Below, piece by piece: positions 1-64,000 of a stretch of DNA of 64,000 nucleotides (positions are counted from its first letter, which is position 1; each line of letters starts with the position of its first letter). Under the pieces are notes generated by a model. That model had not been told where the DNA came from, did not search any database, and saw only the letters and a program-made list of their open reading frames with translations. Source of the DNA: Stigmatella ashevillena. Lineage in GTDB: Bacteria > Myxococcota > Myxococcia > Myxococcales > Myxococcaceae. Location: positions 5,388,425 through 5,452,424 of the forward strand of contig NZ_JAQNDM010000002.1 of assembly GCF_028368975.1 (NCBI RefSeq), read 5' to 3'. Made by a program: the position numbers and the translations under genes.

Positions 1-354
1 CAGCGGGCCAATGGTGCGCCGGGAGGCCCCCGTGAGGGCAATGGGCACGCCCCCCACCGCCAGCAGCCCCAGCCCCGCCCCCTCCAGGGCGAACAGCCGC
101 TTCGAGGTCTGCGTGTCACCTTCCACCCAGGTCCCCAGCCCGTGGAAGAGCAGCCCCGGCACCACCGAGAGCGCCGCCGGCACCGGTTGGAACGCAGGGC
201 GGGGCGCCTCGGGGGCCGATAGGAGCGCCTCCTGTGGCACGGGACAGGGCTCTGCCCGCGGCGCCTCCTCGCCGGCCCAGGCTCCCCCTGGACACAGCAG
301 CACTCCCAGGGCCACGCCCAGCGTGCGAGCCCCCCGACACAGCGGTTGCGTCAT
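1..354 (-). CDS. Exported hypothetical protein, N-terminal part (cut by window edge)
   Basis: An open frame starts at an ATG at 354-352 and runs to base 1 without a stop, so only the first 118 residues are visible. The first 27 residues form a signal peptide: a basic start, a hydrophobic core (VALGVLLC) and an AWA cleavage site. The mature part begins with an acidic, proline-rich segment, then a hydrophobic segment with the motif PGLLFHGLGTWVEGD. Short exported proteins with a PGxxxHGxGxxxxGD segment occur in myxobacteria and are unannotated; that is recollection, not a search result. It is divergent from the kinase starting at 574. Function unknown. Confidence 0.6.
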   Translation of the reverse strand, partial: MTQPLCRGARTLGVALGVLLCPGGAWAGEEAPRAEPCPVPQEALLSAPEAPRPAFQPVPAALSVVPGLLFHGLGTWVEGDTQTSKRLFALEGAGLGLLAVGGVPIALTGASRRTIGPL

Positions 355-573
355 GGGCTCACCTCCTGCCCTCCACGGAAATCCCCTCCACGGCATGTCG
401 GCGGGCCTATGCCTTTTGCCTCCCAACGTCCACCGCGAGTTCGGCCGGTCTCCCGGGAAGAGGGCAAGCGGCATTCCAGGCCCGGCAGACGCGGGGAGGG
501 CTCTCTGTCCCGGCCCCTGGAAAGGGAGAGGGGGGCCCCCGGGAACTTTCGGATTTTCAAACGGACACAGGGT

Positions 574-3321
<2,748 letters not shown>

Positions 3322-3479
3322 CCCTGGGCCGCCAACAGGCAGGCAGCCGGGCGCTGGCCCCCCGCTCCGAGCTCCGGCCTCCCGGCTCTCGGCGATCGGC
3401 CTGAAAGGGCAGGGCGCGCTCCCCGCCGGGACCGCGATGCGTACCCTGAGGACAACCACAACTTACCTGGAGTCACTCA

Positions 3480-4037
3480 ATGGTGCCTGTTCTGTCTTCG
3501 ACCGGTCTCGTGCTGCACAACCTTGGCTTGGCCGCAGGCTTTGGTGGTTCCCTCTTCGGGAAGATCGCCCTCAACCCGGCGGTGAAGGTCATCTCCTCCA
3601 CCGAGGAACGGGGGCAGGTGACGAACCTGGCCTGGAACGGCTTCAACATCGTCAATGCCGTCTCGGTGGGCACCGCCGCGCTCACCTGGCTCATCGGCCG
3701 CTACAAGCTGTCGGGCCGGGAGATCGACGTCACCACGCGCGGCCTTGTCATCGCCAAGGACGTGCTCCTGGGCGCCACCGTGGCGCTGGGCGCGGCCAAC
3801 ATCGCCAGCGGGGCCTACCTGGCCGCCCAGGCTCCGGATGCCCGCGTCCCGGTGGAGACGGGCAACACGCCCACCGTGGATACCCCGGAGAACGCCGCCA
3901 AGGCCATGAAGGCCATCGACGTGATGAGCATCGTCAACCTGGCGTGCATGGCCGGCGTCATCGGCGTCACCGCGCTGCTGAACATGAGGGCCGGCACGTC
4001 CTCCAAGTGGTCCGTTATCGCCCGGTTCCTCCCGTAA
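3480..4037 (+). CDS. Hypothetical membrane protein
   Basis: Protein of 185 residues with about four hydrophobic segments (roughly 8-28, 55-75, 88-112 and 152-172) and a short loop near residues 118-140 rich in Pro/Thr (VETGNTPTVDTPENA). The start ATG is preceded by GGAG at suitable spacing. I do not recognise the family. It lies 158 bp after the PEGA kinase gene on the same strand, convergent with the desaturase gene. A role in the inner membrane is inferred only from hydrophobicity. Confidence 0.75.
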   Translation: MVPVLSSTGLVLHNLGLAAGFGGSLFGKIALNPAVKVISSTEERGQVTNLAWNGFNIVNAVSVGTAALTWLIGRYKLSGREIDVTTRGLVIAKDVLLGATVALGAANIASGAYLAAQAPDARVPVETGNTPTVDTPENAAKAMKAIDVMSIVNLACMAGVIGVTALLNMRAGTSSKWSVIARFLP

Positions 4038-4145
4038 GGGCTTCCAGGAGCCACCTGCCTCCTTCGGCTCCAGCTCAACAAGGACGGGAAAGGCTCGTGG
4101 GCGCGGCGCCGAGGTGGGCACCGGGCCCATGGGTCTTTGCGGGGC

Positions 4146-5111
4146 TCACACGCGCGCGGCGTTGATGCCCGACTCCACCGCCTGGAGCTCATCCCCGAAC
4201 GTCACATCCACCTTCTCTCCGGTGGGCGGGTCGAAGGGGGCCCGGCCGATCTGCTTCGTCCCGAAGCGGGGGAAGAAGGGGGCCAGCACATAATTGCGGA
4301 AGCAGAAGGCAAAGAAGCTGTGGGTGCGCAGCGCGGGATCAATCTGAGGGGCGACCTTCGCGTGTGCCTCCCAGAGCGTGCTCCAGTGTGCGCCCGGCAT
4401 CTCATGGTGCGCGGCGTGGAGCCCGTTGTTGAAGAGAAAGAAGTTGATGGCCTTGCCCACGAAGCTGCGGCTGTGGTTGTGCTCGCTCCAGGGGTCCGTG
4501 TGGACGTGCTGGATGTAGTTGAAGAACATGATGGTCCACAGCGCGAACAGGGCGGGCAGCAGGAAGGCGAACCCCCAGACCTTGAAGCCGTGCAAGGGCC
4601 CGTACAGCGCGACGGCCAGCCCCAGGAGCAGCAGGTGGATGCCGGCCCACACCGTGTATTGGGTGACGATCTGCCGGAACAGGGCCGGGTTGTTGGTGCG
4701 CGCCTTGCGGATGAAGGCCTTGATGGGATCGCTCTGGAAGTAGCTGGAGACGAAGAAGTACGAGAAGGCCACCCAGCCGGTGTGATTGTTGGTGTAGCGC
4801 CAGGTGATGGTCGCATCCCCCGCCTTGTTCACGAACTTGTGGTGGTTCAGGTTGTGCGTCGGAATCCAGGCGAACGTCGGGTAGCCATAGAAGATGGACA
4901 ACCACATGCCGAACCCGTTGTTGAGCGAGCGGTTCTTGAACGTGGGGCAGTGGTTGTGGTTGTGCGCCATCACTCCGGCCGAGAGCGCCAGGTAGCACGC
5001 CACCGGGCTCAGCCATGGAATCAGCGTCGGGTTGGCGTACATCGACAGGGCCACCACGGGCATGGCCGCGCACCACAACAGCGTCCGGCGATCGGCAGAG
5101 AATCGGAGCAT
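4146..5111 (-). CDS. Membrane fatty acid desaturase
   Basis: Di-iron membrane desaturase of 321 residues that would introduce double bonds into fatty acyl chains. All three histidine boxes are present: HNHNH (50-54), HNLNHH (86-91) and HAAHH (232-236), with an extra HVHTD near 202. Hydrophobic segments lie near 10-30, 33-48, 155-172 and 180-200, as expected for this superfamily. The ATG at 5111 is preferred over TTG/GTG starts 40-45 bp further upstream. It is divergent from the cold-shock gene, and both functions (membrane fluidity and cold adaptation) would fit a shared temperature response; that link is inference. Confidence 0.9.
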   Translation of the reverse strand: MLRFSADRRTLLWCAAMPVVALSMYANPTLIPWLSPVACYLALSAGVMAHNHNHCPTFKNRSLNNGFGMWLSIFYGYPTFAWIPTHNLNHHKFVNKAGDATITWRYTNNHTGWVAFSYFFVSSYFQSDPIKAFIRKARTNNPALFRQIVTQYTVWAGIHLLLLGLAVALYGPLHGFKVWGFAFLLPALFALWTIMFFNYIQHVHTDPWSEHNHSRSFVGKAINFFLFNNGLHAAHHEMPGAHWSTLWEAHAKVAPQIDPALRTHSFFAFCFRNYVLAPFFPRFGTKQIGRAPFDPPTGEKVDVTFGDELQAVESGINAARV

Positions 5112-5323
5112 AGGCGCGTGCTGTACCCCACCTGGATGTTCACTGGCTACCACCAATCCAAGCCTTGCCGCCCACTGGACACCTGGATTGAGAGCTGCCG
5201 AGGAAAAAACCGCTTCCCCCCCTGGCTTTTGCCATTCAAAGGTGTCAGGAAATTTCCAACCCTCATCTGGTGAGAGGGTCTTCCGGCGCCATTCTCAGCG
5301 CACGGACGAACGAGGATGCGGAA

Positions 5324-5527
5324 ATGGCTACAGGTGTCGTGAAGTGGTTCAATGATGCGAAGGGCTTCGGTTTCATCACCCAGGATGGCGGGGGCGAAGA
5401 CGTGTTCTGCCACCACACGTCCATCCAGGCCGACGGTTTCCGCAGCCTCTCCGAAGGCCAACGGGTGTCTTTCGACGTGGCCAAGGGCCCCAAGGGCCTG
5501 CAGGCCCAGAACGTCAAGCCCATCTGA
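5324..5527 (+). CDS. Cold-shock domain protein (CspA family)
   Basis: A 67-residue single cold-shock domain protein that binds single-stranded RNA/DNA and acts as an RNA chaperone. RNP1 (KGFGFI) and RNP2 (VFCHHTSI, more usually VFVHHSAI) are both visible, after the typical opening [16 protein letters not shown]. The start ATG has a GAGG element about 9 bp upstream, which rules out the longer open frame from 5270. The roughly 210-bp gap to the divergent desaturase gene leaves room for a long 5' leader, common in csp genes. Two hairpins follow the stop codon. Length and sequence match the family. Confidence 0.96.
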
Positions 5528-5539
5528 ACCGCCTCACCC

Positions 5540-5604
5540 CGGGCCTTTCCAGGCCCGCTCCTCAGGGCCTGCTTCTCGCGCCGCAGCGAGAGGCGGGCCC
5601 TTTG
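5540..5604 (+). terminator. Tandem hairpins, Rho-independent terminator of the csp gene
   Basis: A first perfect 7-bp hairpin occupies 5540-5557 (CGGGCCT, TTCC loop, AGGCCCG). A second, much stronger one has a 15-bp arm at 5565-5579 pairing with 5586-5600, every position paired with two or three G-T wobbles, a six-base loop, and then TTTGTG. It starts 12 bp after the csp stop codon. Confidence 0.85.
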
Positions 5605-5749
5605 TGCTCCTGCTGCCTTCATCCGCCTACATGACGACCCGGATCAGGAAAATGATCGGCTGAGGGAGGAAACTCGGAAAGCCCTGTGCGGATAATAGGA
5701 ATGTCTGGTGTACCTCTGGGTACGCCCCTTGCCCCCCCGCAGAGGCTCC

Positions 5750-6646
5750 ATGTCCGGCGTCAACCCGAACCGTCCGACCACCACCCCCCGTACGACGTCC
5801 ACCCCGCAGACCCAAACGCCCGCGCAGACGCCCGCGCAGACGCCGAACCGCGTGGAGACCAACGTCTCGGGCAGCGCTCCCATCGCGCAGCGCCAGGTGA
5901 GCGGCAGCTACGACACGGGCTCGGCCTTCGAGGCGAGCACCTCCGGCACGCTGCCGGGCGGCATCGAGGGTGAGGCGCACGTCTCCGGCCCGAGCTTCTC
6001 GGTGGAAGGCAACGCGGACGCCAGCGTCGGGATGGGCGGCATCGACGTGAACCTGTCGGTGGACGTCAGCGCCACCCTGGCCGAGGGCGGCGCCAGCGCG
6101 ACGAAGACCTTCGAAGTGGATGTGGCCGGCGAGAAGCTGGACATCACCGTGGACCTGAGCGCCGAGGGCGTGGTGGGTGCCGACGGCAGCCTGAACCTGG
6201 ACATCCACATCGGCACCGATGGCCAGGTGTCCATCGAGGCGGGCGCCGAGGGCTTCGCGGGAGCCCGGGCCTCGCTGACGGGCGGCGTCAAGGTGGAGCA
6301 CGAGGGCCGTGAGCTGGCCAGCGGCAGCGTGGAGCTGAGCGCCACCGCGGGTGTGAGCGGCGATGCGCACGCCAACATCGAGCTGACGGGCGAGGGGCTG
6401 TCCTTCGACGTGGGCGCGGAGGCCTCGGCAGGCGTGGGCTTCGGCGTGGACATCGAGGGCAACATCAACGCGGGCAACACGGTGCGCTTCGCGGGCGAGG
6501 TGCTCGGCGGGCTGGCCGAAGAGGGCGTGGAGTGGGCGGGCGACCGGCTGGAAGACATCGGCGACTGGGCCGGGGACCGGCTCGAGGACGTGGGCCAGTT
6601 CATCGACGACCTCATCCCGGACATCGATCTCAACCCGTTCAACTGA
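5750..6646 (+). CDS. Glycine/alanine-rich repetitive protein, unknown function
   Basis: Protein of 298 residues with no family I recognise. Residues 1-45 are Thr/Pro/Gln-rich (TPAQTPAQTP). Residues about 60-255 are a Gly/Ala/Ser/Glu-rich region of alternating hydrophobic and polar residues, suggesting stacked beta strands (for example DVNLSVDVSATL and NLDIHIGTDG). The end has an amphipathic repeat, with GDRLEDIGDWAGDRLEDVG near 268-286. The protein is strongly acidic and has no signal peptide. The ATG at 5750 follows an AGAGG element. It precedes the TPR gene by 46 bp on the same strand, so the two may be cotranscribed. Confidence 0.75.
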   Translation: MSGVNPNRPTTTPRTTSTPQTQTPAQTPAQTPNRVETNVSGSAPIAQRQVSGSYDTGSAFEASTSGTLPGGIEGEAHVSGPSFSVEGNADASVGMGGIDVNLSVDVSATLAEGGASATKTFEVDVAGEKLDITVDLSAEGVVGADGSLNLDIHIGTDGQVSIEAGAEGFAGARASLTGGVKVEHEGRELASGSVELSATAGVSGDAHANIELTGEGLSFDVGAEASAGVGFGVDIEGNINAGNTVRFAGEVLGGLAEEGVEWAGDRLEDIGDWAGDRLEDVGQFIDDLIPDIDLNPFN

Positions 6647-6692
6647 GCCTCGCTTCCGTCCGGAGCCCCCTTTCTGATTGCATGCGGTGACC

Positions 6693-7871
6693 ATGGCAAT
6701 CGAACGCACCGCGAAAGAGGGCTTCAAGCTGATGAAGATGGGGCTGCTGCCCGCGGCGGCCCGTGAGTTTCAAGGCGTGTTGGCCAAGAACCCCCAGGAC
6801 GCCTCGGCGCTCCTGGGCATGGCCCGCCTCCACCTGGCGCAGCAAGAGGCGGACAAGGCCCGGCCGCTCCTGGAGAAGCTGCTGGCGCTGGACCCCGAGC
6901 ACGCCGAGGCCCGCGGCTTTCTGGCCCGGCTGAAGGCGGAAGGGGAGAAGGACGAAGGCGCGCTCGACGAGCTGCGCGAGTTGGCCAAGAGCCCCGAGGC
7001 CGGCTTCATCGAGTTCTACAACCTGGGACACGCGCTGCTGCTGTTGCCCGGCAAGGAAGCCGAGGCCGCGCAGGCGTTCGTGCAGGCCCTGAAGGTCTCC
7101 CCCAAGAACCCGCACGCCACCACGTACCTGGGGGTGGCGGTGTGGAAGCAGGGCCAGTTGCAGCAGGCGCTCAAGTGCTTCAAGTACGCGGCCACGCTGG
7201 CCCCGCGCGAGTCACTGCCCTTGCAACTGGCCTCCAAGGTGCTGGTGCAGTTGGGGCAGGTGGGCAAGGCGCACCTGGCGTTGCAGAAGGCGCTCCAGCG
7301 CGCCCCGCAGAAGCCCGAGCTGCACGAGGACTTCATCAAGCTGTGCGTCTTCGCCAACAAGCCGAAGCTGGCGCTCAAGTCGGTGATCGACTTCCGGCAG
7401 TTGGATCCGCAGAACCCCAACGGCCCCTACCTCCAGGGGCTGGTGATGCTCTTGTCGGGCAACCTGAGCGAGGCGCGCCGCACCTTCCGCGAGGCGGTGG
7501 CGCTGGCGCCCCAGTCCTGGGAGCCCAAGCTGGGCCTCGCGCGCGCGCTGCTGATCGGCGAGCAGAAGGAAGTGGCCGAGGCGCTCAAGCTGCTGGAAGA
7601 GGCGGTGGCGCTGGCGCCCACGGAGCCGGGCCCCTCGAACGAGCTGGCGGTGCACTACCTGGCCCGGCCAGAGACGGCGGCCAAGGCGAAGGAACTGCTC
7701 GCGCGTGTGCTGGCCGCGCACCCCGACGAGCCGGGCGCGAACCTGAACATGGGCCTGGCGCTGGTGAAGACGGACAAGGCCGCTGCGGCCGGGCACGCGC
7801 AGAAGGCGCTCAAGAGCACGGATCCTACCGTGCGTGAGCAGGCCGAGCGGCTCCTGAAGCTGGTCTCCTGA
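6693..7871 (+). CDS. Tetratricopeptide repeat protein
   Basis: Protein of 392 residues made almost entirely of TPR helical hairpins, for example near residues 14-47 (FKLMKMGLLPAAAREFQGVL), 49-82, 108-142 and 262-300. TPR arrays act as protein-interaction scaffolds. No signal peptide or membrane segment is visible, so it is probably cytoplasmic. The ATG at 6693 is chosen over an in-frame start 15 bp upstream. It follows the Gly-rich protein gene on the same strand and converges with the cupin gene. Partner unknown. Confidence 0.88.
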   Translation: MAIERTAKEGFKLMKMGLLPAAAREFQGVLAKNPQDASALLGMARLHLAQQEADKARPLLEKLLALDPEHAEARGFLARLKAEGEKDEGALDELRELAKSPEAGFIEFYNLGHALLLLPGKEAEAAQAFVQALKVSPKNPHATTYLGVAVWKQGQLQQALKCFKYAATLAPRESLPLQLASKVLVQLGQVGKAHLALQKALQRAPQKPELHEDFIKLCVFANKPKLALKSVIDFRQLDPQNPNGPYLQGLVMLLSGNLSEARRTFREAVALAPQSWEPKLGLARALLIGEQKEVAEALKLLEEAVALAPTEPGPSNELAVHYLARPETAAKAKELLARVLAAHPDEPGANLNMGLALVKTDKAAAAGHAQKALKSTDPTVREQAERLLKLVS

Positions 7872-7930
7872 CAGGCCGCTCCTGTCCAGGGTCCACGGAC
7901 GGCTCCCAGTGGAGACGCGCCCGTGTGTTC

Positions 7931-8401
7931 CTACGGCCGTGAAAAACGCCGGAGCAGCTCCGCGTGCTCCGGATGGAGCGAGAGGAGCGCCTCGCGGGAG
8001 GGCATCTCCCAATCCGCGAAGTCGAACCCTGGCGCCACGGTGCACCCCGCCAGTGTGTAGTCCCCCTCCGGCGCCGCCGCCTGGAGAACCCCGGCGGGGA
8101 CGACCACCTGCGGACGCTCCCCTCGCGCCACCTCGCGGCCCAGCACCACCCGCTCCAGCCCACGCGGGCCCAGCAGAGACAGCGTCAGCGGCGCGCCCTC
8201 GTAGAAGTGCCACACCTCGTCCGAGGCCACCCGGTGCCACGCCGCGAACGTGCCGCGCGGCAGCAAGTAATAGATGGCGGTGCCCGCGGAGCGCGTCCCT
8301 CGGGGCGTCTCCACCTGCGCGCTCGCCCGGTACATCTCCCGGTAGTACCCACCCTCAGGGTGGGGCTGAAGCCCCAGGGCCTTCACCAGCTCGTCGGTCA
8401 T
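7931..8401 (-). CDS. Cupin family protein (DUF985/Cupin_5)
   Basis: A 156-residue protein matching the Cupin_5/DUF985 family: the opening LGLQPHPEGGYYREMYR, the AWHRVASDEVWHFYEG metal-binding segment, and the late segment YTLAGCTVAPGFDFADWEM are the family signatures. Proteins of this fold bind metal or small sugars; the reaction for this subfamily is unsettled. The ATG at 8401 starts just before the conserved N-terminus, so the longer open frame to 8473 is rejected. It is divergent from the second kinase gene. Confidence 0.9.
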   Translation of the reverse strand: MTDELVKALGLQPHPEGGYYREMYRASAQVETPRGTRSAGTAIYYLLPRGTFAAWHRVASDEVWHFYEGAPLTLSLLGPRGLERVVLGREVARGERPQVVVPAGVLQAAAPEGDYTLAGCTVAPGFDFADWEMPSREALLSLHPEHAELLRRFSRP

Positions 8402-8453
8402 GGGGCGCACTCTACCCCCGTGCCACCCATCCAACCTGCCAGTGCCTCCCCTC

Positions 8454-8471
8454 GACCTGACCCAACAGGTC
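8454..8471. promoter_or_regulatory. Short inverted repeat between cupin and kinase genes
   Basis: GACCTG and CAGGTC are separated by six bases in the 125-bp divergent intergenic region. It could be a regulator site for either gene, but arms of six bases may occur by chance. Confidence 0.3.
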
Positions 8472-8526
8472 ACCTCCGTGCTTGAACCACCCTGCCTATC
8501 AGGTCATACTGTTCCCAGACGTCCTC

Positions 8527-10554
8527 ATGGGTCACGTGTCCGTGATTGCTCACCCCCTCCAACTCCAGCCGGACATGAAGATCGGCCCCTGGCGCATCGT
8601 GGCCCGGTTGGGCTCGGGCGGCTTCGGCGCCGTGTTCCGCGTGGAGTGTGGCGGGGAGTTCTTCGCCCTCAAGTTCGCCGTCCATGGCCCCGACAGCCCA
8701 GACCCCAACCGCACCGATGGCCGCGCCCGGCGCGAGCTGGCCTGCCTGCTGCTCACCTCCCACCCCCACGTCGTCCGCGTCTGGGGCCACGGCCGTTGGC
8801 CCCACCCGCGCACCGGCTACCACTACGTCGTCATGGACTATGTGGAGGGGCCCACGCTCACCGGCTGGGTGCGCCACCACCGCCCCACCTTCCGCCAGGT
8901 GCTCGTCCTCTTCGACACCCTGGCGCGCACCCTGGATGCCCTGCACGCCCAGGACATCCACCACCGGGACCTGAAGGGCTCCAACATCCTCGTGCGCGCC
9001 GTGGACGACGCGCCGCTGCTCGTGGACTTCGGCGCCGGGGACCACGCCGACTCCACCCCCCTCACCGAGGGCCCCCTGCCGCCCGGCACCCCGCACCTGC
9101 GCACCCCCGAGGCGCTGCGCTTCCTGCGCGAGGAGTACGCCAACCCCCTGGCCCGCTACGTCTCGAGCCCCAGCGATGACCTCTACGCGCTGGGAGGCAC
9201 CCTCTATGAGGTGCTCACCGGCGTGCCGCCCTTCCCCCCGCACCTGCCGCGCGAGGTGCTCATCGTCCAGATCGAAACCCAGATGCCGACCCCGCCGGCC
9301 GCGCTCAACGCGCTCATCCCCCCGGCCCTGTCCAATCTCGTGCAGCGCCTGCTCGCGAAGACCCCCGAAGAGCGCCCCAACAGCGGCTGGGTACTCCACG
9401 AAGAGCTCGAGGCCTTGCTCCTGGACGAGCGCCTGGCCCTGGATGTCCCCGTGGCACCGAGCGCCGAGGCCGTGACGACCGAGGGCATGGGTGAGGCCCT
9501 GCTCATGGTGGGGGAAGACCCTCCCGAGGGACGCCCTCCCCCCGTCCGCACCTCCCGGCCTCCCTGGGGCGAGACGGAAGCGCCCCCCGCGGCCCCGCCT
9601 CCCGCCCCGCCCCTCGGTGCGCCGGCTCCGTCGGCACCCACCGAGGCGCAAGCTCCCCGGACCTCCAGGCACTGGACCGTGCTGGTGCTGCTGGGGGGGC
9701 TGGGCGTGGGCCTGGGCCTGTGGAGAACCGGCCCCTCCCTCACTCCGGACATGTCCCCCTCTCTGTCGGCCTCTCCCCTCCCCGCCGAGGCGCTCCCGTT
9801 GCCGCTCCCGTTGCCGATGGACACGGGGGATGCAGGGCCACCGCCTACCTCGAACCTCTCCGACGCGGGCTCTGCCCCCGTCGCCGCCGCGCCCCCGCGT
9901 CCCCCTGCTCCGGAAGGTCCCCCCATGAGGAAAAAGAGCCCCGCGACACCCCCTGATCCGCCCCCCGCTCCCGGGGGTGGCAAGACGTTGCCGCAGCTCG
10001 TCGGTGCCACCGTCGCCGCGTGCGCCATCGCCGGAGGATGTGCCAGCACGGGCTCGCAGGTGCGCCTCTCGGTCCCCCGCGAGCCCTGTCCCCCCGGCGC
10101 CCTGGAAGCGATGGAGCCGTTCCGGAAACACAACGTCTGGAAGGACATCTTCTACGTGCGGATCGGTGACACGGGCGACTACCACGCCAGCGTGAACATC
10201 CCCGCCCCCCCGGAGGGCCCCGCCCAGGGGGTGGTGGTCTGGCCCGGCGAAGAGGGTGCCCTTCCGGTGAACAGCGTGCTGCTCGGCCGCTTCTACCGGA
10301 CCCAGCGCGTGTTCATCGGCCGGTTCACGGAGGCATTGCTGCCCGATGGCCAGCGGCTGCCGGTCTGCTACCAGCTCGTTCACACCCAGGGCAGCGACTT
10401 GCAGAATCCGAACCGGGTGCCGCACGGGTGGTTCTATGAGGAGCCCGTGGAAGCGCGGCAGATCCCGTCCGTCGGCAGGGCCTCTTGGGTGAAGCAGTTC
10501 GGAGAAGCCGTCGATACCTCCTCGCTGAGCCTTCCGCTCAAGCGGGCACCTTAA
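8527..10554 (+). CDS. Membrane Ser/Thr protein kinase
   Basis: Hanks-type kinase of 675 residues. The family opening MKIGPWRIVARLGSGGFGAVF is followed by lysine 49 (ALKF), glutamate 70, HRDLKGSN (catalytic Asp148) and DFG (167-169); the DFG is followed by AG, as is typical of this myxobacterial subgroup. The kinase domain ends near 295. A Pro/Ala-rich linker leads to one membrane helix near 383-400, another Pro-rich stretch, a hydrophobic segment with AIAGGCAS, and an extracytoplasmic C-terminal domain of about 160 residues that I do not recognise. The start could also be the ATG at 8575. The next gene, 37 bp downstream, is a DUF2381-type exported protein; this pair recurs in myxobacteria and probably forms one operon. 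Confidence 0.92.
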   Translation: MGHVSVIAHPLQLQPDMKIGPWRIVARLGSGGFGAVFRVECGGEFFALKFAVHGPDSPDPNRTDGRARRELACLLLTSHPHVVRVWGHGRWPHPRTGYHYVVMDYVEGPTLTGWVRHHRPTFRQVLVLFDTLARTLDALHAQDIHHRDLKGSNILVRAVDDAPLLVDFGAGDHADSTPLTEGPLPPGTPHLRTPEALRFLREEYANPLARYVSSPSDDLYALGGTLYEVLTGVPPFPPHLPREVLIVQIETQMPTPPAALNALIPPALSNLVQRLLAKTPEERPNSGWVLHEELEALLLDERLALDVPVAPSAEAVTTEGMGEALLMVGEDPPEGRPPPVRTSRPPWGETEAPPAAPPPAPPLGAPAPSAPTEAQAPRTSRHWTVLVLLGGLGVGLGLWRTGPSLTPDMSPSLSASPLPAEALPLPLPLPMDTGDAGPPPTSNLSDAGSAPVAAAPPRPPAPEGPPMRKKSPATPPDPPPAPGGGKTLPQLVGATVAACAIAGGCASTGSQVRLSVPREPCPPGALEAMEPFRKHNVWKDIFYVRIGDTGDYHASVNIPAPPEGPAQGVVVWPGEEGALPVNSVLLGRFYRTQRVFIGRFTEALLPDGQRLPVCYQLVHTQGSDLQNPNRVPHGWFYEEPVEARQIPSVGRASWVKQFGEAVDTSSLSLPLKRAP

Positions 10555-10591
10555 GTCCGCGCCCTCGCGCTCCCGACAGAGACTCCGCGCC

Positions 10592-11497
10592 ATGTCCCTT
10601 CCCCTTCGCGCAGTCTTCCTGGGGCTCGTCCTTCTCGGGGCCACGAAGGCCACCGCGAGGCCCGGCCCGCTCCAGTGCGAGCCCGACGTGCGCCACATCC
10701 TCCTGGAGCCCGTCGGCGCGGGGAGCCCTCCGCCCGAGGTGTGCATCCAGGCGGGGAAGGCCACCACGCTGCTGTTCGACCGGGCCGTGCGCCCCGGCGA
10801 AGTCCGGCTGGAGGGCCGCGCGCGCTTCCGGCAGGTGGAGGCCATGGGCAGCATCCTCGTGCTGGTGCCGGGCGAAACGCTCACCCCGGGCATGCGCTTG
10901 CGGCTGGAGGTGCCCTTCCGCGAGGCGGGGGAGGCCGCGGCCTTTGTCCTGGTGGCCTCTTCCCTGGCCGAGCGCCAGGTCGAAGTCTCCCATGTGAGCC
11001 GGGCGGCAGAGGGGCTCTTCGGCGAGGAGCTGCGGACCGAGTTGCAGCAGTGCCGCCAACGGCTCACGGAGGCCGAAACATGGTGGGCGCGGAGCCAGAA
11101 CCTCGCGGGGGCGGTGAGCCACTTCTGGCTGAGCGACACGCTCTCCAGCCTGAATCTGCAAGCGGCGGCCCACGCCGCGCAGGCACCGGGCTTCCCCTGG
11201 ATCAGCGAGTTCTTCGCCTATCGCGCGGCTGCCCACGAGCGTGCCCTGCGCATGGGCCTGCGCCCCCGCGCGGGGGCTCCGCCCTGGAAACCCGTCCAGG
11301 CCACCTTGCAGGGCCCCTCCGGCGAACCGCCCGTGACGCTGGAGATCCTGAACCCCCCCGCCCTGCCCAACAGGGGCCAGGAGCTCCTCCTGCACGTGCC
11401 CTCCTCGCAGGACGACGAGCACCCGGGGCCCTTCACCCTCGTGCTCGTCAGCAAGGGGGCGCCGCCGTGGATCATCCCGGGGGTGCGCTTCCCCTGA
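10592..11497 (+). CDS. DUF2381 (TIGR02268-like) exported protein
   Basis: Protein of 301 residues with a signal peptide (residues 1-22, LGLVLLGATKATA). Features shared with the myxobacterial paralogous family TIGR02268/DUF2381 include the early CEPDVRHILL segment, CIQAGKATTLLFD, a central stretch rich in Arg/Glu predicted as helix (ELRTELQQCRQRLTEAE), and the end LVLVSKGAPPWIIPGVRFP. The family is of unknown function, periplasmic or surface located, and typically sits beside a Ser/Thr kinase gene, as here. It may be the ligand or sensor partner of the kinase's extracytoplasmic domain; that is inference. Confidence 0.88.
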   Translation: MSLPLRAVFLGLVLLGATKATARPGPLQCEPDVRHILLEPVGAGSPPPEVCIQAGKATTLLFDRAVRPGEVRLEGRARFRQVEAMGSILVLVPGETLTPGMRLRLEVPFREAGEAAAFVLVASSLAERQVEVSHVSRAAEGLFGEELRTELQQCRQRLTEAETWWARSQNLAGAVSHFWLSDTLSSLNLQAAAHAAQAPGFPWISEFFAYRAAAHERALRMGLRPRAGAPPWKPVQATLQGPSGEPPVTLEILNPPALPNRGQELLLHVPSSQDDEHPGPFTLVLVSKGAPPWIIPGVRFP

Positions 11498-11512
11498 GCA
11501 GAGGGAGCGTCT

Positions 11513-11908
11513 CTACTTGCGCCCCTTGGCGGGACGGTTGCGGTTCACCATGGCGCCGGCGATGAGGCTCAGCAGCTTCACCTGATGGGAGGTGAGCTTG
11601 CGCAACCGGCGCAGGAGCCGCCGCAGGTCCGCGGTGTCATCCGAGCGGGGACGGATCTCCCCCCAAGAGGGAGATGCAGGCGGGCCAGCCAGTTCCTCCA
11701 GTCCGAGGAACTCGTGCGGAGACACCTTGAGGACCAAGCACAGGCGCCGCAGGTTTTCCACGCGCGGCAGCATCTGCCCCCGCTCCATGCGCCCATACAC
11801 CTCCGAGGCCATGCCAATGCGCTCGGCCACGTCCTCCTGCGTCAATCCCGCACGGACCCGGGCGTTCCGCGCCGCGGTTCCCAGAATGCTCGCGAGGGGT
11901 TTTTCCAT
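11513..11908 (-). CDS. Xre-family helix-turn-helix regulator
   Basis: A 131-residue DNA-binding protein. A Cro/C1-type HTH spans about residues 11-66 (ARNARVRAGLTQEDVAERIG, then the recognition helix SEVYGRMERGQMLPRVENL). The C-terminal half has a basic amphipathic stretch (LRRLLRRLRKLTSHQVKLL) that may mediate oligomerisation. It starts 55 bp from a palindrome at 11963-11977 that is a good candidate operator, shared with the divergent small ORF at 12020. It converges with the DUF2381 gene, leaving 15 bp between the stops. Confidence 0.9.
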   Translation of the reverse strand: MEKPLASILGTAARNARVRAGLTQEDVAERIGMASEVYGRMERGQMLPRVENLRRLCLVLKVSPHEFLGLEELAGPPASPSWGEIRPRSDDTADLRRLLRRLRKLTSHQVKLLSLIAGAMVNRNRPAKGRK

Positions 11909-11962
11909 GGCTCCTGCAATCCAATCGCTCAGGGCTCGTCCGGCGGAAAACGCACGGCGAGA

Positions 11963-11977
11963 TGACCCTCAGGGTCA
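11963..11977. promoter_or_regulatory. Palindromic operator candidate between xre and small ORF
   Basis: TGACCCT, one central C, AGGGTCA: a perfect inverted repeat with 7-base arms in the 111-bp gap between the divergent Xre gene and the ORF at 12020. Size and position fit autoregulation by the Xre protein. Confidence 0.6.
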
Positions 11978-12019
11978 CTTTGGGGCATCATACCTCAAGC
12001 GTTCACCAAGGGGTGCAGG

Positions 12020-12223
12020 ATGCTGCGGGCCCGGCGCCCGGAAGGCCCCCGGCGCACCGGCGGCTCCACCCCCTCGGCCCGGGAACCGACAGGGGCACGG
12101 GCCGGAGGGCGAGCGGGGTGGGTGGCCATGCCCGCGGCCGAGACCCTCTTGAGCCGGTACGTCCCCCCTCCCCTGTTCTCCGTGGAGACCGTTGCGTGCG
12201 GAGGATGCGCCGCGAAGCCCTGA
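12020..12223 (+). CDS. Small Cys-containing ORF, unknown function
   Basis: Open frame of 67 residues, highly basic at the N-terminus (MLRARRPEGPRRTGG) and ending ETVACGGCAAKP. An internal ATG would give a 31-residue peptide starting MPAAETLLSRYVPPPLF. Two things support it as a gene although it is short: its stop codon overlaps the base of a perfect 16-bp terminator hairpin, and upstream lies a palindrome shared with an Xre regulator gene. An AAGGGG element lies about 6-8 bp before the ATG at 12020. I do not recognise a family. Confidence 0.5.
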   Translation: MLRARRPEGPRRTGGSTPSAREPTGARAGGRAGWVAMPAAETLLSRYVPPPLFSVETVACGGCAAKP

Positions 12224-12275
12224 AAACACGTCGGGGAGGAGCCGCCCCCAGCAGCCCCTCCCCGACGTGTTTCCC
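12224..12275 (+). terminator. Perfect 16-bp hairpin, Rho-independent terminator
   Basis: The arm at 12224-12239 (AAACACGTCGGGGAGG) pairs without mismatch with 12257-12272 (CCTCCCCGACGTGTTT) around a 17-base loop, with an A-run before and a T-run after. Because A and T flank both sides it could stop transcription in both directions. Confidence 0.85.
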
Positions 12276-12299
12276 ATTGCTCGTCCAGCGCTTCCCTTT

Positions 12300-13262
12300 C
12301 CCCCCGTCCTGCCCCGCCCCCCAGTCAATTCCTATCGCTGCCCCAACCCCATCCCCGCCCAACCCGTTGCAGCCCTTAATCCCTCACAGCCCAATGCTTT
12401 TTAATTCTGTCTTTACCCCAACCCGCCCTGCCCCGTCCCGCTGCCAACCCTGTCTCTGACTGCCCCGTCCACGCCCTGCCCCGTACGGCTCTCAACCCTG
12501 TTCTGCCCCGTCCCGCCGCCCTGCCCCATCCCCCCGTTCTGCCCTACCCCGACCCGCCCGGCCCCGTCCCGCTTGCAACCCTGTCCTGCTCTGTCCCGCC
12601 GCCCTACCCCGTCCTGCCTGTCCTGCCTGTCCTGCCCCGTACCACCCGCCCAACCCCGTCCAACCCCGTCCTGCCCCGTCCCCGTCCTGCCTCTGTCCTG
12701 CCCCGTCCCGCCGCCCTACCCCGTCCTGCCCCGTCCCGCCGCCCTACCCCGTCCTGCCTCTGTCCTGCCCCGTCCCGCCGCCCTACCCCGTCCTGCCCGT
12801 TCAACCCCGTCCCGCCCTGCCCCGTACTGCCCAACCTCGTCCCGCCCGTCCAACCCCGTCCCGCCCTGCTCCGTACTGCCCAACCCCGTACTGCCCAACC
12901 TCGTCCCGCCCGTCCGACCCCGTCCTGCCCTGCCCCGTACTGCCCAACCCCGTCCTGCCCGCCCTGCCCCATCCCGCCCGTCCAACCCCGTCCTGCCCGC
13001 CCTGCCCCGTCCTGCCCCGTCCTGCCCGCCCTGCCCCGTCCTGCCCGCCCTGCCCCGTCCTGCCCGCCCTGCCCCGTCCTGCCCGCCCTGCCCGCCCTGC
13101 CCGCCCTGCCCGCCCTGCCCGCCCTGCCCGCCCTGCCCGCCCTGCCCGCCCTGCCCGCCCTGCCCGCCCTGCCCCGTCCTGCCCGCCCTGCCCCGTCCCG
13201 CCCTGCCCCGTCCCGCCCTGCCCCGTCCCGCCCGCCCTGCCCCGTCCCGTCCTGCTCTGCTC
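12300..13262. repeat. C-rich minisatellite tract
   Basis: About 960 bp almost devoid of A and G on the + strand, built from short variants of CCCCGTCCTGCC, CCCGTCCCGCC and GTCCAACCCCGTCC. Around 13,080-13,170 a 9-bp unit, CCCGCCCTG, is repeated about ten times in a row. Frames through it give only Pro-Cys or Gly-Arg-Ala low-complexity peptides with no gene features, so I treat it as non-coding. It follows the terminator at 12224 and precedes the glucosidase gene. Confidence 0.9.
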
Positions 13263-13841
13263 TCGTCTCGGGGAATAGTCTTAGCATCACGCGTGCCAGC
13301 GTGCCCTTAGGGGCCAGCGCATGTGATTTCAGTTACTTGGCGGATGACCAGGGCACGTGCTCGCCGCTGCGGAGGGCAAAAGTTACAGCGCCCCTCCCCC
13401 CTGTAGGGGGACTTCCTCCCGCGACTGGCCCAAAGTCTCAAGCGCCCTGGTCCCCATAAGTAGGCACTGGACCCACATGTGTGCCAGTGGGCTCCACTCT
13501 TTTCCCGGACCGCTGCGTCTTTCCCCTCGGAAGCACCGCGGTGACGCCCTCCGGTGATTCCCTCTCAGGCCGGAACCACCGCACGCGCCACCGCAACGGC
13601 TCGCGGCCGTTCGAACCGTTCCCAAACGCCTGCTCAAACACCGCGCAGGAGGCGAACCGTGAGGTCTGTCTTGCTTTGCCTTTCCACACGCCTGACGCAA
13701 TTCTTCACCCATTCCGCATTCTCTGGCGGACGCAGTGCGCTCATCACGAGCCCCTGTCAAAGCAGTTGCCCAGGGTGTCCACGCACCCGAGTATCCCCCG
13801 TTCCGCTGTCCGCACCTCTCTTCGAGGAACCCCACCCCACC
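13263..13841 (+). other. 579-bp non-coding stretch upstream of glucosidase gene
   Basis: No convincing gene is visible. The open frame through part of it is the upstream extension of the glucosidase frame and lacks family features. The promoter of the glucosidase gene presumably lies here; a GAGGA element at about 13,823 is the only signal I can point to. Confidence 0.5.
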
Positions 13842-16394
13842 ATGGTCAATCGCTTGCTGTTCCGTCTGGGTACGGCGTGCTCGCTGTGCCTGTCGCTGGC
13901 CACCGCCCAAGCTCAACCGGCTCCCGCGGCCCAGGCCACGCCCACCGCGGCCCCTCAATTCCTCACCGCCGTGGCCTCGGTCCGCGCCCTGGACGAAGGC
14001 CTCGAGGCCCGCTCCGGAGAAGCGCTCCTGCGGGTCTCCGCGCTCCGGGATGACGTGCTCCGGGTGCGCATCAGCCCCGGGCCCACACTGCCGGAAGATG
14101 CCTCCTGGGCCGTGCTGCCCGAGGCCCGCACGCGCCGCATCAAGGTCACCGCCCTGCCGGACAGCCCGCAAGCCGCGGGCTTCCAGACGGCCGCCCTCGA
14201 GGTGCGTCTGGAGAAGAACCCGATGCGGCTCGTCATCCTGGACCGCCAGGGCCAGGTGCTCTCCGCCGATGCCCTGAACCGCCCCACGCAGTTCGTGGGC
14301 GGCGGCTTCCAGGTCACCAAGGAGATGCCCCTGGACGAGCACTACTTCGGCCTCGGCGACAAGCCCGGCCCGCTCGACCGCCGGGACATGGCCTTCACCA
14401 TGTGGAACACCGACGCCTACCGCCACCAGGAGTCGACGGATCCGCTCTACAAGAGCATCCCCTTCTTCATGGCGGTGCGGGCCGGGCGCAGCCACGGCAT
14501 CCTGCTGGACAACACGTGGCGCTCGAACTTCAACTTCGGCAAGCAGTGGCACGACGCCTATTCCTTCGGCTCCGATGGCGGCCCGCTGGACTACTACGTC
14601 CTCTATGGCCCCGCGCCGAAGAAGGTCCTCGAGGCCTATGCTTTCCTGACGGGCCCCTCGCCGCTGCCCCCGCTCTGGGCGTTGGGCTTCAATCAGTCGC
14701 GCTTCAGCTACGAGCCCGACTCCCAGGTGCGTGAGATTGCCGCGCGGTTGCGCTCGGACCGCGTCCCCTCGGACGTCATCTTCCTGGACATCGACTTCCA
14801 GGAGCAGAAGCGCCCCTTCACCATCGACAAGAAGAAGTTCCCGGACCTGCCCGGCCTCCTGAAGGAGCTCCACCAGCAGAACTTCCACCTCGTCACCGTC
14901 ACGGACCTCCACGTCCCGGCGCTGCCCAACGCGGGCTATGCGCCGTATGACACGGGCGTTGCGGGCAACCACTTCATCCACAACCCGGACGGCAGCATCT
15001 TCACCGGCCCGGTGTGGCCCGGTCCCTCGGCCTTCCCGGACTTCACGCGGGCGCCGACACGCGCGTGGTGGGGCGCACTGCACAAGGACTTCGTGAAGAT
15101 GGGCGTGGATGGGTTCTGGAACGACATGAACGAGCCCTCGGTCTTCGAGACGCCCCTGAAAACCATGCCCCGCGAGTCCGTGCACCGCATCGAGGAGCCG
15201 GGCTTCGCGCCCCGCAGCGCCACGCACGCGGAACTCCACAACGTCCTGGGAACGCAGAACGCGCGCGCCACCTACGACGGGCTCTTGAAGCTGAAGCCCG
15301 ACGAGCGGCCCTTCGTGCTGACGCGGGCCACCTACGCGGGAGGCCAGCGCTACGCCATCACCTGGACAGGGGACAACAGCGCCACCTGGAACCACCTGCG
15401 CCTGAGCACGCCCATGCTCTTGAACCTGGGCTTGAGCGGCTTCTCCTTCGCGGGAGTGGACTCAGGAGGCTTCTCGGGCTCGCCCTCGCCGGAGCTGCTG
15501 ACGCGCTGGACACAGGTGGCCGCGTTCAACCCGCTGCACCGCAACCACTCCGAGAAGTACATGGCCCCCCACGAGGTGTGGGCCAACGGCCCCGGGCCCC
15601 TGGCCGTGCGCCGCGCCGCCATCGAGACGCGCTACCGGCTGATGCCCTACCTCTACACGCTGGCGGAGGAGACCTCGCGCACCGGCATTCCGATGATGCG
15701 GCCCTTGTTCCTCGAGTTCCCCGACGCGGCGGCGGACAAGCACCCGCTGGACCTGTGGGCGGGCAACCAGTTCCTGCTGGGCCGGAGCATCATGGTGGTG
15801 CCGCCGCCCTACGCCGATGCGCTGGACGCCTACCGGCCCACGCTGCCGCAGGTGGAGTGGTTCGACTTCTGGACAGGGAAGAAGGTGGTGAAGGAGAAGG
15901 AGAACGCCACGGACCCGGACACCAAGCCGCTGGTGGCGCCGAAAATCACCCCCACGCTCGAGGTGCTGCCAGTGTTCGTGCGCGCGGGCAGCATCCTGCC
16001 GTTGCAGCCGCTGGTGCAGAGCACCAACGAGAAGCCACAGGGCCCGCTGGAGCTGCGCGTCTACCCGGGCCCCGACTGCCAGGGCAGCCTCTACCTGGAT
16101 GACGGCCGGACCTTTGCCTACAAGAAGGGCGCCTTCCTGCGGCAGGAGTTCACCTGCGAGGCGAGCGACGGGAACGTGCGGGTGAAGCTGGCCCCGCCCA
16201 CGGGCAAGTACGCGCCGTGGTGGAAGAGCTTCGAGGTGGTGGTCTACGACTGGGCCTCGGAGGGCGCCACAGCCACGCTGGCCTCGGGCGGCAAGCTCAC
16301 CCCGCGTTACGACGCGCCCTCACGCACCCTGCGCATCACCGTGCCGGCCACCGCCCAGGGCGCGGAGCTGCGCCTGACGAAGGCGGTCCCGTAA
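13842..16394 (+). CDS. Secreted glycoside hydrolase family 31 (alpha-glucosidase type)
   Basis: Exported GH31 enzyme of 850 residues, expected to release glucose (or a related sugar) from alpha-glucosides. A signal peptide covers residues 1-25 (CSLCLSLATAQAQ). The N-terminal beta-sandwich is followed by a (beta/alpha)8 barrel with the nucleophile motif WNDMNEP (Asp428) and the acid/base motif WTGDNSATW (Asp511). FGLGDKPGPLDRR and GWEVEF-like barrel elements such as DVIFLDIDFQ also match. Beta-sandwich domains with YLDDG close the protein. Length is normal for bacterial GH31. The ATG at 13842 is selected because it begins the signal peptide. Confidence 0.93.
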   Translation: MVNRLLFRLGTACSLCLSLATAQAQPAPAAQATPTAAPQFLTAVASVRALDEGLEARSGEALLRVSALRDDVLRVRISPGPTLPEDASWAVLPEARTRRIKVTALPDSPQAAGFQTAALEVRLEKNPMRLVILDRQGQVLSADALNRPTQFVGGGFQVTKEMPLDEHYFGLGDKPGPLDRRDMAFTMWNTDAYRHQESTDPLYKSIPFFMAVRAGRSHGILLDNTWRSNFNFGKQWHDAYSFGSDGGPLDYYVLYGPAPKKVLEAYAFLTGPSPLPPLWALGFNQSRFSYEPDSQVREIAARLRSDRVPSDVIFLDIDFQEQKRPFTIDKKKFPDLPGLLKELHQQNFHLVTVTDLHVPALPNAGYAPYDTGVAGNHFIHNPDGSIFTGPVWPGPSAFPDFTRAPTRAWWGALHKDFVKMGVDGFWNDMNEPSVFETPLKTMPRESVHRIEEPGFAPRSATHAELHNVLGTQNARATYDGLLKLKPDERPFVLTRATYAGGQRYAITWTGDNSATWNHLRLSTPMLLNLGLSGFSFAGVDSGGFSGSPSPELLTRWTQVAAFNPLHRNHSEKYMAPHEVWANGPGPLAVRRAAIETRYRLMPYLYTLAEETSRTGIPMMRPLFLEFPDAAADKHPLDLWAGNQFLLGRSIMVVPPPYADALDAYRPTLPQVEWFDFWTGKKVVKEKENATDPDTKPLVAPKITPTLEVLPVFVRAGSILPLQPLVQSTNEKPQGPLELRVYPGPDCQGSLYLDDGRTFAYKKGAFLRQEFTCEASDGNVRVKLAPPTGKYAPWWKSFEVVVYDWASEGATATLASGGKLTPRYDAPSRTLRITVPATAQGAELRLTKAVP

Positions 16395-16506
16395 AGCAGG
16401 ATAGCGCCACAACCTCTTGCCTGCCTCCTTGCTTCCAGAGGCAGCAAGAGTCCACTGCTCGTCCGAAGAAGGCTCCTGCGTCCCTCCTTACGTCGCTCTG
16501 GCATTG

Positions 16507-16540
16507 TGCCACATGGCGCATTATCTTACGCCATGTGGCA
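16507..16540. promoter_or_regulatory. 12-bp inverted repeat, operator candidate of the Xre-RES module
   Basis: TGCCACATGGCG and CGCCATGTGGCA form perfect arms around ten bases (16519-16528), ending 34 bp before the antitoxin ATG. The half-site centres are 22 bp apart, two helical turns, which suits binding by a dimeric or tetrameric antitoxin. Confidence 0.75.
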
Positions 16541-16574
16541 GCAAGACTGCCCGGCTGAATCAAGTGAGGACGCC

Positions 16575-17012
16575 ATGCTGCATGTTCGCTCGATTACCCA
16601 GCTCCTCGGAGGGAAGAAGGTTCTCAAGCCGGAGCCCACCACCACGGCCGAGCTCATGGCCGCGATTGATGCCGGTCTTCCCTACGCCTCGCTGGAGTTC
16701 GTGGCCGAGAAGGTGGGGCTTGAGACGCTCGAAGCACAATCCGAAGTCCTGGGCATCCCCACGAGGACCCTTCAGCGCCGCGCGGAGAAGGGCAAGCTGG
16801 GCCCCTCCGAGTCGGAGCTGACCGTCCGTCTGGCGCGGGTGGCCCAGCGCGCCGAGGACGTTCTCGAGGACATGGGGAAGGCGTATCAGTGGCTGCGCGA
16901 GCCCAATGCGGCACTCGGAGGCAAAAAGCCGCTCGAGCTCATCCGGACAGACCTCGGCACGCGCATGGTGGAGGACGTCCTGACGCGCATCGAGTACTCG
17001 GTTTATGGCTAA
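16575..17012 (+). CDS. Xre/MbcA/ParS-type antitoxin (DUF2384)
   Basis: Antitoxin of 145 residues. The N-terminal part carries a degenerate HTH (LEFVAEKVGLETLEAQSEVLGIPTRTLQRR), and the C-terminal DUF2384 domain is recognisable from AYQWLREPNAALGGKKPLEL and the ending VEDVLTRIEYSVYG, which in known complexes plugs the toxin active site. The ATG at 16575 follows GAGGA at ideal spacing. Its last eight bases overlap the toxin start (ATGGCTAA). A perfect inverted repeat upstream supports autoregulation of the operon. Confidence 0.93.
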   Translation: MLHVRSITQLLGGKKVLKPEPTTTAELMAAIDAGLPYASLEFVAEKVGLETLEAQSEVLGIPTRTLQRRAEKGKLGPSESELTVRLARVAQRAEDVLEDMGKAYQWLREPNAALGGKKPLELIRTDLGTRMVEDVLTRIEYSVYG

Positions 17013-17481
17013 GCCCCCCGGCCGACTGTGGCGTTTGAGCACGGTCAAGTACGCCGCGACAGCTTTGGACGGAGAGGGCGCGCGACGGGTAGGCGGCCGG
17101 TGGAACAGTCCTGGACGCAGGTCCGTCTATCTTTCCGAGCACCTCTCGCTGGCCGCGTTGGAGGTGCTCGTCCATTTCACCAAGGCGACGGCGCCCGACC
17201 ATCTGGCGATCGCGCTCGATGTTCCCGATGACATTGCTGTCTATGAGCTGCCGTTGAGTGCGCTCCCTGCGGATTGGCGTGCCGAAGAGGCTCCCCCGTC
17301 CACCCAACACTTGGGGGACGCATGGCTCCAGCGAGCGGCCGAGCCGCTCATGCGCGTGCCCTCTGTCATCGTCCCAGAGGAATCCAATTTCGTCCTCAAC
17401 CCGTCCCATCCGGACGCCGCGCGTATCAAGAGTCTCGCCCCCGTCCGCTTCACCTTCGATCCGCGGCTCCTCAAGACTTGA
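17005..17481 (+). CDS. RES-domain toxin
   Basis: RES-family toxin of 158 residues. In studied members the domain degrades or phosphorolyses NAD+, arresting growth. Visible family features are the Arg near the N-terminus in WRLSTVKYA, GRWNSPGRRSVYLSEHLSLAALE with the conserved Arg/Tyr/Glu positions, and SNFVLNPSHPDAARIK with the conserved Ser and Pro. It overlaps the antitoxin gene by eight bases, the usual layout of Xre-RES operons, so the pair should be co-translated. The length is normal and there is no sign of decay. Confidence 0.93.
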   Translation: MAKPPGRLWRLSTVKYAATALDGEGARRVGGRWNSPGRRSVYLSEHLSLAALEVLVHFTKATAPDHLAIALDVPDDIAVYELPLSALPADWRAEEAPPSTQHLGDAWLQRAAEPLMRVPSVIVPEESNFVLNPSHPDAARIKSLAPVRFTFDPRLLKT

Positions 17482-17553
17482 GCGCCCCCTTGCCCTCAGG
17501 CCCGGCAAACCCGGCGCCGCGCTCCGGTACACTCCCGGCAGCGAGGCAAGAGC

Positions 17554-18438
17554 ATGGACCTGGAAGAGCTGCGCGCCTTTCTCGATGTCGCGGAGACGGG
17601 CTCGTTTCTGGCTGCCGCGGATTCCTTGGGCGTGTCGCGCACGACCTTGAGGCGCCGCGTTGAAGCGCTGGAGGCCCGCGCCGGCGTGCCGCTGCTCAAG
17701 AGCACCCGGACCGGGGTGGTGTTGACCGAGGCCGGCGTGGTGCTCGCGCGGCGTGGACGGCTCATGATGCAGGAGACGGGCGCGCTGCTGGCCTCCTTGC
17801 GCGAGGTGGGACAGGCCCCCTCGGGCGTGCTGCGGGTGGTGATGCCCGTCGGGCTCCCGCCGCACCTGCTCGCCCCGCTCTTCGGGGCGTTGCGGACCAC
17901 CTATCCCCTGCTGCGCGTCCACGCGAGCTTCAGCGGCGACCCTCTGGGCGAACCGCTGGACAACGTGGACCTCGCGGTCCACTTCGGGGAGGAACTTCCC
18001 CGGGGGAGCTGGCTCTCGCACGTGGTGCTGCGGCTCCAGGAGGGGTTGCTGGCCAGCACCGAGTACCTGCGGCGCCGGGGCGTCCCCACCTCCGTGGAGG
18101 AACTGCAAGACCACGAGCTGTTCTCGTGGGAGGCACCAGGGGAGGACGCGCGCCTCTGGCCGACGCTCCGGGGCCCGGCATTCCGGGTGGAGCCAGCGCT
18201 CATCACCCCGGACATCCACCTGATCCGCTCCTGCTGCCTTGCGGGCCAAGGCATCGGCCTGATTCCCAGCGCCGAACTGGCCGATCCGGGCGGGGCGGGA
18301 GACGTGCTGGTGCCCGTGCTGCCAGAGCGGGTGGGGCGCGAGCGCCCGGTCCGCATCAGCGTGCCCGAGGCGCTCTGTGAGATCCCCAAGATCAAGGGGG
18401 TGCTCTCGTCGCTGCGCCATTTCCTCGAGCCGCTGTGA
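17554..18438 (+). CDS. LysR-family transcriptional regulator
   Basis: A 294-residue regulator. The winged HTH occupies residues 1-60 (MDLEELRAFLDVAETGSFLAAADSLGVS with RTTLRRRVEALEARAGVPLL), followed by the linker helix and a periplasmic-binding-like effector domain from about 90 to 290. The insert GVLRVVMPVGLPP and the closing LIPSAELADP fit the family. LysR proteins often control a divergent neighbour, but here the upstream neighbour is the co-directional RES toxin gene, so the target is not obvious. Confidence 0.94.
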   Translation: MDLEELRAFLDVAETGSFLAAADSLGVSRTTLRRRVEALEARAGVPLLKSTRTGVVLTEAGVVLARRGRLMMQETGALLASLREVGQAPSGVLRVVMPVGLPPHLLAPLFGALRTTYPLLRVHASFSGDPLGEPLDNVDLAVHFGEELPRGSWLSHVVLRLQEGLLASTEYLRRRGVPTSVEELQDHELFSWEAPGEDARLWPTLRGPAFRVEPALITPDIHLIRSCCLAGQGIGLIPSAELADPGGAGDVLVPVLPERVGRERPVRISVPEALCEIPKIKGVLSSLRHFLEPL

Positions 18439-18597
18439 GCCCAGCCGTCCCAGAGGCTCCTGGAGCGAGACCGGCCACCGCCTGTCCACCTTCGGCCATC
18501 AGGGCCCCAGGGCACGGGCTACTCAGGGGCACACCCTTTCGAGTGGGAGTTCCCCCTGCGCACGCCAACGCTTCTTGCCCTCGCGGTTTCCCTGTTC

Positions 18598-19188
18598 ATG
18601 CTGCCGGCCCAGGCCAAGGATCCGGCGCTCGGCACCACGCTCTTCACCGTGTACGAGGCGTACCTGAGCCCCGCCCAGGAGCCGGGTGAAGAGTCCGAGA
18701 CGCCGAAGCTGCTGGAGAAGAGCTTGGGGGCCACGGCGCCCTCGACGCCGCGCGAGCAGCGCAAGTCCAGGGGCCATGGCCAGCTCCGGTTCTCGAAAGA
18801 CCTGAGCAAGGCGTACGTCGACGTCCAGATCGAGGGGGTGGACGCCGCCAACATCCTCATGTTCCACATTCACTGTGGGCCGCCGGGAGTGCTCGGCCCC
18901 GTCGTCGTGGACCTCGGGGAGCAGGGAGACCTGTCGAAGACGCTCGCCGGCGGCAAGCTCTCGTTGGAGCTCACGAACAAGAACATCACCTACATAAGAG
19001 ACATGAAGGGAATGAAGCCCGGGCTGCCCGAGAGCTGTCCCGCGGAGCTGGGGTTCGCGGCCCAGACCAAGACCTTGGCGGGCCTGGAGTATCTGGCGCG
19101 CAAGGGCGTGCTCTATTTCAACCTCCACACCCGGGCGCACACCTACTACGGAGAGATGCGAGGTCAGATCTACGCCGCACAGCCGTAG
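18598..19188 (+). CDS. CHRD-domain exported protein
   Basis: Protein of 196 residues from the first ATG, with a CHRD-type domain: QLRFSKDLSKAYVDVQIEGV, MFHIHCGPPGVLGPVVVDL and the end YFNLHTRAHTYYGEMRGQI are characteristic. Translating upstream in the same frame gives RTPTLLALAVSLF directly before MLPAQA, a complete signal peptide core and cleavage site, but no ATG, GTG or TTG exists between there and the preceding in-frame stop at 18436. Translation may start at the CTG at 18556, which has GGGAG about 8 bp upstream, or the original start codon has mutated. The gene's 3' end is duplicated at 34957-35028. Confidence 0.85.
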   Translation: MLPAQAKDPALGTTLFTVYEAYLSPAQEPGEESETPKLLEKSLGATAPSTPREQRKSRGHGQLRFSKDLSKAYVDVQIEGVDAANILMFHIHCGPPGVLGPVVVDLGEQGDLSKTLAGGKLSLELTNKNITYIRDMKGMKPGLPESCPAELGFAAQTKTLAGLEYLARKGVLYFNLHTRAHTYYGEMRGQIYAAQP

Positions 19189-19303
19189 CCAGGAAGGGCA
19201 CGTCGGCAAGCCCTCAGGTAACCTCCCGCTGCCCCTGGAGAGAAGAACCCTGAATGACTCTTCCAACCGAGCTGTCGCGTCGAGCTCCGGGGGCGCTGTG
19301 GTC

Positions 19304-19852
19304 GTGATCGAGCACGACGTCGAGATCAAGACCCCGGCCGGTACAGCCGACGCCGCCTTCTTCCACCCGTCGAGCAGCGGCCCGTGGCCGGGCGTGCTGG
19401 TGTAGCCGGACGCCTTCGGCCTGCGCCCCGCCATGCGCGACATCGGCCGGCGGCTGGCGGCCGAGGGCTACGCCGTTCTTGTACCCAACCCCTTCCTGGC
19501 CTGGCTGGACCAGCAGCCCCAGGTGAACACGCGCGCCAAGATCGGGGTGCAGGGCTACTGCATGGGCGGGCCGCTGACCTTCCGCACCGCCGCGCTGTCG
19601 GAGCGGGTGGGAGTGGTCGCCTCGTTCCACGGCGGTTTCCTGGTCACCCCGGCGCCTGACAGCCCCCATCTGCTGGCCCCGAAACTCAAGGCCGAGATGC
19701 TGATCGCCGTCGCCGCCAACGACGACGAGCGCGACCCGCAGGCCAAGGTCAAGCTCAAGGAGGCGTTCGACGCCGCCCAGGTGAAGAACACAATCGAGGT
19801 CTACGGCGCCCAGCACGGCTGGTGCGTGAAGGACATGGCCAGCGGCATCTAA
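19304..19852 (+). pseudogene. Dienelactone hydrolase-family pseudogene
   Basis: Broken copy of the intact gene at 35195-35938. Three lesions are visible by comparison: codon 34 is TAG (19403-19405) where the intact copy has TGG; 129 bp (43 codons) are missing after the PNPF codons, between two CCTTC repeats; and 66 bp (22 codons) are missing at the 3' end, leaving a TAA after SGI. Both deletions keep the frame. The nucleophile motif GYCMGG and the AQHGWCV histidine are still present, but the N-terminal stop makes a full protein impossible. A restart at the ATG at 19433 could in principle give a fragment. Confidence 0.9.
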
Positions 19853-19873
19853 TCAGGCGCAGCGTCTGAGACA

Positions 19874-19912
19874 ACGGCCGCGGAGGGCGAGCTCCGCGGC
19901 CGTTTTGCTTTG
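19874..19912 (+). terminator. Rho-independent terminator after hydrolase pseudogene
   Basis: ACGGCCGCGGAG (19874-19885) pairs perfectly with CTCCGCGGCCGT (19892-19903) around a six-base loop, followed by TTTGCTTT. The same terminator, less perfect, follows the intact hydrolase copy at 35961. Confidence 0.88.
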
Positions 19913-19935
19913 GCATGACTCTCGCCGTGTGCTCC

Positions 19936-19967
19936 AAGCGGCGGGTTCGAAAGCCGCCGCTTCCAAG
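19936..19967. repeat. Hairpin repeat with T-arm-like loop, copy A
   Basis: AAGCGGCGG (19936-19944) and CCGCCGCTT (19954-19962) form a perfect 9-bp stem around GTTCGAAAG. The 27 bases at 19941-19967 recur identically at 26141-26167, and the first part recurs at 30232-30242. The GGGTTCGAA core resembles a tRNA/tmRNA T-loop, so these may be remnants of integration sites; no full tRNA is present. Confidence 0.55.
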
Positions 19968-20057
19968 TAGAGCAACCCACCGCTTTCAAGGCGCCCCCTT
20001 CTGAGAACGAGGCTGCGCCTGCATTTTCGGGACCCAATCCGGTTGTTCAGGCTATGT

Positions 20058-20074
20058 CCGCAGGACGCAGGCCG
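20058..20074. repeat. 17-bp direct repeat, left copy (GNAT gene flank)
   Basis: CCGCAGGACGCAGGCCG occurs here and at 20778-20794, bracketing the GNAT gene with 720 bp between repeat starts. An insertion footprint or the edges of an excised or inserted cassette is possible. Between copy A of the hairpin repeat and the GNAT gene nothing else is visible. Confidence 0.5.
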
Positions 20075-20310
20075 GTTCCCAGCCGAGGTGTGCGTCGTCG
20101 GCTGGCTCCATCCACTTTGAGGCAACCTGGCCCCGGCGCTCACCATGAGGCGCGCGTTGACGGGGCGCCAGGAGACGACGGTGGGAATCGCGCAGAGAGG
20201 GTGTCGCGAAGGACGGGAGCGGTGGCGCGGGGCACGGCAGCATAGAAACCGGCGTGGGACGCGGGCTAGAGTCGACTCGTCACTCGGCTCGCGGAGACCG
20301 TGCTCTCTTG

Positions 20311-20763
20311 GTGATCCTGCGCAACGTTACAGATGAAGACCTCCCGATCTTCTTCGAGCACCAACGGGACGCAGTCGCGCTGCGCATGGCCGCATTCCCG
20401 TCGCGGGAACGCGATGCCTTCCTGACCCACTGGCGCACGAGGGTTCTCCGCCCCGAGAACGTGACCCGCACCATCGTCGTTGGCGGCTGGGTCGCTGGGT
20501 ACATCGGCAGTTGGGAACAGGACGGCAAGCGCCTCGTCGCCTATTGGATGGGTCGCGAGCACTGGGGCAAGGGCATCGCGACACGGGCGCTCTCGGAGTT
20601 CCTCGTGCTCGAGCCGATTCGTCCGCTCCATGCGTGGGTCGCTGTCCACAACGTCGGGTCGATCCGCGTCCTCGAGAAGTGTGGCTTCCGCACGGTGGCC
20701 CACGAGAACCCGCAGCACGCGGACGGAGTTGCTGAGGTACTCATGACGCTGGGTCCGAAATAG
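20311..20763 (+). CDS. GNAT-family N-acetyltransferase
   Basis: Acetyltransferase of 150 residues resembling RimJ/RimL-type GNATs. The sequence from MILRNVTDEDLPIFFEH is a normal GNAT beginning; the central WVAGYIG strand, the acetyl-CoA-binding segment EHWGKGIATRALSEFL and the closing NVGSIRVLEKCGF all match. The GTG at 20311 is preferred because residues before it are not part of the fold. The substrate cannot be told from sequence. The gene stands alone between 17-bp direct repeats and beside insertion-element debris, so it was probably acquired. Confidence 0.88.
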   Translation: MILRNVTDEDLPIFFEHQRDAVALRMAAFPSRERDAFLTHWRTRVLRPENVTRTIVVGGWVAGYIGSWEQDGKRLVAYWMGREHWGKGIATRALSEFLVLEPIRPLHAWVAVHNVGSIRVLEKCGFRTVAHENPQHADGVAEVLMTLGPK

Positions 20764-20777
20764 TATGAGCCGGGTAC

Positions 20778-20794
20778 CCGCAGGACGCAGGCCG
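20778..20794. repeat. 17-bp direct repeat, right copy (GNAT gene flank)
   Basis: Exact second copy of the 17-base sequence at 20058-20074. It ends six bases before the solo IS91-like end at 20800. Confidence 0.5.
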
Positions 20795-20799
20795 AAGCC

Positions 20800-21008
20800 T
20801 AGGAAGGACAGGAGCCCTATGGGGCGTAGCGTGCGGGAGCAGAGCGGGAGGTGAGGGAGGCTGACGGGGAGCCCTTGAGCCGCACGCCGAGCCGGCGCAG
20901 AAGCCTTTCATCTCCAGCAGACACACGCCTGCCCAGCCCAACCGCCTTCCCAGGCGGAGCGCGGCAGGGGCCTGGCGCTCTTGGCTGGCTGTGGCGGCTT
21001 GAGCTTCA
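20800..21008 (-). mobile_element. Solo end of an IS91-like element
   Basis: This 209-bp stretch is nearly identical to 24504-24712, the region downstream of the transposase stop in the fuller element. It begins with the same TAGGAAGGACAGGAG and stops exactly at the base triplet that forms the transposase stop codon. It contains no transposase. A small CCGCCT/AGGCGG-type palindrome lies inside both copies, as expected for an IS91-family terminus. Confidence 0.75.
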
Positions 21009-21029
21009 GCGTCCTTCCCGTTCATCACC

Positions 21030-21158
21030 ATGGAGTGCGTGCAGGGCACGCCGCCGTACACGTGGGCCCACAAGCACCACCCTTCGAACCTGCAGGTGCT
21101 GCGGATACTGGCGCAGCAGGCGCGGGCACTCGAAGCTGCCCATGCCGCTAGACCATGA
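21030..21158 (+). pseudogene. Ser/Thr kinase fragment
   Basis: A 42-codon open stretch reads MECVQGTPPYTWAHKHH and then LQVLRILAQQARALEAAHA. This is the hinge and helix-E part of a myxobacterial kinase domain; the intact kinase at 52686-54047 has VVMQWVEGVHLYDCAKEH and LRLLAQVARALEATHA at the same place. Nothing of the catalytic loop or N-lobe is present. It directly abuts the IS91-like end, so the rest was probably lost when the element inserted or rearranged. Confidence 0.7.
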
Positions 21159-21299
21159 TGCACACGGCGCCGATAGCTCCCCAGGGCTGACTCAGGAAGA
21201 CGCCGAGCGCGGTCAGCAGATCGAGCAGCGTCGGCATCAGGCTGGAGGACAACAGCCCACGCGACAGTCACCGTCTCTCGGATTGCTCCCCTCGCCCCG
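21159..21299 (-). other. Non-coding debris with a short hydrophobic frame
   Basis: On the minus strand a short frame from about 21,240 to a TAG near 21,152 reads MPTLLDLLTALGVFLSQP and then IGAVCIMV. It looks like the last membrane helix of a lost protein, but it is too short to assign. Confidence 0.3.
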
Positions 21300-22634
21300 T
21301 CATTCGCCAGCATCCCTTGATTGCCCAGAGGGCGATATCCCGCACGACGCGGAGGCACGCTCATAGAGTGAAAGCAGATTCTCCGGTTCGTCATAGACGA
21401 TTTGTTTCCCCTCTCGCAGCTCGCTGCGCATCAGGCGAATCATCTGCCGCAGCACGGCCTGCGGAAAGTCCTCGGGTGGCCGACCCGTGACTTCGGACAG
21501 GCGCCCGGCCAGCACGGGCTCATCGCTGACCACAGGGCAGATGCGAAAACCGTAATGGCCCCCGATGGCTTCCGGTACCAGATCCATGAAGCGTCCGCCG
21601 ATCTGCTTGAAGAAACTCAGCGTCAGCCGGTAGGCGTTGTGCCCCAGAATGGGCAGATCCTCAGGCACGGCTTCCTTCTCATCCAACTCCTGCAAGCGTG
21701 TCGCAAGCGGTAGCAATCGATTGAGCTGATACTGCTCAGCCATGTGTGGATTGCCGACTCGCACCAGGTTGGCGATCAACTCCCCCAGGGAAGCATGACC
21801 GATGATGGCGGCGCGCTTGGGCAATCCCCCCCACACACCGTCAGCCCCCTGAAGCAGGGCCTCCAACACCGAGGCATTCTCGAAGCCTCCTCCTGAATGG
21901 ACATGCACCAGGATCTTGAAAGGCGCAGGCAGGAACGTGCGTGCCATGGCCACAAAAGCCCCCACCTGGAACGGGAGATACGTGCCGCGGTCGTCCTCCA
22001 TGCTGAGGCCCTCGATGGGTTGCTGCGCCAGCAGCTCAAGCATGGAACAGGTGGCCTCAGGGTCTTCGGCGAAGGCATCGCAGCCGTCGACGACGTTGAT
22101 GAAGATACGCGGTGGCCCACCGTGCTCCCCCCGCACATTCTCCCGGAGCCACTGAATACTGGCCACGACACCGCGGCGCAGGGTCTCCATGTCGTACAGA
22201 TCTTTCATGCCCTCCTTGCTCAAGTAGATCTCGTGCAAGGTATTGGGCACGCAATAGTCCCTCATCTTCAGCATCGACGGATCAGGCTCGAACTCCCCAG
22301 GCGCTTTGGAGATACCGACAGCGGTGAACACAAAGCACCCCGCCATGTCGACCCTATTGTCTCGCAGATGCATGATGAAGCAATCGTCGACCTCCAGTTC
22401 CTTCGGCATGGAGTAATCCAGCGTGCCGAGCAGGATGTTCTTGAAGCCGAACTCTCGGACCTTGGGCAGAATGGCGAGCTTGTCGGTCAGGATCTGGCCC
22501 ACTCGCGCGCCCACCGGATTCTCACGCAGGGAGAGATCGATGAAAAAGGGGTTGATGTTGCGCAGGACCTCAACCTTCTTCTGCGCGTCATCATGAAGGG
22601 CCTGCGCCCGCTTCATTCTCTCGTGGAAATCCAT
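21300..22634 (-). CDS. DRE-TIM metallolyase-like protein
   Basis: Protein of 444 residues that looks like a TIM-barrel member of the HMG-CoA lyase/isopropylmalate synthase (DRE-TIM) superfamily. INPFFIDLSLRENPVG near residue 25 resembles the first-strand Asp-Arg-Glu motif, and HVHSGGGFENASVLEALLQG followed by ADGVWGG resembles the metal-binding HxH plus the glycine loop of the family. The C-terminal 150 residues are not recognised. The reaction would be a metal-dependent carbon-carbon bond formation or cleavage, substrate unknown. The ATG at 22634 has AAGGAG 8 bp upstream, which fixes the start. It is divergent from the exported protein at 22827. Confidence 0.72.
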   Translation of the reverse strand: MDFHERMKRAQALHDDAQKKVEVLRNINPFFIDLSLRENPVGARVGQILTDKLAILPKVREFGFKNILLGTLDYSMPKELEVDDCFIMHLRDNRVDMAGCFVFTAVGISKAPGEFEPDPSMLKMRDYCVPNTLHEIYLSKEGMKDLYDMETLRRGVVASIQWLRENVRGEHGGPPRIFINVVDGCDAFAEDPEATCSMLELLAQQPIEGLSMEDDRGTYLPFQVGAFVAMARTFLPAPFKILVHVHSGGGFENASVLEALLQGADGVWGGLPKRAAIIGHASLGELIANLVRVGNPHMAEQYQLNRLLPLATRLQELDEKEAVPEDLPILGHNAYRLTLSFFKQIGGRFMDLVPEAIGGHYGFRICPVVSDEPVLAGRLSEVTGRPPEDFPQAVLRQMIRLMRSELREGKQIVYDEPENLLSLYERASASCGISPSGQSRDAGE

Positions 22635-22826
22635 TGCCTCGGCTCCTTGTCCAAGTTCCTGCTTCAAGCGGCGGAATCCATACTTGAATGACCTAGGTTC
22701 GCGCTGTGATGCAGTTCACCCTTTAGCAGTGGGGCGGTTCACAGCGCAAAGAGGGGCCCTGAATGAGACTGCCCAACAGCAGTCCCACCTTCCATCCGTC
22801 TCCCCTCCGAAAGGCCCGTTTCCATC

Positions 22827-24299
22827 ATGTTCCGCAACCTGTGCTCGACCCTCGTTCTGGCCACACTGGGATGGGTATCCGGGGCGCAAGCCCAAGCAGC
22901 AGCCCCCACCCAGCCCACTCCAAAGCCTTCCTCTGCTTCCGCCCGGCGCTCCGTCCCCAAACAGAGCGCTGCCGATTTCGCCTATCGCAACGCCACCACG
23001 CCTCCCATCTCCGGCTGGACAGGGCCTGTGTTCCAGCTCAGCCACAGCTACCCTCAGCAGGACCCCGGTACCTGCCCCTCCACCGTCTGCACCTGGCTGG
23101 CGAACGAGAAGGTCTCGTTCACTGGAGTGCCCGCCCAAGGTCAGGCACCGGCACAGTGGACGCCCGCGTGGCAAGAATACATGCAACAGCTGCTCGCCTA
23201 CATCCGCGAAGGCCAGGATTTGCAACTCGACAACACGGCCGGCTGGCAGTTGAAGGTAAAGGATACCACACGCTGGTTCCACATGCCTTGGATGGCTTAC
23301 GACTCAAAGCAAGGCCGCGAGTTCATCCATGGGCTCACCAATGAGCGCACAGCCAGTCTCTCTGACTTCCACGGCCAGCTACAGCTCCAGAAGGGCGTCA
23401 ACGCGCTGTCGACTGGGAAGGGACTGAGGGAGACAGCAGAGGGCTACGAGACATGGGCGTTCGGCGTGTACAACGAATGGGGAGGGTATGCCATCGGCCG
23501 CACCTGGCAGCCGGATGGGAAGCCGCTGACAACCGAGCGGCTTGGAGGGCCCCAGCCGGCGGGCCTTCCCTTCCCGGATGGAACGCTGGTGGCCAAGCTG
23601 TTGTTCACCACTGCCACCCCCCAGGACGTGAGTTACTTGCAAGGCTCGCCGGTGTGGCAGGCCTACCGGCACGTGGAGTGGAACGACCAGTATCTCTGCG
23701 AGCGCCAGGTGCAGGAGGTCCGCCTCGTCCAGCTCGACGTCGCTGTGGTGGATCACCGCTCACCCACGCGTTGGGTGTTTGGCACCTTCGCTTACAACGG
23801 CGAGGTGAACGGAGCGACGGTATGGGATCGCCTGGTGCCCGTGGGTGTGCAGTGGGGCAATGACCCATGGAGCTGGCCGGCCACCTCCCGGGCCGACAGC
23901 CTTGCCCTCATCCAGAGCGTGATCAACCCTGCGATCATCCAGACTCAGCACCTGGGCTGTCACGGACGTCTTGCGGGGCCCGTGGACAACAGGGCTTCAT
24001 CCTGCATGGCGTGCCATGCCAACGGCTATACGCCGCCCGCGGGCAAAACGGAGGATGCCAATACCATCCCGCCCCTCTTTGGGTTCAATGACATGTGCGT
24101 GGTGAGCTCGCCGGACAATGCCAACTACTTCACCAACAATCTGTTCCCCATGCCCTACGCTGGCGGGCAATACCCGAACCTGATGAACATGGATACGTCC
24201 CTGCAGATGTGGGTGGCATTCCTGCAGTACGGCCAGTTCAATCAGGTGGGCCAGCCGAAAGCTTGCGTGGAGCCCAACGGCAAGTCCTCATCGCGGTGA
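22827..24299 (+). CDS. Exported protein with CxxCH haem motif
   Basis: Protein of 490 residues with a signal peptide (1-22, LATLGWVSGAQAQ). The first 130 residues after a Pro/Ser-rich linker are unrecognised; the middle has FHMPWMAYDSKQGREFIHGL, a segment I recall from unannotated exported proteins. Near residues 370-395 LGCHGR is followed by SSCMACHANGY: CMACH is a c-type haem attachment site, so a covalently bound haem in the periplasm is likely. The conserved Met ligand is not obvious. It stands alone, divergent from the DRE-TIM gene. Role unknown, possibly an oxidoreductase. Confidence 0.75.
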   Translation: MFRNLCSTLVLATLGWVSGAQAQAAAPTQPTPKPSSASARRSVPKQSAADFAYRNATTPPISGWTGPVFQLSHSYPQQDPGTCPSTVCTWLANEKVSFTGVPAQGQAPAQWTPAWQEYMQQLLAYIREGQDLQLDNTAGWQLKVKDTTRWFHMPWMAYDSKQGREFIHGLTNERTASLSDFHGQLQLQKGVNALSTGKGLRETAEGYETWAFGVYNEWGGYAIGRTWQPDGKPLTTERLGGPQPAGLPFPDGTLVAKLLFTTATPQDVSYLQGSPVWQAYRHVEWNDQYLCERQVQEVRLVQLDVAVVDHRSPTRWVFGTFAYNGEVNGATVWDRLVPVGVQWGNDPWSWPATSRADSLALIQSVINPAIIQTQHLGCHGRLAGPVDNRASSCMACHANGYTPPAGKTEDANTIPPLFGFNDMCVVSSPDNANYFTNNLFPMPYAGGQYPNLMNMDTSLQMWVAFLQYGQFNQVGQPKACVEPNGKSSSR

Positions 24300-24436
24300 A
24301 GCCGCTCAGAGCATCTGGCGAGAGCGTTCCAACTCGGTCGAAAGCCATTTCCGTCAGGCTGCCCAGCACAGCACTCCCAGCCCGGGCTTGGCGGAGTTCC
24401 GTCGGAGCCCGCCCGTCGACGTGGTACATCCACATC

Positions 24437-24503
24437 ATGGTCTACGACGTGATCATCGCAGGGGCCGACCCGGTCGGACTGTTCCTGGCCTGCGATCGGA
24501 GCA
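24437..24503 (+). pseudogene. FAD-dependent monooxygenase, 5' fragment
   Basis: From the ATG the frame reads MVYDVIIAGADPVGLFLACD, the beta-alpha-beta FAD-binding start of the phenol/PHBH-type monooxygenases (normally GAGPVGL; here Ala-Asp replaces Gly-Pro context). Homology stops at about 24,500, exactly where the IS91-like element begins, so the gene is cut off by the insertion. The remainder is not found elsewhere in the window. Confidence 0.75.
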
Positions 24504-25890
24504 TAGGAAGGACAGGAGCCCTATGGGGCGTAGCGTGCGGGAGCAGAGCGGGAGGTGAGGGAGGCTGGCGGGGAGCCCTTGAGCCGCACTCCGGGCCTTC
24601 GCAGAAGCCATTCATCTCCAGCAGACACACGCCTGCCCCGCCCAGCCGCCTTCCCAGGCGGAGCGCGGCAGGGGCCTGGCTCTCTGGGCTGGCTGGGGCG
24701 GCTTGAGCTTCAACACCCCGCGCTCTGGGGCGGCGCTCGCGCAGGGGCCAGGTGCTCACTCGCCGGGGGCAACCCCAGGTGCTCCACCATCACTCTCACC
24801 ACCTCAAGCCACGCGAACACTTCCAGGGCGAACGTCCTTTTCAGCAGCCCGGCCCAGTCCAAACGGCGTGTGCGCTCCTTGCTCGGCTCCTCCACCGTCG
24901 CGGCAAAGGCGGGGCTCTCCTCCGTAAGCCCCGGCTCCGCCCCGGCTTGAAGGAGCAGAAATGGACGCACTTTCGCGCCTGGGGCAAAGACGCCGTAACG
25001 CTCCAGTGCCAGCGCACCGCGTGCTCCGTAGCGGCATCGCCGCTCCAGTCCTTGCCTGTCGTTCGCATGCAGGTGCGTATGGGCGTGCAGGGAGAATCCC
25101 TCCAGGAAGGCGCACCGGGGCTGTTTTCGGGGAGGGAGCCGCACATCCACCTCCGTCCAGCGCAGCCGCTGCTGCAGGGAGTGCGCCGAGTATGTCTGCA
25201 GCAGCACCCGGTGCCGCCCCCCCCGCAGCAGTCGCTCCACCTCTGCTTGCGTGGGCGGCGGCAACGGCTCGAAGCGCACGCCGCCCTCCCACGGCACGAA
25301 GACGCCGTCCGGTACCAGCGAGTGGAAATGAGGAGTCACCTGCAAGGCGGAGCCGAAGAACGGGATGAACGACACGGCCCCAACCGGCCCGCCACGTAGG
25401 CTCTGCCGCCGTGCCCTCCGCCGCTGCAGGGCGAACACCCCGCGCAGGAAGAGGGTGAGGACGTCCGAGAGGAGCCCCACGTCCTTGAGCAGCACCCACC
25501 GCACCCGATGCGGAAAGGACAGCGTCCACTGCTGGTAGGGCACGTCCGGCAGCACCCGCTCCACCCACTGCACTGCCGTCACATGCGCCCGCTTCGCGTT
25601 GCAGGAGGGACACACCCCTCGGCTCTTGCACGAGAAGGCGACGAGAAACTCGTCCTTGCCACTCTCGCAGCGCACCCGCGCGAAGCCGTGCGCCAGCACT
25701 CCGCACTCCAGGCACCGGGCTTACGTCCCGCTCTACGTACCGGGGCAGGCCGCGCCCCACCTCGCTCGCCTCCTCCAGCAGCGTGGCCAAGTTGTCCTTC
25801 ACCGCCTCGTACAGCACCGTCCCCTCCGGCCGCCTCCGCCGGTACGCCCACCCGCGCTCCTCCACCCGCTCCTCCCCTGCCACACCTTGC
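24504..25890 (-). mobile_element. IS91-like insertion element (degenerate)
   Basis: The left boundary is set by the start of identity with the solo end at 20800. It holds a decayed IS91-type transposase on the minus strand (24710 to about 25,870) and, beyond its stop codon, about 205 bp of terminus with a CCGCCT-TCCC-AGGCGG hairpin at 24646-24661. IS91 elements move by rolling-circle replication and can carry neighbouring DNA. The right boundary is uncertain; the sequence from about 25,890 to 26,119 has no recognisable feature. Confidence 0.75.
24710..25870 (-). pseudogene. IS91-family transposase, frameshifted
   Basis: The N-terminal part ([30 protein letters not shown]) lies in one frame and the rest, from [16 protein letters not shown], in another; the shift is near 25,720. 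Downstream are the zinc-binding segment ([14 protein letters not shown]), the HUH motif [11 protein letters not shown] and the tyrosine region [16 protein letters not shown], all typical of IS91 Y-transposases. Compared with what I know of the family, a piece with a CxxC knuckle seems missing between FALEVFA and [14 protein letters not shown]. The C-terminus [13 protein letters not shown] is normal. The start is not defined. The protein is most likely inactive. Confidence 0.82.
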
Positions 25891-26119
25891 CAGGGCACAC
25901 ACTCCTGTCCGCCTCCCACGGGGTTCTCGTGAGCCCTGAGAGACCGGGGAACGCAGTCCGCTTGCATCCAAGCAGATGGCCCCTGTTGGGCTGCATGTGC
26001 CCCCAGTGTGCCCCTCCAGCGGGGATGAGACCGGGACGAGACGGGACGAAACGGGATGAGGCAGCAGAACGAACCGATGTGAGATCAAGGCGATAGCGGG
26101 TAACAGCGCGTCCTGCTGA

Positions 26120-26566
26120 GGGTTTTCGATCGCCTTGTTCGCGGGTTCGAAAGCCGCCGCTTCCAAGCCGAGCAACCCGCCGCTCTTTGGACCCAATCTG
26201 AAGTGCACGCGTTCGAGGAGCGAGAGGGGCCCGCTGAGCCACCAGACTCGAGTGACCTCGAGCCCGGTCGCCTCACTTCGGAAGCGCGCGCGCTCTTGCC
26301 TCCCAGGGTGACCTGGAGGGTGTCGGCGAACTTCCCGCTCCTCTTGCCCGCGGTGAACACACCGCGCTGTCGATGGTGCCGCCGCCGTTCACGGCCTCCC
26401 AGGTGGGCTTCCGCCCGGTGAGCTCCCTGCCGGACGGGCCGAACGCCTTCGCGCTGAAGGCGACCATCCCCCCTGGAACGAGGGTCGGGTCCTTCCGTGA
26501 GATCACCACGCGCAGGAGATCGGCGGAGACCAGCTCGACCGACGCCGACCCGAAGATGCCGCCGCT
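26120..26566 (-). repeat. Decayed copy of the beta-helix gene 3' region (copy B)
   Basis: Matches 30211-31069: first 32 identical bases (26120-26151 versus 30211-30242), then a short private stretch holding the hairpin repeat, then the shared GACTCGAGTGAC segment, then about 290 bp of the Ig-like domain coding region, ending at GCCGCT (26566/31069). About 490 bp coding for the calcium-binding end are missing, and one C is lost in the GTGAACACACC stretch, shifting the frame. It is therefore a gene fragment. It lies 23 bp from the lipoprotein gene stop. Confidence 0.85.
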
Positions 26567-26589
26567 ATAGATTTTGTCGGATGGGAGCG

Positions 26590-28461
26590 TCAGAGGCCGT
26601 TGGGGACGATGGTCAGGGTCGAGGAACCCTTGTTGGTCAAGATGAGATCGTCGTATCCGTCGACATTCAAGTCGGCAATGGCAATCGCGTTGAGGCCTGG
26701 TGAGCTGCCCGTCGTGACGAGCGTCCCGGCGGTGAACGTTCCCGTGCCGCTGCCCGTCATGGGACGAACACCCCCCGTCGTCGTGGTGACCAGGATGTAC
26801 GCATCGAACTTCCCATCGCCATTAAAGTCACTGGCGACGACCCCCAAGGCGGAGTTGGCGACGGCCGAGGCTCCTGTAGACGATCCCACACCGGATGCCA
26901 CTGTCCCGTTGCCAGCGCCTTTGAAGACGAACAGATACGCTCCAGCCGCGCCATTCGAAAAGATGTCGAGTTTCCCGTCTCCGTCAGCGTCGCCAAATGC
27001 AATGCCTGCCGTTTGGCCATTTTGGCTATTGGCGTAGGCAACAGGGGGTGCGAATGAAGCATTGCCTTGATTGATGAGGATACTTAAACGCGCCGAGGAG
27101 GGACTCGTCACGACGATATCGGGATCATTGTCACCATCCAAGTCTCGGCAAGCGATGCTCGATTGCACGCCGCCCGTGGCTGAGATGGAAATGAGCGGCG
27201 AGGACGCACTGAAATTGCCCGCGCCGTCATTCAACAGGATGCTCACATTGTTTGTCACCACGCTGGTCGTCGCGATGTCGACAAACCCATCCTGGTTGAA
27301 ATCTCCCGCGCAAAGGTGAATGGATCCCGGAGCGCCGGTGGTGAAGCTCGTGAGCATCCCGAACCTTCCAGGGGCACTCACGCCGAGATTGCGGTAAACG
27401 CTGATGCTCCCGTTCGTCGATGCCAGGTTGGTTTGGCCGTCGACCGTGACTGCATCGAGCCACCCGTCGTTGTCCACATCGACAGCCACGACGGCATTGC
27501 TCGAAAACGGAGCGCCAACGTAGTAATGCTCGGACTGGACGGTTGCGTCGCCATTGCCAAAAAACACGGAGAGCGATCCGGAGGGGGCCGTGGCCGAGCC
27601 GGATTCGGCATTGGCGACCAAGATATCGAGCTTTCCGTCTTTATTCACGTCCGCGACTGCTGGAGCGAGCGGATTATGCGGTTCGGGAAAGTTGATCGGC
27701 ACTCCGGGCATTTGGCCTGGGGGCGGAGCCTGACAAGCTCCATTCGAGCAGATCTGCCCCATGTCACAAGGGTTGTTGCAGGCATTGCAGTGCGAACGGC
27801 TGCTCTGCAAGTTTACTTCGCAGCCGTCGGCAACAAGTCCGTTACAGTCTGCGAGCGTCCCGCTGCAATTCTGACAATGGGTTCCTTCATAGGTGGGGGC
27901 GCATTGGCAAGTGTAGCTACTGAGCCCGTCGGTACAGGCTCCGCCATTGAGGCACGGATTGGGCAGGCACTCGTTGATGTTTGTTGCGCAGGTAGCGCCT
28001 GAATAACCTGAGGCGCATTGGCAAGTGTAGCCATTAATGCCGTCCGTGCAGGTTCCGCCGTTGAGACAAGGATTGGCGGCGCAGTCATCGACGTTGGATT
28101 CGCAATTCGTTCCCGAATAACCCGATGCACATTGGCAGGTGTAGCCATTGACGCCGTCCGTACAGGTTCCGCCATGAAGGCAAGGATTGGCGGCACAGTC
28201 GTCAACGTTCGTGCAGACGCTTGGCTCTTGAGAGCACTTCCAGCCACTCTCGATCAGGCATTCACTCGAACAGCCATCTCCGCTTGCCGTGTTCCCATCG
28301 TCACAAGACTCCGGAGAAACGGTAGACCTGTCGCCACAGACCGCTTTCTCGTTGTCGTCATCGATCGGGTCGCGGTCCTTGTCGCATCCGGTGGAGCCGA
28401 GCATCGCGGCAAAGACGAGAGTCAAGCTGAAGACGCGGGAAACTGAGCGAGCAGGAGACAT
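26590..28461 (-). CDS. EGF-like and FG-GAP repeat surface lipoprotein
   Basis: Lipoprotein of 623 residues. A signal peptide ends in the lipobox LGSTGC (Cys26). A Cys-rich myxobacterial repeat (CGDRSTVSPESCDDGNTASG, DUF4215 type) lies near 42-84. Three EGF-like domains follow, near 88-200, each with CAANPCLHGGTC-type spacing and CQCASGYSG. From about 255 to the end are FG-GAP/VCBS-type repeats with calcium-binding DxDxDGxxD loops (DVNKDGKLDILV, DFNQDGFVDIAT, DADGDGKLDIFS, DFNGDGKFD), predicted as a beta-propeller. The overall design is a surface adhesin or matrix-binding protein. It is divergent from the membrane protein at 28825 and bracketed by copies of the 30.2-kb repeat. Confidence 0.92.
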   Translation of the reverse strand: MSPARSVSRVFSLTLVFAAMLGSTGCDKDRDPIDDDNEKAVCGDRSTVSPESCDDGNTASGDGCSSECLIESGWKCSQEPSVCTNVDDCAANPCLHGGTCTDGVNGYTCQCASGYSGTNCESNVDDCAANPCLNGGTCTDGINGYTCQCASGYSGATCATNINECLPNPCLNGGACTDGLSSYTCQCAPTYEGTHCQNCSGTLADCNGLVADGCEVNLQSSRSHCNACNNPCDMGQICSNGACQAPPPGQMPGVPINFPEPHNPLAPAVADVNKDGKLDILVANAESGSATAPSGSLSVFFGNGDATVQSEHYYVGAPFSSNAVVAVDVDNDGWLDAVTVDGQTNLASTNGSISVYRNLGVSAPGRFGMLTSFTTGAPGSIHLCAGDFNQDGFVDIATTSVVTNNVSILLNDGAGNFSASSPLISISATGGVQSSIACRDLDGDNDPDIVVTSPSSARLSILINQGNASFAPPVAYANSQNGQTAGIAFGDADGDGKLDIFSNGAAGAYLFVFKGAGNGTVASGVGSSTGASAVANSALGVVASDFNGDGKFDAYILVTTTTGGVRPMTGSGTGTFTAGTLVTTGSSPGLNAIAIADLNVDGYDDLILTNKGSSTLTIVPNGL

Positions 28462-28824
28462 TGTTGAAGGTTACAGGCAGCGCAGACGCGCTTGCAACGG
28501 AGCTTCCATCACTGGGGCACCTCGGCGACCTTGCTTGTGTCGTTGAGCAGCTTCTTTTCGCTCTGATGCCGGGCTCCGCCGATCGGCCTGCGCGTGCCGC
28601 GTCACGCGCATCCCATTCCCATCCCGGAAGGTTGTCTCATGATCGCATCCCACCGCCGCCGAGCGAGGGGTTTCGCGACCACGTTGCTCTCCACCATGGC
28701 CGGGATCGGCCTACCGACCCACACCGTGCGTCCGAGGCACCGGCCGTCCCGGGAGGGCCCCGTCCCCCCGAGCGGCTTTGGCTGGCGACACCTCCGGCGG
28801 GGACGTAGATTGAACGCAAACGAC
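28462..28824. other. 363-bp divergent intergenic region
   Basis: Lies between the lipoprotein gene (minus) and the DUF2156-type gene (plus). The plus frame stays open through most of it, but the peptide is Arg/Pro-rich and shows no family feature. Promoters of both genes should lie here; I see no clear palindrome. Confidence 0.45.
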
Positions 28825-30210
28825 ATGACGCTTCCTTTACACCCTTCCGAACCGGACGTGGACGACGCGCGCGAGCGGGTGCTGGTGTTGCTCAAGCGCC
28901 ACGGTTGGAACGCGACGTCCTTCCAGGTGTTGCAGCCGGGCTTCCGCTACTGGTTCGCGCCGGAAGGAGACGGCTGCATCGCGTACGTGGACACGGGGGG
29001 CGCGTGGGTGGCGGGAGGCGGCCCCATCGCCGCGCCGGGGCGGGTGCGCGACGTGGTGGAGGGCTTCCACCGAGCGGCCCGGAGCGAGGGGCGGCGCGTG
29101 AGCTTCTTCGCCACGGAGTCGCGCTTCTCCCAGCTCGTGCCCTTCGAGGAACTTCCCATTGGCGAACAGCCGGTATGGGATCCCTCCCAATGGGAGAAGG
29201 TGGTGCGAGGCAGCCGCAGCCTGCGTGAGCAGCTGCGCCGAGCGCGCGCACACGGTGTCCGCGTGCGCGCGGTGCCTGCGGAGGTGATGGAGACGGAAGG
29301 ACATCCGCTGCGCGCGGCGGTGGAGATGCTGGCGGAGCACTGGCTGGCGTCGCGCCGCATGGCGACCATGGGCTTCCTGGTGGGGCTGGCCCCGGGCGCC
29401 TTCGCCCGAGAGCGCTGGGCCTTCGTGGCGGAGGTGGAAGACCGCGTGGTGGGCTTCCTGTCGGTGACACCCGTGTACGCGCGCGGCGGTTGGTTCCTCC
29501 AGGATTTGCTGCGCGAACCGAAGGCACCCAACGGCACGGCGGAGACGCTGGTGGACGCCGCGATGAGGGCCGCAGCGGAGAACGGGCGCCGCTACGTGAC
29601 GCTGGGGTTGGCGCCGCTCGCGGGTCCGGTGCGGCCGTGGCTGCGGTTCGCGCGCAACGCGGGGCGCCCCCTCTTCGACTTCGAGGGACTGCGCGCCTTC
29701 AAGGCGAAGTTCCGCCCCGATGGATGGGTGACGCTGTTCCTCTCCCATCCGAAGGACGAACCGGCGCCATGGGCGGTGTACGACGCGCTCCGGGCGTTCG
29801 CGCGCGGAAGCCTGGTGCGCTTCGGGTGGGTGACGCTGCTGCGTCGGCCGCGCTTCTTCGTGCGCACGCTGACGGCGCTGCTGGTGCCGTGGACAGCGCT
29901 GCTGGCGTTGCCCATGAGCGCGCGTTGGTTCCCGTCGCCGTGGGTACAGCACGGCTGGGTGGTGTTCGACGTGGGACTCATCGTGGGGCTGCTCATGCTG
30001 CTGCGCCGTTGGCGTGACGGGCTGGCCACGCTGCTGGGCAGGCTCACCACGGCGGACGCATGTCTCACGCTGGTGCAGGCCGTCGCCTTCAACGCCGCCC
30101 GGGCGAAGGGCCCCTGGGACTGGAGCATCATCGTCGCGTCGGTGCTGGCCCCCGCCACCGCGTCCGCCATGTTGTTGCGCTCGCGTGATCTGCGCGTCCC
30201 GGAACCCTAA
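28825..30210 (+). CDS. DUF2156-type (phosphatidylglycerol lysyltransferase C-terminal) membrane protein
   Basis: Protein of 461 residues. Residues about 10-310 form two GNAT-like lobes of the DUF2156/LPG-synthase C-terminal family: GFRYWFAPEGDGCIAYVDTG, FFATESRF, LREQLRRARAHGVRVR, AFVAEVEDRVVGFLSVTPVY, and FDFEGLRAFKAKFRPDGWV near 290. In MprF enzymes this part transfers lysine or alanine from tRNA to phosphatidylglycerol. Here three or four membrane helices lie at the C-terminal side (about 345-455), reversed from MprF, where they are N-terminal. The ATG at 28825 is favoured; TTG at 28810 is possible. Substrate unproven. Confidence 0.8.
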   Translation: MTLPLHPSEPDVDDARERVLVLLKRHGWNATSFQVLQPGFRYWFAPEGDGCIAYVDTGGAWVAGGGPIAAPGRVRDVVEGFHRAARSEGRRVSFFATESRFSQLVPFEELPIGEQPVWDPSQWEKVVRGSRSLREQLRRARAHGVRVRAVPAEVMETEGHPLRAAVEMLAEHWLASRRMATMGFLVGLAPGAFARERWAFVAEVEDRVVGFLSVTPVYARGGWFLQDLLREPKAPNGTAETLVDAAMRAAAENGRRYVTLGLAPLAGPVRPWLRFARNAGRPLFDFEGLRAFKAKFRPDGWVTLFLSHPKDEPAPWAVYDALRAFARGSLVRFGWVTLLRRPRFFVRTLTALLVPWTALLALPMSARWFPSPWVQHGWVVFDVGLIVGLLMLLRRWRDGLATLLGRLTTADACLTLVQAVAFNAARAKGPWDWSIIVASVLAPATASAMLLRSRDLRVPEP

Positions 30211-31069
30211 GGGTTTTCGATCGCCTTGTTCGCGGGTTCGAATGGGCCGGACTCGAGTGACCCCGAGCCCGGCCGCCTCACTTCAGCGCTTTGCTTCAGC
30301 GCACGTCGGGCGCGTTCGGGTCCGTCTCGGCTCCATCGACCCGGCCATTGTGGTTGGCGTCCTCTTCACCATCCATGAGCCCGTCGTCGTCCGTGTCCGC
30401 CGTGAGGGGATCGGTGCTGCTCTTCGGATCGGCGTCGGGCACGAACCGCTCCTGAGACGGGCTGCTCACCTCGGGCGCCGAGGAAACCGCCATCTCCATT
30501 CCGTCGGAGAGACCATCATTATCGCTGTCCGGATCCAGGCTGTTCGGCAGGTTGTCACCATCCGCGTCCTCGGTGGGCCGTGGCTCGCTGCCATCCTTCA
30601 CGCCGTCTCCGTCCGTGTCTGCGTCACGAGGATCGGTCCCCATCTCGAACTCATCGACGTTGAGCAGCGTGTCGCCATCCACGTCGAGCATGGCATCACC
30701 CGGCGTGTTCGGATCAAACCCGTGCTCGCGCTCCCACGCATCGGACATCCCATCACCGTCCGCGTCGGCGGCGATCGCCACGGAAGCGCGGGCGCTCTTG
30801 CCTCCCAGGGTGACCTGAATGGTGTCGGCGAACTTCCCGCTCCTCTTGCCCGCGGTGAACACACCCGCGCTGTCGATGGTGCCGCCGCCGTTCACGACCT
30901 CCCAGGTGGGCTTCTGCCCGGTGAGCTCCCTGCCGGACGGGCCGAACGCCTTCGCGCTGAAGGCGACCATCCCCCCTGGAACGAGGGTCGGGTCCTTCCG
31001 TGAGATCACCACGCGCAGGAGATCGGCGGAGACCAGCTCGACCGACGCCGACCCGAAGATGCCGCCGCT
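30211..31069 (-). repeat. Repeat copy C, intact counterpart of 26120-26566
   Basis: Fuller copy of the segment also found at 26120-26566. It covers the 3' flank and the last part of the beta-helix protein gene. Copies B and C lie on either side of the EGF lipoprotein and the DUF2156-type gene in the same orientation, 4.1 kb apart. Confidence 0.85.
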
Positions 31070-34000
31070 GGTGGCGCGGATGGTGCTGGCGTAGGTCCCG
31101 GGCGTCGGCCCCGCGGTGAACATCCCATCGGGGGTGAGGGTGCCGCCACCGTTGACGATGCTCCAGGTGACGGAGACAGGCACGGTGTTGCCCGCCACAT
31201 CCCTCCCCGTGGCAAAGAACGGCTGCATGCTGTTGACGCCCAGGGTCGCCGTGGAGGGAGACACCTGGAGGCTCGCCAGAGGACCCGGCTGCACCGTCAC
31301 CGAGGCGAAGCCGGAGATGCCATTGCTGGTGGCCGTGGCACGGATCGTGTTGGCGTAGGTGCCGGGCGTCGTTCCCGCGGTGAACAGACCGCTGGGGCTG
31401 AGGGTGCCGCCGCCATTGATGACGCTCCAGGTGACAGTCACGGGCACGGTGTTGCCAGAGGCATCCTTGCCCGTGGCGGTGAATTGCTGGGCACCCTGGA
31501 TGGTCAGGTTGGAGGAGCCTGGCGTTAGGACGATGCTGGCCACCGAGGCTCCGGTCACGGTAACGCTGGCGGAGCCGTACACCGTGCCGCTCGTGGCCCT
31601 GACCGTGTTGGTGTAGGTGCCCTGAGTGGAGCCTGCCGTGAACAAGCCGCTGGTGCTGATGGTGCCGCCGCCCGCGGTCGCAGCCCAGGAGATCGGCGCC
31701 GAGGACAAGGCGTTTCCACAGGCGTCCCGAGCGGTGGCCGTGAACTGCTGCGTGCGATGGATGGGCACATTGATGCTCGACGGTGACACGGAGACGGTCG
31801 TGACCGAGCCAGGGTTGATCGTCACTTGAGCCGAGGCGGACTTGCCCGCGGCCGTCGCCGTCACCGCGCCCGCGTACGTGCCAGGAGTGCAGCCGGCCGT
31901 GAACAGACCGTTGGCGTTGAGCGAGCCGGCCGCGCCGCTCGTGGACCAGGTGATGACGGTGCCCGGGAGCGGATTGTTGTGGGCGTCAAACGCCGTGGCG
32001 GTGAACTGCAGGGTGCCCTGAACCGCCAGGGTGGGGCTCGAGGGAGTCAAGGTGATGCTCGCAACCGGCACCACGGCGTAGGAGAACGCCCCCATGTCCT
32101 TCCCATCGGATGCGGCGTTCCGGCACGGCGAGGTCTCCTGGAGCGTGAAGTTGCTCGAGCTGACGAACAGGGGGTTGGCGGAGATGCTGCCAGTGCCTGG
32201 GGAGACGGTGGAGTAGTAGTTGCCGCTGCTGTTACCCCAGACATCGTTGTGGTGGATGGAGCGGGAGGGAGTGGTGCTGGAGGAGAAGTGGAGGCCCCAA
32301 CCGGAGTTGGAGGAGATGATGTTGTCGTAGATGCTGACCAGTCCCGAGGAGCTGGAGACGGAGATGGCGGAGTAGTTGTTGGCGGTGATGGTGTTGTGGA
32401 TGAGGTTGGCTGCGCCGCTCAGTTGGATGGCGTAGTAGCCGGAGGAGCTGCCACTGTTTCTCACCAGGCTGTAGTTGAGGTTGGAGGTACCGCCCGAGCT
32501 GATGAGGGCCTGGGTGCTGTCCTGAAGCGTGCCGTTGGTGAACGAGGTGATGCCGCCGGTGACGTTGAGGCCCGCGGTGAGAGCGCCCTTGAGGGTGGTG
32601 TTGTTGAGCGTGGAGGAACCGGCGCTGACCACGCCGTACAACCCCGCGTTGAGGGTGGTGTAGTCCACGATGGCCGTGCCCGAGCTCAGCACGCGCACGC
32701 CGTAAGCACCGGTGGCTGTGAGGGTGACGGGAGCGCTGCTCGAGCCCTGCACCGCCAGGGTGCCCGCGACGATGAGCTCCGTCCTGCTCGTGTCAGCCCC
32801 GGAGCCAGCGCCATCCGAGGTGGCGAAGGTGAGGCTGGCACCGGGTGCCAACGTGAGGGTGACGCCTGGAGCAACAGTCAGATCCCCGGAGAGGGAATTG
32901 GCTCCCGTGAGGGTCTTGTCCACCAGGAGCACGCCCTGCAGAACCGAGGAAGCGTTGCCCGTGTAGGCGAAGGCTCCCATGTCCGAGCCATCCGAGGCCG
33001 CCTGACGCGCGGGAGAGTACTCGGTGATGCGGTAGTTGGGAGCGCCGACGAACAGGGGGTTGGCGGAGATGCTGCCAGTGCCCGGGGAGACGGTGGAGTA
33101 GTAGTTGCCGCTGCTGTTACCCCAGACATCGTTGTGGTGGATGGAGCGGGAGGGGGTGGTGCTGGAGGAGAAGTGGAGGCCCCAACCGGAGTTGGAGGAG
33201 ATGATGTTGTCGTAGATGCTGACCAGTCCCGAGGAGGAAGAGACGGAGATGGCGGAGTAGTTGTTGGCGGTGATGGTGTTGTGGATGAGGTTGGCTGCGC
33301 CGCTCAGTTGGATGGCGTAGTAGCCGGAGGAGCTGCCACTGTTTCTCACCAGGCTGTAGTTGAGGTTGGAGGTACCGCCCGAGCTGATGAGGGCCTGGGT
33401 GCTGTCCTGAAGCGTGCCGTTGGTGAACGAGGTGGTGCCGCCGGTGACGTTGAGGCCCGCGGTGAGGGCGCCCTTGAGGGTGGTGTTGTTGAGCGTGGAG
33501 GAACCGGCGCTGACCACGCCGTACAACCCCGCGTTGAGGGTGGTGTAGTCCACGATGGCCGTGCCCGAACTCAGCACGCGCACGCCGTAGGCACCGGTGG
33601 CTGTGAGGGTGACGGGAGCACTGCTTGAGCCCTGCACCGCCAGGGTGCCCGCGACGATGAGCTCCGTCCTGCTCGTGTCAGCCCCGGAGCCAGCGCCGTC
33701 CGAGGTGGCGAAGGTGAGGCTGGCGCCGGGTGCCAACGTGAGGGTGACGCCTGGAGCAACAGTCAGATCCCCGGAGAGGGAATTGGCTCCCGTGAGGGTC
33801 TTGTCCACCAGGAGCACGCCCTGCAGAACCGAGGAAGCGTTGCCCGTGTAGGCGAAGGCTCCCATGTCCGAGCCATCCGAGGCCGCCTGACGCGCGGGAG
33901 AGTACTCGGTGATGCGGTAGTTGGGAGCGCCGACGAACAGGGGGTTGGCGGAGATGCTGCCAGTGCCTGGGGAGACGGTGGAGTAGTAGTTGCCGCTGCT

Positions 34001-34786
34001 GTTACCCCAGACATCGTTGTGGTGGATGGAGCGGGAGGGAGTGGTGCTGGAGGAGAAGTGGAGGCCCCAACCGGAGTTGGAGGAGATGATGTTGTCGTAG
34101 ATGCTGACCAGTCCCGAGGAGCTGGAGACGGAGATGGCGGAGTAGTTGTTGGCGGTGATGGTGTTGTGGATGAGGTTGGCTGCGCCGCTCAGTTGGATGG
34201 CGTAGTAGCCGGAGGAGCTGCCACTGTTTCTCACCAGGCTGTAGTTGAGGTTGGAGGTACCGCCCGAGCTGATGAGGGCCTGGGTGCTGTCCTGAAGCGT
34301 GCCGTTGGTGAACGAGGTGGTGCCGCCGGTGACGTTGAGGCCCGCGGTGAGAGCGCCCTTGAGGGTGGTGTTGTTGAGCGTGGAGGAACCTGCGCTGACC
34401 ACGCCGTACAACCCCGCGTTGAGGGTGGTGTAGTCCACGATGGCCGTGCCCGAGCTCAGCACGCGCACGCCGTAAGCACCGGTGGCTGTGAGGGTGACGG
34501 GAGCACTGCTCGAGCCCTGCACTGCCAGGGTGCCCGCGACGATGAGCTCCGTCCTGCTCGTGTCAGCACCCGAGCCCATTCCATCTGTCTTTGCGAAGGT
34601 GATTTCGACACCTGGCTCGATCGTCAAGCTGACGCCTTGAGGGACTGTCACGTCCCCCGTGAGTACCCATGGGTTGCCCGCTGGCGTCCAGTTGCTGTTG
34701 CTGGAAAGGACTCCCATCACATTGGTCGCCAGAGCGGCTGCAGGCATGAGCAGCGCTGCAATGGCTAGGATTCTTGAGTTTAACAA
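30296..34786 (-). CDS. Giant secreted beta-helix / Ig-like / calcium-repeat protein
   Basis: Protein of 1,496 residues. The TTG at 34786 is taken as start because AAGGAAGG lies 5 bp upstream and a signal peptide follows (RILAIAALLMPAAALA); no ATG or GTG serves it. Residues about 20-930 are three tandem right-handed beta-helix modules (GVRVLSSGTAIVDYTTLNAG, SRSIHHNDVWGNSSGNYYS) of 295 residues that are almost identical at protein and DNA level. Next come five or so bacterial Ig-like (Big_2 type) domains with LFTAGxTPGTYA repeats, then thrombospondin type-3 calcium repeats (DADGDGMSDAWE, DADTDGDGVKDG). It should be a calcium-stabilised surface or matrix protein. Two palindromes lie upstream of the start. 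Confidence 0.92.
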   Translation of the reverse strand: MLNSRILAIAALLMPAAALATNVMGVLSSNSNWTPAGNPWVLTGDVTVPQGVSLTIEPGVEITFAKTDGMGSGADTSRTELIVAGTLAVQGSSSAPVTLTATGAYGVRVLSSGTAIVDYTTLNAGLYGVVSAGSSTLNNTTLKGALTAGLNVTGGTTSFTNGTLQDSTQALISSGGTSNLNYSLVRNSGSSSGYYAIQLSGAANLIHNTITANNYSAISVSSSSGLVSIYDNIISSNSGWGLHFSSSTTPSRSIHHNDVWGNSSGNYYSTVSPGTGSISANPLFVGAPNYRITEYSPARQAASDGSDMGAFAYTGNASSVLQGVLLVDKTLTGANSLSGDLTVAPGVTLTLAPGASLTFATSDGAGSGADTSRTELIVAGTLAVQGSSSAPVTLTATGAYGVRVLSSGTAIVDYTTLNAGLYGVVSAGSSTLNNTTLKGALTAGLNVTGGTTSFTNGTLQDSTQALISSGGTSNLNYSLVRNSGSSSGYYAIQLSGAANLIHNTITANNYSAISVSSSSGLVSIYDNIISSNSGWGLHFSSSTTPSRSIHHNDVWGNSSGNYYSTVSPGTGSISANPLFVGAPNYRITEYSPARQAASDGSDMGAFAYTGNASSVLQGVLLVDKTLTGANSLSGDLTVAPGVTLTLAPGASLTFATSDGAGSGADTSRTELIVAGTLAVQGSSSAPVTLTATGAYGVRVLSSGTAIVDYTTLNAGLYGVVSAGSSTLNNTTLKGALTAGLNVTGGITSFTNGTLQDSTQALISSGGTSNLNYSLVRNSGSSSGYYAIQLSGAANLIHNTITANNYSAISVSSSSGLVSIYDNIISSNSGWGLHFSSSTTPSRSIHHNDVWGNSSGNYYSTVSPGTGSISANPLFVSSSNFTLQETSPCRNAASDGKDMGAFSYAVVPVASITLTPSSPTLAVQGTLQFTATAFDAHNNPLPGTVITWSTSGAAGSLNANGLFTAGCTPGTYAGAVTATAAGKSASAQVTINPGSVTTVSVSPSSINVPIHRTQQFTATARDACGNALSSAPISWAATAGGGTISTSGLFTAGSTQGTYTNTVRATSGTVYGSASVTVTGASVASIVLTPGSSNLTIQGAQQFTATGKDASGNTVPVTVTWSVINGGGTLSPSGLFTAGTTPGTYANTIRATATSNGISGFASVTVQPGPLASLQVSPSTATLGVNSMQPFFATGRDVAGNTVPVSVTWSIVNGGGTLTPDGMFTAGPTPGTYASTIRATSGGIFGSASVELVSADLLRVVISRKDPTLVPGGMVAFSAKAFGPSGRELTGQKPTWEVVNGGGTIDSAGVFTAGKRSGKFADTIQVTLGGKSARASVAIAADADGDGMSDAWEREHGFDPNTPGDAMLDVDGDTLLNVDEFEMGTDPRDADTDGDGVKDGSEPRPTEDADGDNLPNSLDPDSDNDGLSDGMEMAVSSAPEVSSPSQERFVPDADPKSSTDPLTADTDDDGLMDGEEDANHNGRVDGAETDPNAPDVR
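32160..34575 (-). repeat. 885-bp tandem repeat inside the beta-helix gene
   Basis: About 2.7 copies of an 885-bp unit (295 codons); the same CCGGAGTTGG landmark recurs at 32301, 33186 and 34071. Copies differ at only scattered positions. The unit preserves frame, so copy-number change by recombination would lengthen or shorten the protein without truncating it. Confidence 0.95.
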
Positions 34787-34800
34787 AGCACACCTTCCTT

Positions 34801-34859
34801 GATCACAGGTGTCACCGTGTGATCGGCGAAAGGCAGGACTACCGAGACTGTCCTGCCTT
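34801..34859 (-). promoter_or_regulatory. Two palindromes upstream of the beta-helix gene
   Basis: GATCACA (34801-34807) pairs with TGTGATC (34818-34824), and AAGGCAGGAC (34830-34839) pairs with GTCCTGCCTT (34850-34859), both perfect. Lying 15-75 bp upstream of the TTG start, they could be a regulator site and a leader hairpin or attenuator. The second could also be a terminator for something read from the right. Confidence 0.55.
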
Positions 34860-34956
34860 CCTTTGACTCTAGGTGGAGGGGGTGACAAACCCCGGGTGAA
34901 GCGCTTCCCCGGTCAGTTCCAGCTCAGAGCCCGGCGACCTTGGAGAAACTCCAAAT

Positions 34957-35028
34957 TTCAACCTCCACACCCGGGCGCACACCTACTACGGGGAGATGCG
35001 CGGTCAGATCTACGCCGCACAGCCGTAG
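34957..35028 (+). pseudogene. CHRD-domain gene, 3' fragment
   Basis: The last 24 codons of the CHRD gene (FNLHTRAHTYYGEMRGQI to the TAG at 35026-35028) survive without any start. The full gene is at 18598-19188. Confidence 0.88.
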
Positions 35029-35194
35029 CCAGGAAGGGCTCGTCGGCAAGCCCTCAGGTAACCTCTCGCTGACGAACCTGTCGATCCTCAGGGCGCAAAC
35101 CGGTAAAACAGCCGGGGAGAAGACCCATGGATGACCATTCCAACCGAGCCGTCGACAAGAGCATGTCGCGGCGATCTCTGCGGGAGCCGTGGCC

Positions 35195-35938
35195 GTGAGC
35201 GAGCACGACGTCGAGATCAAGACCCCGGCCGGTACGGCCGACGCCGCCTTCTTCCACCCGTCGAGCAGCGGCCCGTGGCCGGGCGTGCTGGTGTGGCCGG
35301 ACGCCTTCGGCCTGCGCCCCGCCATGCGCGACATCGGACGGCGGCTGGCGGCCGAGGGCTACGCCGTTCTTGTGCCCAACCCCTTCTACCGCACCCGCAG
35401 GGCGCCAGTGTTCTCTCGGTCGATGGACTTCACGGTCCCTTCCGACCGCGAGGAGATCATGAAGATCGTGAGCACGTTGAACCAGGACACCGCCTTCACC
35501 GACGGCGGCGCCTTCCTGGCCTGGCTGGACCAGCAGCCCCAGGTGAACACGCGCGCCAAGATCGGGGTGCAGGGCTACTGCATGGGCGGGCCGCTGACCT
35601 TCCGCACCGCCGCGCTGTCGGAGCGGGTGGGAGCGGTCGCCTCGTTCCACGGCGGTTTCCTGGTCACCCCGGCACCAGACAGCCCCCACCTGCTGGCCCC
35701 GAAACTCAAGGCCGAGATGCTGATCGCCGTCGCCGCCAACGACGACGAGCGCGACCCGCAGGCCAAGGTCAAGCTCAAGGAGGCGTTCGACGCCGCCCAG
35801 GTGAAAAACACGATCGAGGTCTACGGCGCCCAGCACGGCTGGTGCGTGAAGGACATGGCAAGCGGCATCTACAACGAGGCGGCGGCCGAGAAGGCCTGGG
35901 CCGAACTGCTAGCGCTCTACAAGCGCGCCCTGGTCTGA
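35195..35938 (+). CDS. Dienelactone hydrolase-family protein (intact copy)
   Basis: Alpha/beta hydrolase of 247 residues in the dienelactone hydrolase family, whose members cleave dienelactones or related esters. The nucleophile motif is GYCMGG (catalytic Cys, as in DLH rather than Ser); the acid NDDERD and the histidine in AQHGWCV complete the triad. MSEHDVEIKTPAG is the normal start of close relatives, so the GTG at 35195 is chosen; it has GGGAG 9 bp upstream, whereas a GTG at 35189 would be too close. A broken paralogue lies at 19304-19852. It is followed by a terminator at 35961. Confidence 0.92.
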   Translation: MSEHDVEIKTPAGTADAAFFHPSSSGPWPGVLVWPDAFGLRPAMRDIGRRLAAEGYAVLVPNPFYRTRRAPVFSRSMDFTVPSDREEIMKIVSTLNQDTAFTDGGAFLAWLDQQPQVNTRAKIGVQGYCMGGPLTFRTAALSERVGAVASFHGGFLVTPAPDSPHLLAPKLKAEMLIAVAANDDERDPQAKVKLKEAFDAAQVKNTIEVYGAQHGWCVKDMASGIYNEAAAEKAWAELLALYKRALV

Positions 35939-35960
35939 TCAGGCGCAGCGTCTGAGACAA

Positions 35961-36000
35961 CGGCCGCAGGGGGCGAGCTCCGCGGCCGATTTGTTTTGAT
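35961..36000 (+). terminator. Terminator after the intact hydrolase gene
   Basis: CGGCCGC (35961-35967) pairs with GCGGCCG (35982-35988), extendable across a one-base bulge, followed by ATTTGTTTTGATTT. It is the diverged twin of the terminator at 19874. Confidence 0.8.
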
Positions 36001-36047
36001 TTGGCCATCACAGTTCCGAGAACTCGTCTGGCAAAAGGGGATGACAC

Positions 36048-37400
36048 ATGCTGCCGTGGCGGATGCTTTGGAAGGCTGAAGCCCTGTTCCTTGTGTTGCT
36101 CGTGGGGTGCGCCAGCATCCCTCGGGTCCCCCTCGTGGAGAACACCGGCCAGGGCAAAGCCGTCGTCCACGTTCCCCTCACGGCGGACCTGCCACCGGTG
36201 GAACTGAAGGAAGCGGAGTTCCAGCAGGCCGTGAGTCGCCTTGCGCGCGAGGTGCGGCTGACAGGCACGCCGCGCCAGACGGCGGAGAAGGCGTTTCAGA
36301 TGGACCCGCAGAGCGGCAATTACCTCTACCTTCAGCGGGATAAGAAGCTGGTGCCAGCAGGGGGCGAGCCCTGGGACGGCACGTTGACCCAAGAGGACTT
36401 GGCGCTGGCGGAACGCTATCGGCTCTGGTGCCAGAGCGCCTATCACTCCTACGGCGACTGTCTCGGGGGCGCGCTGGTGGCAGGGCGCTACCTGGACATG
36501 CAAGGCCGTTACGTCTGGACGCTGGCGATGAGCAAAAGCCCGGTGCTGGGCGAGATGAAGAAGGCGCTCGGAGAGATGGTGGAATTCCGCACGCTCATCA
36601 GCGCGGCCCTGTGGACGTTGGGTTCCATGTTGCTGATCCTGCTCCTCAATCCTGTGGCTCCGGCGCTGGTGGCGGTGTTGGGCGTCGGGATGCTCCTGTA
36701 CGTGGGCTACGACACGCTCCGAAACCTCGTGACAGGCTGGGCTGAGTTGACTGGGGCGGCGAAGGCCGCCACCACCTTCGAGCAGCTCCGCGAGGCGGGC
36801 GAGCGCTTCGGCAGGATTCTCGGACGAGAGTCCGCGCGCGCGTTCGCCCTGCTGCTGGTGGCGGCCATTGGCTCGACAGCGCAACGGTTCGCAGCGAAGG
36901 TGCCGACGCTGCCCGGCTCGGCGCAGGTGGCCATGCAGGCCGAGGGTCAAGCAGGAATCTGGCTGCCCGCGCTGGGGACGGTGGAGGAGATCGCGGTCAG
37001 TGCCGAGGGCGTCAGCATCACGCTTCCCGCAAACGCGGTGGCCATGGGGGCGCGGCCCAGTCGTGGCAATGGCCCTTGCATCGAGACGCACCACATCGCC
37101 ACCATCTGCAACGACAAGTCCACCGCGCGCGGGGGCGCATGGACGCCGCGATTCAGGGCGATCTTCGCCAGGGCAGGGATGACGCTGGATGATCCGGCGA
37201 ACAAGATGCCTCTGCCCGGGCATTACGGACCACACCCCGAGCGCTATCACCAGATCGTCATGGAAGAGATTGCCGATGCAACGGCGACCTGTCGCAGCGT
37301 TGTGGAGTGCCGGGAAGCACTGACGGGGGTACTCAGGGCGTTAGCCAAAGATATCGCCACCCCGGGAACAGAACTGAACCAACTCGTCACCCGGCCATAA
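36048..37400 (+). CDS. SitA5-like lipoprotein toxin with AHH nuclease domain
   Basis: Protein of 450 residues resembling the SitA5 family of myxobacterial swarm-inhibition toxins. The signal peptide ends in LLVGC (Cys21), so it should be a lipoprotein; SitA lipoproteins pass between kin cells by TraA/TraB outer-membrane exchange. The family N-terminus is recognisable (ENTGQGKAVVHVP, DLPPVELKEAEFQQAVSRLA). A hydrophobic hairpin lies near 184-230. The C-terminal domain (about 340-410) has ETHHIATICNDK followed by WTPRFRAIFARAGMTLDDP and PGHYGPHPERYHQ, matching AHH HNH/ENDO VII nucleases with the paired His at 348-349. AAAGGGG precedes the ATG. The imm11-like gene follows after 18 bp. Confidence 0.87.
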   Translation: MLPWRMLWKAEALFLVLLVGCASIPRVPLVENTGQGKAVVHVPLTADLPPVELKEAEFQQAVSRLAREVRLTGTPRQTAEKAFQMDPQSGNYLYLQRDKKLVPAGGEPWDGTLTQEDLALAERYRLWCQSAYHSYGDCLGGALVAGRYLDMQGRYVWTLAMSKSPVLGEMKKALGEMVEFRTLISAALWTLGSMLLILLLNPVAPALVAVLGVGMLLYVGYDTLRNLVTGWAELTGAAKAATTFEQLREAGERFGRILGRESARAFALLLVAAIGSTAQRFAAKVPTLPGSAQVAMQAEGQAGIWLPALGTVEEIAVSAEGVSITLPANAVAMGARPSRGNGPCIETHHIATICNDKSTARGGAWTPRFRAIFARAGMTLDDPANKMPLPGHYGPHPERYHQIVMEEIADATATCRSVVECREALTGVLRALAKDIATPGTELNQLVTRP

Positions 37401-37418
37401 CCGCGCTATGTGGAGCCT

Positions 37419-37982
37419 ATGTCCCAGCGTTTCTTCAGACTCTCTGACGATGTGAATGTCCCGCATCGCTGGCACCTGAACACGCCGACGGACCACCAGG
37501 GCCGACAGGTGGATGACAGGCAGTTCACGCGCGGAATGCCCGCCCACATCACGGAGCGATTGAGGATCCCCATCGAGATCGCGGGCAAGCCGCTGGACTA
37601 CTCGGAAGCGAACGTCTTGCTCCCGGTGGTCCATGTTCGGGTCGCGGCCATGTTCTCGGAGCTGGCTCCGAATGATGTACAACTGACCCCCGTGGACGTG
37701 GAGGGTCACCCGGATCAGTACCTCATCCTCGTGGCCACACGCCTCATCCGCTGTATCGATGAAAAGGCATCCAGAATCCGCCTCTGGACGAATGAGCATG
37801 GGGTGCCTCACAAGGTTGGACAGTACATGTCCGTGCGTGACCTGCGCATCGACAAGGCCAAAGTGGGAAGCGCCCAAGTGCTTCGGTGTGAGGGATGGAC
37901 GAGCCCGCTGATCGTCTCCGGGAAGATCAAGGATGCCTTGGAGCGCATGGGGGCCACAGGCACAAGGTTCGAGGAGGTCTAG
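37419..37982 (+). CDS. imm11-like immunity protein (SitI-type partner)
   Basis: Protein of 187 residues of the type found after AHH toxins in myxobacteria and matching the imm11 family as I know it: MSQRFFRLSDDV start, WHLNTPTDHQG, IAGKPLDYSEANV, PVVHVRVAAMFSELAP, and a long central part VEGHPDQYLILVATRLIRCID. It should bind and block the AHH nuclease; a missing partner would make the toxin suicidal. The ATG at 37419 begins the conserved N-terminus; a GTG nine bases earlier is possible. It has no signal peptide, consistent with acting in the cytoplasm. Confidence 0.88.
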   Translation: MSQRFFRLSDDVNVPHRWHLNTPTDHQGRQVDDRQFTRGMPAHITERLRIPIEIAGKPLDYSEANVLLPVVHVRVAAMFSELAPNDVQLTPVDVEGHPDQYLILVATRLIRCIDEKASRIRLWTNEHGVPHKVGQYMSVRDLRIDKAKVGSAQVLRCEGWTSPLIVSGKIKDALERMGATGTRFEEV

Positions 37983-38090
37983 CCCGGCCCGGTGAAGGTG
38001 CGCGCGGCTGGCTCGTCAGATCGGCGGAGCGCCGTCAGACAGAAGCATATTCCCCGGTAATATCGGGCACTGAGCGGAGGCAAGTGATCA

Positions 38091-38339
38091 ATGCGTGATG
38101 AAGAACTCCTGACAGGGTGCCCCGTGTTTGAGGCGCGAAAGACGGGCGCGACACTCGAACTGGAGCGCGCTCCCCATCCGTCAACGACGCGGTATCTCGC
38201 CATTGAGGCGCCAGGATTGCTCGTTCTTTTTCCCAAGGACGGTATCGTCCCTGCTGCTGTCCCTGTGCAGATGGATGTCCCGGAGCGCGTGGAACCGAAG
38301 CGCGACGCGCTGCTGCACCGTGCAGTCGTTGAGTCGTAG
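38091..38339 (+). CDS. Small hypothetical protein beside immunity genes
   Basis: Open frame of 82 residues with a GGAGG element about 12 bp upstream of the ATG. Sequence features: TGCPVFEARKTGATLELERA and RYLAIEAPGLLVLFPKDG. I do not recognise it. Position between the imm11-like gene and an Imm52-like fragment suggests a remnant of another immunity protein, but this is inference and the ORF could be spurious. Confidence 0.4.
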   Translation: MRDEELLTGCPVFEARKTGATLELERAPHPSTTRYLAIEAPGLLVLFPKDGIVPAAVPVQMDVPERVEPKRDALLHRAVVES

Positions 38340-38347
38340 CTATTCGC

Positions 38348-38713
38348 GTGTCCCCTCCTGAGGTGCTGACTGCTCCTGTCATGGCTGAGGTGTCGCGCAC
38401 CATGGCCCTGGCCTGGGACCCGGAGTGGGGAGTGGCTACGTCTCGCGAGCACCGCGACAGCGTGACGGAGAGCGCTGAACTCGGCACATTCGTCGGCTGG
38501 GTGATGTACTTCTCGAGGCTGCGCGGCACAGTGCCGCCCCTGCCCGCCCCCGTGCGCATCGAACCGGTGAAGGACAAGGGCACCCTCGTCATCCTCACCC
38601 CCGAGCGGTTCACCGCTTCCAACCCTGAGCACGTCGCGCTGGCTGCTCGTGTCCACGAGTTGTTGGAGCGGGCCGGGCTGCTGCGGCCGTTGCAGCCCTG
38701 GCCTGCCGGTTGA
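38348..38713 (+). CDS. Imm52-like immunity protein, C-terminal half only
   Basis: Open frame of 121 residues from a GTG. The body (VLTAPVMAEVSRTMALAWDP, GTFVGWVMYFSRLRGTVPPL, EPVKDKGTLVILTPERFTAS, LAARVHELLERAGLLRPL) matches the C-terminal half of Imm52 immunity proteins as I know them; those are about 240 residues, so the N-terminal half is missing. The region before it is the unrelated small frame at 38091. It is therefore probably an inactivated orphan immunity gene, although translation of the fragment is possible. Confidence 0.68.
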   Translation: MSPPEVLTAPVMAEVSRTMALAWDPEWGVATSREHRDSVTESAELGTFVGWVMYFSRLRGTVPPLPAPVRIEPVKDKGTLVILTPERFTASNPEHVALAARVHELLERAGLLRPLQPWPAG

Positions 38714-38787
38714 CTGCATGGCCGTAGGCGCATGCGCTCGGCGTACACGGGCTCGGCGGGCTGGAAGGGGCGTAGAGTACGGAGTTC

Positions 38788-39444
38788 ATGAGCCACGCTC
38801 CCCTCCGCTTTTTCTTCGATTACGTCTCGCCGTACGCGTACCTCGCCTGGACTCAGCTTCCCACCCTGGCCGAGCGGCATGGCCGCGCGCTGGAAGTCGT
38901 GCCCGTGCTCTTCGCTGGCGTGCTCAACACGCTGGGAACCCTGGGGCCCGCGGAGGTGCCCGCCAAGCGGTTCTACATCTACAAGCACACCCACCGGATC
39001 GCCCATGACCTCGGCGTCCCCTTCGTCTTCCCCTCGGCGCACCCCTTCAATCCGCTGCTCGCGCTCCGGGTGACGGCCGCGGTACGGGAGGCGAACGCCC
39101 AGAGGCGGCTCGTCTCCGCGCTGTTCTCGGCGGCGTGGGCGGGCGGAGGCGGGCTCATGGAACCCGAGCGCGTAGGCGCCTGCGTGGGCACGGTGGGGCT
39201 GGAGGTCCAGGCATTGCTCGCCGCCGCGGGGACGCCGGACGTGAAGGACCAGGTGCGCCGCAACACCGAGGAGCTGCTCGCGAAGGGGGGCTTCGGTGTT
39301 CCCACCGTCCTCGCGGACGAGGAACTCTTCTTCGGCGTCGACTCCCTGGGTCACCTGGAACGATTCCTGCGCGGGGAGGATCCGCTCTCCCGCGAGGAGC
39401 GCGAGCGCCTGCGGACCCTTCCCATGGCCGCGTCCCGTCTCTGA
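38788..39444 (+). CDS. DsbA-family 2-hydroxychromene-2-carboxylate isomerase-like protein
   Basis: Protein of 218 residues with the thioredoxin-fold of the DsbA/HCCA isomerase family: LRFFFDYVSPYAYLAWTQLP (the SPYAY motif replaces CxxC of true DsbA), GVPFVFPSAHPFNPLLALRV and KGGFGVPTVLADEELFFGVD with a cis-Pro. HCCA isomerases act in naphthalene-type degradation and bind glutathione; the actual substrate here is unknown. No signal peptide, so cytoplasmic. The ATG at 38788 is the first with the family start. The next gene on the strand begins 88 bp later. Confidence 0.9.
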   Translation: MSHAPLRFFFDYVSPYAYLAWTQLPTLAERHGRALEVVPVLFAGVLNTLGTLGPAEVPAKRFYIYKHTHRIAHDLGVPFVFPSAHPFNPLLALRVTAAVREANAQRRLVSALFSAAWAGGGGLMEPERVGACVGTVGLEVQALLAAAGTPDVKDQVRRNTEELLAKGGFGVPTVLADEELFFGVDSLGHLERFLRGEDPLSREERERLRTLPMAASRL

Positions 39445-39532
39445 GCACTCACCTTTTTTCCGTCGGCTGATAGGCTGGGTTTCCTCACGAGCACTGGCCG
39501 GGGGCTCGCACATCCCAGGAGAAATCCCTGTC

Positions 39533-40165
39533 ATGAGCCTCCGGCGCCTCGCTTCTCCCCTGTTGTTGCTGTGCGTCCTTCCTGGGACCGCCCTGGCCGC
39601 CTCGCCGTCAATGCCCTCCTTTGCTGAAACGCCGCTGTGTTTTCGAGGAGCCCCCTTGCCGCGCTGCCAGGGCTTCCTGTTGACGGAGTTCGCGGCCACC
39701 CTCGGGCTTCCGTCGAGCTACCGCCGCCCTCCCCTCAACGCCATCTGGGAGTTGGGCTACATGCACAACTTGGAGGTGGAGAGCCTGGCGCTCGGGGGCA
39801 CCCTGTTTCTCGTCCACGATGACGAGCAGCGCACCCTGTTCGGCATCAAACCTCGGCTGCGGCGCTGGCTGACCCCGTGGCTGAGCGCCGAGGTGGCCCC
39901 GGGGATTCTCATCGGCGGAGGGGGCGTCGACAGCTTCGCCCCGTCCTACCCCGCGTTCAGTGGCCACGCGGCGCTCAACTTCGGAGACGTGGTCTCCGTG
40001 AGCACCCAATTGGAAGTGCTCCCACTCGCCAGCAAGTCGAACGTCAATCCGCAGGGGAGGGAAATCACAGGCTACATCGGGCTGCGTTTCGGCTCCTACG
40101 CGGGCCTGGCCGCGGGCCCCCTGGTGGGCTTTCTCATCTGGCGGGCGGACAAGCTCCAGGACTGA
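39533..40165 (+). CDS. Exported hypothetical protein
   Basis: Protein of 210 residues with a signal peptide (1-22, LLLLCVLPGTALA). It has GAPLPRCQGFLLTEFAATLG and a central series of predicted strands (ELGYMHNLEVESLALGGTLF, TLFGIKPRLRRWLTPWLSAE), so it may be a small outer-membrane barrel. AGGAGA lies about 11 bp upstream of the ATG at 39533. Same orientation as its neighbours. Function unknown. Confidence 0.75.
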   Translation: MSLRRLASPLLLLCVLPGTALAASPSMPSFAETPLCFRGAPLPRCQGFLLTEFAATLGLPSSYRRPPLNAIWELGYMHNLEVESLALGGTLFLVHDDEQRTLFGIKPRLRRWLTPWLSAEVAPGILIGGGGVDSFAPSYPAFSGHAALNFGDVVSVSTQLEVLPLASKSNVNPQGREITGYIGLRFGSYAGLAAGPLVGFLIWRADKLQD

Positions 40166-40268
40166 GCCGACCCCTTCCTCTTCCGTGAGCCGTGGGCCGT
40201 CCTCCTCGCCCCCTCATGGCTCAAAAGCCGTAGCGGAATACCTATTTTTCTGACTATAGAGCTTTTCC

Positions 40269-41456
40269 ATGAGTAAAACCAAGCTGACTCGACGTGGAAT
40301 CCTGAAGCTGTCCGGACTGGGGATGGCGGCCGTGACGCTGCCGGAAGGTCTGGGATTCGGTGTCACGCCCTTCGCGACGCCCTCGGAGTACTACCTCTAC
40401 GTGGGCAGCTACACCTCGGCGGGAGGGGAGGGCATCACCCTGTGCCGTCTGTCCATGCAGACGGGCAGCCTGCAGAAGGTGGCGGTGACGCGCAACGTGT
40501 CCGAGCCCTCGTTCCTGGCCATGGATCGCCAGGGCCGCTACCTCTACGCCGTCAATGAGCTCGGCTCGTACCAGGGCACGGCCAGCGGGGCGGTGAGCGC
40601 CTTTGCCGTCAATCCCACGACCCGGGCCCTGACGCTCATCAACCAGCAGGCCTCCCGAGGAAGCTCGCCCTGCTTCGTGAGCGTGGATGCGAACGACAAG
40701 TTCGTGATGGTCGCCAACTACGGTGGCGGCAACATCTCCGTCTTCCCCATCCAGAGCAATGGGGGCTTGGGCACGGCCTCGGACACCAAGCAGTTCCAGG
40801 GCTCGGGTCCCCACCCCAACCAGAAAAGTCCGCATGCCCACCAGCTCATGACGAATGCGGCCAATCAGTATGCGCTCGCCGCGGACCTGGGAACGGACCG
40901 GGTGATGATCTACCGCTTCGACGCCGCGCTCGGAAAGCTGAACGCCACCACGCCGGCGTCGTTCTCCACGCAGCCCGGGGCGGGCCCGCGCCATTTCGCC
41001 TTCCACCCGAGTGGAAAGTTCGTCTTCGTCATCAACGAACTCAACTCGACCCTGCTGTCGCTCGCCTTTGACGCCACGCAGGGCACGCTGACGCAGGTAC
41101 AGGGCCTCTCCACGCTGCCCGCCGGCTACACGGGCACCAGCTACTGCGCCGAGGTGCGGGTGAGTCCGGACGGCAAGTTCGTCTACGGCGCCAACCGCGG
41201 CCACAACAGCATCGTCGTCTTCGCCGTGGATTCACTCGGCAAGCTGACGCTCGTGCAGCATGTGTCCACCCAGGGCCAGTGGCCTCGGGACTTCATCCTG
41301 GATCCGACGGGCACCTACTTGCTGGTGGCCAACCAGCAGAGCCACACGATCGTGCCCTTCAAGCGAGATCCGGTGAGCGGAAAGCTGACGGCGCTCGGGA
41401 CGAGCCTGGCCGTGACCGCTCCGACCTCCCTGTTGGTGGCCCCCACACCGGCCTGA
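40269..41456 (+). CDS. Tat-exported lactonase-type seven-bladed beta-propeller (Pgl-like)
   Basis: Protein of 395 residues of the lactonase/6-phosphogluconolactonase (YbhE-type) beta-propeller family. The N-terminus has a twin-arginine motif (LTRRGILKLSG), so it is folded before export, unusual for a cytoplasmic Pgl-type enzyme and suggesting a periplasmic lactone substrate. Repeats such as YLYVGSYTSAGGEG, VMVANYGGGNISVFPIQSNG, HQLMTNAANQYALAADLGTDR and KFVYGANRGHNSIVVFAVD are the family's blades. HAHQ replaced by PHAHQL and GxGPRHFAFHPSGK are active-site elements of the family. It is convergent with the beta-lactamase-like gene on the other strand. Confidence 0.92.
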   Translation: MSKTKLTRRGILKLSGLGMAAVTLPEGLGFGVTPFATPSEYYLYVGSYTSAGGEGITLCRLSMQTGSLQKVAVTRNVSEPSFLAMDRQGRYLYAVNELGSYQGTASGAVSAFAVNPTTRALTLINQQASRGSSPCFVSVDANDKFVMVANYGGGNISVFPIQSNGGLGTASDTKQFQGSGPHPNQKSPHAHQLMTNAANQYALAADLGTDRVMIYRFDAALGKLNATTPASFSTQPGAGPRHFAFHPSGKFVFVINELNSTLLSLAFDATQGTLTQVQGLSTLPAGYTGTSYCAEVRVSPDGKFVYGANRGHNSIVVFAVDSLGKLTLVQHVSTQGQWPRDFILDPTGTYLLVANQQSHTIVPFKRDPVSGKLTALGTSLAVTAPTSLLVAPTPA

Positions 41457-41487
41457 GTCCCTGAAATCGCGGCGCAAAGGCCCCGTG

Positions 41488-41613
41488 TGCCACCACACGG
41501 GCCTCTCCGCATTGGCCGACGCTGGCGTCCCACTGGTCGAACTGGCCGAGGAGCTTGGCAAGGACGACATCTCAGGCGTGCAGGTGCTTAGAGACCATAT
41601 GCCCCCAGTGTGA
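41488..41613 (+). pseudogene. Possible tyrosine recombinase remnant
   Basis: A 41-codon stretch reads HHTGLSALADAGVPLVELAE, with LGKDDISG after it, then a stop. The phrase HTGLSALADAGVPLVELA resembles the C-terminal RHT...AGVPLxxLAxxLGH region of phage-type integrases, but the catalytic Tyr is missing and there is no upstream reading frame of the family. A sequence CAT-TGCCCCCAGTGTG at its end also recurs near 25,990. Weak evidence; it could be chance. Confidence 0.35.
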
Positions 41614-41652
41614 CCCGGTTGGGTGAACGGTCCACGAGGGCCGGGCGGGCGC

Positions 41653-42831
41653 TCAACGCCCGTCCCAGAACGCCCTCTCGCCGTACTCCCAGTCCCAGGG
41701 CACGCCGGCTTCGCCCAGCACGAAGCGCACCAGATGCGGGAACGCGGCTTCGGCACGCACGTCGTTGGCCAGGATCAGCACGCAGCGGCGTCCGCGCGGC
41801 AAGCACACGAGGGTGTTGCCGGTGCTGTCGTTGTGGCCCCCCTTGAAGAACCCGCGCCCCTGCGGGCCGTCGAACACCACCACGCCCAGGCCCGCCGCCA
41901 GATCCTTGCGCCGCATCGGCGGCGGCAGTTCGTCCTGCAGGGTGGGAAACTGGCTCCGGGTGGTGATCGGCAGTTGCGGCGAGGTCATCCCGGCGAAGGC
42001 CTGGGGCGACAAACCGTCGCCACGCACCAGCGCGGCCACGAAGCGCGACAGGTCATCGAGCGTGGTGTCCATCGAACCGGCCGCGCGCACGGTGCTGCGT
42101 TCGTCGTGCGGCTCCACGCTGCCGTCGGCCTTCCAGCCGTCGGCCAGGTTGCGCGCGAAGTCCGCGCGCCACTGCAAGTGGGTATCGCGCATGCCGAAGC
42201 GGTCGAACACACGCCGCTGTAGCTCGGCCCCCACCTCCAGCCCGAGCCCGCGTTCAAGCACGAACTGCAGCAGGATGAGCCCGTCACCGGAGTACGCATA
42301 GCGGCTGCCGGGCGGGAAATGAATGCGCAGCCTGCCGTCGGGTTCGAGGAAGCCGAAGTTGGCGAACCCCGCGCTGTGGGTCAGCAGGATGCGTGGCGTG
42401 AGGGCCCGCCAGCGCTCGTCGCCGGCCAGATGAGACCAGGTCGAGTAGCGGCTCTCGTCCGCATAGCTGGGCAGCGGCCTGTCCAGGTACCGCGAGATCG
42501 AGGTGTCGAGACCGATGCGGCCCTCGTCCGCCAACTGCATCACCAGATAGGCGAAGACCGTCTTGGTGAGAGAGGCGCCGTACATCACCGTGTCCGGCAA
42601 CAGCGGCTCGTCCTTCGCATTGCGCACGCCGTAAGCCCTGGTCGACACCACGCGCCCGCCGTCGATCACCGCGATCGCCAACCCCTTCGCGCCGGTCGCG
42701 GCCATCGCGCGCGCTGCTTCGGCATCCAGCGCGGCCATGCTGGGAACAAGCGGCGCCTCGCGGGGCGGCGGCGCCGTGGCACAGCCGCTGGACATCAGCA
42801 CACACAGGCTCCAGGCGCGCAGCGCGTTCAT
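41653..42831 (-). CDS. Beta-lactamase-fold serine hydrolase lipoprotein
   Basis: Protein of 392 residues of the class C beta-lactamase/Pbp4* (EstB-type) superfamily, usually esterases or peptidases rather than true beta-lactamases. The lipobox MSSGC (Cys17) marks it as a lipoprotein. The SxxK motif is Ser87-LTK (GASLTKTVF), the second motif is YAYSGDG, a Y-S variant of YxN, and GGHNDSTGN fills the third motif position. LLTHSAGFANFGFL is also typical. GGGAG lies 8 bp before the ATG at 42831. It is the first of several minus-strand genes, with 163 bp to the esterase upstream. Confidence 0.9.
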   Translation of the reverse strand: MNALRAWSLCVLMSSGCATAPPPREAPLVPSMAALDAEAARAMAATGAKGLAIAVIDGGRVVSTRAYGVRNAKDEPLLPDTVMYGASLTKTVFAYLVMQLADEGRIGLDTSISRYLDRPLPSYADESRYSTWSHLAGDERWRALTPRILLTHSAGFANFGFLEPDGRLRIHFPPGSRYAYSGDGLILLQFVLERGLGLEVGAELQRRVFDRFGMRDTHLQWRADFARNLADGWKADGSVEPHDERSTVRAAGSMDTTLDDLSRFVAALVRGDGLSPQAFAGMTSPQLPITTRSQFPTLQDELPPPMRRKDLAAGLGVVVFDGPQGRGFFKGGHNDSTGNTLVCLPRGRRCVLILANDVRAEAAFPHLVRFVLGEAGVPWDWEYGERAFWDGR

Positions 42832-42994
42832 GAGATCGACTCCCAACCAGTCAGGCTACGACTGCCAAGGTGCGGCGTTCAATCCCTGCCGCCCCATCGA
42901 GCGCTTCAACCTTGGGCGGTAGAGCCAGTGTCCCGCCTCGCACCGGAGACGCACCCTCGGCGAAGCCCTGCCGAAACCGGCTCTTACCTTTCTT

Positions 42995-43894
42995 CTACTT
43001 CAACACACCCATCGTGTGCAGCCAGGTTTCTAAGGTTTTGGGCCAGGTGGTGATGGGAAATCGGGTTCGGCGGAGGCCGTAGCCATGGCCTCCCTGGGCG
43101 TAGAGGTGCATTTCGGCCGGGACTTTGGCGTTCTTCAGTTCGTGAAAATAGACGGTGGAGTTTTCTACGTGTACCGGGTCGTCTTCGGCTTGCACGATGA
43201 AGGTCGGTGGGGTGTTGGCCGTGACGTGGATGTCAGGGTTGGGAGCGAAGTTTTGGTCCGCGAGAGCGAGATAGCCGGGATAGATGATGACGGCGAAGTC
43301 GGGGCGGCAACTCTCGCGGTCGGCGGCGTCGATGGGCGGATAGAGGCGCTGCTCGGAGTGCGTGCTGAGGGCCGCAGCGAGGTGTCCTCCGGCGGAGAAT
43401 CCGAGGACACCGACGCGGCGTGGGTCAATGCGCCACTCGGCGGCGTGTTGGCGGACGATGCCCATGGCGCGCTGCGCATCTGCGAGCGCGGCGGACGACT
43501 GAGGATACGGGCCGGAGTCGGGCACGCGGTACTTCAGCAGCGCGCAGGTAATGCCTGCCTTGGTGAGCCAGTCGCAGACCTCGGTGCCTTCGAGATCCAT
43601 GGCGAGGATCTGATAGCCGCCGCCAGGAAAAACCACGATCGCCGCGCCGGTGTTTTTGCCTTTCGGCGTGTAGATCGTCAGCGTAGGCGTGGAGACGTTG
43701 CCTAAACGGATGACCGGTTTGCCTGCAACCAACTCATCTGTGTCCGTGGTGGTGTCGGCTTCAGGGCCTGCGACTGGCTTGGCGTCAGGTATCGCGCCAG
43801 GCCAAAGGGGGATGATTGGACGCTTCGGGCTCTGGGCGGCAAGCGCCGTGGAGAGTCCGGCGGTAGCGGAGAGAAGCAGCAGAAAATGGCGCAT
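42995..43894 (-). CDS. Exported alpha/beta-hydrolase (BD-FAE/carboxylesterase type)
   Basis: Esterase of 299 residues. A signal peptide spans 1-20 (LLLLSATAGLSTALA). The oxyanion element PGGGYQ, the nucleophile elbow GFSAGGH, the acid in QAEDDPVHVEN and the histidine in GGHGYGL make up a complete alpha/beta-hydrolase triad; the opening SPKRPIIPLWPGAIPDA is typical of secreted BD-FAE esterases of plant-material degraders. The start ATG at 43894 is the one that gives the signal peptide. It should hydrolyse acetyl or feruloyl esters outside the cytoplasm; substrate inferred. Confidence 0.9.
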   Translation of the reverse strand: MRHFLLLLSATAGLSTALAAQSPKRPIIPLWPGAIPDAKPVAGPEADTTTDTDELVAGKPVIRLGNVSTPTLTIYTPKGKNTGAAIVVFPGGGYQILAMDLEGTEVCDWLTKAGITCALLKYRVPDSGPYPQSSAALADAQRAMGIVRQHAAEWRIDPRRVGVLGFSAGGHLAAALSTHSEQRLYPPIDAADRESCRPDFAVIIYPGYLALADQNFAPNPDIHVTANTPPTFIVQAEDDPVHVENSTVYFHELKNAKVPAEMHLYAQGGHGYGLRRTRFPITTWPKTLETWLHTMGVLK

Positions 43895-44052
43895 GGCTTT
43901 TCTTTCGAGGGACGTTCGCAAACAACGATGAGCCCAGGGGCTGCGTGCCCGCGCCACGGCGCAAGACTGCGCGGCGCGCGGAGGCTGTCCCTAGAGGATC
44001 CGCATGTCAGACGCGGGCGTGCTCTCCGAGAAAGCGGACGTCGCGAGTCAAC

Positions 44053-44637
44053 CTACGGCACTGCGCCCGCGAGACTTTGCTCCCGTGCCGCTTTCCGAAA
44101 AAAACGGGCCGATGTGAGCCACAGCGCGACGAAGAACCCCGTCAGTACCAAGGTGTAGCCCCATCCGGCGATCAGGGCGATCACGGCGACCAACGCCTGA
44201 GCGAGCGCCGTCCCGACCAATGCGCGTGCCATTCCATGGGGCTGGAAGCGCGCCATGATGGCGCCCGTGATCCCGACGGCAAGTACTCCGCCATACATCA
44301 AGTTTGCGGGGTTACCCTCATTCCCGATGATGCCAACGGCAAGGTTCATCCAGACGAGGATGAATGCTGCCGCGAGCGCAACGCCGACGGCGACTCGGTA
44401 CGCGGGGTTGCCCGTCACCCTCGCTGCCAGCTCGTAGGTGCCGCAGGCGACGAACAGCATGGCGCCGAAGACAGCGAAATCGGCCAGGCCCCACGCCACT
44501 TCTTCGGTGAACTGCATCGCCAACAAGGGCACCAGCAAGATGAGCGCTGCGGTGCCCCAGATCACTCTCCGCCAATGGCTCCCGCGCCGTCCGCTACCGG
44601 TTTCCGCGTTTCCCGTCATTGCCTTGTCTCCGTGCAT
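44053..44637 (-). CDS. Small integral membrane protein, unknown function
   Basis: Protein of 194 residues with about five hydrophobic helices (roughly 27-45, 50-68, 80-100, 113-128, 135-170). No conserved motif is recognised. The start is the ATG at 44637; an alternative lies 18 bp downstream. It sits between the esterase and the M20 hydrolase genes on the same strand but with gaps over 100 bp, so cotranscription is uncertain. Confidence 0.8.
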   Translation of the reverse strand: MHGDKAMTGNAETGSGRRGSHWRRVIWGTAALILLVPLLAMQFTEEVAWGLADFAVFGAMLFVACGTYELAARVTGNPAYRVAVGVALAAAFILVWMNLAVGIIGNEGNPANLMYGGVLAVGITGAIMARFQPHGMARALVGTALAQALVAVIALIAGWGYTLVLTGFFVALWLTSARFFRKAAREQSLAGAVP

Positions 44638-44758
44638 GAGTGAGACCGTCCACGACGCAGCGGGAGCTTAGAGTGGAACACCGCTCGGTTGCCATCCTTG
44701 CAAGCGGTCGTCACTCTGGGGCTGCGTCAGCCTCGACACCCTGCGGCCTGGGGTGGCG

Positions 44759-46063
44759 CTACCGGCGACCGACGACGGCCCGCTTACGCCGAGGCTCGGC
44801 CTTCCGCGCGAGGTGCTCCACCGTCTGCTCGACCGTCGCGAGGAACGCGCGCACCGACTTGTCGAGCGCTGGCTCTGGCGTGTCCTCGATGCGGGTGTGC
44901 GAGATGCCCGGTGAGGATTGTGCGAAGACCATCGCGGTCGGCACGATGTCGGCCATCTCCGCCGCGTCGTGGAGCGGACCCGACGGGATCTCCGGCGCAT
45001 GCCCGGTGACGCCCTTGACCGCCTTTCGCACGAAGCCGGTGAGCGTCTCGTCGAAGATGCGCGGGGTGATCTGGAGGATCGGGCTCCACTCGACCTTGAC
45101 CTTGAACTCCTTCGCCGCGGCAAGCGACGCCTTCTTCGTCCCCGCGAGCAGCTTCGCGAGCACGCCCGCGTCGAGCGCGCGCAAGTCGATGGAGATCTCC
45201 GTGCGGCCCGGCACCGCGGTGACGAAGTTCGGCTCGACCTTCACCACGCCGCAGGTCGCGACCACGCGCGTGCGCGGTGTCTTGCCGGAGAGCTTCGTCG
45301 CGAGTTCCTGCGCGGAGAGTGCGAATCGGGCGCCTGCGAGGAACGCGTCCTGGCGGAGGTGCAGCGGCGCAGCGCCGGAGTGCGCGGCCTGCCCGATGAA
45401 CTTCAGCTGGTGGCGCTCGACGCCCATCGTCCCGAGGACCACGCCGACCGGGCGCTTCATCTCCTGCAGCACCGGCCCCTGCTCGATGTGCAACTCGAGG
45501 TAGGCCTCGGCCCTCAGGTCGTCGAAGTACTTCCGCGCGGTCCTCATGCCGTCGAGGGTGATGCCGTTCTCCCTCAGCGCATCGGGGAGCTTCACGCCGG
45601 CGCGGTCCACGAGGTGCGCGAGTTCCTTGTGCGGATCGAGCGAGCCTGCGGACGCGGCGGACCCGGTGAGGCTGCGGCCGAAGCGCGCGCCCTCTTCGTC
45701 GGCCCAATCGACGATGTGGAGGGTGACCGGCGGGCGTTGGCCCTTCGCGGCGTAGACGCGGAGGACCTCGAGGCCCGCGAGCACACCGAGGCAGCCGTCG
45801 AGCCAGCCACCCCCGGGGACCGAGTCGAGGTGGCTGCCGATGACGATGCTCCGCTCGGAGTCTCCGTGGAGCGTGGCCCACAGGTTGCCGGCGCCGTCCT
45901 GGCGCATGGGGAGGGCAAGCTCGTTCTTCAGCTTGCCCTCGAACCACTCGCGCGCCTTGCGCCAGACGGGGCCCCATGCGACGCGCTGAGCGCCGCGCTC
46001 GTCGGAGGTGAGCTTCTCGAGTTCCTTGAGCTCGGCGATCACGCGCTTCGAAGAAGGGTTCAT
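44759..46063 (-). CDS. M20-family amidohydrolase (allantoate/N-carbamoyl amino acid type)
   Basis: Metal-dependent hydrolase of 434 residues of the Zn-dependent M20 group that includes N-carbamoyl-L-amino-acid hydrolase and allantoate amidohydrolase. Metal ligands: GSHLDSVPGGGWLDG (His78, Asp80, Asp89), DEEGARF (Glu123-Glu124), the substrate element ELHIEQGP, and the closing SGPLHDAAEMA His. It should cleave a carbamoyl amide to amino acid, CO2 and ammonia, but the substrate cannot be fixed. Translation may start at 46063 (family start MNPSSKRVIAEL) or 12 bp upstream. No export signal, so cytoplasmic. Confidence 0.9.
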   Translation of the reverse strand: MNPSSKRVIAELKELEKLTSDERGAQRVAWGPVWRKAREWFEGKLKNELALPMRQDGAGNLWATLHGDSERSIVIGSHLDSVPGGGWLDGCLGVLAGLEVLRVYAAKGQRPPVTLHIVDWADEEGARFGRSLTGSAASAGSLDPHKELAHLVDRAGVKLPDALRENGITLDGMRTARKYFDDLRAEAYLELHIEQGPVLQEMKRPVGVVLGTMGVERHQLKFIGQAAHSGAAPLHLRQDAFLAGARFALSAQELATKLSGKTPRTRVVATCGVVKVEPNFVTAVPGRTEISIDLRALDAGVLAKLLAGTKKASLAAAKEFKVKVEWSPILQITPRIFDETLTGFVRKAVKGVTGHAPEIPSGPLHDAAEMADIVPTAMVFAQSSPGISHTRIEDTPEPALDKSVRAFLATVEQTVEHLARKAEPRRKRAVVGRR

Positions 46064-46116
46064 GGCCCTTCTCATAGCGCAGGGGGCGGGAGTGGCGTTA
46101 GCCGTGTTGGGTCTTG

Positions 46117-47280
46117 CTACGGTCGCTTGATCCGGAACGAAGAGGTGAGATCGTTGAAGTTATACTGCGTCAGGTTCGGGACATCACACCCACACCCCAA
46201 ACCACTTCCGGCGAAGTTGATGTCGTTGAACAACGTGTACTCGTAGCCAGGGCTCACCTTGACCGAGGAGATGCGGTCATTCCACTGCGTCCCGACCCAG
46301 GCGCTGTCGCTGGTGGCGCAAAAGCTCTCACCCTTGTAGTCGCTGTCCGCGTAGAAGCAGACTCCGGTGGTGGTGCCACCGCCATAGATGGCGCGAATGG
46401 CTCCGAGGTCTCCCGGGGTAAAGGTGTTGACGCGGTCGTTGCCGACCTGCTCGGGTGGAAAGCCATTCTTGGGAACGTAATCCCAACGGCCATTCACGAA
46501 GTAATTGCGGTAGTGCATCATCGACTCGAAGTCGTACGAGCCAATGGGCGTGCCCGCCGACCCCCAGTCAATGGCGTTCTGGCTGCCACCCGCGTTGACG
46601 GTGACCCACGAATCACGGTCTTGACGTACTTGCTCGTGCGCCAGCCCGACCGCGTGGCCGAGCTCGTGCCGAGCGGGGTTCACACCGCAGCCCGCGCCCA
46701 GCGACAAATCCTGTCGTCCTCCAATCTTGCCGACGTAACTCCAACATCCGTCGCTGGTGACGATCCGTACGTAATCGGCCTGGTTGGTCCGGGGCACCCA
46801 GCGGATGGACGTCTTTGCGTCGTAGTCGGCCTTGGCGCCCGCGAAGGCCGAGCGCGTCTCCGCCGAAGCTGCGGGGTCGATCTCGTACGGAATCACCCCT
46901 CCTGGCCACTTCTGACCGGTGGCGTTGACGATGCCCGAGCCCATGGCTCCAACTTGCGTGTCGCCATCCAGCCGCAAGATCACCTGCTTGTCCGCGCTGA
47001 TCACCTGCGTGCCAGAGACTTCACCGATCACTTGATCGCCGACAAAGGCGTAGTTGCCCTTGAGCACCGCCGTGACGGGGGTGTCCAGTCCGGCCAGCCG
47101 CACCTGAAAGGTCTGACCTTTCGGGTACTGTGAGTGATACACGGCGTCGTTTTCCAACCCGCTCGCCTCATCCGGTGCGAGCGCTTGAAGTTGCTGGGTT
47201 GCCACCTCTTGCTCTCCACAGGCAGTGCTCAGCAAACCCAAAGCAAGAAAAGCCGCGTGACGCATTCCACGGTTGAACAT
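46117..47280 (-). CDS. Astacin-type metalloprotease lipoprotein with crystallin-like domain
   Basis: Protein of 387 residues. The lipobox LLSTAC (Cys21) follows a hydrophobic core, so it should be a surface lipoprotein. The protease domain (about 120-300) has the astacin signature HELGHAVGLAHE (Zn ligands His205, His209, His215; catalytic Glu206) and the Met-turn SMMHY (253-257), the M12A family. A propeptide-like region precedes it. The last 80 residues (from CFYADSDYKGESFC) show the beta/gamma-crystallin pattern with WNDRISSVKV, a calcium-binding fold also used in myxobacterial protein S. AAGGAG precedes the ATG at 47280. Confidence 0.93.
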   Translation of the reverse strand: MFNRGMRHAAFLALGLLSTACGEQEVATQQLQALAPDEASGLENDAVYHSQYPKGQTFQVRLAGLDTPVTAVLKGNYAFVGDQVIGEVSGTQVISADKQVILRLDGDTQVGAMGSGIVNATGQKWPGGVIPYEIDPAASAETRSAFAGAKADYDAKTSIRWVPRTNQADYVRIVTSDGCWSYVGKIGGRQDLSLGAGCGVNPARHELGHAVGLAHEQVRQDRDSWVTVNAGGSQNAIDWGSAGTPIGSYDFESMMHYRNYFVNGRWDYVPKNGFPPEQVGNDRVNTFTPGDLGAIRAIYGGGTTTGVCFYADSDYKGESFCATSDSAWVGTQWNDRISSVKVSPGYEYTLFNDINFAGSGLGCGCDVPNLTQYNFNDLTSSFRIKRP

Positions 47281-47514
47281 GTCGTCTCCTTCACGTTGTG
47301 CAGCGCGCCGCCTGAAGTGCAGGCCACGCACCTTGTCGGATCCCATTGCCACGATGGGATCGGCAAATTGCCATAAACCAGCAAGAGCAGCAAGAACGGC
47401 TTACTCAGCCGGAGCTGATATCATTGTTTTGCCGCTTGTGATGTAAAATTATACTTCGGGCTGAGTGTGCTGGGTGAAGACGTGGGCCTACCGGAGCAGT
47501 CTCTGAACAGGCCT

Positions 47515-48015
47515 CTACCGTCCGCGCTTGCCAGGGGCCAGGATGCCGTATCGGGCGGCCTCGCGCCGAGCGTGCTCGATGAGGTCCAGCATTTGCTGAC
47601 GAGAGCGCCGATGCTTGGGCAACCGCCGCACCCGGCGCTCCACGTCTGCCAGCAGGGCAAAAGCGTCTTCTGCCTGCTCCGGGAAGTACGGCAACGACTG
47701 GACGTAGAGGGTCGAGACGTGAAAGCGATCCCAGAGCCTCGGGAAGCCCAGCCGTCGAATCCTGCGCAGCCACGGGCCAAAGTCCTTCCACGGGCGCGCA
47801 TGGTCGAACGCCGCTTGCACCGCATTCAACGCCGTCAGACGCCTCAGGTGCAGGCGTTCAGCGGGAGTTCGTGCCTCCCGTACAAACTGCCGCTCGAGAT
47901 CCTTGAGCGCAGCGACGGCGACTTCAAAAGGCATTTCACCTTCAGCCAACCCTAACGAGAGCCACTGGCGCTGCTCTGCCACCGTGTTCCACCACTCCCA
48001 GCGCAAGCGGGCCAT
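47515..48015 (-). CDS. Immunity-type partner protein, minus-strand copy
   Basis: Protein of 166 residues and paralogue of the + strand protein at 49019-49519, about two-thirds identical by eye (RTPAERLHLRRLTALNAVQA, RPWKDFGPWLRRIRRLGFP, VRRLPKHRRSRQQMLD). No signal peptide; basic with Trp-rich start (ARLRWEWWNTVAE). Both genes share the upstream sequence GGAGGCGAC at the same distance from the start, which supports the ATG at 48015. The preceding sequence is a remnant of the toxin C-terminus. It is inferred to be the immunity protein of a lost toxin; function not established. Confidence 0.78.
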   Translation of the reverse strand: MARLRWEWWNTVAEQRQWLSLGLAEGEMPFEVAVAALKDLERQFVREARTPAERLHLRRLTALNAVQAAFDHARPWKDFGPWLRRIRRLGFPRLWDRFHVSTLYVQSLPYFPEQAEDAFALLADVERRVRRLPKHRRSRQQMLDLIEHARREAARYGILAPGKRGR

Positions 48016-48110
48016 GACGAGTCGCCTCCCAGGCACTCAAAGTCGTTGACTTCCGCAGGCCAGGAGCCAATGCCAAGGCAAGTGTCGTAGCAGGGTAAGC
48101 CTCCGCTCCG
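48016..48110 (-). pseudogene. Remnant of lipoprotein toxin C-terminus
   Basis: Translation directly upstream of the minus-strand partner gene reads CYDTCLGIGSWPAEVN and then DFECLGGD, the same end as the intact toxin at 48483-49016 (CYEVCRGTGFWPEKVN, AFECLGGD). The toxin's TAG is replaced by TCG, so no stop occurs at the usual place, and everything before this is unrecognisable. The alignment shows that the minus-strand locus was once a full toxin-partner pair. Confidence 0.8.
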
Positions 48111-48307
48111 ACCCAGGGTGTCGTAGGGCGAAGAGCATGGCAGGAAGAGAGGGTGCGCGACGAAGAATCGACGAGCCTATCGCTGCTGAGCCTGTTGCTG
48201 GGCCCACGACTCTGGGAGGAACTCCGCGATGCGAGAGGCCGCTTGGCACAACCCTTCAAGAGCCGCAAGAACGGCTTATTCAGTCGTAAGTGTGCTTGGC
48301 GAACCCA

Positions 48308-48425
48308 GAGCCTCGGGAAGCCCAGCCGCCAAATCCGGGGCCAAAGCCCTTCCACAGGCGCCCCTAGGGGAACGCCGATTGTACAAAATGCAGCGCCGTC
48401 AGACGCTTCAGGTGCAGGCACTCGG
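48308..48425 (-). pseudogene. Fragment of a third partner gene
   Basis: On the minus strand CLHLKRLTAL and then VEGLWPRIWRLGFPRLW are read in adjacent frames, matching the partner proteins (ERLHLRRLTALNAVQAAF and PWKDFGPWLRRIRRLGFPRLW). Frameshifts and a deletion separate the pieces, and no start remains. A third copy of the partner gene therefore stood here. Confidence 0.75.
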
Positions 48426-48482
48426 CTGCTGGTGGACGGGTACGGTACGATCCGGGTTACTGAGCTAGAAGCGGGGGAGCAC

Positions 48483-49016
48483 ATGAACCAGGACGGAGAC
48501 GCGCGAGGCTCTGCTGCCCGCACGCTCTTGCTGTGCACCGGGCTGTGGGGCATGGCGGGTTGTAGCGCCACCCAGGCAGCGCACTCAGGCACAGGCGGAT
48601 CACACATGGCAGGCGCCATCCCAGAGGACGTGCATGCTCCCGCGAAAAGTGGTGAGGCCATCGCCCAGGCCGTCGAGTGCAACCAAACCGATTCGTCGCT
48701 CTCTTGCTGCCTCAAGCGGAACCCGGGGCAGTACGAGCGCTGCGGGGCGGTCGCTCCCAAGCGGGCGCCCAAACGAGCCCCTCAAGACGAAAAAGGGCCG
48801 GTGAATCCCCCTCCGCTCCCGCCACCCGATGAGAGACGGGAGCGGGAGCGGAGATGCCGCGACTATTACGATCAGTGCATTGCGCGCGGCGGCGAATACG
48901 AGAAGCGCGGGCAGTTTGGCCGGACCATCTGTCAGTCCTGTTACGAGGTTTGTCGAGGAACCGGTTTTTGGCCTGAGAAGGTCAACGAAGCGTTTGAATG
49001 TCTCGGAGGCGACTAG
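48483..49016 (+). CDS. SitA-like small lipoprotein toxin (Cys-rich C-terminus)
   Basis: Protein of 177 residues. The N-terminus ends in the lipobox LWGMAGC, so it is a lipoprotein. A central SSLSCCLKRNPGQYERCG segment resembles other SitA-type toxin lipoproteins as I remember them (possibly SitA6), followed by a Pro-rich linker. The C-terminal 60 residues form a Cys-rich domain, CRDYYDQCIARGGEYEKRG, TICQSCYEVCRGTGFWPEKV and FECLGGD. It is predicted to act on recipient cells after outer-membrane exchange, activity unknown. The ATG has GGGGGAG 6 bp upstream; the partner gene begins two bases after its stop. Confidence 0.75.
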   Translation: MNQDGDARGSAARTLLLCTGLWGMAGCSATQAAHSGTGGSHMAGAIPEDVHAPAKSGEAIAQAVECNQTDSSLSCCLKRNPGQYERCGAVAPKRAPKRAPQDEKGPVNPPPLPPPDERRERERRCRDYYDQCIARGGEYEKRGQFGRTICQSCYEVCRGTGFWPEKVNEAFECLGGD

Positions 49017-49018
49017 CC

Positions 49019-49519
49019 GTGGCCCGCATCCGTTGGGCGTGGTGGAGCACGGTAGCAGAGGCTCGACAGTGGCTGACCTATGGGATGATTCACGCGGAGG
49101 TGCCTTTTGATGCCTATGTGGGCGCGCTCAAGGATCTCGAGCGTGCGTTTGCACGGGAGGCACGAACCCCCGCCGAACGCCTGCACCTGAAGCGCCTTAC
49201 GGCAGAGGACGCTTTGCAAGCGGCGTTCGATCAAAATCGTCCGTGGAAGGACTTTGGCCCATGGCTGCGCAGGCTCCAGCGGCTGGGCTTTCCGAACCTC
49301 TGGAGTCGCTTCATGATCTCCATCATCTACGTCCAGTCCTTGCCCAACTTCCGCGGACACGCGAAAGACGCCTTCGCCCTGTTGGCAGACACGGAGCACC
49401 GAGTGCGGCGGTTGCCCAAGCACAGGCACTCCCGTCAGCAAATGCTCGACGGCATCGAGCATGCCCTGCGAGAGGCCGCCCGATACGGCATCGAGCCCCC
49501 CAGTCAGCGCGGCCGGTAG
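49019..49519 (+). CDS. Immunity-type partner protein of the Cys-rich lipoprotein toxin
   Basis: Protein of 166 residues, start GTG at 49019 (GGAGGCGAC lies 6-8 bp upstream, overlapping the end of the toxin gene). It is the paralogue of the protein at 47515-48015 and shares TPAERLHLKRLT, RPWKDFGPWLRRLQRLGFP and VRRLPKHRHSRQQMLD. No signal peptide. Being immediately downstream of a toxin, with translational coupling through a two-base gap, makes it the likely immunity protein. It is not a family I can name with confidence. Confidence 0.82.
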   Translation: MARIRWAWWSTVAEARQWLTYGMIHAEVPFDAYVGALKDLERAFAREARTPAERLHLKRLTAEDALQAAFDQNRPWKDFGPWLRRLQRLGFPNLWSRFMISIIYVQSLPNFRGHAKDAFALLADTEHRVRRLPKHRHSRQQMLDGIEHALREAARYGIEPPSQRGR

Positions 49520-49668
49520 ACGCCCGCTGACTGCTGGGTACCCACTGCATGAGCCGGACACACGCCGCATGCTGGCAGGGTGAACGAGACGCTTTCAGCG
49601 CAACGATTGCCGCTCTTCGAGTGGGGGCGAGAGAAGCTCCGGCGTGCTGTCCAGGGTGAGGGAATGCC

Positions 49669-52623
49669 TCAGGGAGAAGGCTCGGGTTTCGGCGTCTGAG
49701 CCTCGGAGGGGAGGATGGCGCGCAGGGGCTCATCGCTGCCCAGGGCGATGAAGGGGGCCCAGGCATGGGGATGGGGATGAGAGGCGCGCAGCGAGCGCAT
49801 GGCCTCGCGCAGGGCGGAGGCACGGCCCTGCCCGGCCAAGAGGTTGAGGTAGTAGAGGTCCATGAGCAGGCGCGTGGAATCGTCGCTCACCTTCCAGAGG
49901 CTCACGAGCACGGTCTCGGCTCCCGCGGCCACAAAGGCGTGGCGCAGGCCGTAGACGCCCTGGCCCAGGAGGACTTGGCCCCGGCCGGTGTCGCAGGCCG
50001 ACAGGACGACCAGCTGGGTGCCCCACAGGTTGAGCCCGGCCAGTTCCAGCGCCGTGACCAGGGTGGCCTCGGGACTGGACGCAGCGGATTCGGAGGCAGC
50101 GGGGGGAGCACCCGCCAGAACGAGGCCGGAGTTGAGCAGCGGCTCCTGCTGGGGCGGGGGAGCACCGCCCAGCGAGTCAATGGCAGCCAGGCCCCGGGAG
50201 CCCGGTGCGGAGGGGGCGTTGTCCAGAAAGAATCCATGGGTGGCCAGGTGGAGAATCCCAGGGGTGGACAAGCTCAACAGCCGCTGCTTGGAGGCCCCGG
50301 AGCCCAGGAACACTTGAGCCTGGGGCACCAGGCGCTGAATGCCTTGGGCCTCCAGGCGCGTGCCCGGCAGGGGCACCCAGGCGCTTCTGAGCAACTCCTG
50401 GGGCGGCGTGGTGAAGAAACGATCCAGGGCGTTGGAGGGCGGGGCAGCAATGGGAGCAGGCAACGCATCGGAAAAAACGGAGGCAGTCAAAGCGGTGAAG
50501 CTTGGGTCAGCGAGGACGACGACGGAGGAGGGAGGGGCGATGTCCTGGGGCTCTCGCAGCAGTTCGCGGCCCGAGGTGCGATAGGTGAAGTCGAAGGAGT
50601 CCAGGAGGAAGCCCTGGCCGTCGTGGAGGGCGTCGAAAGGGACGAGGCCCAATTGGCCATCGGGAGACAGGACGAGGCGGCGAGTGGTGCCCAACAGCGG
50701 CAACAGGGGCTGGAAGGCTCGCCGATAGAGTGCCTGAGTGGCGGATTGCAACGAGGCTTCGTGCTCGGCCAGGGCGTCATGCAGGCGCGAAGCAGCGCGA
50801 TCGATGGGAGGAGCGGGGCCCAGGTCCACGGCGCGGGTGGAGGCATCGGGGAAGAGCACCAGCGCCAGGTAGCGCATCTGGCTGGCTTCCTTCGCCCGCA
50901 GCGTCTCGGGTTTGTACACGAGAGGGTGGTCTTGGTAGGCGATGAACTCGACCAGCGCGCCGTCCTTGGGAAGAGAGGAGGCAACGCTGTCGACAATGCC
51001 TGCCAGCGAAGGCAGAGCGGCCCGTGAGCGCAAGGGCGCGGAGCGCTTGGCCAGATTCGCTTCGAGCGCGTCACCCTCCTCCGCCAGGGAGTGGAGGCGC
51101 TGTTGGTAGGATTCCGGGGTGAGCGCGCCAGGGCCCGCGAAGGAAAGGGAGGCGCGTTGAGTGCGCAGGCTCCGAAGCCGCTCGAAGGTGTCGCGGTCCT
51201 CGGGGCCCAGGCTGCGGTAGAGAGTACGGGAGATGCTCGCTGTCTCCGCGACGAAGCGGCCCTTGAGCAGAAGCACGGCGCTGAGGGCCAGGTGTCGCAC
51301 TCGGGCGTTTTCTGGGTGTGCGCGCAGCAGGGCATAAAGCCTCTGTTCATCGGCCCTCAGATGGGAGAGGAAGCTGGCAAGGCGGGTCTCGGAGAAATCG
51401 AGCGCTTCGTGACGCAGGCGCTGCTCGGAAATGGCGAAGGCTTGAGTGAAGAGGGGCAGCGCCTCGGAGAGGCGACGCTGGGCCAGCCAGAGTTGGCCGA
51501 GGTCATTGAGCGATTCAACGACCTCGGGGTGGTTGTTACCGAGAGCTATCTCCCGAATGACAAGCGCGCGATGATAAAGGGGCTCAGCCCGGCCGTATAA
51601 GCCTCGCGCCCGGTAGAGGTTGGCGAGATCATGAAGCGAGTTGGCGACGTCGGGGTGGCTCTTGCCGAGGGCAGTTTCCTGGATGGCGAGGGCGCGCCGG
51701 TAGAAGGGTTCGGCACGGCCATACATCCCCTGTTTCCAGTAAACGTTGGCCAGGTTGTTGAGCGACTCGGCGACGCTGGGGTGGCTCTTGCCGAGAGTGG
51801 CCTCCCGAACAGCCAGCCCGCGCTGGTGGAGGGATTCGGCACGGCCGTACAACCCCTGGTCTGAATAAAGATTCGCAAGGTGGGTGAGCGCCAAGGCGAC
51901 GGCGGGGTGACTCTTGCCAAGGGCGGTCTCCCAGATGGCCAGCGCACGCTGGTAGAGGGGCTCGGCACGGCCGTACAATCCTTGGTCTGAATAGAGATTC
52001 GCAAGGTTTTGGAGCACGTTGGCGAAGTTGGAATGGCTCTCGCCGAGAGTGGCCTCGCAGATGGCCAGCGCGCGCTGGTAGAGAGGCTCAGCACGTCCGT
52101 ACAATCCCTGTTCCTGGTAAAGGCTAGCGAGGTTGTTGAGCGAGCCAACAACGTCGGGATGATTCTTGCCGAGGGCGGCCTCCTGAATGGCAAGCGCTCG
52201 CTGATAAAGAGGCTCGGCACGGTCGTACACTCCCTGGTCCAAATAGAGGAGGGCGAGGCTGTTGAGAGATTGAGCGACATCGGGATGGTTCTTGCCGAGG
52301 GCGGCCTCTCGAATGGCAAGCGCGCGCTGGTGGAGAGGCTCTGCCTGGGTCAGGTCCCCTTGCCGACGATGAAGCTCACCCATCAGGTTCAGGCAGGTGG
52401 CAACGTCTGGATGCGTGCTTCCGCGCACGGCCTCTCTGAGTGCGAGCGCATGCTCAGCCCGTACAAGGGCTTCGGAATACTTGCCTGCATCATTGAGTTT
52501 CGTTGCCTCGTCAAAATCCGCCTGCGCCTCCATCAGCCGCGCATCGGGCGACCCCGCGTTGGCCCTCCCTTCCACGGCACACCAAAGAAAGACTGCCATC
52601 ATCCAGCCGAAGCCCTGACGCAT
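49669..52623 (-). CDS. Exported TPR-CHAT domain protein
   Basis: Protein of 984 residues. A signal peptide (1-24, MMAVFLWCAVEGRANA) is followed by eight or nine TPR repeats of 42 residues (about 55-400, LGKSHPDVANSLHDLANLY type) and a helical spacer. Residues about 670-975 are a CHAT domain, a caspase/separase-like peptidase fold, with catalytic His796 (LHLATHGFF) and Cys877 (LSACDTGRG). CHAT proteins act in programmed cell death, defence and regulated proteolysis; the TPRs should bind a partner or substrate. The start ATG has GGGAGG upstream. It lies 62 bp after the kinase gene at 52686, so it is probably in the same operon. Confidence 0.92.
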   Translation of the reverse strand: MRQGFGWMMAVFLWCAVEGRANAGSPDARLMEAQADFDEATKLNDAGKYSEALVRAEHALALREAVRGSTHPDVATCLNLMGELHRRQGDLTQAEPLHQRALAIREAALGKNHPDVAQSLNSLALLYLDQGVYDRAEPLYQRALAIQEAALGKNHPDVVGSLNNLASLYQEQGLYGRAEPLYQRALAICEATLGESHSNFANVLQNLANLYSDQGLYGRAEPLYQRALAIWETALGKSHPAVALALTHLANLYSDQGLYGRAESLHQRGLAVREATLGKSHPSVAESLNNLANVYWKQGMYGRAEPFYRRALAIQETALGKSHPDVANSLHDLANLYRARGLYGRAEPLYHRALVIREIALGNNHPEVVESLNDLGQLWLAQRRLSEALPLFTQAFAISEQRLRHEALDFSETRLASFLSHLRADEQRLYALLRAHPENARVRHLALSAVLLLKGRFVAETASISRTLYRSLGPEDRDTFERLRSLRTQRASLSFAGPGALTPESYQQRLHSLAEEGDALEANLAKRSAPLRSRAALPSLAGIVDSVASSLPKDGALVEFIAYQDHPLVYKPETLRAKEASQMRYLALVLFPDASTRAVDLGPAPPIDRAASRLHDALAEHEASLQSATQALYRRAFQPLLPLLGTTRRLVLSPDGQLGLVPFDALHDGQGFLLDSFDFTYRTSGRELLREPQDIAPPSSVVVLADPSFTALTASVFSDALPAPIAAPPSNALDRFFTTPPQELLRSAWVPLPGTRLEAQGIQRLVPQAQVFLGSGASKQRLLSLSTPGILHLATHGFFLDNAPSAPGSRGLAAIDSLGGAPPPQQEPLLNSGLVLAGAPPAASESAASSPEATLVTALELAGLNLWGTQLVVLSACDTGRGQVLLGQGVYGLRHAFVAAGAETVLVSLWKVSDDSTRLLMDLYYLNLLAGQGRASALREAMRSLRASHPHPHAWAPFIALGSDEPLRAILPSEAQTPKPEPSP
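51590..52345 (-). repeat. 126-bp tandem repeats coding TPRs
   Basis: Six or so adjacent 126-bp units (42 codons each) with recurring blocks such as AGATGGCCAGCGCGCG and CGGCACGGCCGTACA. Neighbouring units are more alike than distant ones, which suggests recent tandem duplication within the CHAT gene. Confidence 0.8.
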
Positions 52624-52685
52624 CTTTTCTCCCTCCCTTGCCTCGGGTTCAACGCGAGGCCAATGAGGACCGGCTGAGCAAAGCT

Positions 52686-54047
52686 CTAATGTGAATCCGA
52701 GGTGCCGGGCCTCGGAGGCATTACCACGGGAAAGTAACAGGCACCTTTCCAGTCGTAAGCGCCCTCTCCGCAAGGCGGTGAGGTTTGAAGGACTTCGATC
52801 CAGCAGCCTCCCCGAATGCTGACCTGCCAACCAGGGCACGGCGGACGGCGTTGGCCCGGGAGAGGCTCTTTGAGCATGTCGAGGCTCAGCCCGCTGGGCT
52901 TGGACCCTGGCGCCGCACTGGACACCGGAAACGCCTCCACTGCTGCGTCCGCCACTCCCCCCGTCCCACCATCCGTCATCGCGCTGGGGGAAGCCTGGAG
53001 CCTTCCCACGTTCACATGCCCAGCCACCAGGAGGAGAAGCCCAGCGGCCACAGGGAGGAGCGCCACGGGCCCAACACTCTCGCGGCGAGGCACTGAGACT
53101 GGTGGACTCGTGACTTCTGTGGACACGCGCGAAGAGTCCGGGCTCGTGGGCTCATCGGGTTCAGCCTCGGCGGTCTCCGCCATGGCCTCCATCACTGCAG
53201 CCAACTCGCCCGCGCTGCCTCGGTCCTGGGGCTTGTGGGAGAGCATGCGGAGAATGAGGGCCTCCAACGAGGGCGCCAGCGGCTTCACCTGACTCGGAGG
53301 CTTCAGCACCTCCTGGGGGTCGCCTCCATCATCTCCTATAAAGGAGGGGCTCGTCGCCAGGGGGGGATAGATTCCCGTGCACAGGCGGTAGGCCGTCACT
53401 CCCAGCGCATACACGTCGTCCGCAGGCGTGGCGCGGTAGGGAGCGTGGGCCCCATGGCAGGGGTTCCCATAGAACCGCAGCGCTTGGGGACTGCGATAGA
53501 CCTTGGTGCCGGGGGCGAGAAGCCCCTCGGTGAGCGGGGCCGCCCCCTCCCAAGTGCCGCACCCAAAGTCCATGAGGTAAGCCCGGCCTTCGGGGCTCAC
53601 CAGGACATTCTCTCCCTTGACGTCCCGGTGAAGCCCTCCGCGAGCGTGGGTGGCCTCCAGCGCCCGCGCCACCTGGGCCAGCAGCCTCAGCGTCCGGCGG
53701 AACGTGAGCGGATGCTCCTTCGCACAATCGTACAGGTGGACGCCTTCCACCCATTGCATCACCACATAGGGGTGCGCTTCCCCGCTGGAGCCTCCTGCCC
53801 AAGTCCCCCGTCCCAAGAGGCGAGGCACACCGGGATGCTGGATCCGGGCCAGCAGACCCGCCTCGCGCTCGAAGCGTAAATCGTTCGGGTAGCGCGCCAC
53901 CTTGAGGGCCACCGGCTGGGCAGAAGTCTGCCCCCTCCGGTGTGCCCGGTAGACCGCGCCATACGTGCCGTAGCCGGCGCGTCCGTCCACCTGCCATGGG
54001 CCCAACAAGGTCCCAGGCGGCAGCGCCTCGGGCAACAGCGCGTCCAT
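52686..54047 (-). CDS. Membrane Ser/Thr protein kinase
   Basis: Hanks-type kinase of 453 residues. LLGPWQVDGRAGYGTYGAVY is the glycine loop region, Lys49 (ALKV), Glu60/62 (FEREAGLL), catalytic HRDVKGEN (Asp142), DFG (160-162) and the typical later element ADDVYALGVTAY. It ends its kinase domain near 290, followed by an acidic Ser/Thr linker, one membrane helix (326-346) and a Cys-rich periplasmic tail of about 100 residues (CPGWQVSIRGGCWIEV, CGEGAYDWKGACYFP). The gene precedes the exported CHAT protein by 62 bp on the same strand. The kinase probably senses envelope signals with its Cys-rich tail. Confidence 0.92.
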   Translation of the reverse strand: MDALLPEALPPGTLLGPWQVDGRAGYGTYGAVYRAHRRGQTSAQPVALKVARYPNDLRFEREAGLLARIQHPGVPRLLGRGTWAGGSSGEAHPYVVMQWVEGVHLYDCAKEHPLTFRRTLRLLAQVARALEATHARGGLHRDVKGENVLVSPEGRAYLMDFGCGTWEGAAPLTEGLLAPGTKVYRSPQALRFYGNPCHGAHAPYRATPADDVYALGVTAYRLCTGIYPPLATSPSFIGDDGGDPQEVLKPPSQVKPLAPSLEALILRMLSHKPQDRGSAGELAAVMEAMAETAEAEPDEPTSPDSSRVSTEVTSPPVSVPRRESVGPVALLPVAAGLLLLVAGHVNVGRLQASPSAMTDGGTGGVADAAVEAFPVSSAAPGSKPSGLSLDMLKEPLPGQRRPPCPGWQVSIRGGCWIEVLQTSPPCGEGAYDWKGACYFPVVMPPRPGTSDSH

Positions 54048-54149
54048 GGCGCACCTCAGGAAAGGCGGGGGCCTGCTTCCTGTCCATCCTACCCCCTGGG
54101 TCTCTCCTTGTCAGCGCTCCTCTTCAGGTAGGCCTGCGCGGTGCCCCGC

Positions 54150-57100
54150 CTACGGGCTCACGGGCACGGAAACGAGCGGCTGTTGCTGGCCGGTGTCAGC
54201 TCTCGGCACGACCGGCGTGCTCAGCACCACCGAGGTGTGCACCTGACCCTCGGCCTCCCACCGCAACGGAATGACCTCGGGCGGGCTCGCGGTGGAGGCG
54301 AAGCCAAGAAAGCGGGCCCGAGCCCCACCGGGTCCCGAGAAGCCCGCCGCACAGTGGGCTTTTCCGGTGAACGGATCCGCCTGATACAGGCGCGCGGTGT
54401 GCATGGCCGCCGCCCAGCCGCCCTGGGCCGACACGCCATGGGCTTCCAGCGCGTTCCAGAGCACACACCCATTCACCACGGCCGCGGAGGTGCTGGTGCG
54501 CTCGAAGGCGCGGGCGTACGTGAGGTACCAGCCCTTCCCCGAGGGCGAGGCCTCCACCTCATCGGGCGTCACCGCTCCCGAGGCGTCGAACTGACCCACA
54601 TCCTGGAGATCCGCGTCTGTCAGCATCTGCCGTTCGAAGGCATCCGCCTCTTGGCTGGTGTTGAACGTGCGGGACGGAGCGCCGCCGTAGCTCGAGAGGC
54701 CGTAGAAGCGCTCGGGGTAGGGGGGCACGCCGCGGACGTAGCGGAACGACGGTTTGAAGGCATTCCACGGCTCACACCTCCAAGCGTTCGACGACCCCGT
54801 GCACCGATACTCCATCGTGAAGGGACTCGACCCTCCCCCGCAGGCCGCATCGAATCCGTGACCCGAGGTGAACCGCACCTGGGCACTCTGGCACGCGGGC
54901 CCCGGCGTCCCTGGCGTGTGCCCTCCCTGCGCGTAAGCCCAGGCGCCATAGCGGGCCTCGGAGGACGCCGCGAGCTGCCCCCCCCGGTACACCTCCAGTG
55001 CATTGCTCACGCTGCATCCCTGCTCCGCACAAGCGCGCATGTTCCCCGAATGGCAGACCGAGCTCTCCTCGGAGAGGTTCTGCCGGTCGCCCGTCCCTAC
55101 GAAAGTCCTCAGCTCCCCCGTCTCTTGCCTCACCCAGTTCGAGGCCGTGGAGGCGAACGGCCCTCTCAGCCGCTCGGGGCTTCCCCCCTGGCTGGCCACG
55201 CGGAACGCTCGGGCGGCATGCCAGTTGTCCACCCGCTGCGTGGTGGCGTTCCAGTGGCCCGGGTTCCAGAAGCGCGCGACCCAGAGCTGCCCCCCGTAGT
55301 CGCCCACCGTCGCCGTGTCGAACAGCTCGTCCCGCTCCAGGGTTCCTTTGTAGAGGTTGTCCACGTCGGCCAGCGCCACCCCCGCGGTGACGGGGTAAAG
55401 CAGTTGATCCGAGCGCCGCTGGCCATCCCCGAGGAAGAAGCTCCACACCGTATGGCCCGTGGCCAGATCCACCAGGGCCATGCCCCGCCCCCGCATCTGG
55501 TGGGGATCATACCCGCCATTGAGCGCCACCACCCACCGCTCCCGGGTGGAGACTTCGTCGAAGGCGAGGGACTTCCCGGCACGCACCCCCGGCATTCCCC
55601 GCAGGGCCCCGAGCGCGTCATCCGCCGGGGGCGTCAGGGCCACCGCGCCCAGGGGCGGCGCCTGGGGAGAGAAGTGGCTGACGCTCTGGCCCACCTGGAG
55701 CGCCAGCGCATCGCACGGCTGCGGCCACATCCACAGGAACGTGCCCGGGGTGTTGGGAAGCCGCGGGGTGCTGGGCAGGTCCGTCGCCAGCAAGTCCGTC
55801 AGGTCCAGCGCGAAGTGGTGCACCCCGCCCCGGCCCGAGCCCACCACCGCCACCGTGCGGTACTCCATCCACTGCTTGCGGCCATCCCGCACCGCGCCGG
55901 CGCCCACCCCGTCCATCCACACCTCGCGCACCATGGCGGTGCCATCCACGAAGTAGGCGTGCTTGCCCACATTGGGGAGCATCTTGGGCAACATGTCCGG
56001 CGGCACGACCGCCCACAGCTCCTGGCCCGTGCCCGCGTCGTAGATTCCCAGCTCCGTCTCCGGCTCCGCGGACAGGAAGCGGCCGTTGTGGAAGGCGTGC
56101 AACATGCCTCCGCTGGAGCCCATCAACAGGAGCTGATCCCGCGTACCTGCCTCAAAGCGGTACTTGTCATAGGCATCCGCGCGGGCGTTGCCTGGAATCA
56201 GGTAGCCCTCCTGCAACGGCGTGGCGCCCGAGTAGAGCGCCCGCGTGCACTGCGGCGACGTGTCACACCGGGCCTTGGACGCAGGCGGCTCCACGGCGAT
56301 GGGCGAGGCGTGGGCACTGCCGTGCAACAGGAAGGGCCGGTCCAACCCGCGCTGAGACGTCTCTGGATTCATGGCGTCCGCGCCGCGATACCAGCGGATG
56401 ACGAGCCGGGCACACTCGAGCGGCGTGTTGGCGGGAAGGAACCCGTACAGCCGCTGGCACTCGGGAGCGAACGTGGTCGGGTGAATCCCCAGAGACTCCA
56501 TCAACACACCGGCGTTGGCCTCGGTGAACTCCACGGGCGTGTCCTGGTGGTCGATCTTCCCGTCCCCATTGCCATCCACGAGGGTGAAGATGCGCCGCTC
56601 CTTCCAGCGTGCCGTGGGCACCCCCTCCGGCTTGAGCACCTGGCCGGCCTCCCAGTACGGCTTGGCGGGCACCGTGGCGTTGGAGCGCTTGACGAAGGTG
56701 CCTTCGGCCGTCTCCACCACGGCCTGGTCTTCCGCATCCATCAGATGCAAGTCGTCGCAATCCCCATCGGCGTTGAGGTCCCCGGGCTGTGGGAAGGGCG
56801 CGGCCGGCTCACATCCGAGCTCCCGCTCGGACATGTGCCGGAACCGGTAGAGAAACCCTTGGCGTGGCTGGGTGTCCTGGGCGTCGAACGTGCGAAGGCG
56901 GGGCACAGCGGCCGCGGCGAGGCCGCCTCCTCGGGGAAGAGCCAGGGCCGGGGCGGCAAGCGCCGTGGTACGCGCCGGGATCTCCTGGGGCGCGAGGAAG
57001 TGCAGAAGCGCGTTCTTGAGGCTGTCTGCATCATCCACGCTGTAATAGAGGCCCCCGCCCACGTCCACGGTGTTCTTCAACAGGTTGCTGTCGAACCCGT

Positions 57101-58403
57101 AGCCAATCGCATGCACCCGAATGCTCTGCTGCCCGCGGGTGTCGAGGTCCCCGACCACGGGGGGCGTGTTGTGCTGAAGATCCGAAGTGGCCAGCAGCTT
57201 CGCCACATCGTCGAGCAGGTAATTGCCGGCATTGGCGCCCTGGTCCGGGCACGGCCGCGAGGCGGGGCAATTCACAGGGCCCCCATTTCGCGTCCGGATC
57301 CTGTTCATCATGAGGCTGGAGAGGCTGTCGCTCACAGGCTCGCCATCGGCGATCAGGATGACCTCGGTGGCCTGGTGTCCCCAGCAGATCGACCGGAGCT
57401 CCGAGGAAAGCGCTTCGTTCGCGAAGTCGCCCGGATAGCTGTAATTGGCGGGATTGCTTCCAAAGCCAAACACGTCCCGGTACACGCTGGGGCCCGAGGT
57501 GAAGTAATAGCCCGTGTTGAGCAGGGCGCGTGCCAGGGAATTCCCGCTCTGGAAGGACAAGGCGTTGATGTGGTAAATGAGCTCCCAACGACTGTCGTCG
57601 AAGGCGCTCGGATCCAAGAGGCCCGCCTGGCACCCGGGCCGCAGCCTCATCCGGTGCGAGGAGGACGTCCCGTTGAGGACACTCAGTCCCACGCGCGCCC
57701 CGCGAAGATCCTTGATGACGCGCTTGAGCACGGCCCGGGCCGTCACGTACTTGGGGGGATTGAAGTTGAGAAAGCGGCCCCAGAGGATGAAATCGGGGTT
57801 GGTCTGTCCGGAGATGCCCGAGTTGAACGCCTTGAAGTACCCGCGCGTGCTCAGACACTGCAAGCACTTGACGTACTGGGCGGCGTTGACCGTGTTCCAC
57901 TGAGGAACCACGCTCTGGCAGGCCTGCTCCCGGGTGTTCCACTGCGGGGGAGGACTGTTCTGGGTTCCCCAGAACCCCATCGCATAATATCTGTTGTCTC
58001 GAAACAGATCGGGAAACCCCGTGTCCGGGCCAATCCCAGTGCCGTTATCCGGAAGGGGGTACTGGACACCGGGCTGCCACCCCCGGGTGTCCGCGAACGC
58101 GTTCAGCTTGGGATTCTCACATCCGTTGACAGTCGCGTCGTAGAATGCCTGGTAATTGTTTGCATCGACCTGGGGCAGATCCGCCATGGAGGGCGACACA
58201 TCCAGGATGAAGTGAACGTTGGGAGGCGTCGCCCATCGGCGGAAGAAGCGCTCATCTCCCGGGGGCTCGACGTTGAGCAGCACATCCTCGATGAGGGACG
58301 TGGTGAGCTGACAGCAAGCGGGACTGTTCCCGGACGACCCCAACTGCGCGGACGCCGCTCCCACGGCGCCCAACAACATCCAACCCAGAACCCAACGCTT
58401 CAC
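54150..58403 (-). CDS. PilY1-like protein with vWA domain (copy 1)
   Basis: Protein of 1,417 residues from a GTG start at 58403 (GGGGGT 6 bp upstream; the paralogue starts with ATG at the same residue). Signal peptide 1-19 (LLGAVGAASA). NVHFILDVSPSMAD (Asp68-x-Ser70-x-Ser72) is an intact MIDAS metal site of a von Willebrand A domain. The C-terminal half is the PilY1 beta-propeller: ELWAVVPPDMLPKM, ALNGGYDPHQMRGRGMALVD, and the calcium loop GNGDGKIDHQD. PilY1 proteins sit at type IV pilus tips and serve adhesion, pilus extension and mechanosensing. A near-duplicate follows upstream. Confidence 0.93.
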   Translation of the reverse strand: MKRWVLGWMLLGAVGAASAQLGSSGNSPACCQLTTSLIEDVLLNVEPPGDERFFRRWATPPNVHFILDVSPSMADLPQVDANNYQAFYDATVNGCENPKLNAFADTRGWQPGVQYPLPDNGTGIGPDTGFPDLFRDNRYYAMGFWGTQNSPPPQWNTREQACQSVVPQWNTVNAAQYVKCLQCLSTRGYFKAFNSGISGQTNPDFILWGRFLNFNPPKYVTARAVLKRVIKDLRGARVGLSVLNGTSSSHRMRLRPGCQAGLLDPSAFDDSRWELIYHINALSFQSGNSLARALLNTGYYFTSGPSVYRDVFGFGSNPANYSYPGDFANEALSSELRSICWGHQATEVILIADGEPVSDSLSSLMMNRIRTRNGGPVNCPASRPCPDQGANAGNYLLDDVAKLLATSDLQHNTPPVVGDLDTRGQQSIRVHAIGYGFDSNLLKNTVDVGGGLYYSVDDADSLKNALLHFLAPQEIPARTTALAAPALALPRGGGLAAAAVPRLRTFDAQDTQPRQGFLYRFRHMSERELGCEPAAPFPQPGDLNADGDCDDLHLMDAEDQAVVETAEGTFVKRSNATVPAKPYWEAGQVLKPEGVPTARWKERRIFTLVDGNGDGKIDHQDTPVEFTEANAGVLMESLGIHPTTFAPECQRLYGFLPANTPLECARLVIRWYRGADAMNPETSQRGLDRPFLLHGSAHASPIAVEPPASKARCDTSPQCTRALYSGATPLQEGYLIPGNARADAYDKYRFEAGTRDQLLLMGSSGGMLHAFHNGRFLSAEPETELGIYDAGTGQELWAVVPPDMLPKMLPNVGKHAYFVDGTAMVREVWMDGVGAGAVRDGRKQWMEYRTVAVVGSGRGGVHHFALDLTDLLATDLPSTPRLPNTPGTFLWMWPQPCDALALQVGQSVSHFSPQAPPLGAVALTPPADDALGALRGMPGVRAGKSLAFDEVSTRERWVVALNGGYDPHQMRGRGMALVDLATGHTVWSFFLGDGQRRSDQLLYPVTAGVALADVDNLYKGTLERDELFDTATVGDYGGQLWVARFWNPGHWNATTQRVDNWHAARAFRVASQGGSPERLRGPFASTASNWVRQETGELRTFVGTGDRQNLSEESSVCHSGNMRACAEQGCSVSNALEVYRGGQLAASSEARYGAWAYAQGGHTPGTPGPACQSAQVRFTSGHGFDAACGGGSSPFTMEYRCTGSSNAWRCEPWNAFKPSFRYVRGVPPYPERFYGLSSYGGAPSRTFNTSQEADAFERQMLTDADLQDVGQFDASGAVTPDEVEASPSGKGWYLTYARAFERTSTSAAVVNGCVLWNALEAHGVSAQGGWAAAMHTARLYQADPFTGKAHCAAGFSGPGGARARFLGFASTASPPEVIPLRWEAEGQVHTSVVLSTPVVPRADTGQQQPLVSVPVSP

Positions 58404-58568
58404 GGCGGACCCCCAGCAAGACAGGCTCCGCCGGATAACGAAGTTTTCAACTTCCAACAAGCGCCCCCCTTCCTGGCGGAGCGCTCCACGATTCTCAGAA
58501 AATGCTCACGCGCGACGGGGTGACCGAGGAGACCTGAGCATGTCTGGGTTTGCCCGCAGTCTCTGGAA

Positions 58569-61500
58569 CTACGGGCTTACCGGGAATGAGACGAGGGGCG
58601 GCTGGGCACTGACCCCCACGGTCCTGTTCGGCGTGCTCAGCAGGACCGAGGTGTGGACCTGGGTGCCCAACAACAGGCGTTGAGAAACCGTCTCGGGGAG
58701 GCTCACGGGGGTCGAGAACCCCCGGAAGCGGGCGCGCGTCCCCGTGGCTCCCGAGGAGAAACCCGCCGCGCAGTGGGCCTTCCCGGTGACGGCGTCCGCT
58801 TGATAGAGCCGTGAGACGTAGCTCGCCTCCTCTGGGGTTCCCTCCGAAGGGGCCTCCCGGGCTTCGAGCGAGCTCCAAAGCACACACCCCTCCAGCGCGG
58901 ACGCACCCGTGCTCGTCCGCTGGAAGCCCGAGGCGTACTGGAGATACCAGCCTGCTCCCAGCGGGGGCGCTTCCACCTCTCCCGGTGAGACCCCACCCGA
59001 AGCGTCGAACTGTCCCACGTCCAGCAAGTCCCAGTCCGTCATCATCTGGCTGTCGAAGACCGCTGCCTCCGCGCTGGTGTTGAACGTACGGGACGGATGG
59101 CCGCCGTAGCTCCACAGGCCATAGAAGCGCTCCGGGGACAGCGGCTGGCTTTGGGCATACCGGAACGGCAGCCGGGTGTCTGTTTGAACGCGGCAGCTCC
59201 AGGTGCTCGGGTTCCCATCACACTTGGAGTCGAACGTCTCATAGAGATCGCTCGCGCATTGGCTCGTGGCGTAATGGTCCGAAGAGAGCCGCACCCGGGC
59301 ACTCGCACACGCAGGGCCCGAGGCGCCCGTGGCCTGTCCCCCCAGCCAGTACGCGAAGGAGTGATAGTTGGCCGTGGAGGTCGCCGCGGTCACGTTGCCC
59401 CGGTACACCGTCAGGGTGTTCTCCACGCCGCACCCCTGCTCCGCGCACGCACGCGGGTTGCCGGGCCTGCACACCGAGGCCTCCTCGGAGAGGTTCTGCC
59501 GGTCACCTGTTCCCAGGAACGTCCGCAGGAAACCTGCCTCGGGCTGCGTCACATTGGCCGCCATGGAAGCGAAGGGCCCTCGCAGGGCTTCGGGGTTTCC
59601 CGTCCGGTTCGCCAGATTGGCCACCCGGAACGAGCGCGCCGCATGCCAGTTGCTCACCCGCTGCGTGGAAGCATCCCACTCTCCTGGCCTCCAGAAGCGC
59701 AGCGTCCACAACTGGCCGCCATAGTCCCCCACCGTCGCCGTGTCGAAGAGCTGATCCGCCTCGAGGGCCGTGCCGTAGGAGCTGCCCACGTCTGCCAGCG
59801 CGACGCCCGCCGTCACCGGATAGCGCAGGTATTCGGAGCGGCCCTGCCCATCTCCCAGGAAGAAGCTCCACACCGAATAGCCCGTGGCCAGATCCACCAG
59901 GGCCAGGCCCCGGCCGCGCAACTGGTAGGTGTCGTATCCGCCATTGAGCGCCACCACCCATCGCTCGCGGGCAGGGGTGCCATCGATGAGCCAAGGCACC
60001 AAGGCATTCGAGCCCCAGGTTCCGCCCAGAATCCGCAGGGCGTCATCCGCCTCGGGCGTCAGCGCCACCGGACCGATGGGCGGGGTTTGCGGCGAGAAGT
60101 GGCTGATGCTCTGGCCCACCTGGAGCGCCAAGCCATCGCAGGGCTGGGGCCACATCCACAGGAACGAGCCCGGGGTGTTGGGGACACGCGGACTGCTCGG
60201 CAGATTCACCGCCAACAGGTCCGTCAGGTCCAGCGCGAAGTGGTGCACCCCGCCGCGACCCGTCCCCACCACCGCCACCGTCCGGAACTCCGACCACTGC
60301 TTCATCCCGTCCTTCTGGCTATCGGCTCCCACCCCATCCATCCACACTTCGCGCACCATGGGGGTGCCATCCACGAAGTAGCCGTGCTTGCCCAGGAGGG
60401 GGCGCATCTTCGGCAGCAGGTCTGGAGGCACGAACGCCCACAACTCCTGGCCCGTCCCCGCGTCGTACTGACCCAGCCCCGTGACAGGGTCCGTGGACAC
60501 GCGCCGCCCGTTGTGGAAGGCGTGCAGCATGCCTCCATTGGAGCCCACCAGGATGACCCGATCCCGCCCTCCGGCCTCGTGACGGTACTTCTCGTAGGCA
60601 TCCGCGTGGGCGTTGTCCGGCACGGCGTAGGAGTCCTGCAGGGGCGTGGCCCCCGTGAAGAGCGTACGCGTGCACTGCGGTGAGGTGTCACACAAGGACT
60701 TCGGCAGCGGCGGCTCTACGCTGACGGGCGTGGAGTGGAAGATGTCATGCAGCAGGAACGGCCGGTCGTAGCCACGCAGGGCCGGGTCTGGATTGAGGAC
60801 GTCCGCGCCGCGATACCACCGGATGACCAGCTTCGCGCAATCCGCGGGCGTCAGGCTGGCGAAACCCAGTTGAACGCGCAAATTTTCGCACTCGGCGGGG
60901 TTTTGGCTGATGCCCAGCGAGTCCATGAGCAGGCTTGCGTTCGCCTCGGTGAATTCCACCGGCGTGTCCCGATGGTCGATCTTCCCATCCGTGTTGCCGT
61001 CCACAATGGTGAAGATCCGCCGGTTCATCCATTGCGTCGTCGGGGCGGCAGAGGGCTTGAGCACCTGGCCTGCCTCCCAGAACGGCCGGGCCAGCGCCCC
61101 GCTGCCCTGCTTGAAGAACTCCCCGGCGGCGCCCTCGCCTATCAGATCACCGTCCATGTCCAGCAGGTGGGTGTCGTCGCAGTCCCCATCGCCGTTGAGG
61201 TCCCCGAACCAGGGACTCGCCGGGTCACACCCCACGCTCTTCTCCGCGGTGAGCTGAAACCGGTAGAGGAAGCCCCGCCTTGGGGATGTGTTCTGGATCT
61301 CAGACTGGAAGCGTGGCACCGCGGCCGCGCCCTGTCCATTCATCAGCAACGTGTCCAGGGAGGGCGCGGCCAGGGCCGTCCTGCGCATCCTGCCCCCCGC
61401 CTTGCCCTTCGCATGGGCAATGGCCTCTTGAAGCGCCTGTTCGAGGGCGGCCACGCCGTTGACCGGGAAGTAGAGGCCCCCTCCTACCGCCGCAGCATTC

Positions 61501-62855
61501 TTGAGCAGGTTGCTGCCCACTCCGAGGTTCATCGTATACACGCTCACGCTCTGATGGCCTGAGGTGTCCAGGTTCCCCACGACGGGAGGCGTGCTGCGCT
61601 GCAGATCATTCGTGTAGAGCAACTTCGCCACATCATCGAGCATGTAGTTGCTGTCATTGCTGCTGTCGGGGCATGGCGCGGAAGGCGGACAATCGACCCG
61701 GCCTCCGTTGAGCGCTCGAATCTGGGTGACGACGTTTGCTCCTAGGCTATCGTTGGTGGAGTCACCACCGGCGACAAGGATGATGGCCGAGGCCTGATTC
61801 CCCCAACACACGGTACGGCTCTCCGAGTTCAAGGCGTCGTTCTTGAAGTCGGTGGGATAGAAATAGCCCGTGAGCGGATTCGAGGCGCCGAAACCAAAAC
61901 CATTCGGTGCGGCGTCCCGGTAGATGCCCTGATGCGAGGTGAAGTAGTAACCCGCGTTGAGCAGGGAGCGCGCCAGGGGCGTGGAGGTGCTGAAGACCAG
62001 CGAGTTGATCTTCGCGATGTAGGCGACACGATCGTCGGAAAAGGCCTCGGGGTTGGAGAGGATCTCTTGGCAGGCAGGTTTCATCTTCTGCGCGTTCGTC
62101 GAGGCCGTCGCGTTGAAGATGCTGAAGCCGACGCGCACCCCACTTAGGTCCTTGAAGACCTGCTTGAGCGCCGCCTTGGCCGTCACATACTTGGGCGGGT
62201 TGAAGTTGAGGAAGCGACCCCAGAGGATGAAGTTGATGTTCGTGCGCGTGTTGTTGGTCGAGCTGTTGTACACCCGGAAGTAGCCCTTGGTGCTCAGGCA
62301 CGACAGGCACTTGACGTATTGGGCCGCGCCCCCGGCGTTGTTCCAGTTCGGCACTTGCGCCTGACAGGCGCTCTCTCGCGTGTTCCAGTTCGGGGTGGGG
62401 CTGCTCTGGTTACCCCAGAGCCCCATGGCGTAGTACCGATTGTCCTGGAAGAGGTAGTTGAAGCCGGTGTCCGAGCCAAGGCCCGTGCCCGGATCCGGAA
62501 CGGGATACACGGTGGACGGGTTCCAGCCGTGACTGTCGGAGAACGCTTGCAGCATGGGGTTCTCGCACCCATTCACGGTGGCGTCGTAGAAAGCCTTGTA
62601 GTCACTGTTGGTGATCTGCGGCAGCTCCTCCATGAAGACCGAGGTGTCGATGATGAAGTGGATGGTGGGCGGCAGGCGCCCGGAAACCGAAGCGCTCAAA
62701 AACCGCTCATCGCTTGGCGGTTCGCTGTTCACCACATCCTGAATGAGGGACGTGGTGAGCTGACAGCAAGCCGGACTGTTGCTGGAGGAGCCGAGCTGTG
62801 CGAACGCTGCTCCCGCAGCGCCCAACAGCATCAGGCCCAGGCAAAACCGCTTCAT
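58569..62855 (-). CDS. PilY1-like protein with vWA domain (copy 2)
   Basis: Protein of 1,428 residues, ATG at 62855, signal peptide 1-19 (LLGAAGAAFA). It parallels copy 1 throughout, including CCQLTTSLIQDVV near 30, ELWAFVPPDLLPKM, ALNGGYDTYQLRGRGLALVD and the calcium loop GNTDGKIDHRD. Its vWA MIDAS reads IHFIIDTSVFMEE: Asp70 and Ser72 remain, but Phe74 replaces the second Ser, so metal binding may be lost. The spacing between the two genes is 165 bp. No minor pilin genes are visible nearby, as would be usual in a pilY1 cluster. Confidence 0.92.
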   Translation of the reverse strand: MKRFCLGLMLLGAAGAAFAQLGSSSNSPACCQLTTSLIQDVVNSEPPSDERFLSASVSGRLPPTIHFIIDTSVFMEELPQITNSDYKAFYDATVNGCENPMLQAFSDSHGWNPSTVYPVPDPGTGLGSDTGFNYLFQDNRYYAMGLWGNQSSPTPNWNTRESACQAQVPNWNNAGGAAQYVKCLSCLSTKGYFRVYNSSTNNTRTNINFILWGRFLNFNPPKYVTAKAALKQVFKDLSGVRVGFSIFNATASTNAQKMKPACQEILSNPEAFSDDRVAYIAKINSLVFSTSTPLARSLLNAGYYFTSHQGIYRDAAPNGFGFGASNPLTGYFYPTDFKNDALNSESRTVCWGNQASAIILVAGGDSTNDSLGANVVTQIRALNGGRVDCPPSAPCPDSSNDSNYMLDDVAKLLYTNDLQRSTPPVVGNLDTSGHQSVSVYTMNLGVGSNLLKNAAAVGGGLYFPVNGVAALEQALQEAIAHAKGKAGGRMRRTALAAPSLDTLLMNGQGAAAVPRFQSEIQNTSPRRGFLYRFQLTAEKSVGCDPASPWFGDLNGDGDCDDTHLLDMDGDLIGEGAAGEFFKQGSGALARPFWEAGQVLKPSAAPTTQWMNRRIFTIVDGNTDGKIDHRDTPVEFTEANASLLMDSLGISQNPAECENLRVQLGFASLTPADCAKLVIRWYRGADVLNPDPALRGYDRPFLLHDIFHSTPVSVEPPLPKSLCDTSPQCTRTLFTGATPLQDSYAVPDNAHADAYEKYRHEAGGRDRVILVGSNGGMLHAFHNGRRVSTDPVTGLGQYDAGTGQELWAFVPPDLLPKMRPLLGKHGYFVDGTPMVREVWMDGVGADSQKDGMKQWSEFRTVAVVGTGRGGVHHFALDLTDLLAVNLPSSPRVPNTPGSFLWMWPQPCDGLALQVGQSISHFSPQTPPIGPVALTPEADDALRILGGTWGSNALVPWLIDGTPARERWVVALNGGYDTYQLRGRGLALVDLATGYSVWSFFLGDGQGRSEYLRYPVTAGVALADVGSSYGTALEADQLFDTATVGDYGGQLWTLRFWRPGEWDASTQRVSNWHAARSFRVANLANRTGNPEALRGPFASMAANVTQPEAGFLRTFLGTGDRQNLSEEASVCRPGNPRACAEQGCGVENTLTVYRGNVTAATSTANYHSFAYWLGGQATGASGPACASARVRLSSDHYATSQCASDLYETFDSKCDGNPSTWSCRVQTDTRLPFRYAQSQPLSPERFYGLWSYGGHPSRTFNTSAEAAVFDSQMMTDWDLLDVGQFDASGGVSPGEVEAPPLGAGWYLQYASGFQRTSTGASALEGCVLWSSLEAREAPSEGTPEEASYVSRLYQADAVTGKAHCAAGFSSGATGTRARFRGFSTPVSLPETVSQRLLLGTQVHTSVLLSTPNRTVGVSAQPPLVSFPVSP

Positions 62856-62982
62856 GGCGATACCCCCTCAATGCAAGCATCGCGCAAACCTGTTTTTCAG
62901 GCAACAGCAAGCACGCCCCGAGTCGGGGGGCCCTGCTCAAACGGTGCTCATTCCCGGTCTGGGATTGCCTTTCCGTCAACCC

Positions 62983-64000
62983 TCACGCTCGAACGAGGGG
63001 CTGATGCTCCCGTGACAATTTTTCCAGCATGGCCACCCCTTCCGCCATCCCTGGCAGTGCCTGGGATTCGGCCTGGAAGCGCCGGGCCCGCTCGCGGTAC
63101 GAGCCATCCCGCATCATCTCTCGCACCTGCTGGCGGAGAATCTCCGGGGTGAGTGTGTCTGGGTTGACCCGACGCCCCACCCCCAGCCGCTCGCAGGACT
63201 GGGCGTTCATGGGTTGATCCGCCGCCAACGGCATGATGAGCACCGGCAATCCCACGTACAGCGCGCTCATCACACTGTTGTATCCCCCGTGCAAAATGGC
63301 CAGCTCACATCGGGGCAAGAGCAGCGATTGGGGGATGTAACGCTCCACGTGCACATTCGAGGGCTGCGGTCCCAGCCGCGCCGGATCCATGTCCCGGCCC
63401 ACCGTGACGATGAGCTCCACCGGCTCCTCCCGGAGCGCCTCGGTGATGGTGCTCAGGTACCGGATGAGCTTGTTGAACACCGTGCCCAGCGTCGCGTAGA
63501 CCACCGGGCGGCTGCCCAGCGACGCCATCCACTCCGGCAATCGCTCACAGCCCGATTGATCAAACACTTCCAGCTTCAAGTATTGCGTCGTGGACGGAAG
63601 CGGCCCGCCGAAATACGCCGCCGGCATGAAGGACAGGTGCAGGTACCGGAAGAGGGCTTTCAACTCGGGGTCCGGCGGCAGGCCCTGCTCCGCCCGGACG
63701 ACATCCAAGCGCCGGGCGAAGAGGGCCTTGTTCTCCTCTCCCAGGCTGCCCGTGCCTCCCACCTGAATGGTGGCGTAGGGAATGCCCTGCTGCTCGGCCA
63801 CCATGGGCCCCGCGAACTCCGCCGACTCGCTGATGAGGAGGTCCGGCCGCCAGCGCTTGCACACCTTGCCCAGGTCTCGCGCCATCGGGCGGGCCAACCG
63901 GTCCACGAAGAGATCCAGCACCTTCTCGAGCTGCTCCGGAAGGCCGAGCCGCGACAGGGGCTCCGCATCGCGCTGCACGTCAAAGCCCAGCGACTCGAAG
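62983..64000 (-). CDS. UDP-glycosyltransferase (MGT/GT1 type), C-terminal part, cut by window edge
   Basis: The reading frame is open to the right edge, so the N-terminus is missing; at least 338 codons are present. The C-terminal GT-B domain contains SRPVVYATLGTVFNKLIR, the UDP-binding VHVERYIPQSLLLPRCELAI and HGGYNSVMSALYVGLPVLIM, and PLAADQPMNAQSCERLGVG, which form the GT1 signature. Members glycosylate natural products or lipids. It starts upstream of the pilY1-like genes on the same strand, without an obvious link. Confidence 0.9.
   Translation of the reverse strand, partial: FESLGFDVQRDAEPLSRLGLPEQLEKVLDLFVDRLARPMARDLGKVCKRWRPDLLISESAEFAGPMVAEQQGIPYATIQVGGTGSLGEENKALFARRLDVVRAEQGLPPDPELKALFRYLHLSFMPAAYFGGPLPSTTQYLKLEVFDQSGCERLPEWMASLGSRPVVYATLGTVFNKLIRYLSTITEALREEPVELIVTVGRDMDPARLGPQPSNVHVERYIPQSLLLPRCELAILHGGYNSVMSALYVGLPVLIMPLAADQPMNAQSCERLGVGRRVNPDTLTPEILRQQVREMMRDGSYRERARRFQAESQALPGMAEGVAMLEKLSREHQPLVRA

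Follow-up and report, generated by a model that had tools for sequence, protein, structure and literature searches.

The genome of Stigmatella ashevillena (10.95 Mb) holds, in the 64,000-nucleotide stretch analysed here (the window), a gene for a membrane Ser/Thr kinase and, downstream of it on the same minus strand, a gene for a protein combining TPR repeats with a CHAT domain (Table 1). We propose that the two belong to separate dispersed families, and that the TPR-CHAT proteins are exported, ligand-gated, caspase-like enzymes with diversifying recognition arrays, an explanation that we give as a whole a probability of about 55%. The kinase/TPR-CHAT pair is not supported as a system. The TPR-CHAT family is more interesting than the pair, and its most striking feature is its repeats.

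In the proposed mechanism, a TPR-CHAT protein would cross the inner membrane by means of its conserved signal-peptide-like N-terminus, and its superhelix of kinesin-light-chain-type TPRs would bind a peptide or protein in the groove, the contact residues of which appear from sequence-level variability to change rapidly between copies and species. Ligand binding might then, much as in the Csx29 protein of Craspase, shift the catalytic His and Cys of the CHAT domain into a working geometry, and the activated protease would cut a partner located in the envelope or extracellularly. The kinase would act separately, with its kinase domain toward the cytoplasm and its small four-Cys tail toward the periplasm, and the two genes would adjoin because regions of gene turnover tend to gather members of both families. 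Transcription from the kinase promoter may extend into the TPR-CHAT gene. An exported family with an invariant dyad and fast-changing grooves would, if this is true, extend caspase-like recognition to the envelope or beyond the cell.

Table 1. Features of the locus (nucleotide positions are those of the window; the last line gives residues of the TPR-CHAT protein)
Feature	Position	Strand	Basis or remark
TPR-CHAT protein, 984 aa	49669..52623	-	ORF from ATG, Pfam, paralogue alignment, predicted model
Membrane Ser/Thr kinase, 453 aa	52686..54047	-	ORF, Pfam, alignment, hydropathy, predicted model
Gap between kinase and TPR-CHAT genes, 62 bp	52624..52685	-	Pattern search for terminator-like and promoter-like sites
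Sigma-70-like promoter of the kinase (CTGACA, 17 bp, TAGGAT)	54086..54114	-	Pattern search; like sites at many close copies
Unnamed third family, copy 1, 173 aa	47515..48036	-	Inverted paralogue of 48998..49519
Unnamed third family, copy 2, 173 aa	48998..49519	+	About 150 bp from the TPR-CHAT gene
TPR-CHAT architecture	Predicted signal peptide ~1-21/23; nine TPR helix pairs ~28-407; helical linker; CHAT 628-963		His796 and Cys877 in CHAT

Domains, start site and predicted location of the two proteins

Domain searches bore out the sequence-only reading on what the two genes encode, with Pfam scores for the kinase and CHAT domains far above chance level. The upstream protein is a membrane Ser/Thr kinase with a Cys-rich tail: Pkinase (PF00069) covers residues 20-282 at 88.4 bits (cut-off 31.7), K49, D142 and D160 are invariant, and so are tail cysteines 404, 415, 426 and 437, in the 54 aligned members (54 of 61 kinases, a set that leaves out matches falling short of either end). 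A single strongly hydrophobic segment (residues 325-343, mean hydropathy 2.23) is present, and the kinase domain lying before it is presumably cytoplasmic. The predicted structure is good across most of the kinase domain and from about residue 391 onwards, where the tail is modelled with good confidence as two beta hairpins.

In the downstream protein, CHAT (PF12770) scores 237.6 bits (E 2.6e-70, cut-off 24), and the catalytic residues already recognized, His796 and Cys877, are invariant together with their surroundings in 24 of 24 aligned TPR-CHAT paralogues. This alignment took in 24 of 28 TPR-CHATs: L055 and L155 were not placed by the start pattern (and are likewise absent from the N-terminus, TPR-entropy and first pN/pS analyses), L056 and L145 were excluded for length, and CHAT genes of less than 50% identity were left out of the TPR-CHAT comparisons. 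The count of eight or nine TPRs also holds, with eight stretches each of TPR_12 and TPR_10 in Pfam and nine helix pairs counted by hand from the helix list of the predicted model. Confidence in the CHAT part of that model is too low to rely on (pLDDT 22-35 in blocks across residues 681-910). The CHAT sequence had no match among PDB sequences at E <= 0.1, and its pN/pS is 0.26 in overlapping pairs. The genome has 19 CHAT places, of which 12, by hand count, fall in this TPR-CHAT subfamily, at 58-100% identity over the C-terminal half.

The longest open frame of the CHAT gene (1056 aa) begins inside the kinase gene. The ATG at 52623 corresponds to the start position in relatives, ATG being present there in 21 of the 23 loci with a locatable motif (28 examined). 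Under a strict heuristic, which is not a dedicated signal-peptide program, 17 of 26 paralogues pass, the window's protein among them, and 9 fail; none of 61 kinase N-termini and none of 136 internal methionines used as controls do so. All 26 N-termini have a hydrophobic 10-residue stretch (mean hydropathy >= 2.04). Judged from sequence, the TPR-CHAT protein is probably exported. Of the earlier idea of a secreted CHAT protein under kinase control, secretion is thus favoured by a signal-peptide-like N-terminus common to the paralogues, but control by the kinase is not. As the kinase domain is presumably cytoplasmic and the CHAT protein predicted to be exported, direct phosphorylation is argued against.

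The well-studied TPR-CHAT protein is Csx29, a cytoplasmic, ligand-switched enzyme of an RNA-guided complex, whose gene is associated with one for Cas7-11 (gRAMP). As set out in the accessible part of the source, Csx29 in the type III-E Craspase is an autoinhibited protease switched by target RNA binding, which brings His585 and Cys627 from ~7 to ~3 angstrom (PMC9729208). To judge from that account, the window's protein resembles Csx29 in its order of parts, a TPR array and then a CHAT domain bearing a His/Cys dyad; unlike Csx29 it is probably exported, has kinesin-light-chain-type repeats in variable number, and has no CRISPR partner among its scanned neighbours (10 proteins, PADLOC).

Fast-changing groove of the TPR array

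Kinesin light chains are eukaryotic cargo adaptors not known to carry a CHAT domain. Among solved structures, their TPR domains (PDB 7ai4, 3nf1 and others) come nearest to the repeat array in sequence-profile comparison, with E down to 3e-65. Across the TPR-CHAT family the number of repeats ranges from about 5 to 26 by approximate pattern count, suggesting recombination. Calculated over 176 units (42 residues each) taken from 25 proteins, entropy peaks at positions 2, 12, 13 and 9 (3.1-3.3 bits; next highest 2.57), which fall among the positions 2, 5, 9, 12, 13, 33 and 34 that the available text of PMC1261162 lists as the variable concave face of TPRs, with ligand contacts among them. TPRs generally vary at the concave face; what is special here is the speed of change between related copies.

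We measured this speed at the published positions 2, 5, 9, 12 and 13 in 46 units from 8 disjoint pairs (16 proteins). Non-synonymous change in the groove was 0.401 versus 0.105 in the rest of the repeat, a ratio of 3.8 (3.2-4.5), and stood at 1.20 (1.03-1.39) relative to synonymous change elsewhere in the unit; with the groove's own synonymous value of 0.378, pooled values give a groove pN/pS of 1.06. These pairs mix orthologues and paralogues: L143/L144, L152/L064, L060/L151 and L058/L142 have related flanks, the window's protein and L140 lie at different places, L056/L057 are two copies in one genome, and L149/L145 and L153/L150 were counted without an established common site. An earlier version of the test, with overlapping pairs and positions chosen from the same data, gave pN of 0.505 at ligand positions versus 0.301 at other variable repeat positions, and groove pN/pS values of 2.52 for L144/L143, 2.71 for L152/L064, 0.65 for L060/L151 and 0 for L141/L140, the closest pair, which shows zero groove change in 20 codons.

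Separate distribution and local proximity of the two families

The sequence-only reading suggested that signals sensed by the kinase tail might control the CHAT protein. Gene order is not conserved in relatives, the outcome that this reading had itself named as counting against it. Among seven genomes of the genus, the closest TPR-CHAT DNA (87%; 84% at the amino acid level) is found in two sister species, G001 and G003, where it sits elsewhere and without the kinase; the match spans the CHAT gene and 11 bp before it, the kinase not included, and the 19.9 kb around each of these copies contain no other match to window positions 38001-64000. On the upstream side of the kinase, similarity between the window and a sister genome (G002) extends to position 54135, ~88 bp before the kinase start, and in G002 other genes come next. 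TPR-CHAT loci of other genera that match from near residue 1 (L203-L206) have no kinase within the 1.5 kb examined, and none of the TPR-CHAT loci examined in other genomes has a same-strand kinase of the window's family directly upstream.

The families also differ in distribution. Among the matches listed, 21 of 58 genomes, belonging to 6 of the family's 26 genera, have TPR-CHATs (best E <= 1e-150, 14 candidates scored per genome, hand count), and 10 of the 58, belonging to 3 genera, have the kinase (E <= 1e-80, up to 29 candidates scored per genome). For four of the six genera with TPR-CHATs, the matches listed include no such kinase (up to 29 candidates per genome): in genus g8, for example, which has TPR-CHATs, none of the 29 candidates scored in each of 6 genomes is such a kinase at E <= 1e-80, and G013 has none at 1e-60 among 150 scored candidates. 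Genus g23, conversely, has single kinases and no close TPR-CHAT among the matches listed. A conserved operon was rejected on these grounds, the closest TPR-CHATs lacking the kinase and the two families being distributed differently, and control of the CHAT protein by the kinase tail is not supported, given the lack of a same-strand upstream kinase at the loci examined in other genomes, the unequal distributions and the topology.

Plain chance was dropped as an explanation of the pair as well. In four genomes (G000-G003), 8 of the 38 TPR-CHATs (a number that takes in fragments) have a tail-kinase within 1.2 kb versus 0.44 expected, in a test that assumes uniform placement, counts fragments and orthologous sites separately and uses hand-transcribed positions; the other 30 have none within that distance. 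G001:C19 and G003:C12 represent the same site in two species, and G001:C24 with G003:C21 seems to be a second instance, leaving perhaps six independent cases. Two kinase/TPR-CHAT neighbourhoods (L064/L152 and L143/L144) are each common to two species. Orientation is mixed: on the same strand, the kinase comes first in the window and the CHAT gene first in G001:C2; convergent arrangements occur at G003:C17, C21/C24 and C19/C12, and a divergent one in G002. Of the 12 TPR-CHATs in this genome, one has such a kinase within 1.2 kb and four have one within 5 kb. A rotation test, which allowed overlaps and is superseded at small distances by the uniform-placement test, found 4 of 11 within 5 kb on the large contig of this genome (mean 0.95; reached by 23 of 2000 rotations) and 1 of 11 in G002 versus 0.90.

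The unnamed third family, unrelated to the other two, was picked as a hot-spot control because it is present in the window, and makes a weak control. It too is found near kinases, with 3 of 22 copies within 1.2 kb versus 0.26 expected (two of the three may represent a single site shared by two species) and 8 of the 22 at up to 5 kb versus 1.04 (two of the eight being the window's own copies), and the kinases cluster together (25 of 187 within 5 kb versus 9.0 expected). Only 1 of 38 TPR-CHATs, the window's own, is near the third family (expected 0.05 at 1.2 kb and 0.21 at 5 kb). TPR-CHATs are not clearly enriched there, and the hot-spot reading is the weaker for it. The adjacency of kinase and TPR-CHAT is nevertheless best explained by shared regions of gene turnover, with a loose functional link as the main rival, kept in view because proximity is enriched, with orientation not fixed. 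Adjacency in such genomes is weak evidence of function because dispersed families can share neighbourhoods.

Such a functional link, in which the periplasmic tail of the kinase would sense or bind the exported TPR-CHAT protein or its product and signal inward, and the pair would recur for that reason, strikes us as unlikely. It would account for the proximity excess, for the two neighbourhoods shared between species and for the sparse association of TPR-CHATs with the third family, and it sits well with the 62-bp gap, where a pattern search found neither a terminator-like nor a promoter-like site. It is harder to reconcile with the mixed orientations, the closest TPR-CHATs and the majority of all TPR-CHATs standing without a nearby kinase, genus g8 having no such kinase among the candidates scored, and the third family being likewise enriched near kinases.

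Turning to the protein itself, the TPR-CHAT could be an ordinary secreted scaffold or pseudo-protease, its groove variability stemming from relaxed constraint and repeat shuffling. The sequence data would allow relaxed constraint or repeat shuffling, instead of selection, as the source of the variability, in that repeat number points to recombination, the closest pair lacks groove change, and groove pN is near the synonymous rate, not far above it. We nonetheless find a scaffold or pseudo-protease doubtful, as the dyad and its surroundings are invariant in all aligned paralogues, the CHAT part has a low pN/pS, and the variable sites are ligand positions that exceed other variable positions in pN (in overlapping pairs). 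Far less credible to us is an intracellular anti-phage effector like Csx29, whose hydrophobic N-terminus would be no signal peptide. The order of TPRs and CHAT is that of Csx29, and CHAT has been linked with defence and cell death in the accessible part of PMC9729208, but the N-terminus is hydrophobic with its start fixed in relatives, and PADLOC models had no match in the 10 surrounding proteins scanned and merely a generic TPR match in the TPR-CHAT itself. Our preferred explanation, separate families with an exported and ligand-gated TPR-CHAT, would permit a broader picture that we regard as speculative and rather improbable as it stands: in some myxobacterial genera, about a dozen exported TPR-CHATs per genome would form a secreted repertoire in which repeats and groove diversify while the protease stays constant, serving as recognition receptors outside the cytoplasm, whether for kin, for rivals, for prey or for phage surfaces, with inward-signalling membrane kinases close to some of them.

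Kinase expansion, sigma-70-like promoter and possible conflict-system neighbourhoods

Eukaryotic-like Ser/Thr kinases are expanded in myxobacteria, with 99 in M. xanthus and 317 in S. cellulosum according to the available portion of PMC2887360. Compared with those expansions, the window's kinase represents a single subfamily, which is marked by its four-Cys tail and has ~60 copies in this genome. With up to 150 candidates scored per genome, at least 64 matches at E <= 1e-60, counting that of the window, were found in this genome, mostly with near full-length alignments; the ~60 copies are dispersed, a sister genome has at least 60, and two others have at least 28 and at least 35. Neighbouring genes differ to a large extent among the kinase loci examined in this genome, as seen with a simple gene caller that missed several TPR-CHATs. 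Compared with the defence kinases PD-T4-6 and MAD6, the kinase gave PADLOC matches of up to 152 bits, to models without stated cut-offs, and scored 132 bits against the NCBIfam MAD6 model, under its cut-off of 460.

The strict promoter pattern is found at 18 of 31 close kinase copies (shuffled mean 0.04) and 4 of 30 distant ones. Its second hexamer is overlapped by a short dyad, ACCY-N3-RGGTA, present in 28 of 31 close and 7 of 30 distant copies (shuffled mean 0.08). Paired bases in the dyad are 19 C/A, 15 C/G, 3 T/A and 2 T/G, and because strong co-variation is absent, a regulator site here is only a guess.

No literature joining the CHAT domain and Myxococcus was found, which is weak evidence given that most subscription papers lay outside the scope of the search. 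Conflict systems are described, in the part of PMC10907252 at hand, as combining CHAT, STAND NTPases and diversified sensors, with diversity supplied by retroelements. As far as that description goes, the TPR-CHATs are similar in joining a CHAT proteolytic domain to diversified recognition parts, and differ in that the diversity lies in TPR groove positions of paralogues. In two other species of the genus (G005 and G006), a gene for a kinase-nSTAND1-FGE fusion is followed on the same strand by a TPR-CHAT of the window's family, directly in G006 and after one intervening gene in G005, the DNA of both being related; this neighbourhood hints at a conflict-system setting.

Dyad and four-Cys-tail frames of the kinase family

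In the promoter-like site of the kinase gene (window 54086-54114), the second hexamer is partly shared with an ACCY-N3-RGGTA dyad, and the pattern of this dyad was found upstream of close kinase copies (28 of 31), perhaps representing a regulator site common to them. Open frames carrying the four-Cys tail, some of them near kinase copies, lack a recognisable kinase motif at three loci of the window's own genome and can be read either as tail-only proteins or as broken copies. In two other species of the genus (G005 and G006), kinase-nSTAND1-FGE-sulfatase fusions have a TPR-CHAT gene of the window's family and a small exported-looking protein nearby.

Features beside the gene pair and at related loci
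Feature	Location	Length (aa)	Remarks
Very large protein gene 1	window 54150-58460	1436	exported-looking; tandem paralogue of gene 2
Very large protein gene 2	window 58569-62855	1428	exported-looking; tandem paralogue of gene 1
Fusion	L146:7976-12007	1343	G005
Fusion	L147:3522-7493	1323	G006
Astacin (M12A) protease	window 46117-47352		peptidase-inhibitor I36/crystallin-like domain at C-terminal end
Four-Cys-tail frame	L078:4174-4919		own genome
Four-Cys-tail frame	L080:3917-4108		own genome
Four-Cys-tail frame	L071:3712-3915		own genome
Dispersed-family paralogue	window 47515-48036 (-)	173
Dispersed-family paralogue	window 48998-49519 (+)	173

Genes on either side of the pair

The two very large proteins encoded beyond the kinase had no Pfam match at 0.001; they may be PilY1-like. 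A sister genome (G002) appears to hold an extra copy of this large-protein gene at the same place. On the TPR-CHAT side, sister-genome counterparts of the genes in window 40100-49668 are scattered over many different places, giving this stretch the look of a mosaic. It includes two paralogues of an unnamed dispersed family, arranged as an inverted pair and matching nothing in Pfam or NCBIfam searches, between which a small Cys-rich, lipoprotein-like gene was seen by eye (within 48153-49016). Together the three could, as a guess, form a toxin/immunity-type module.
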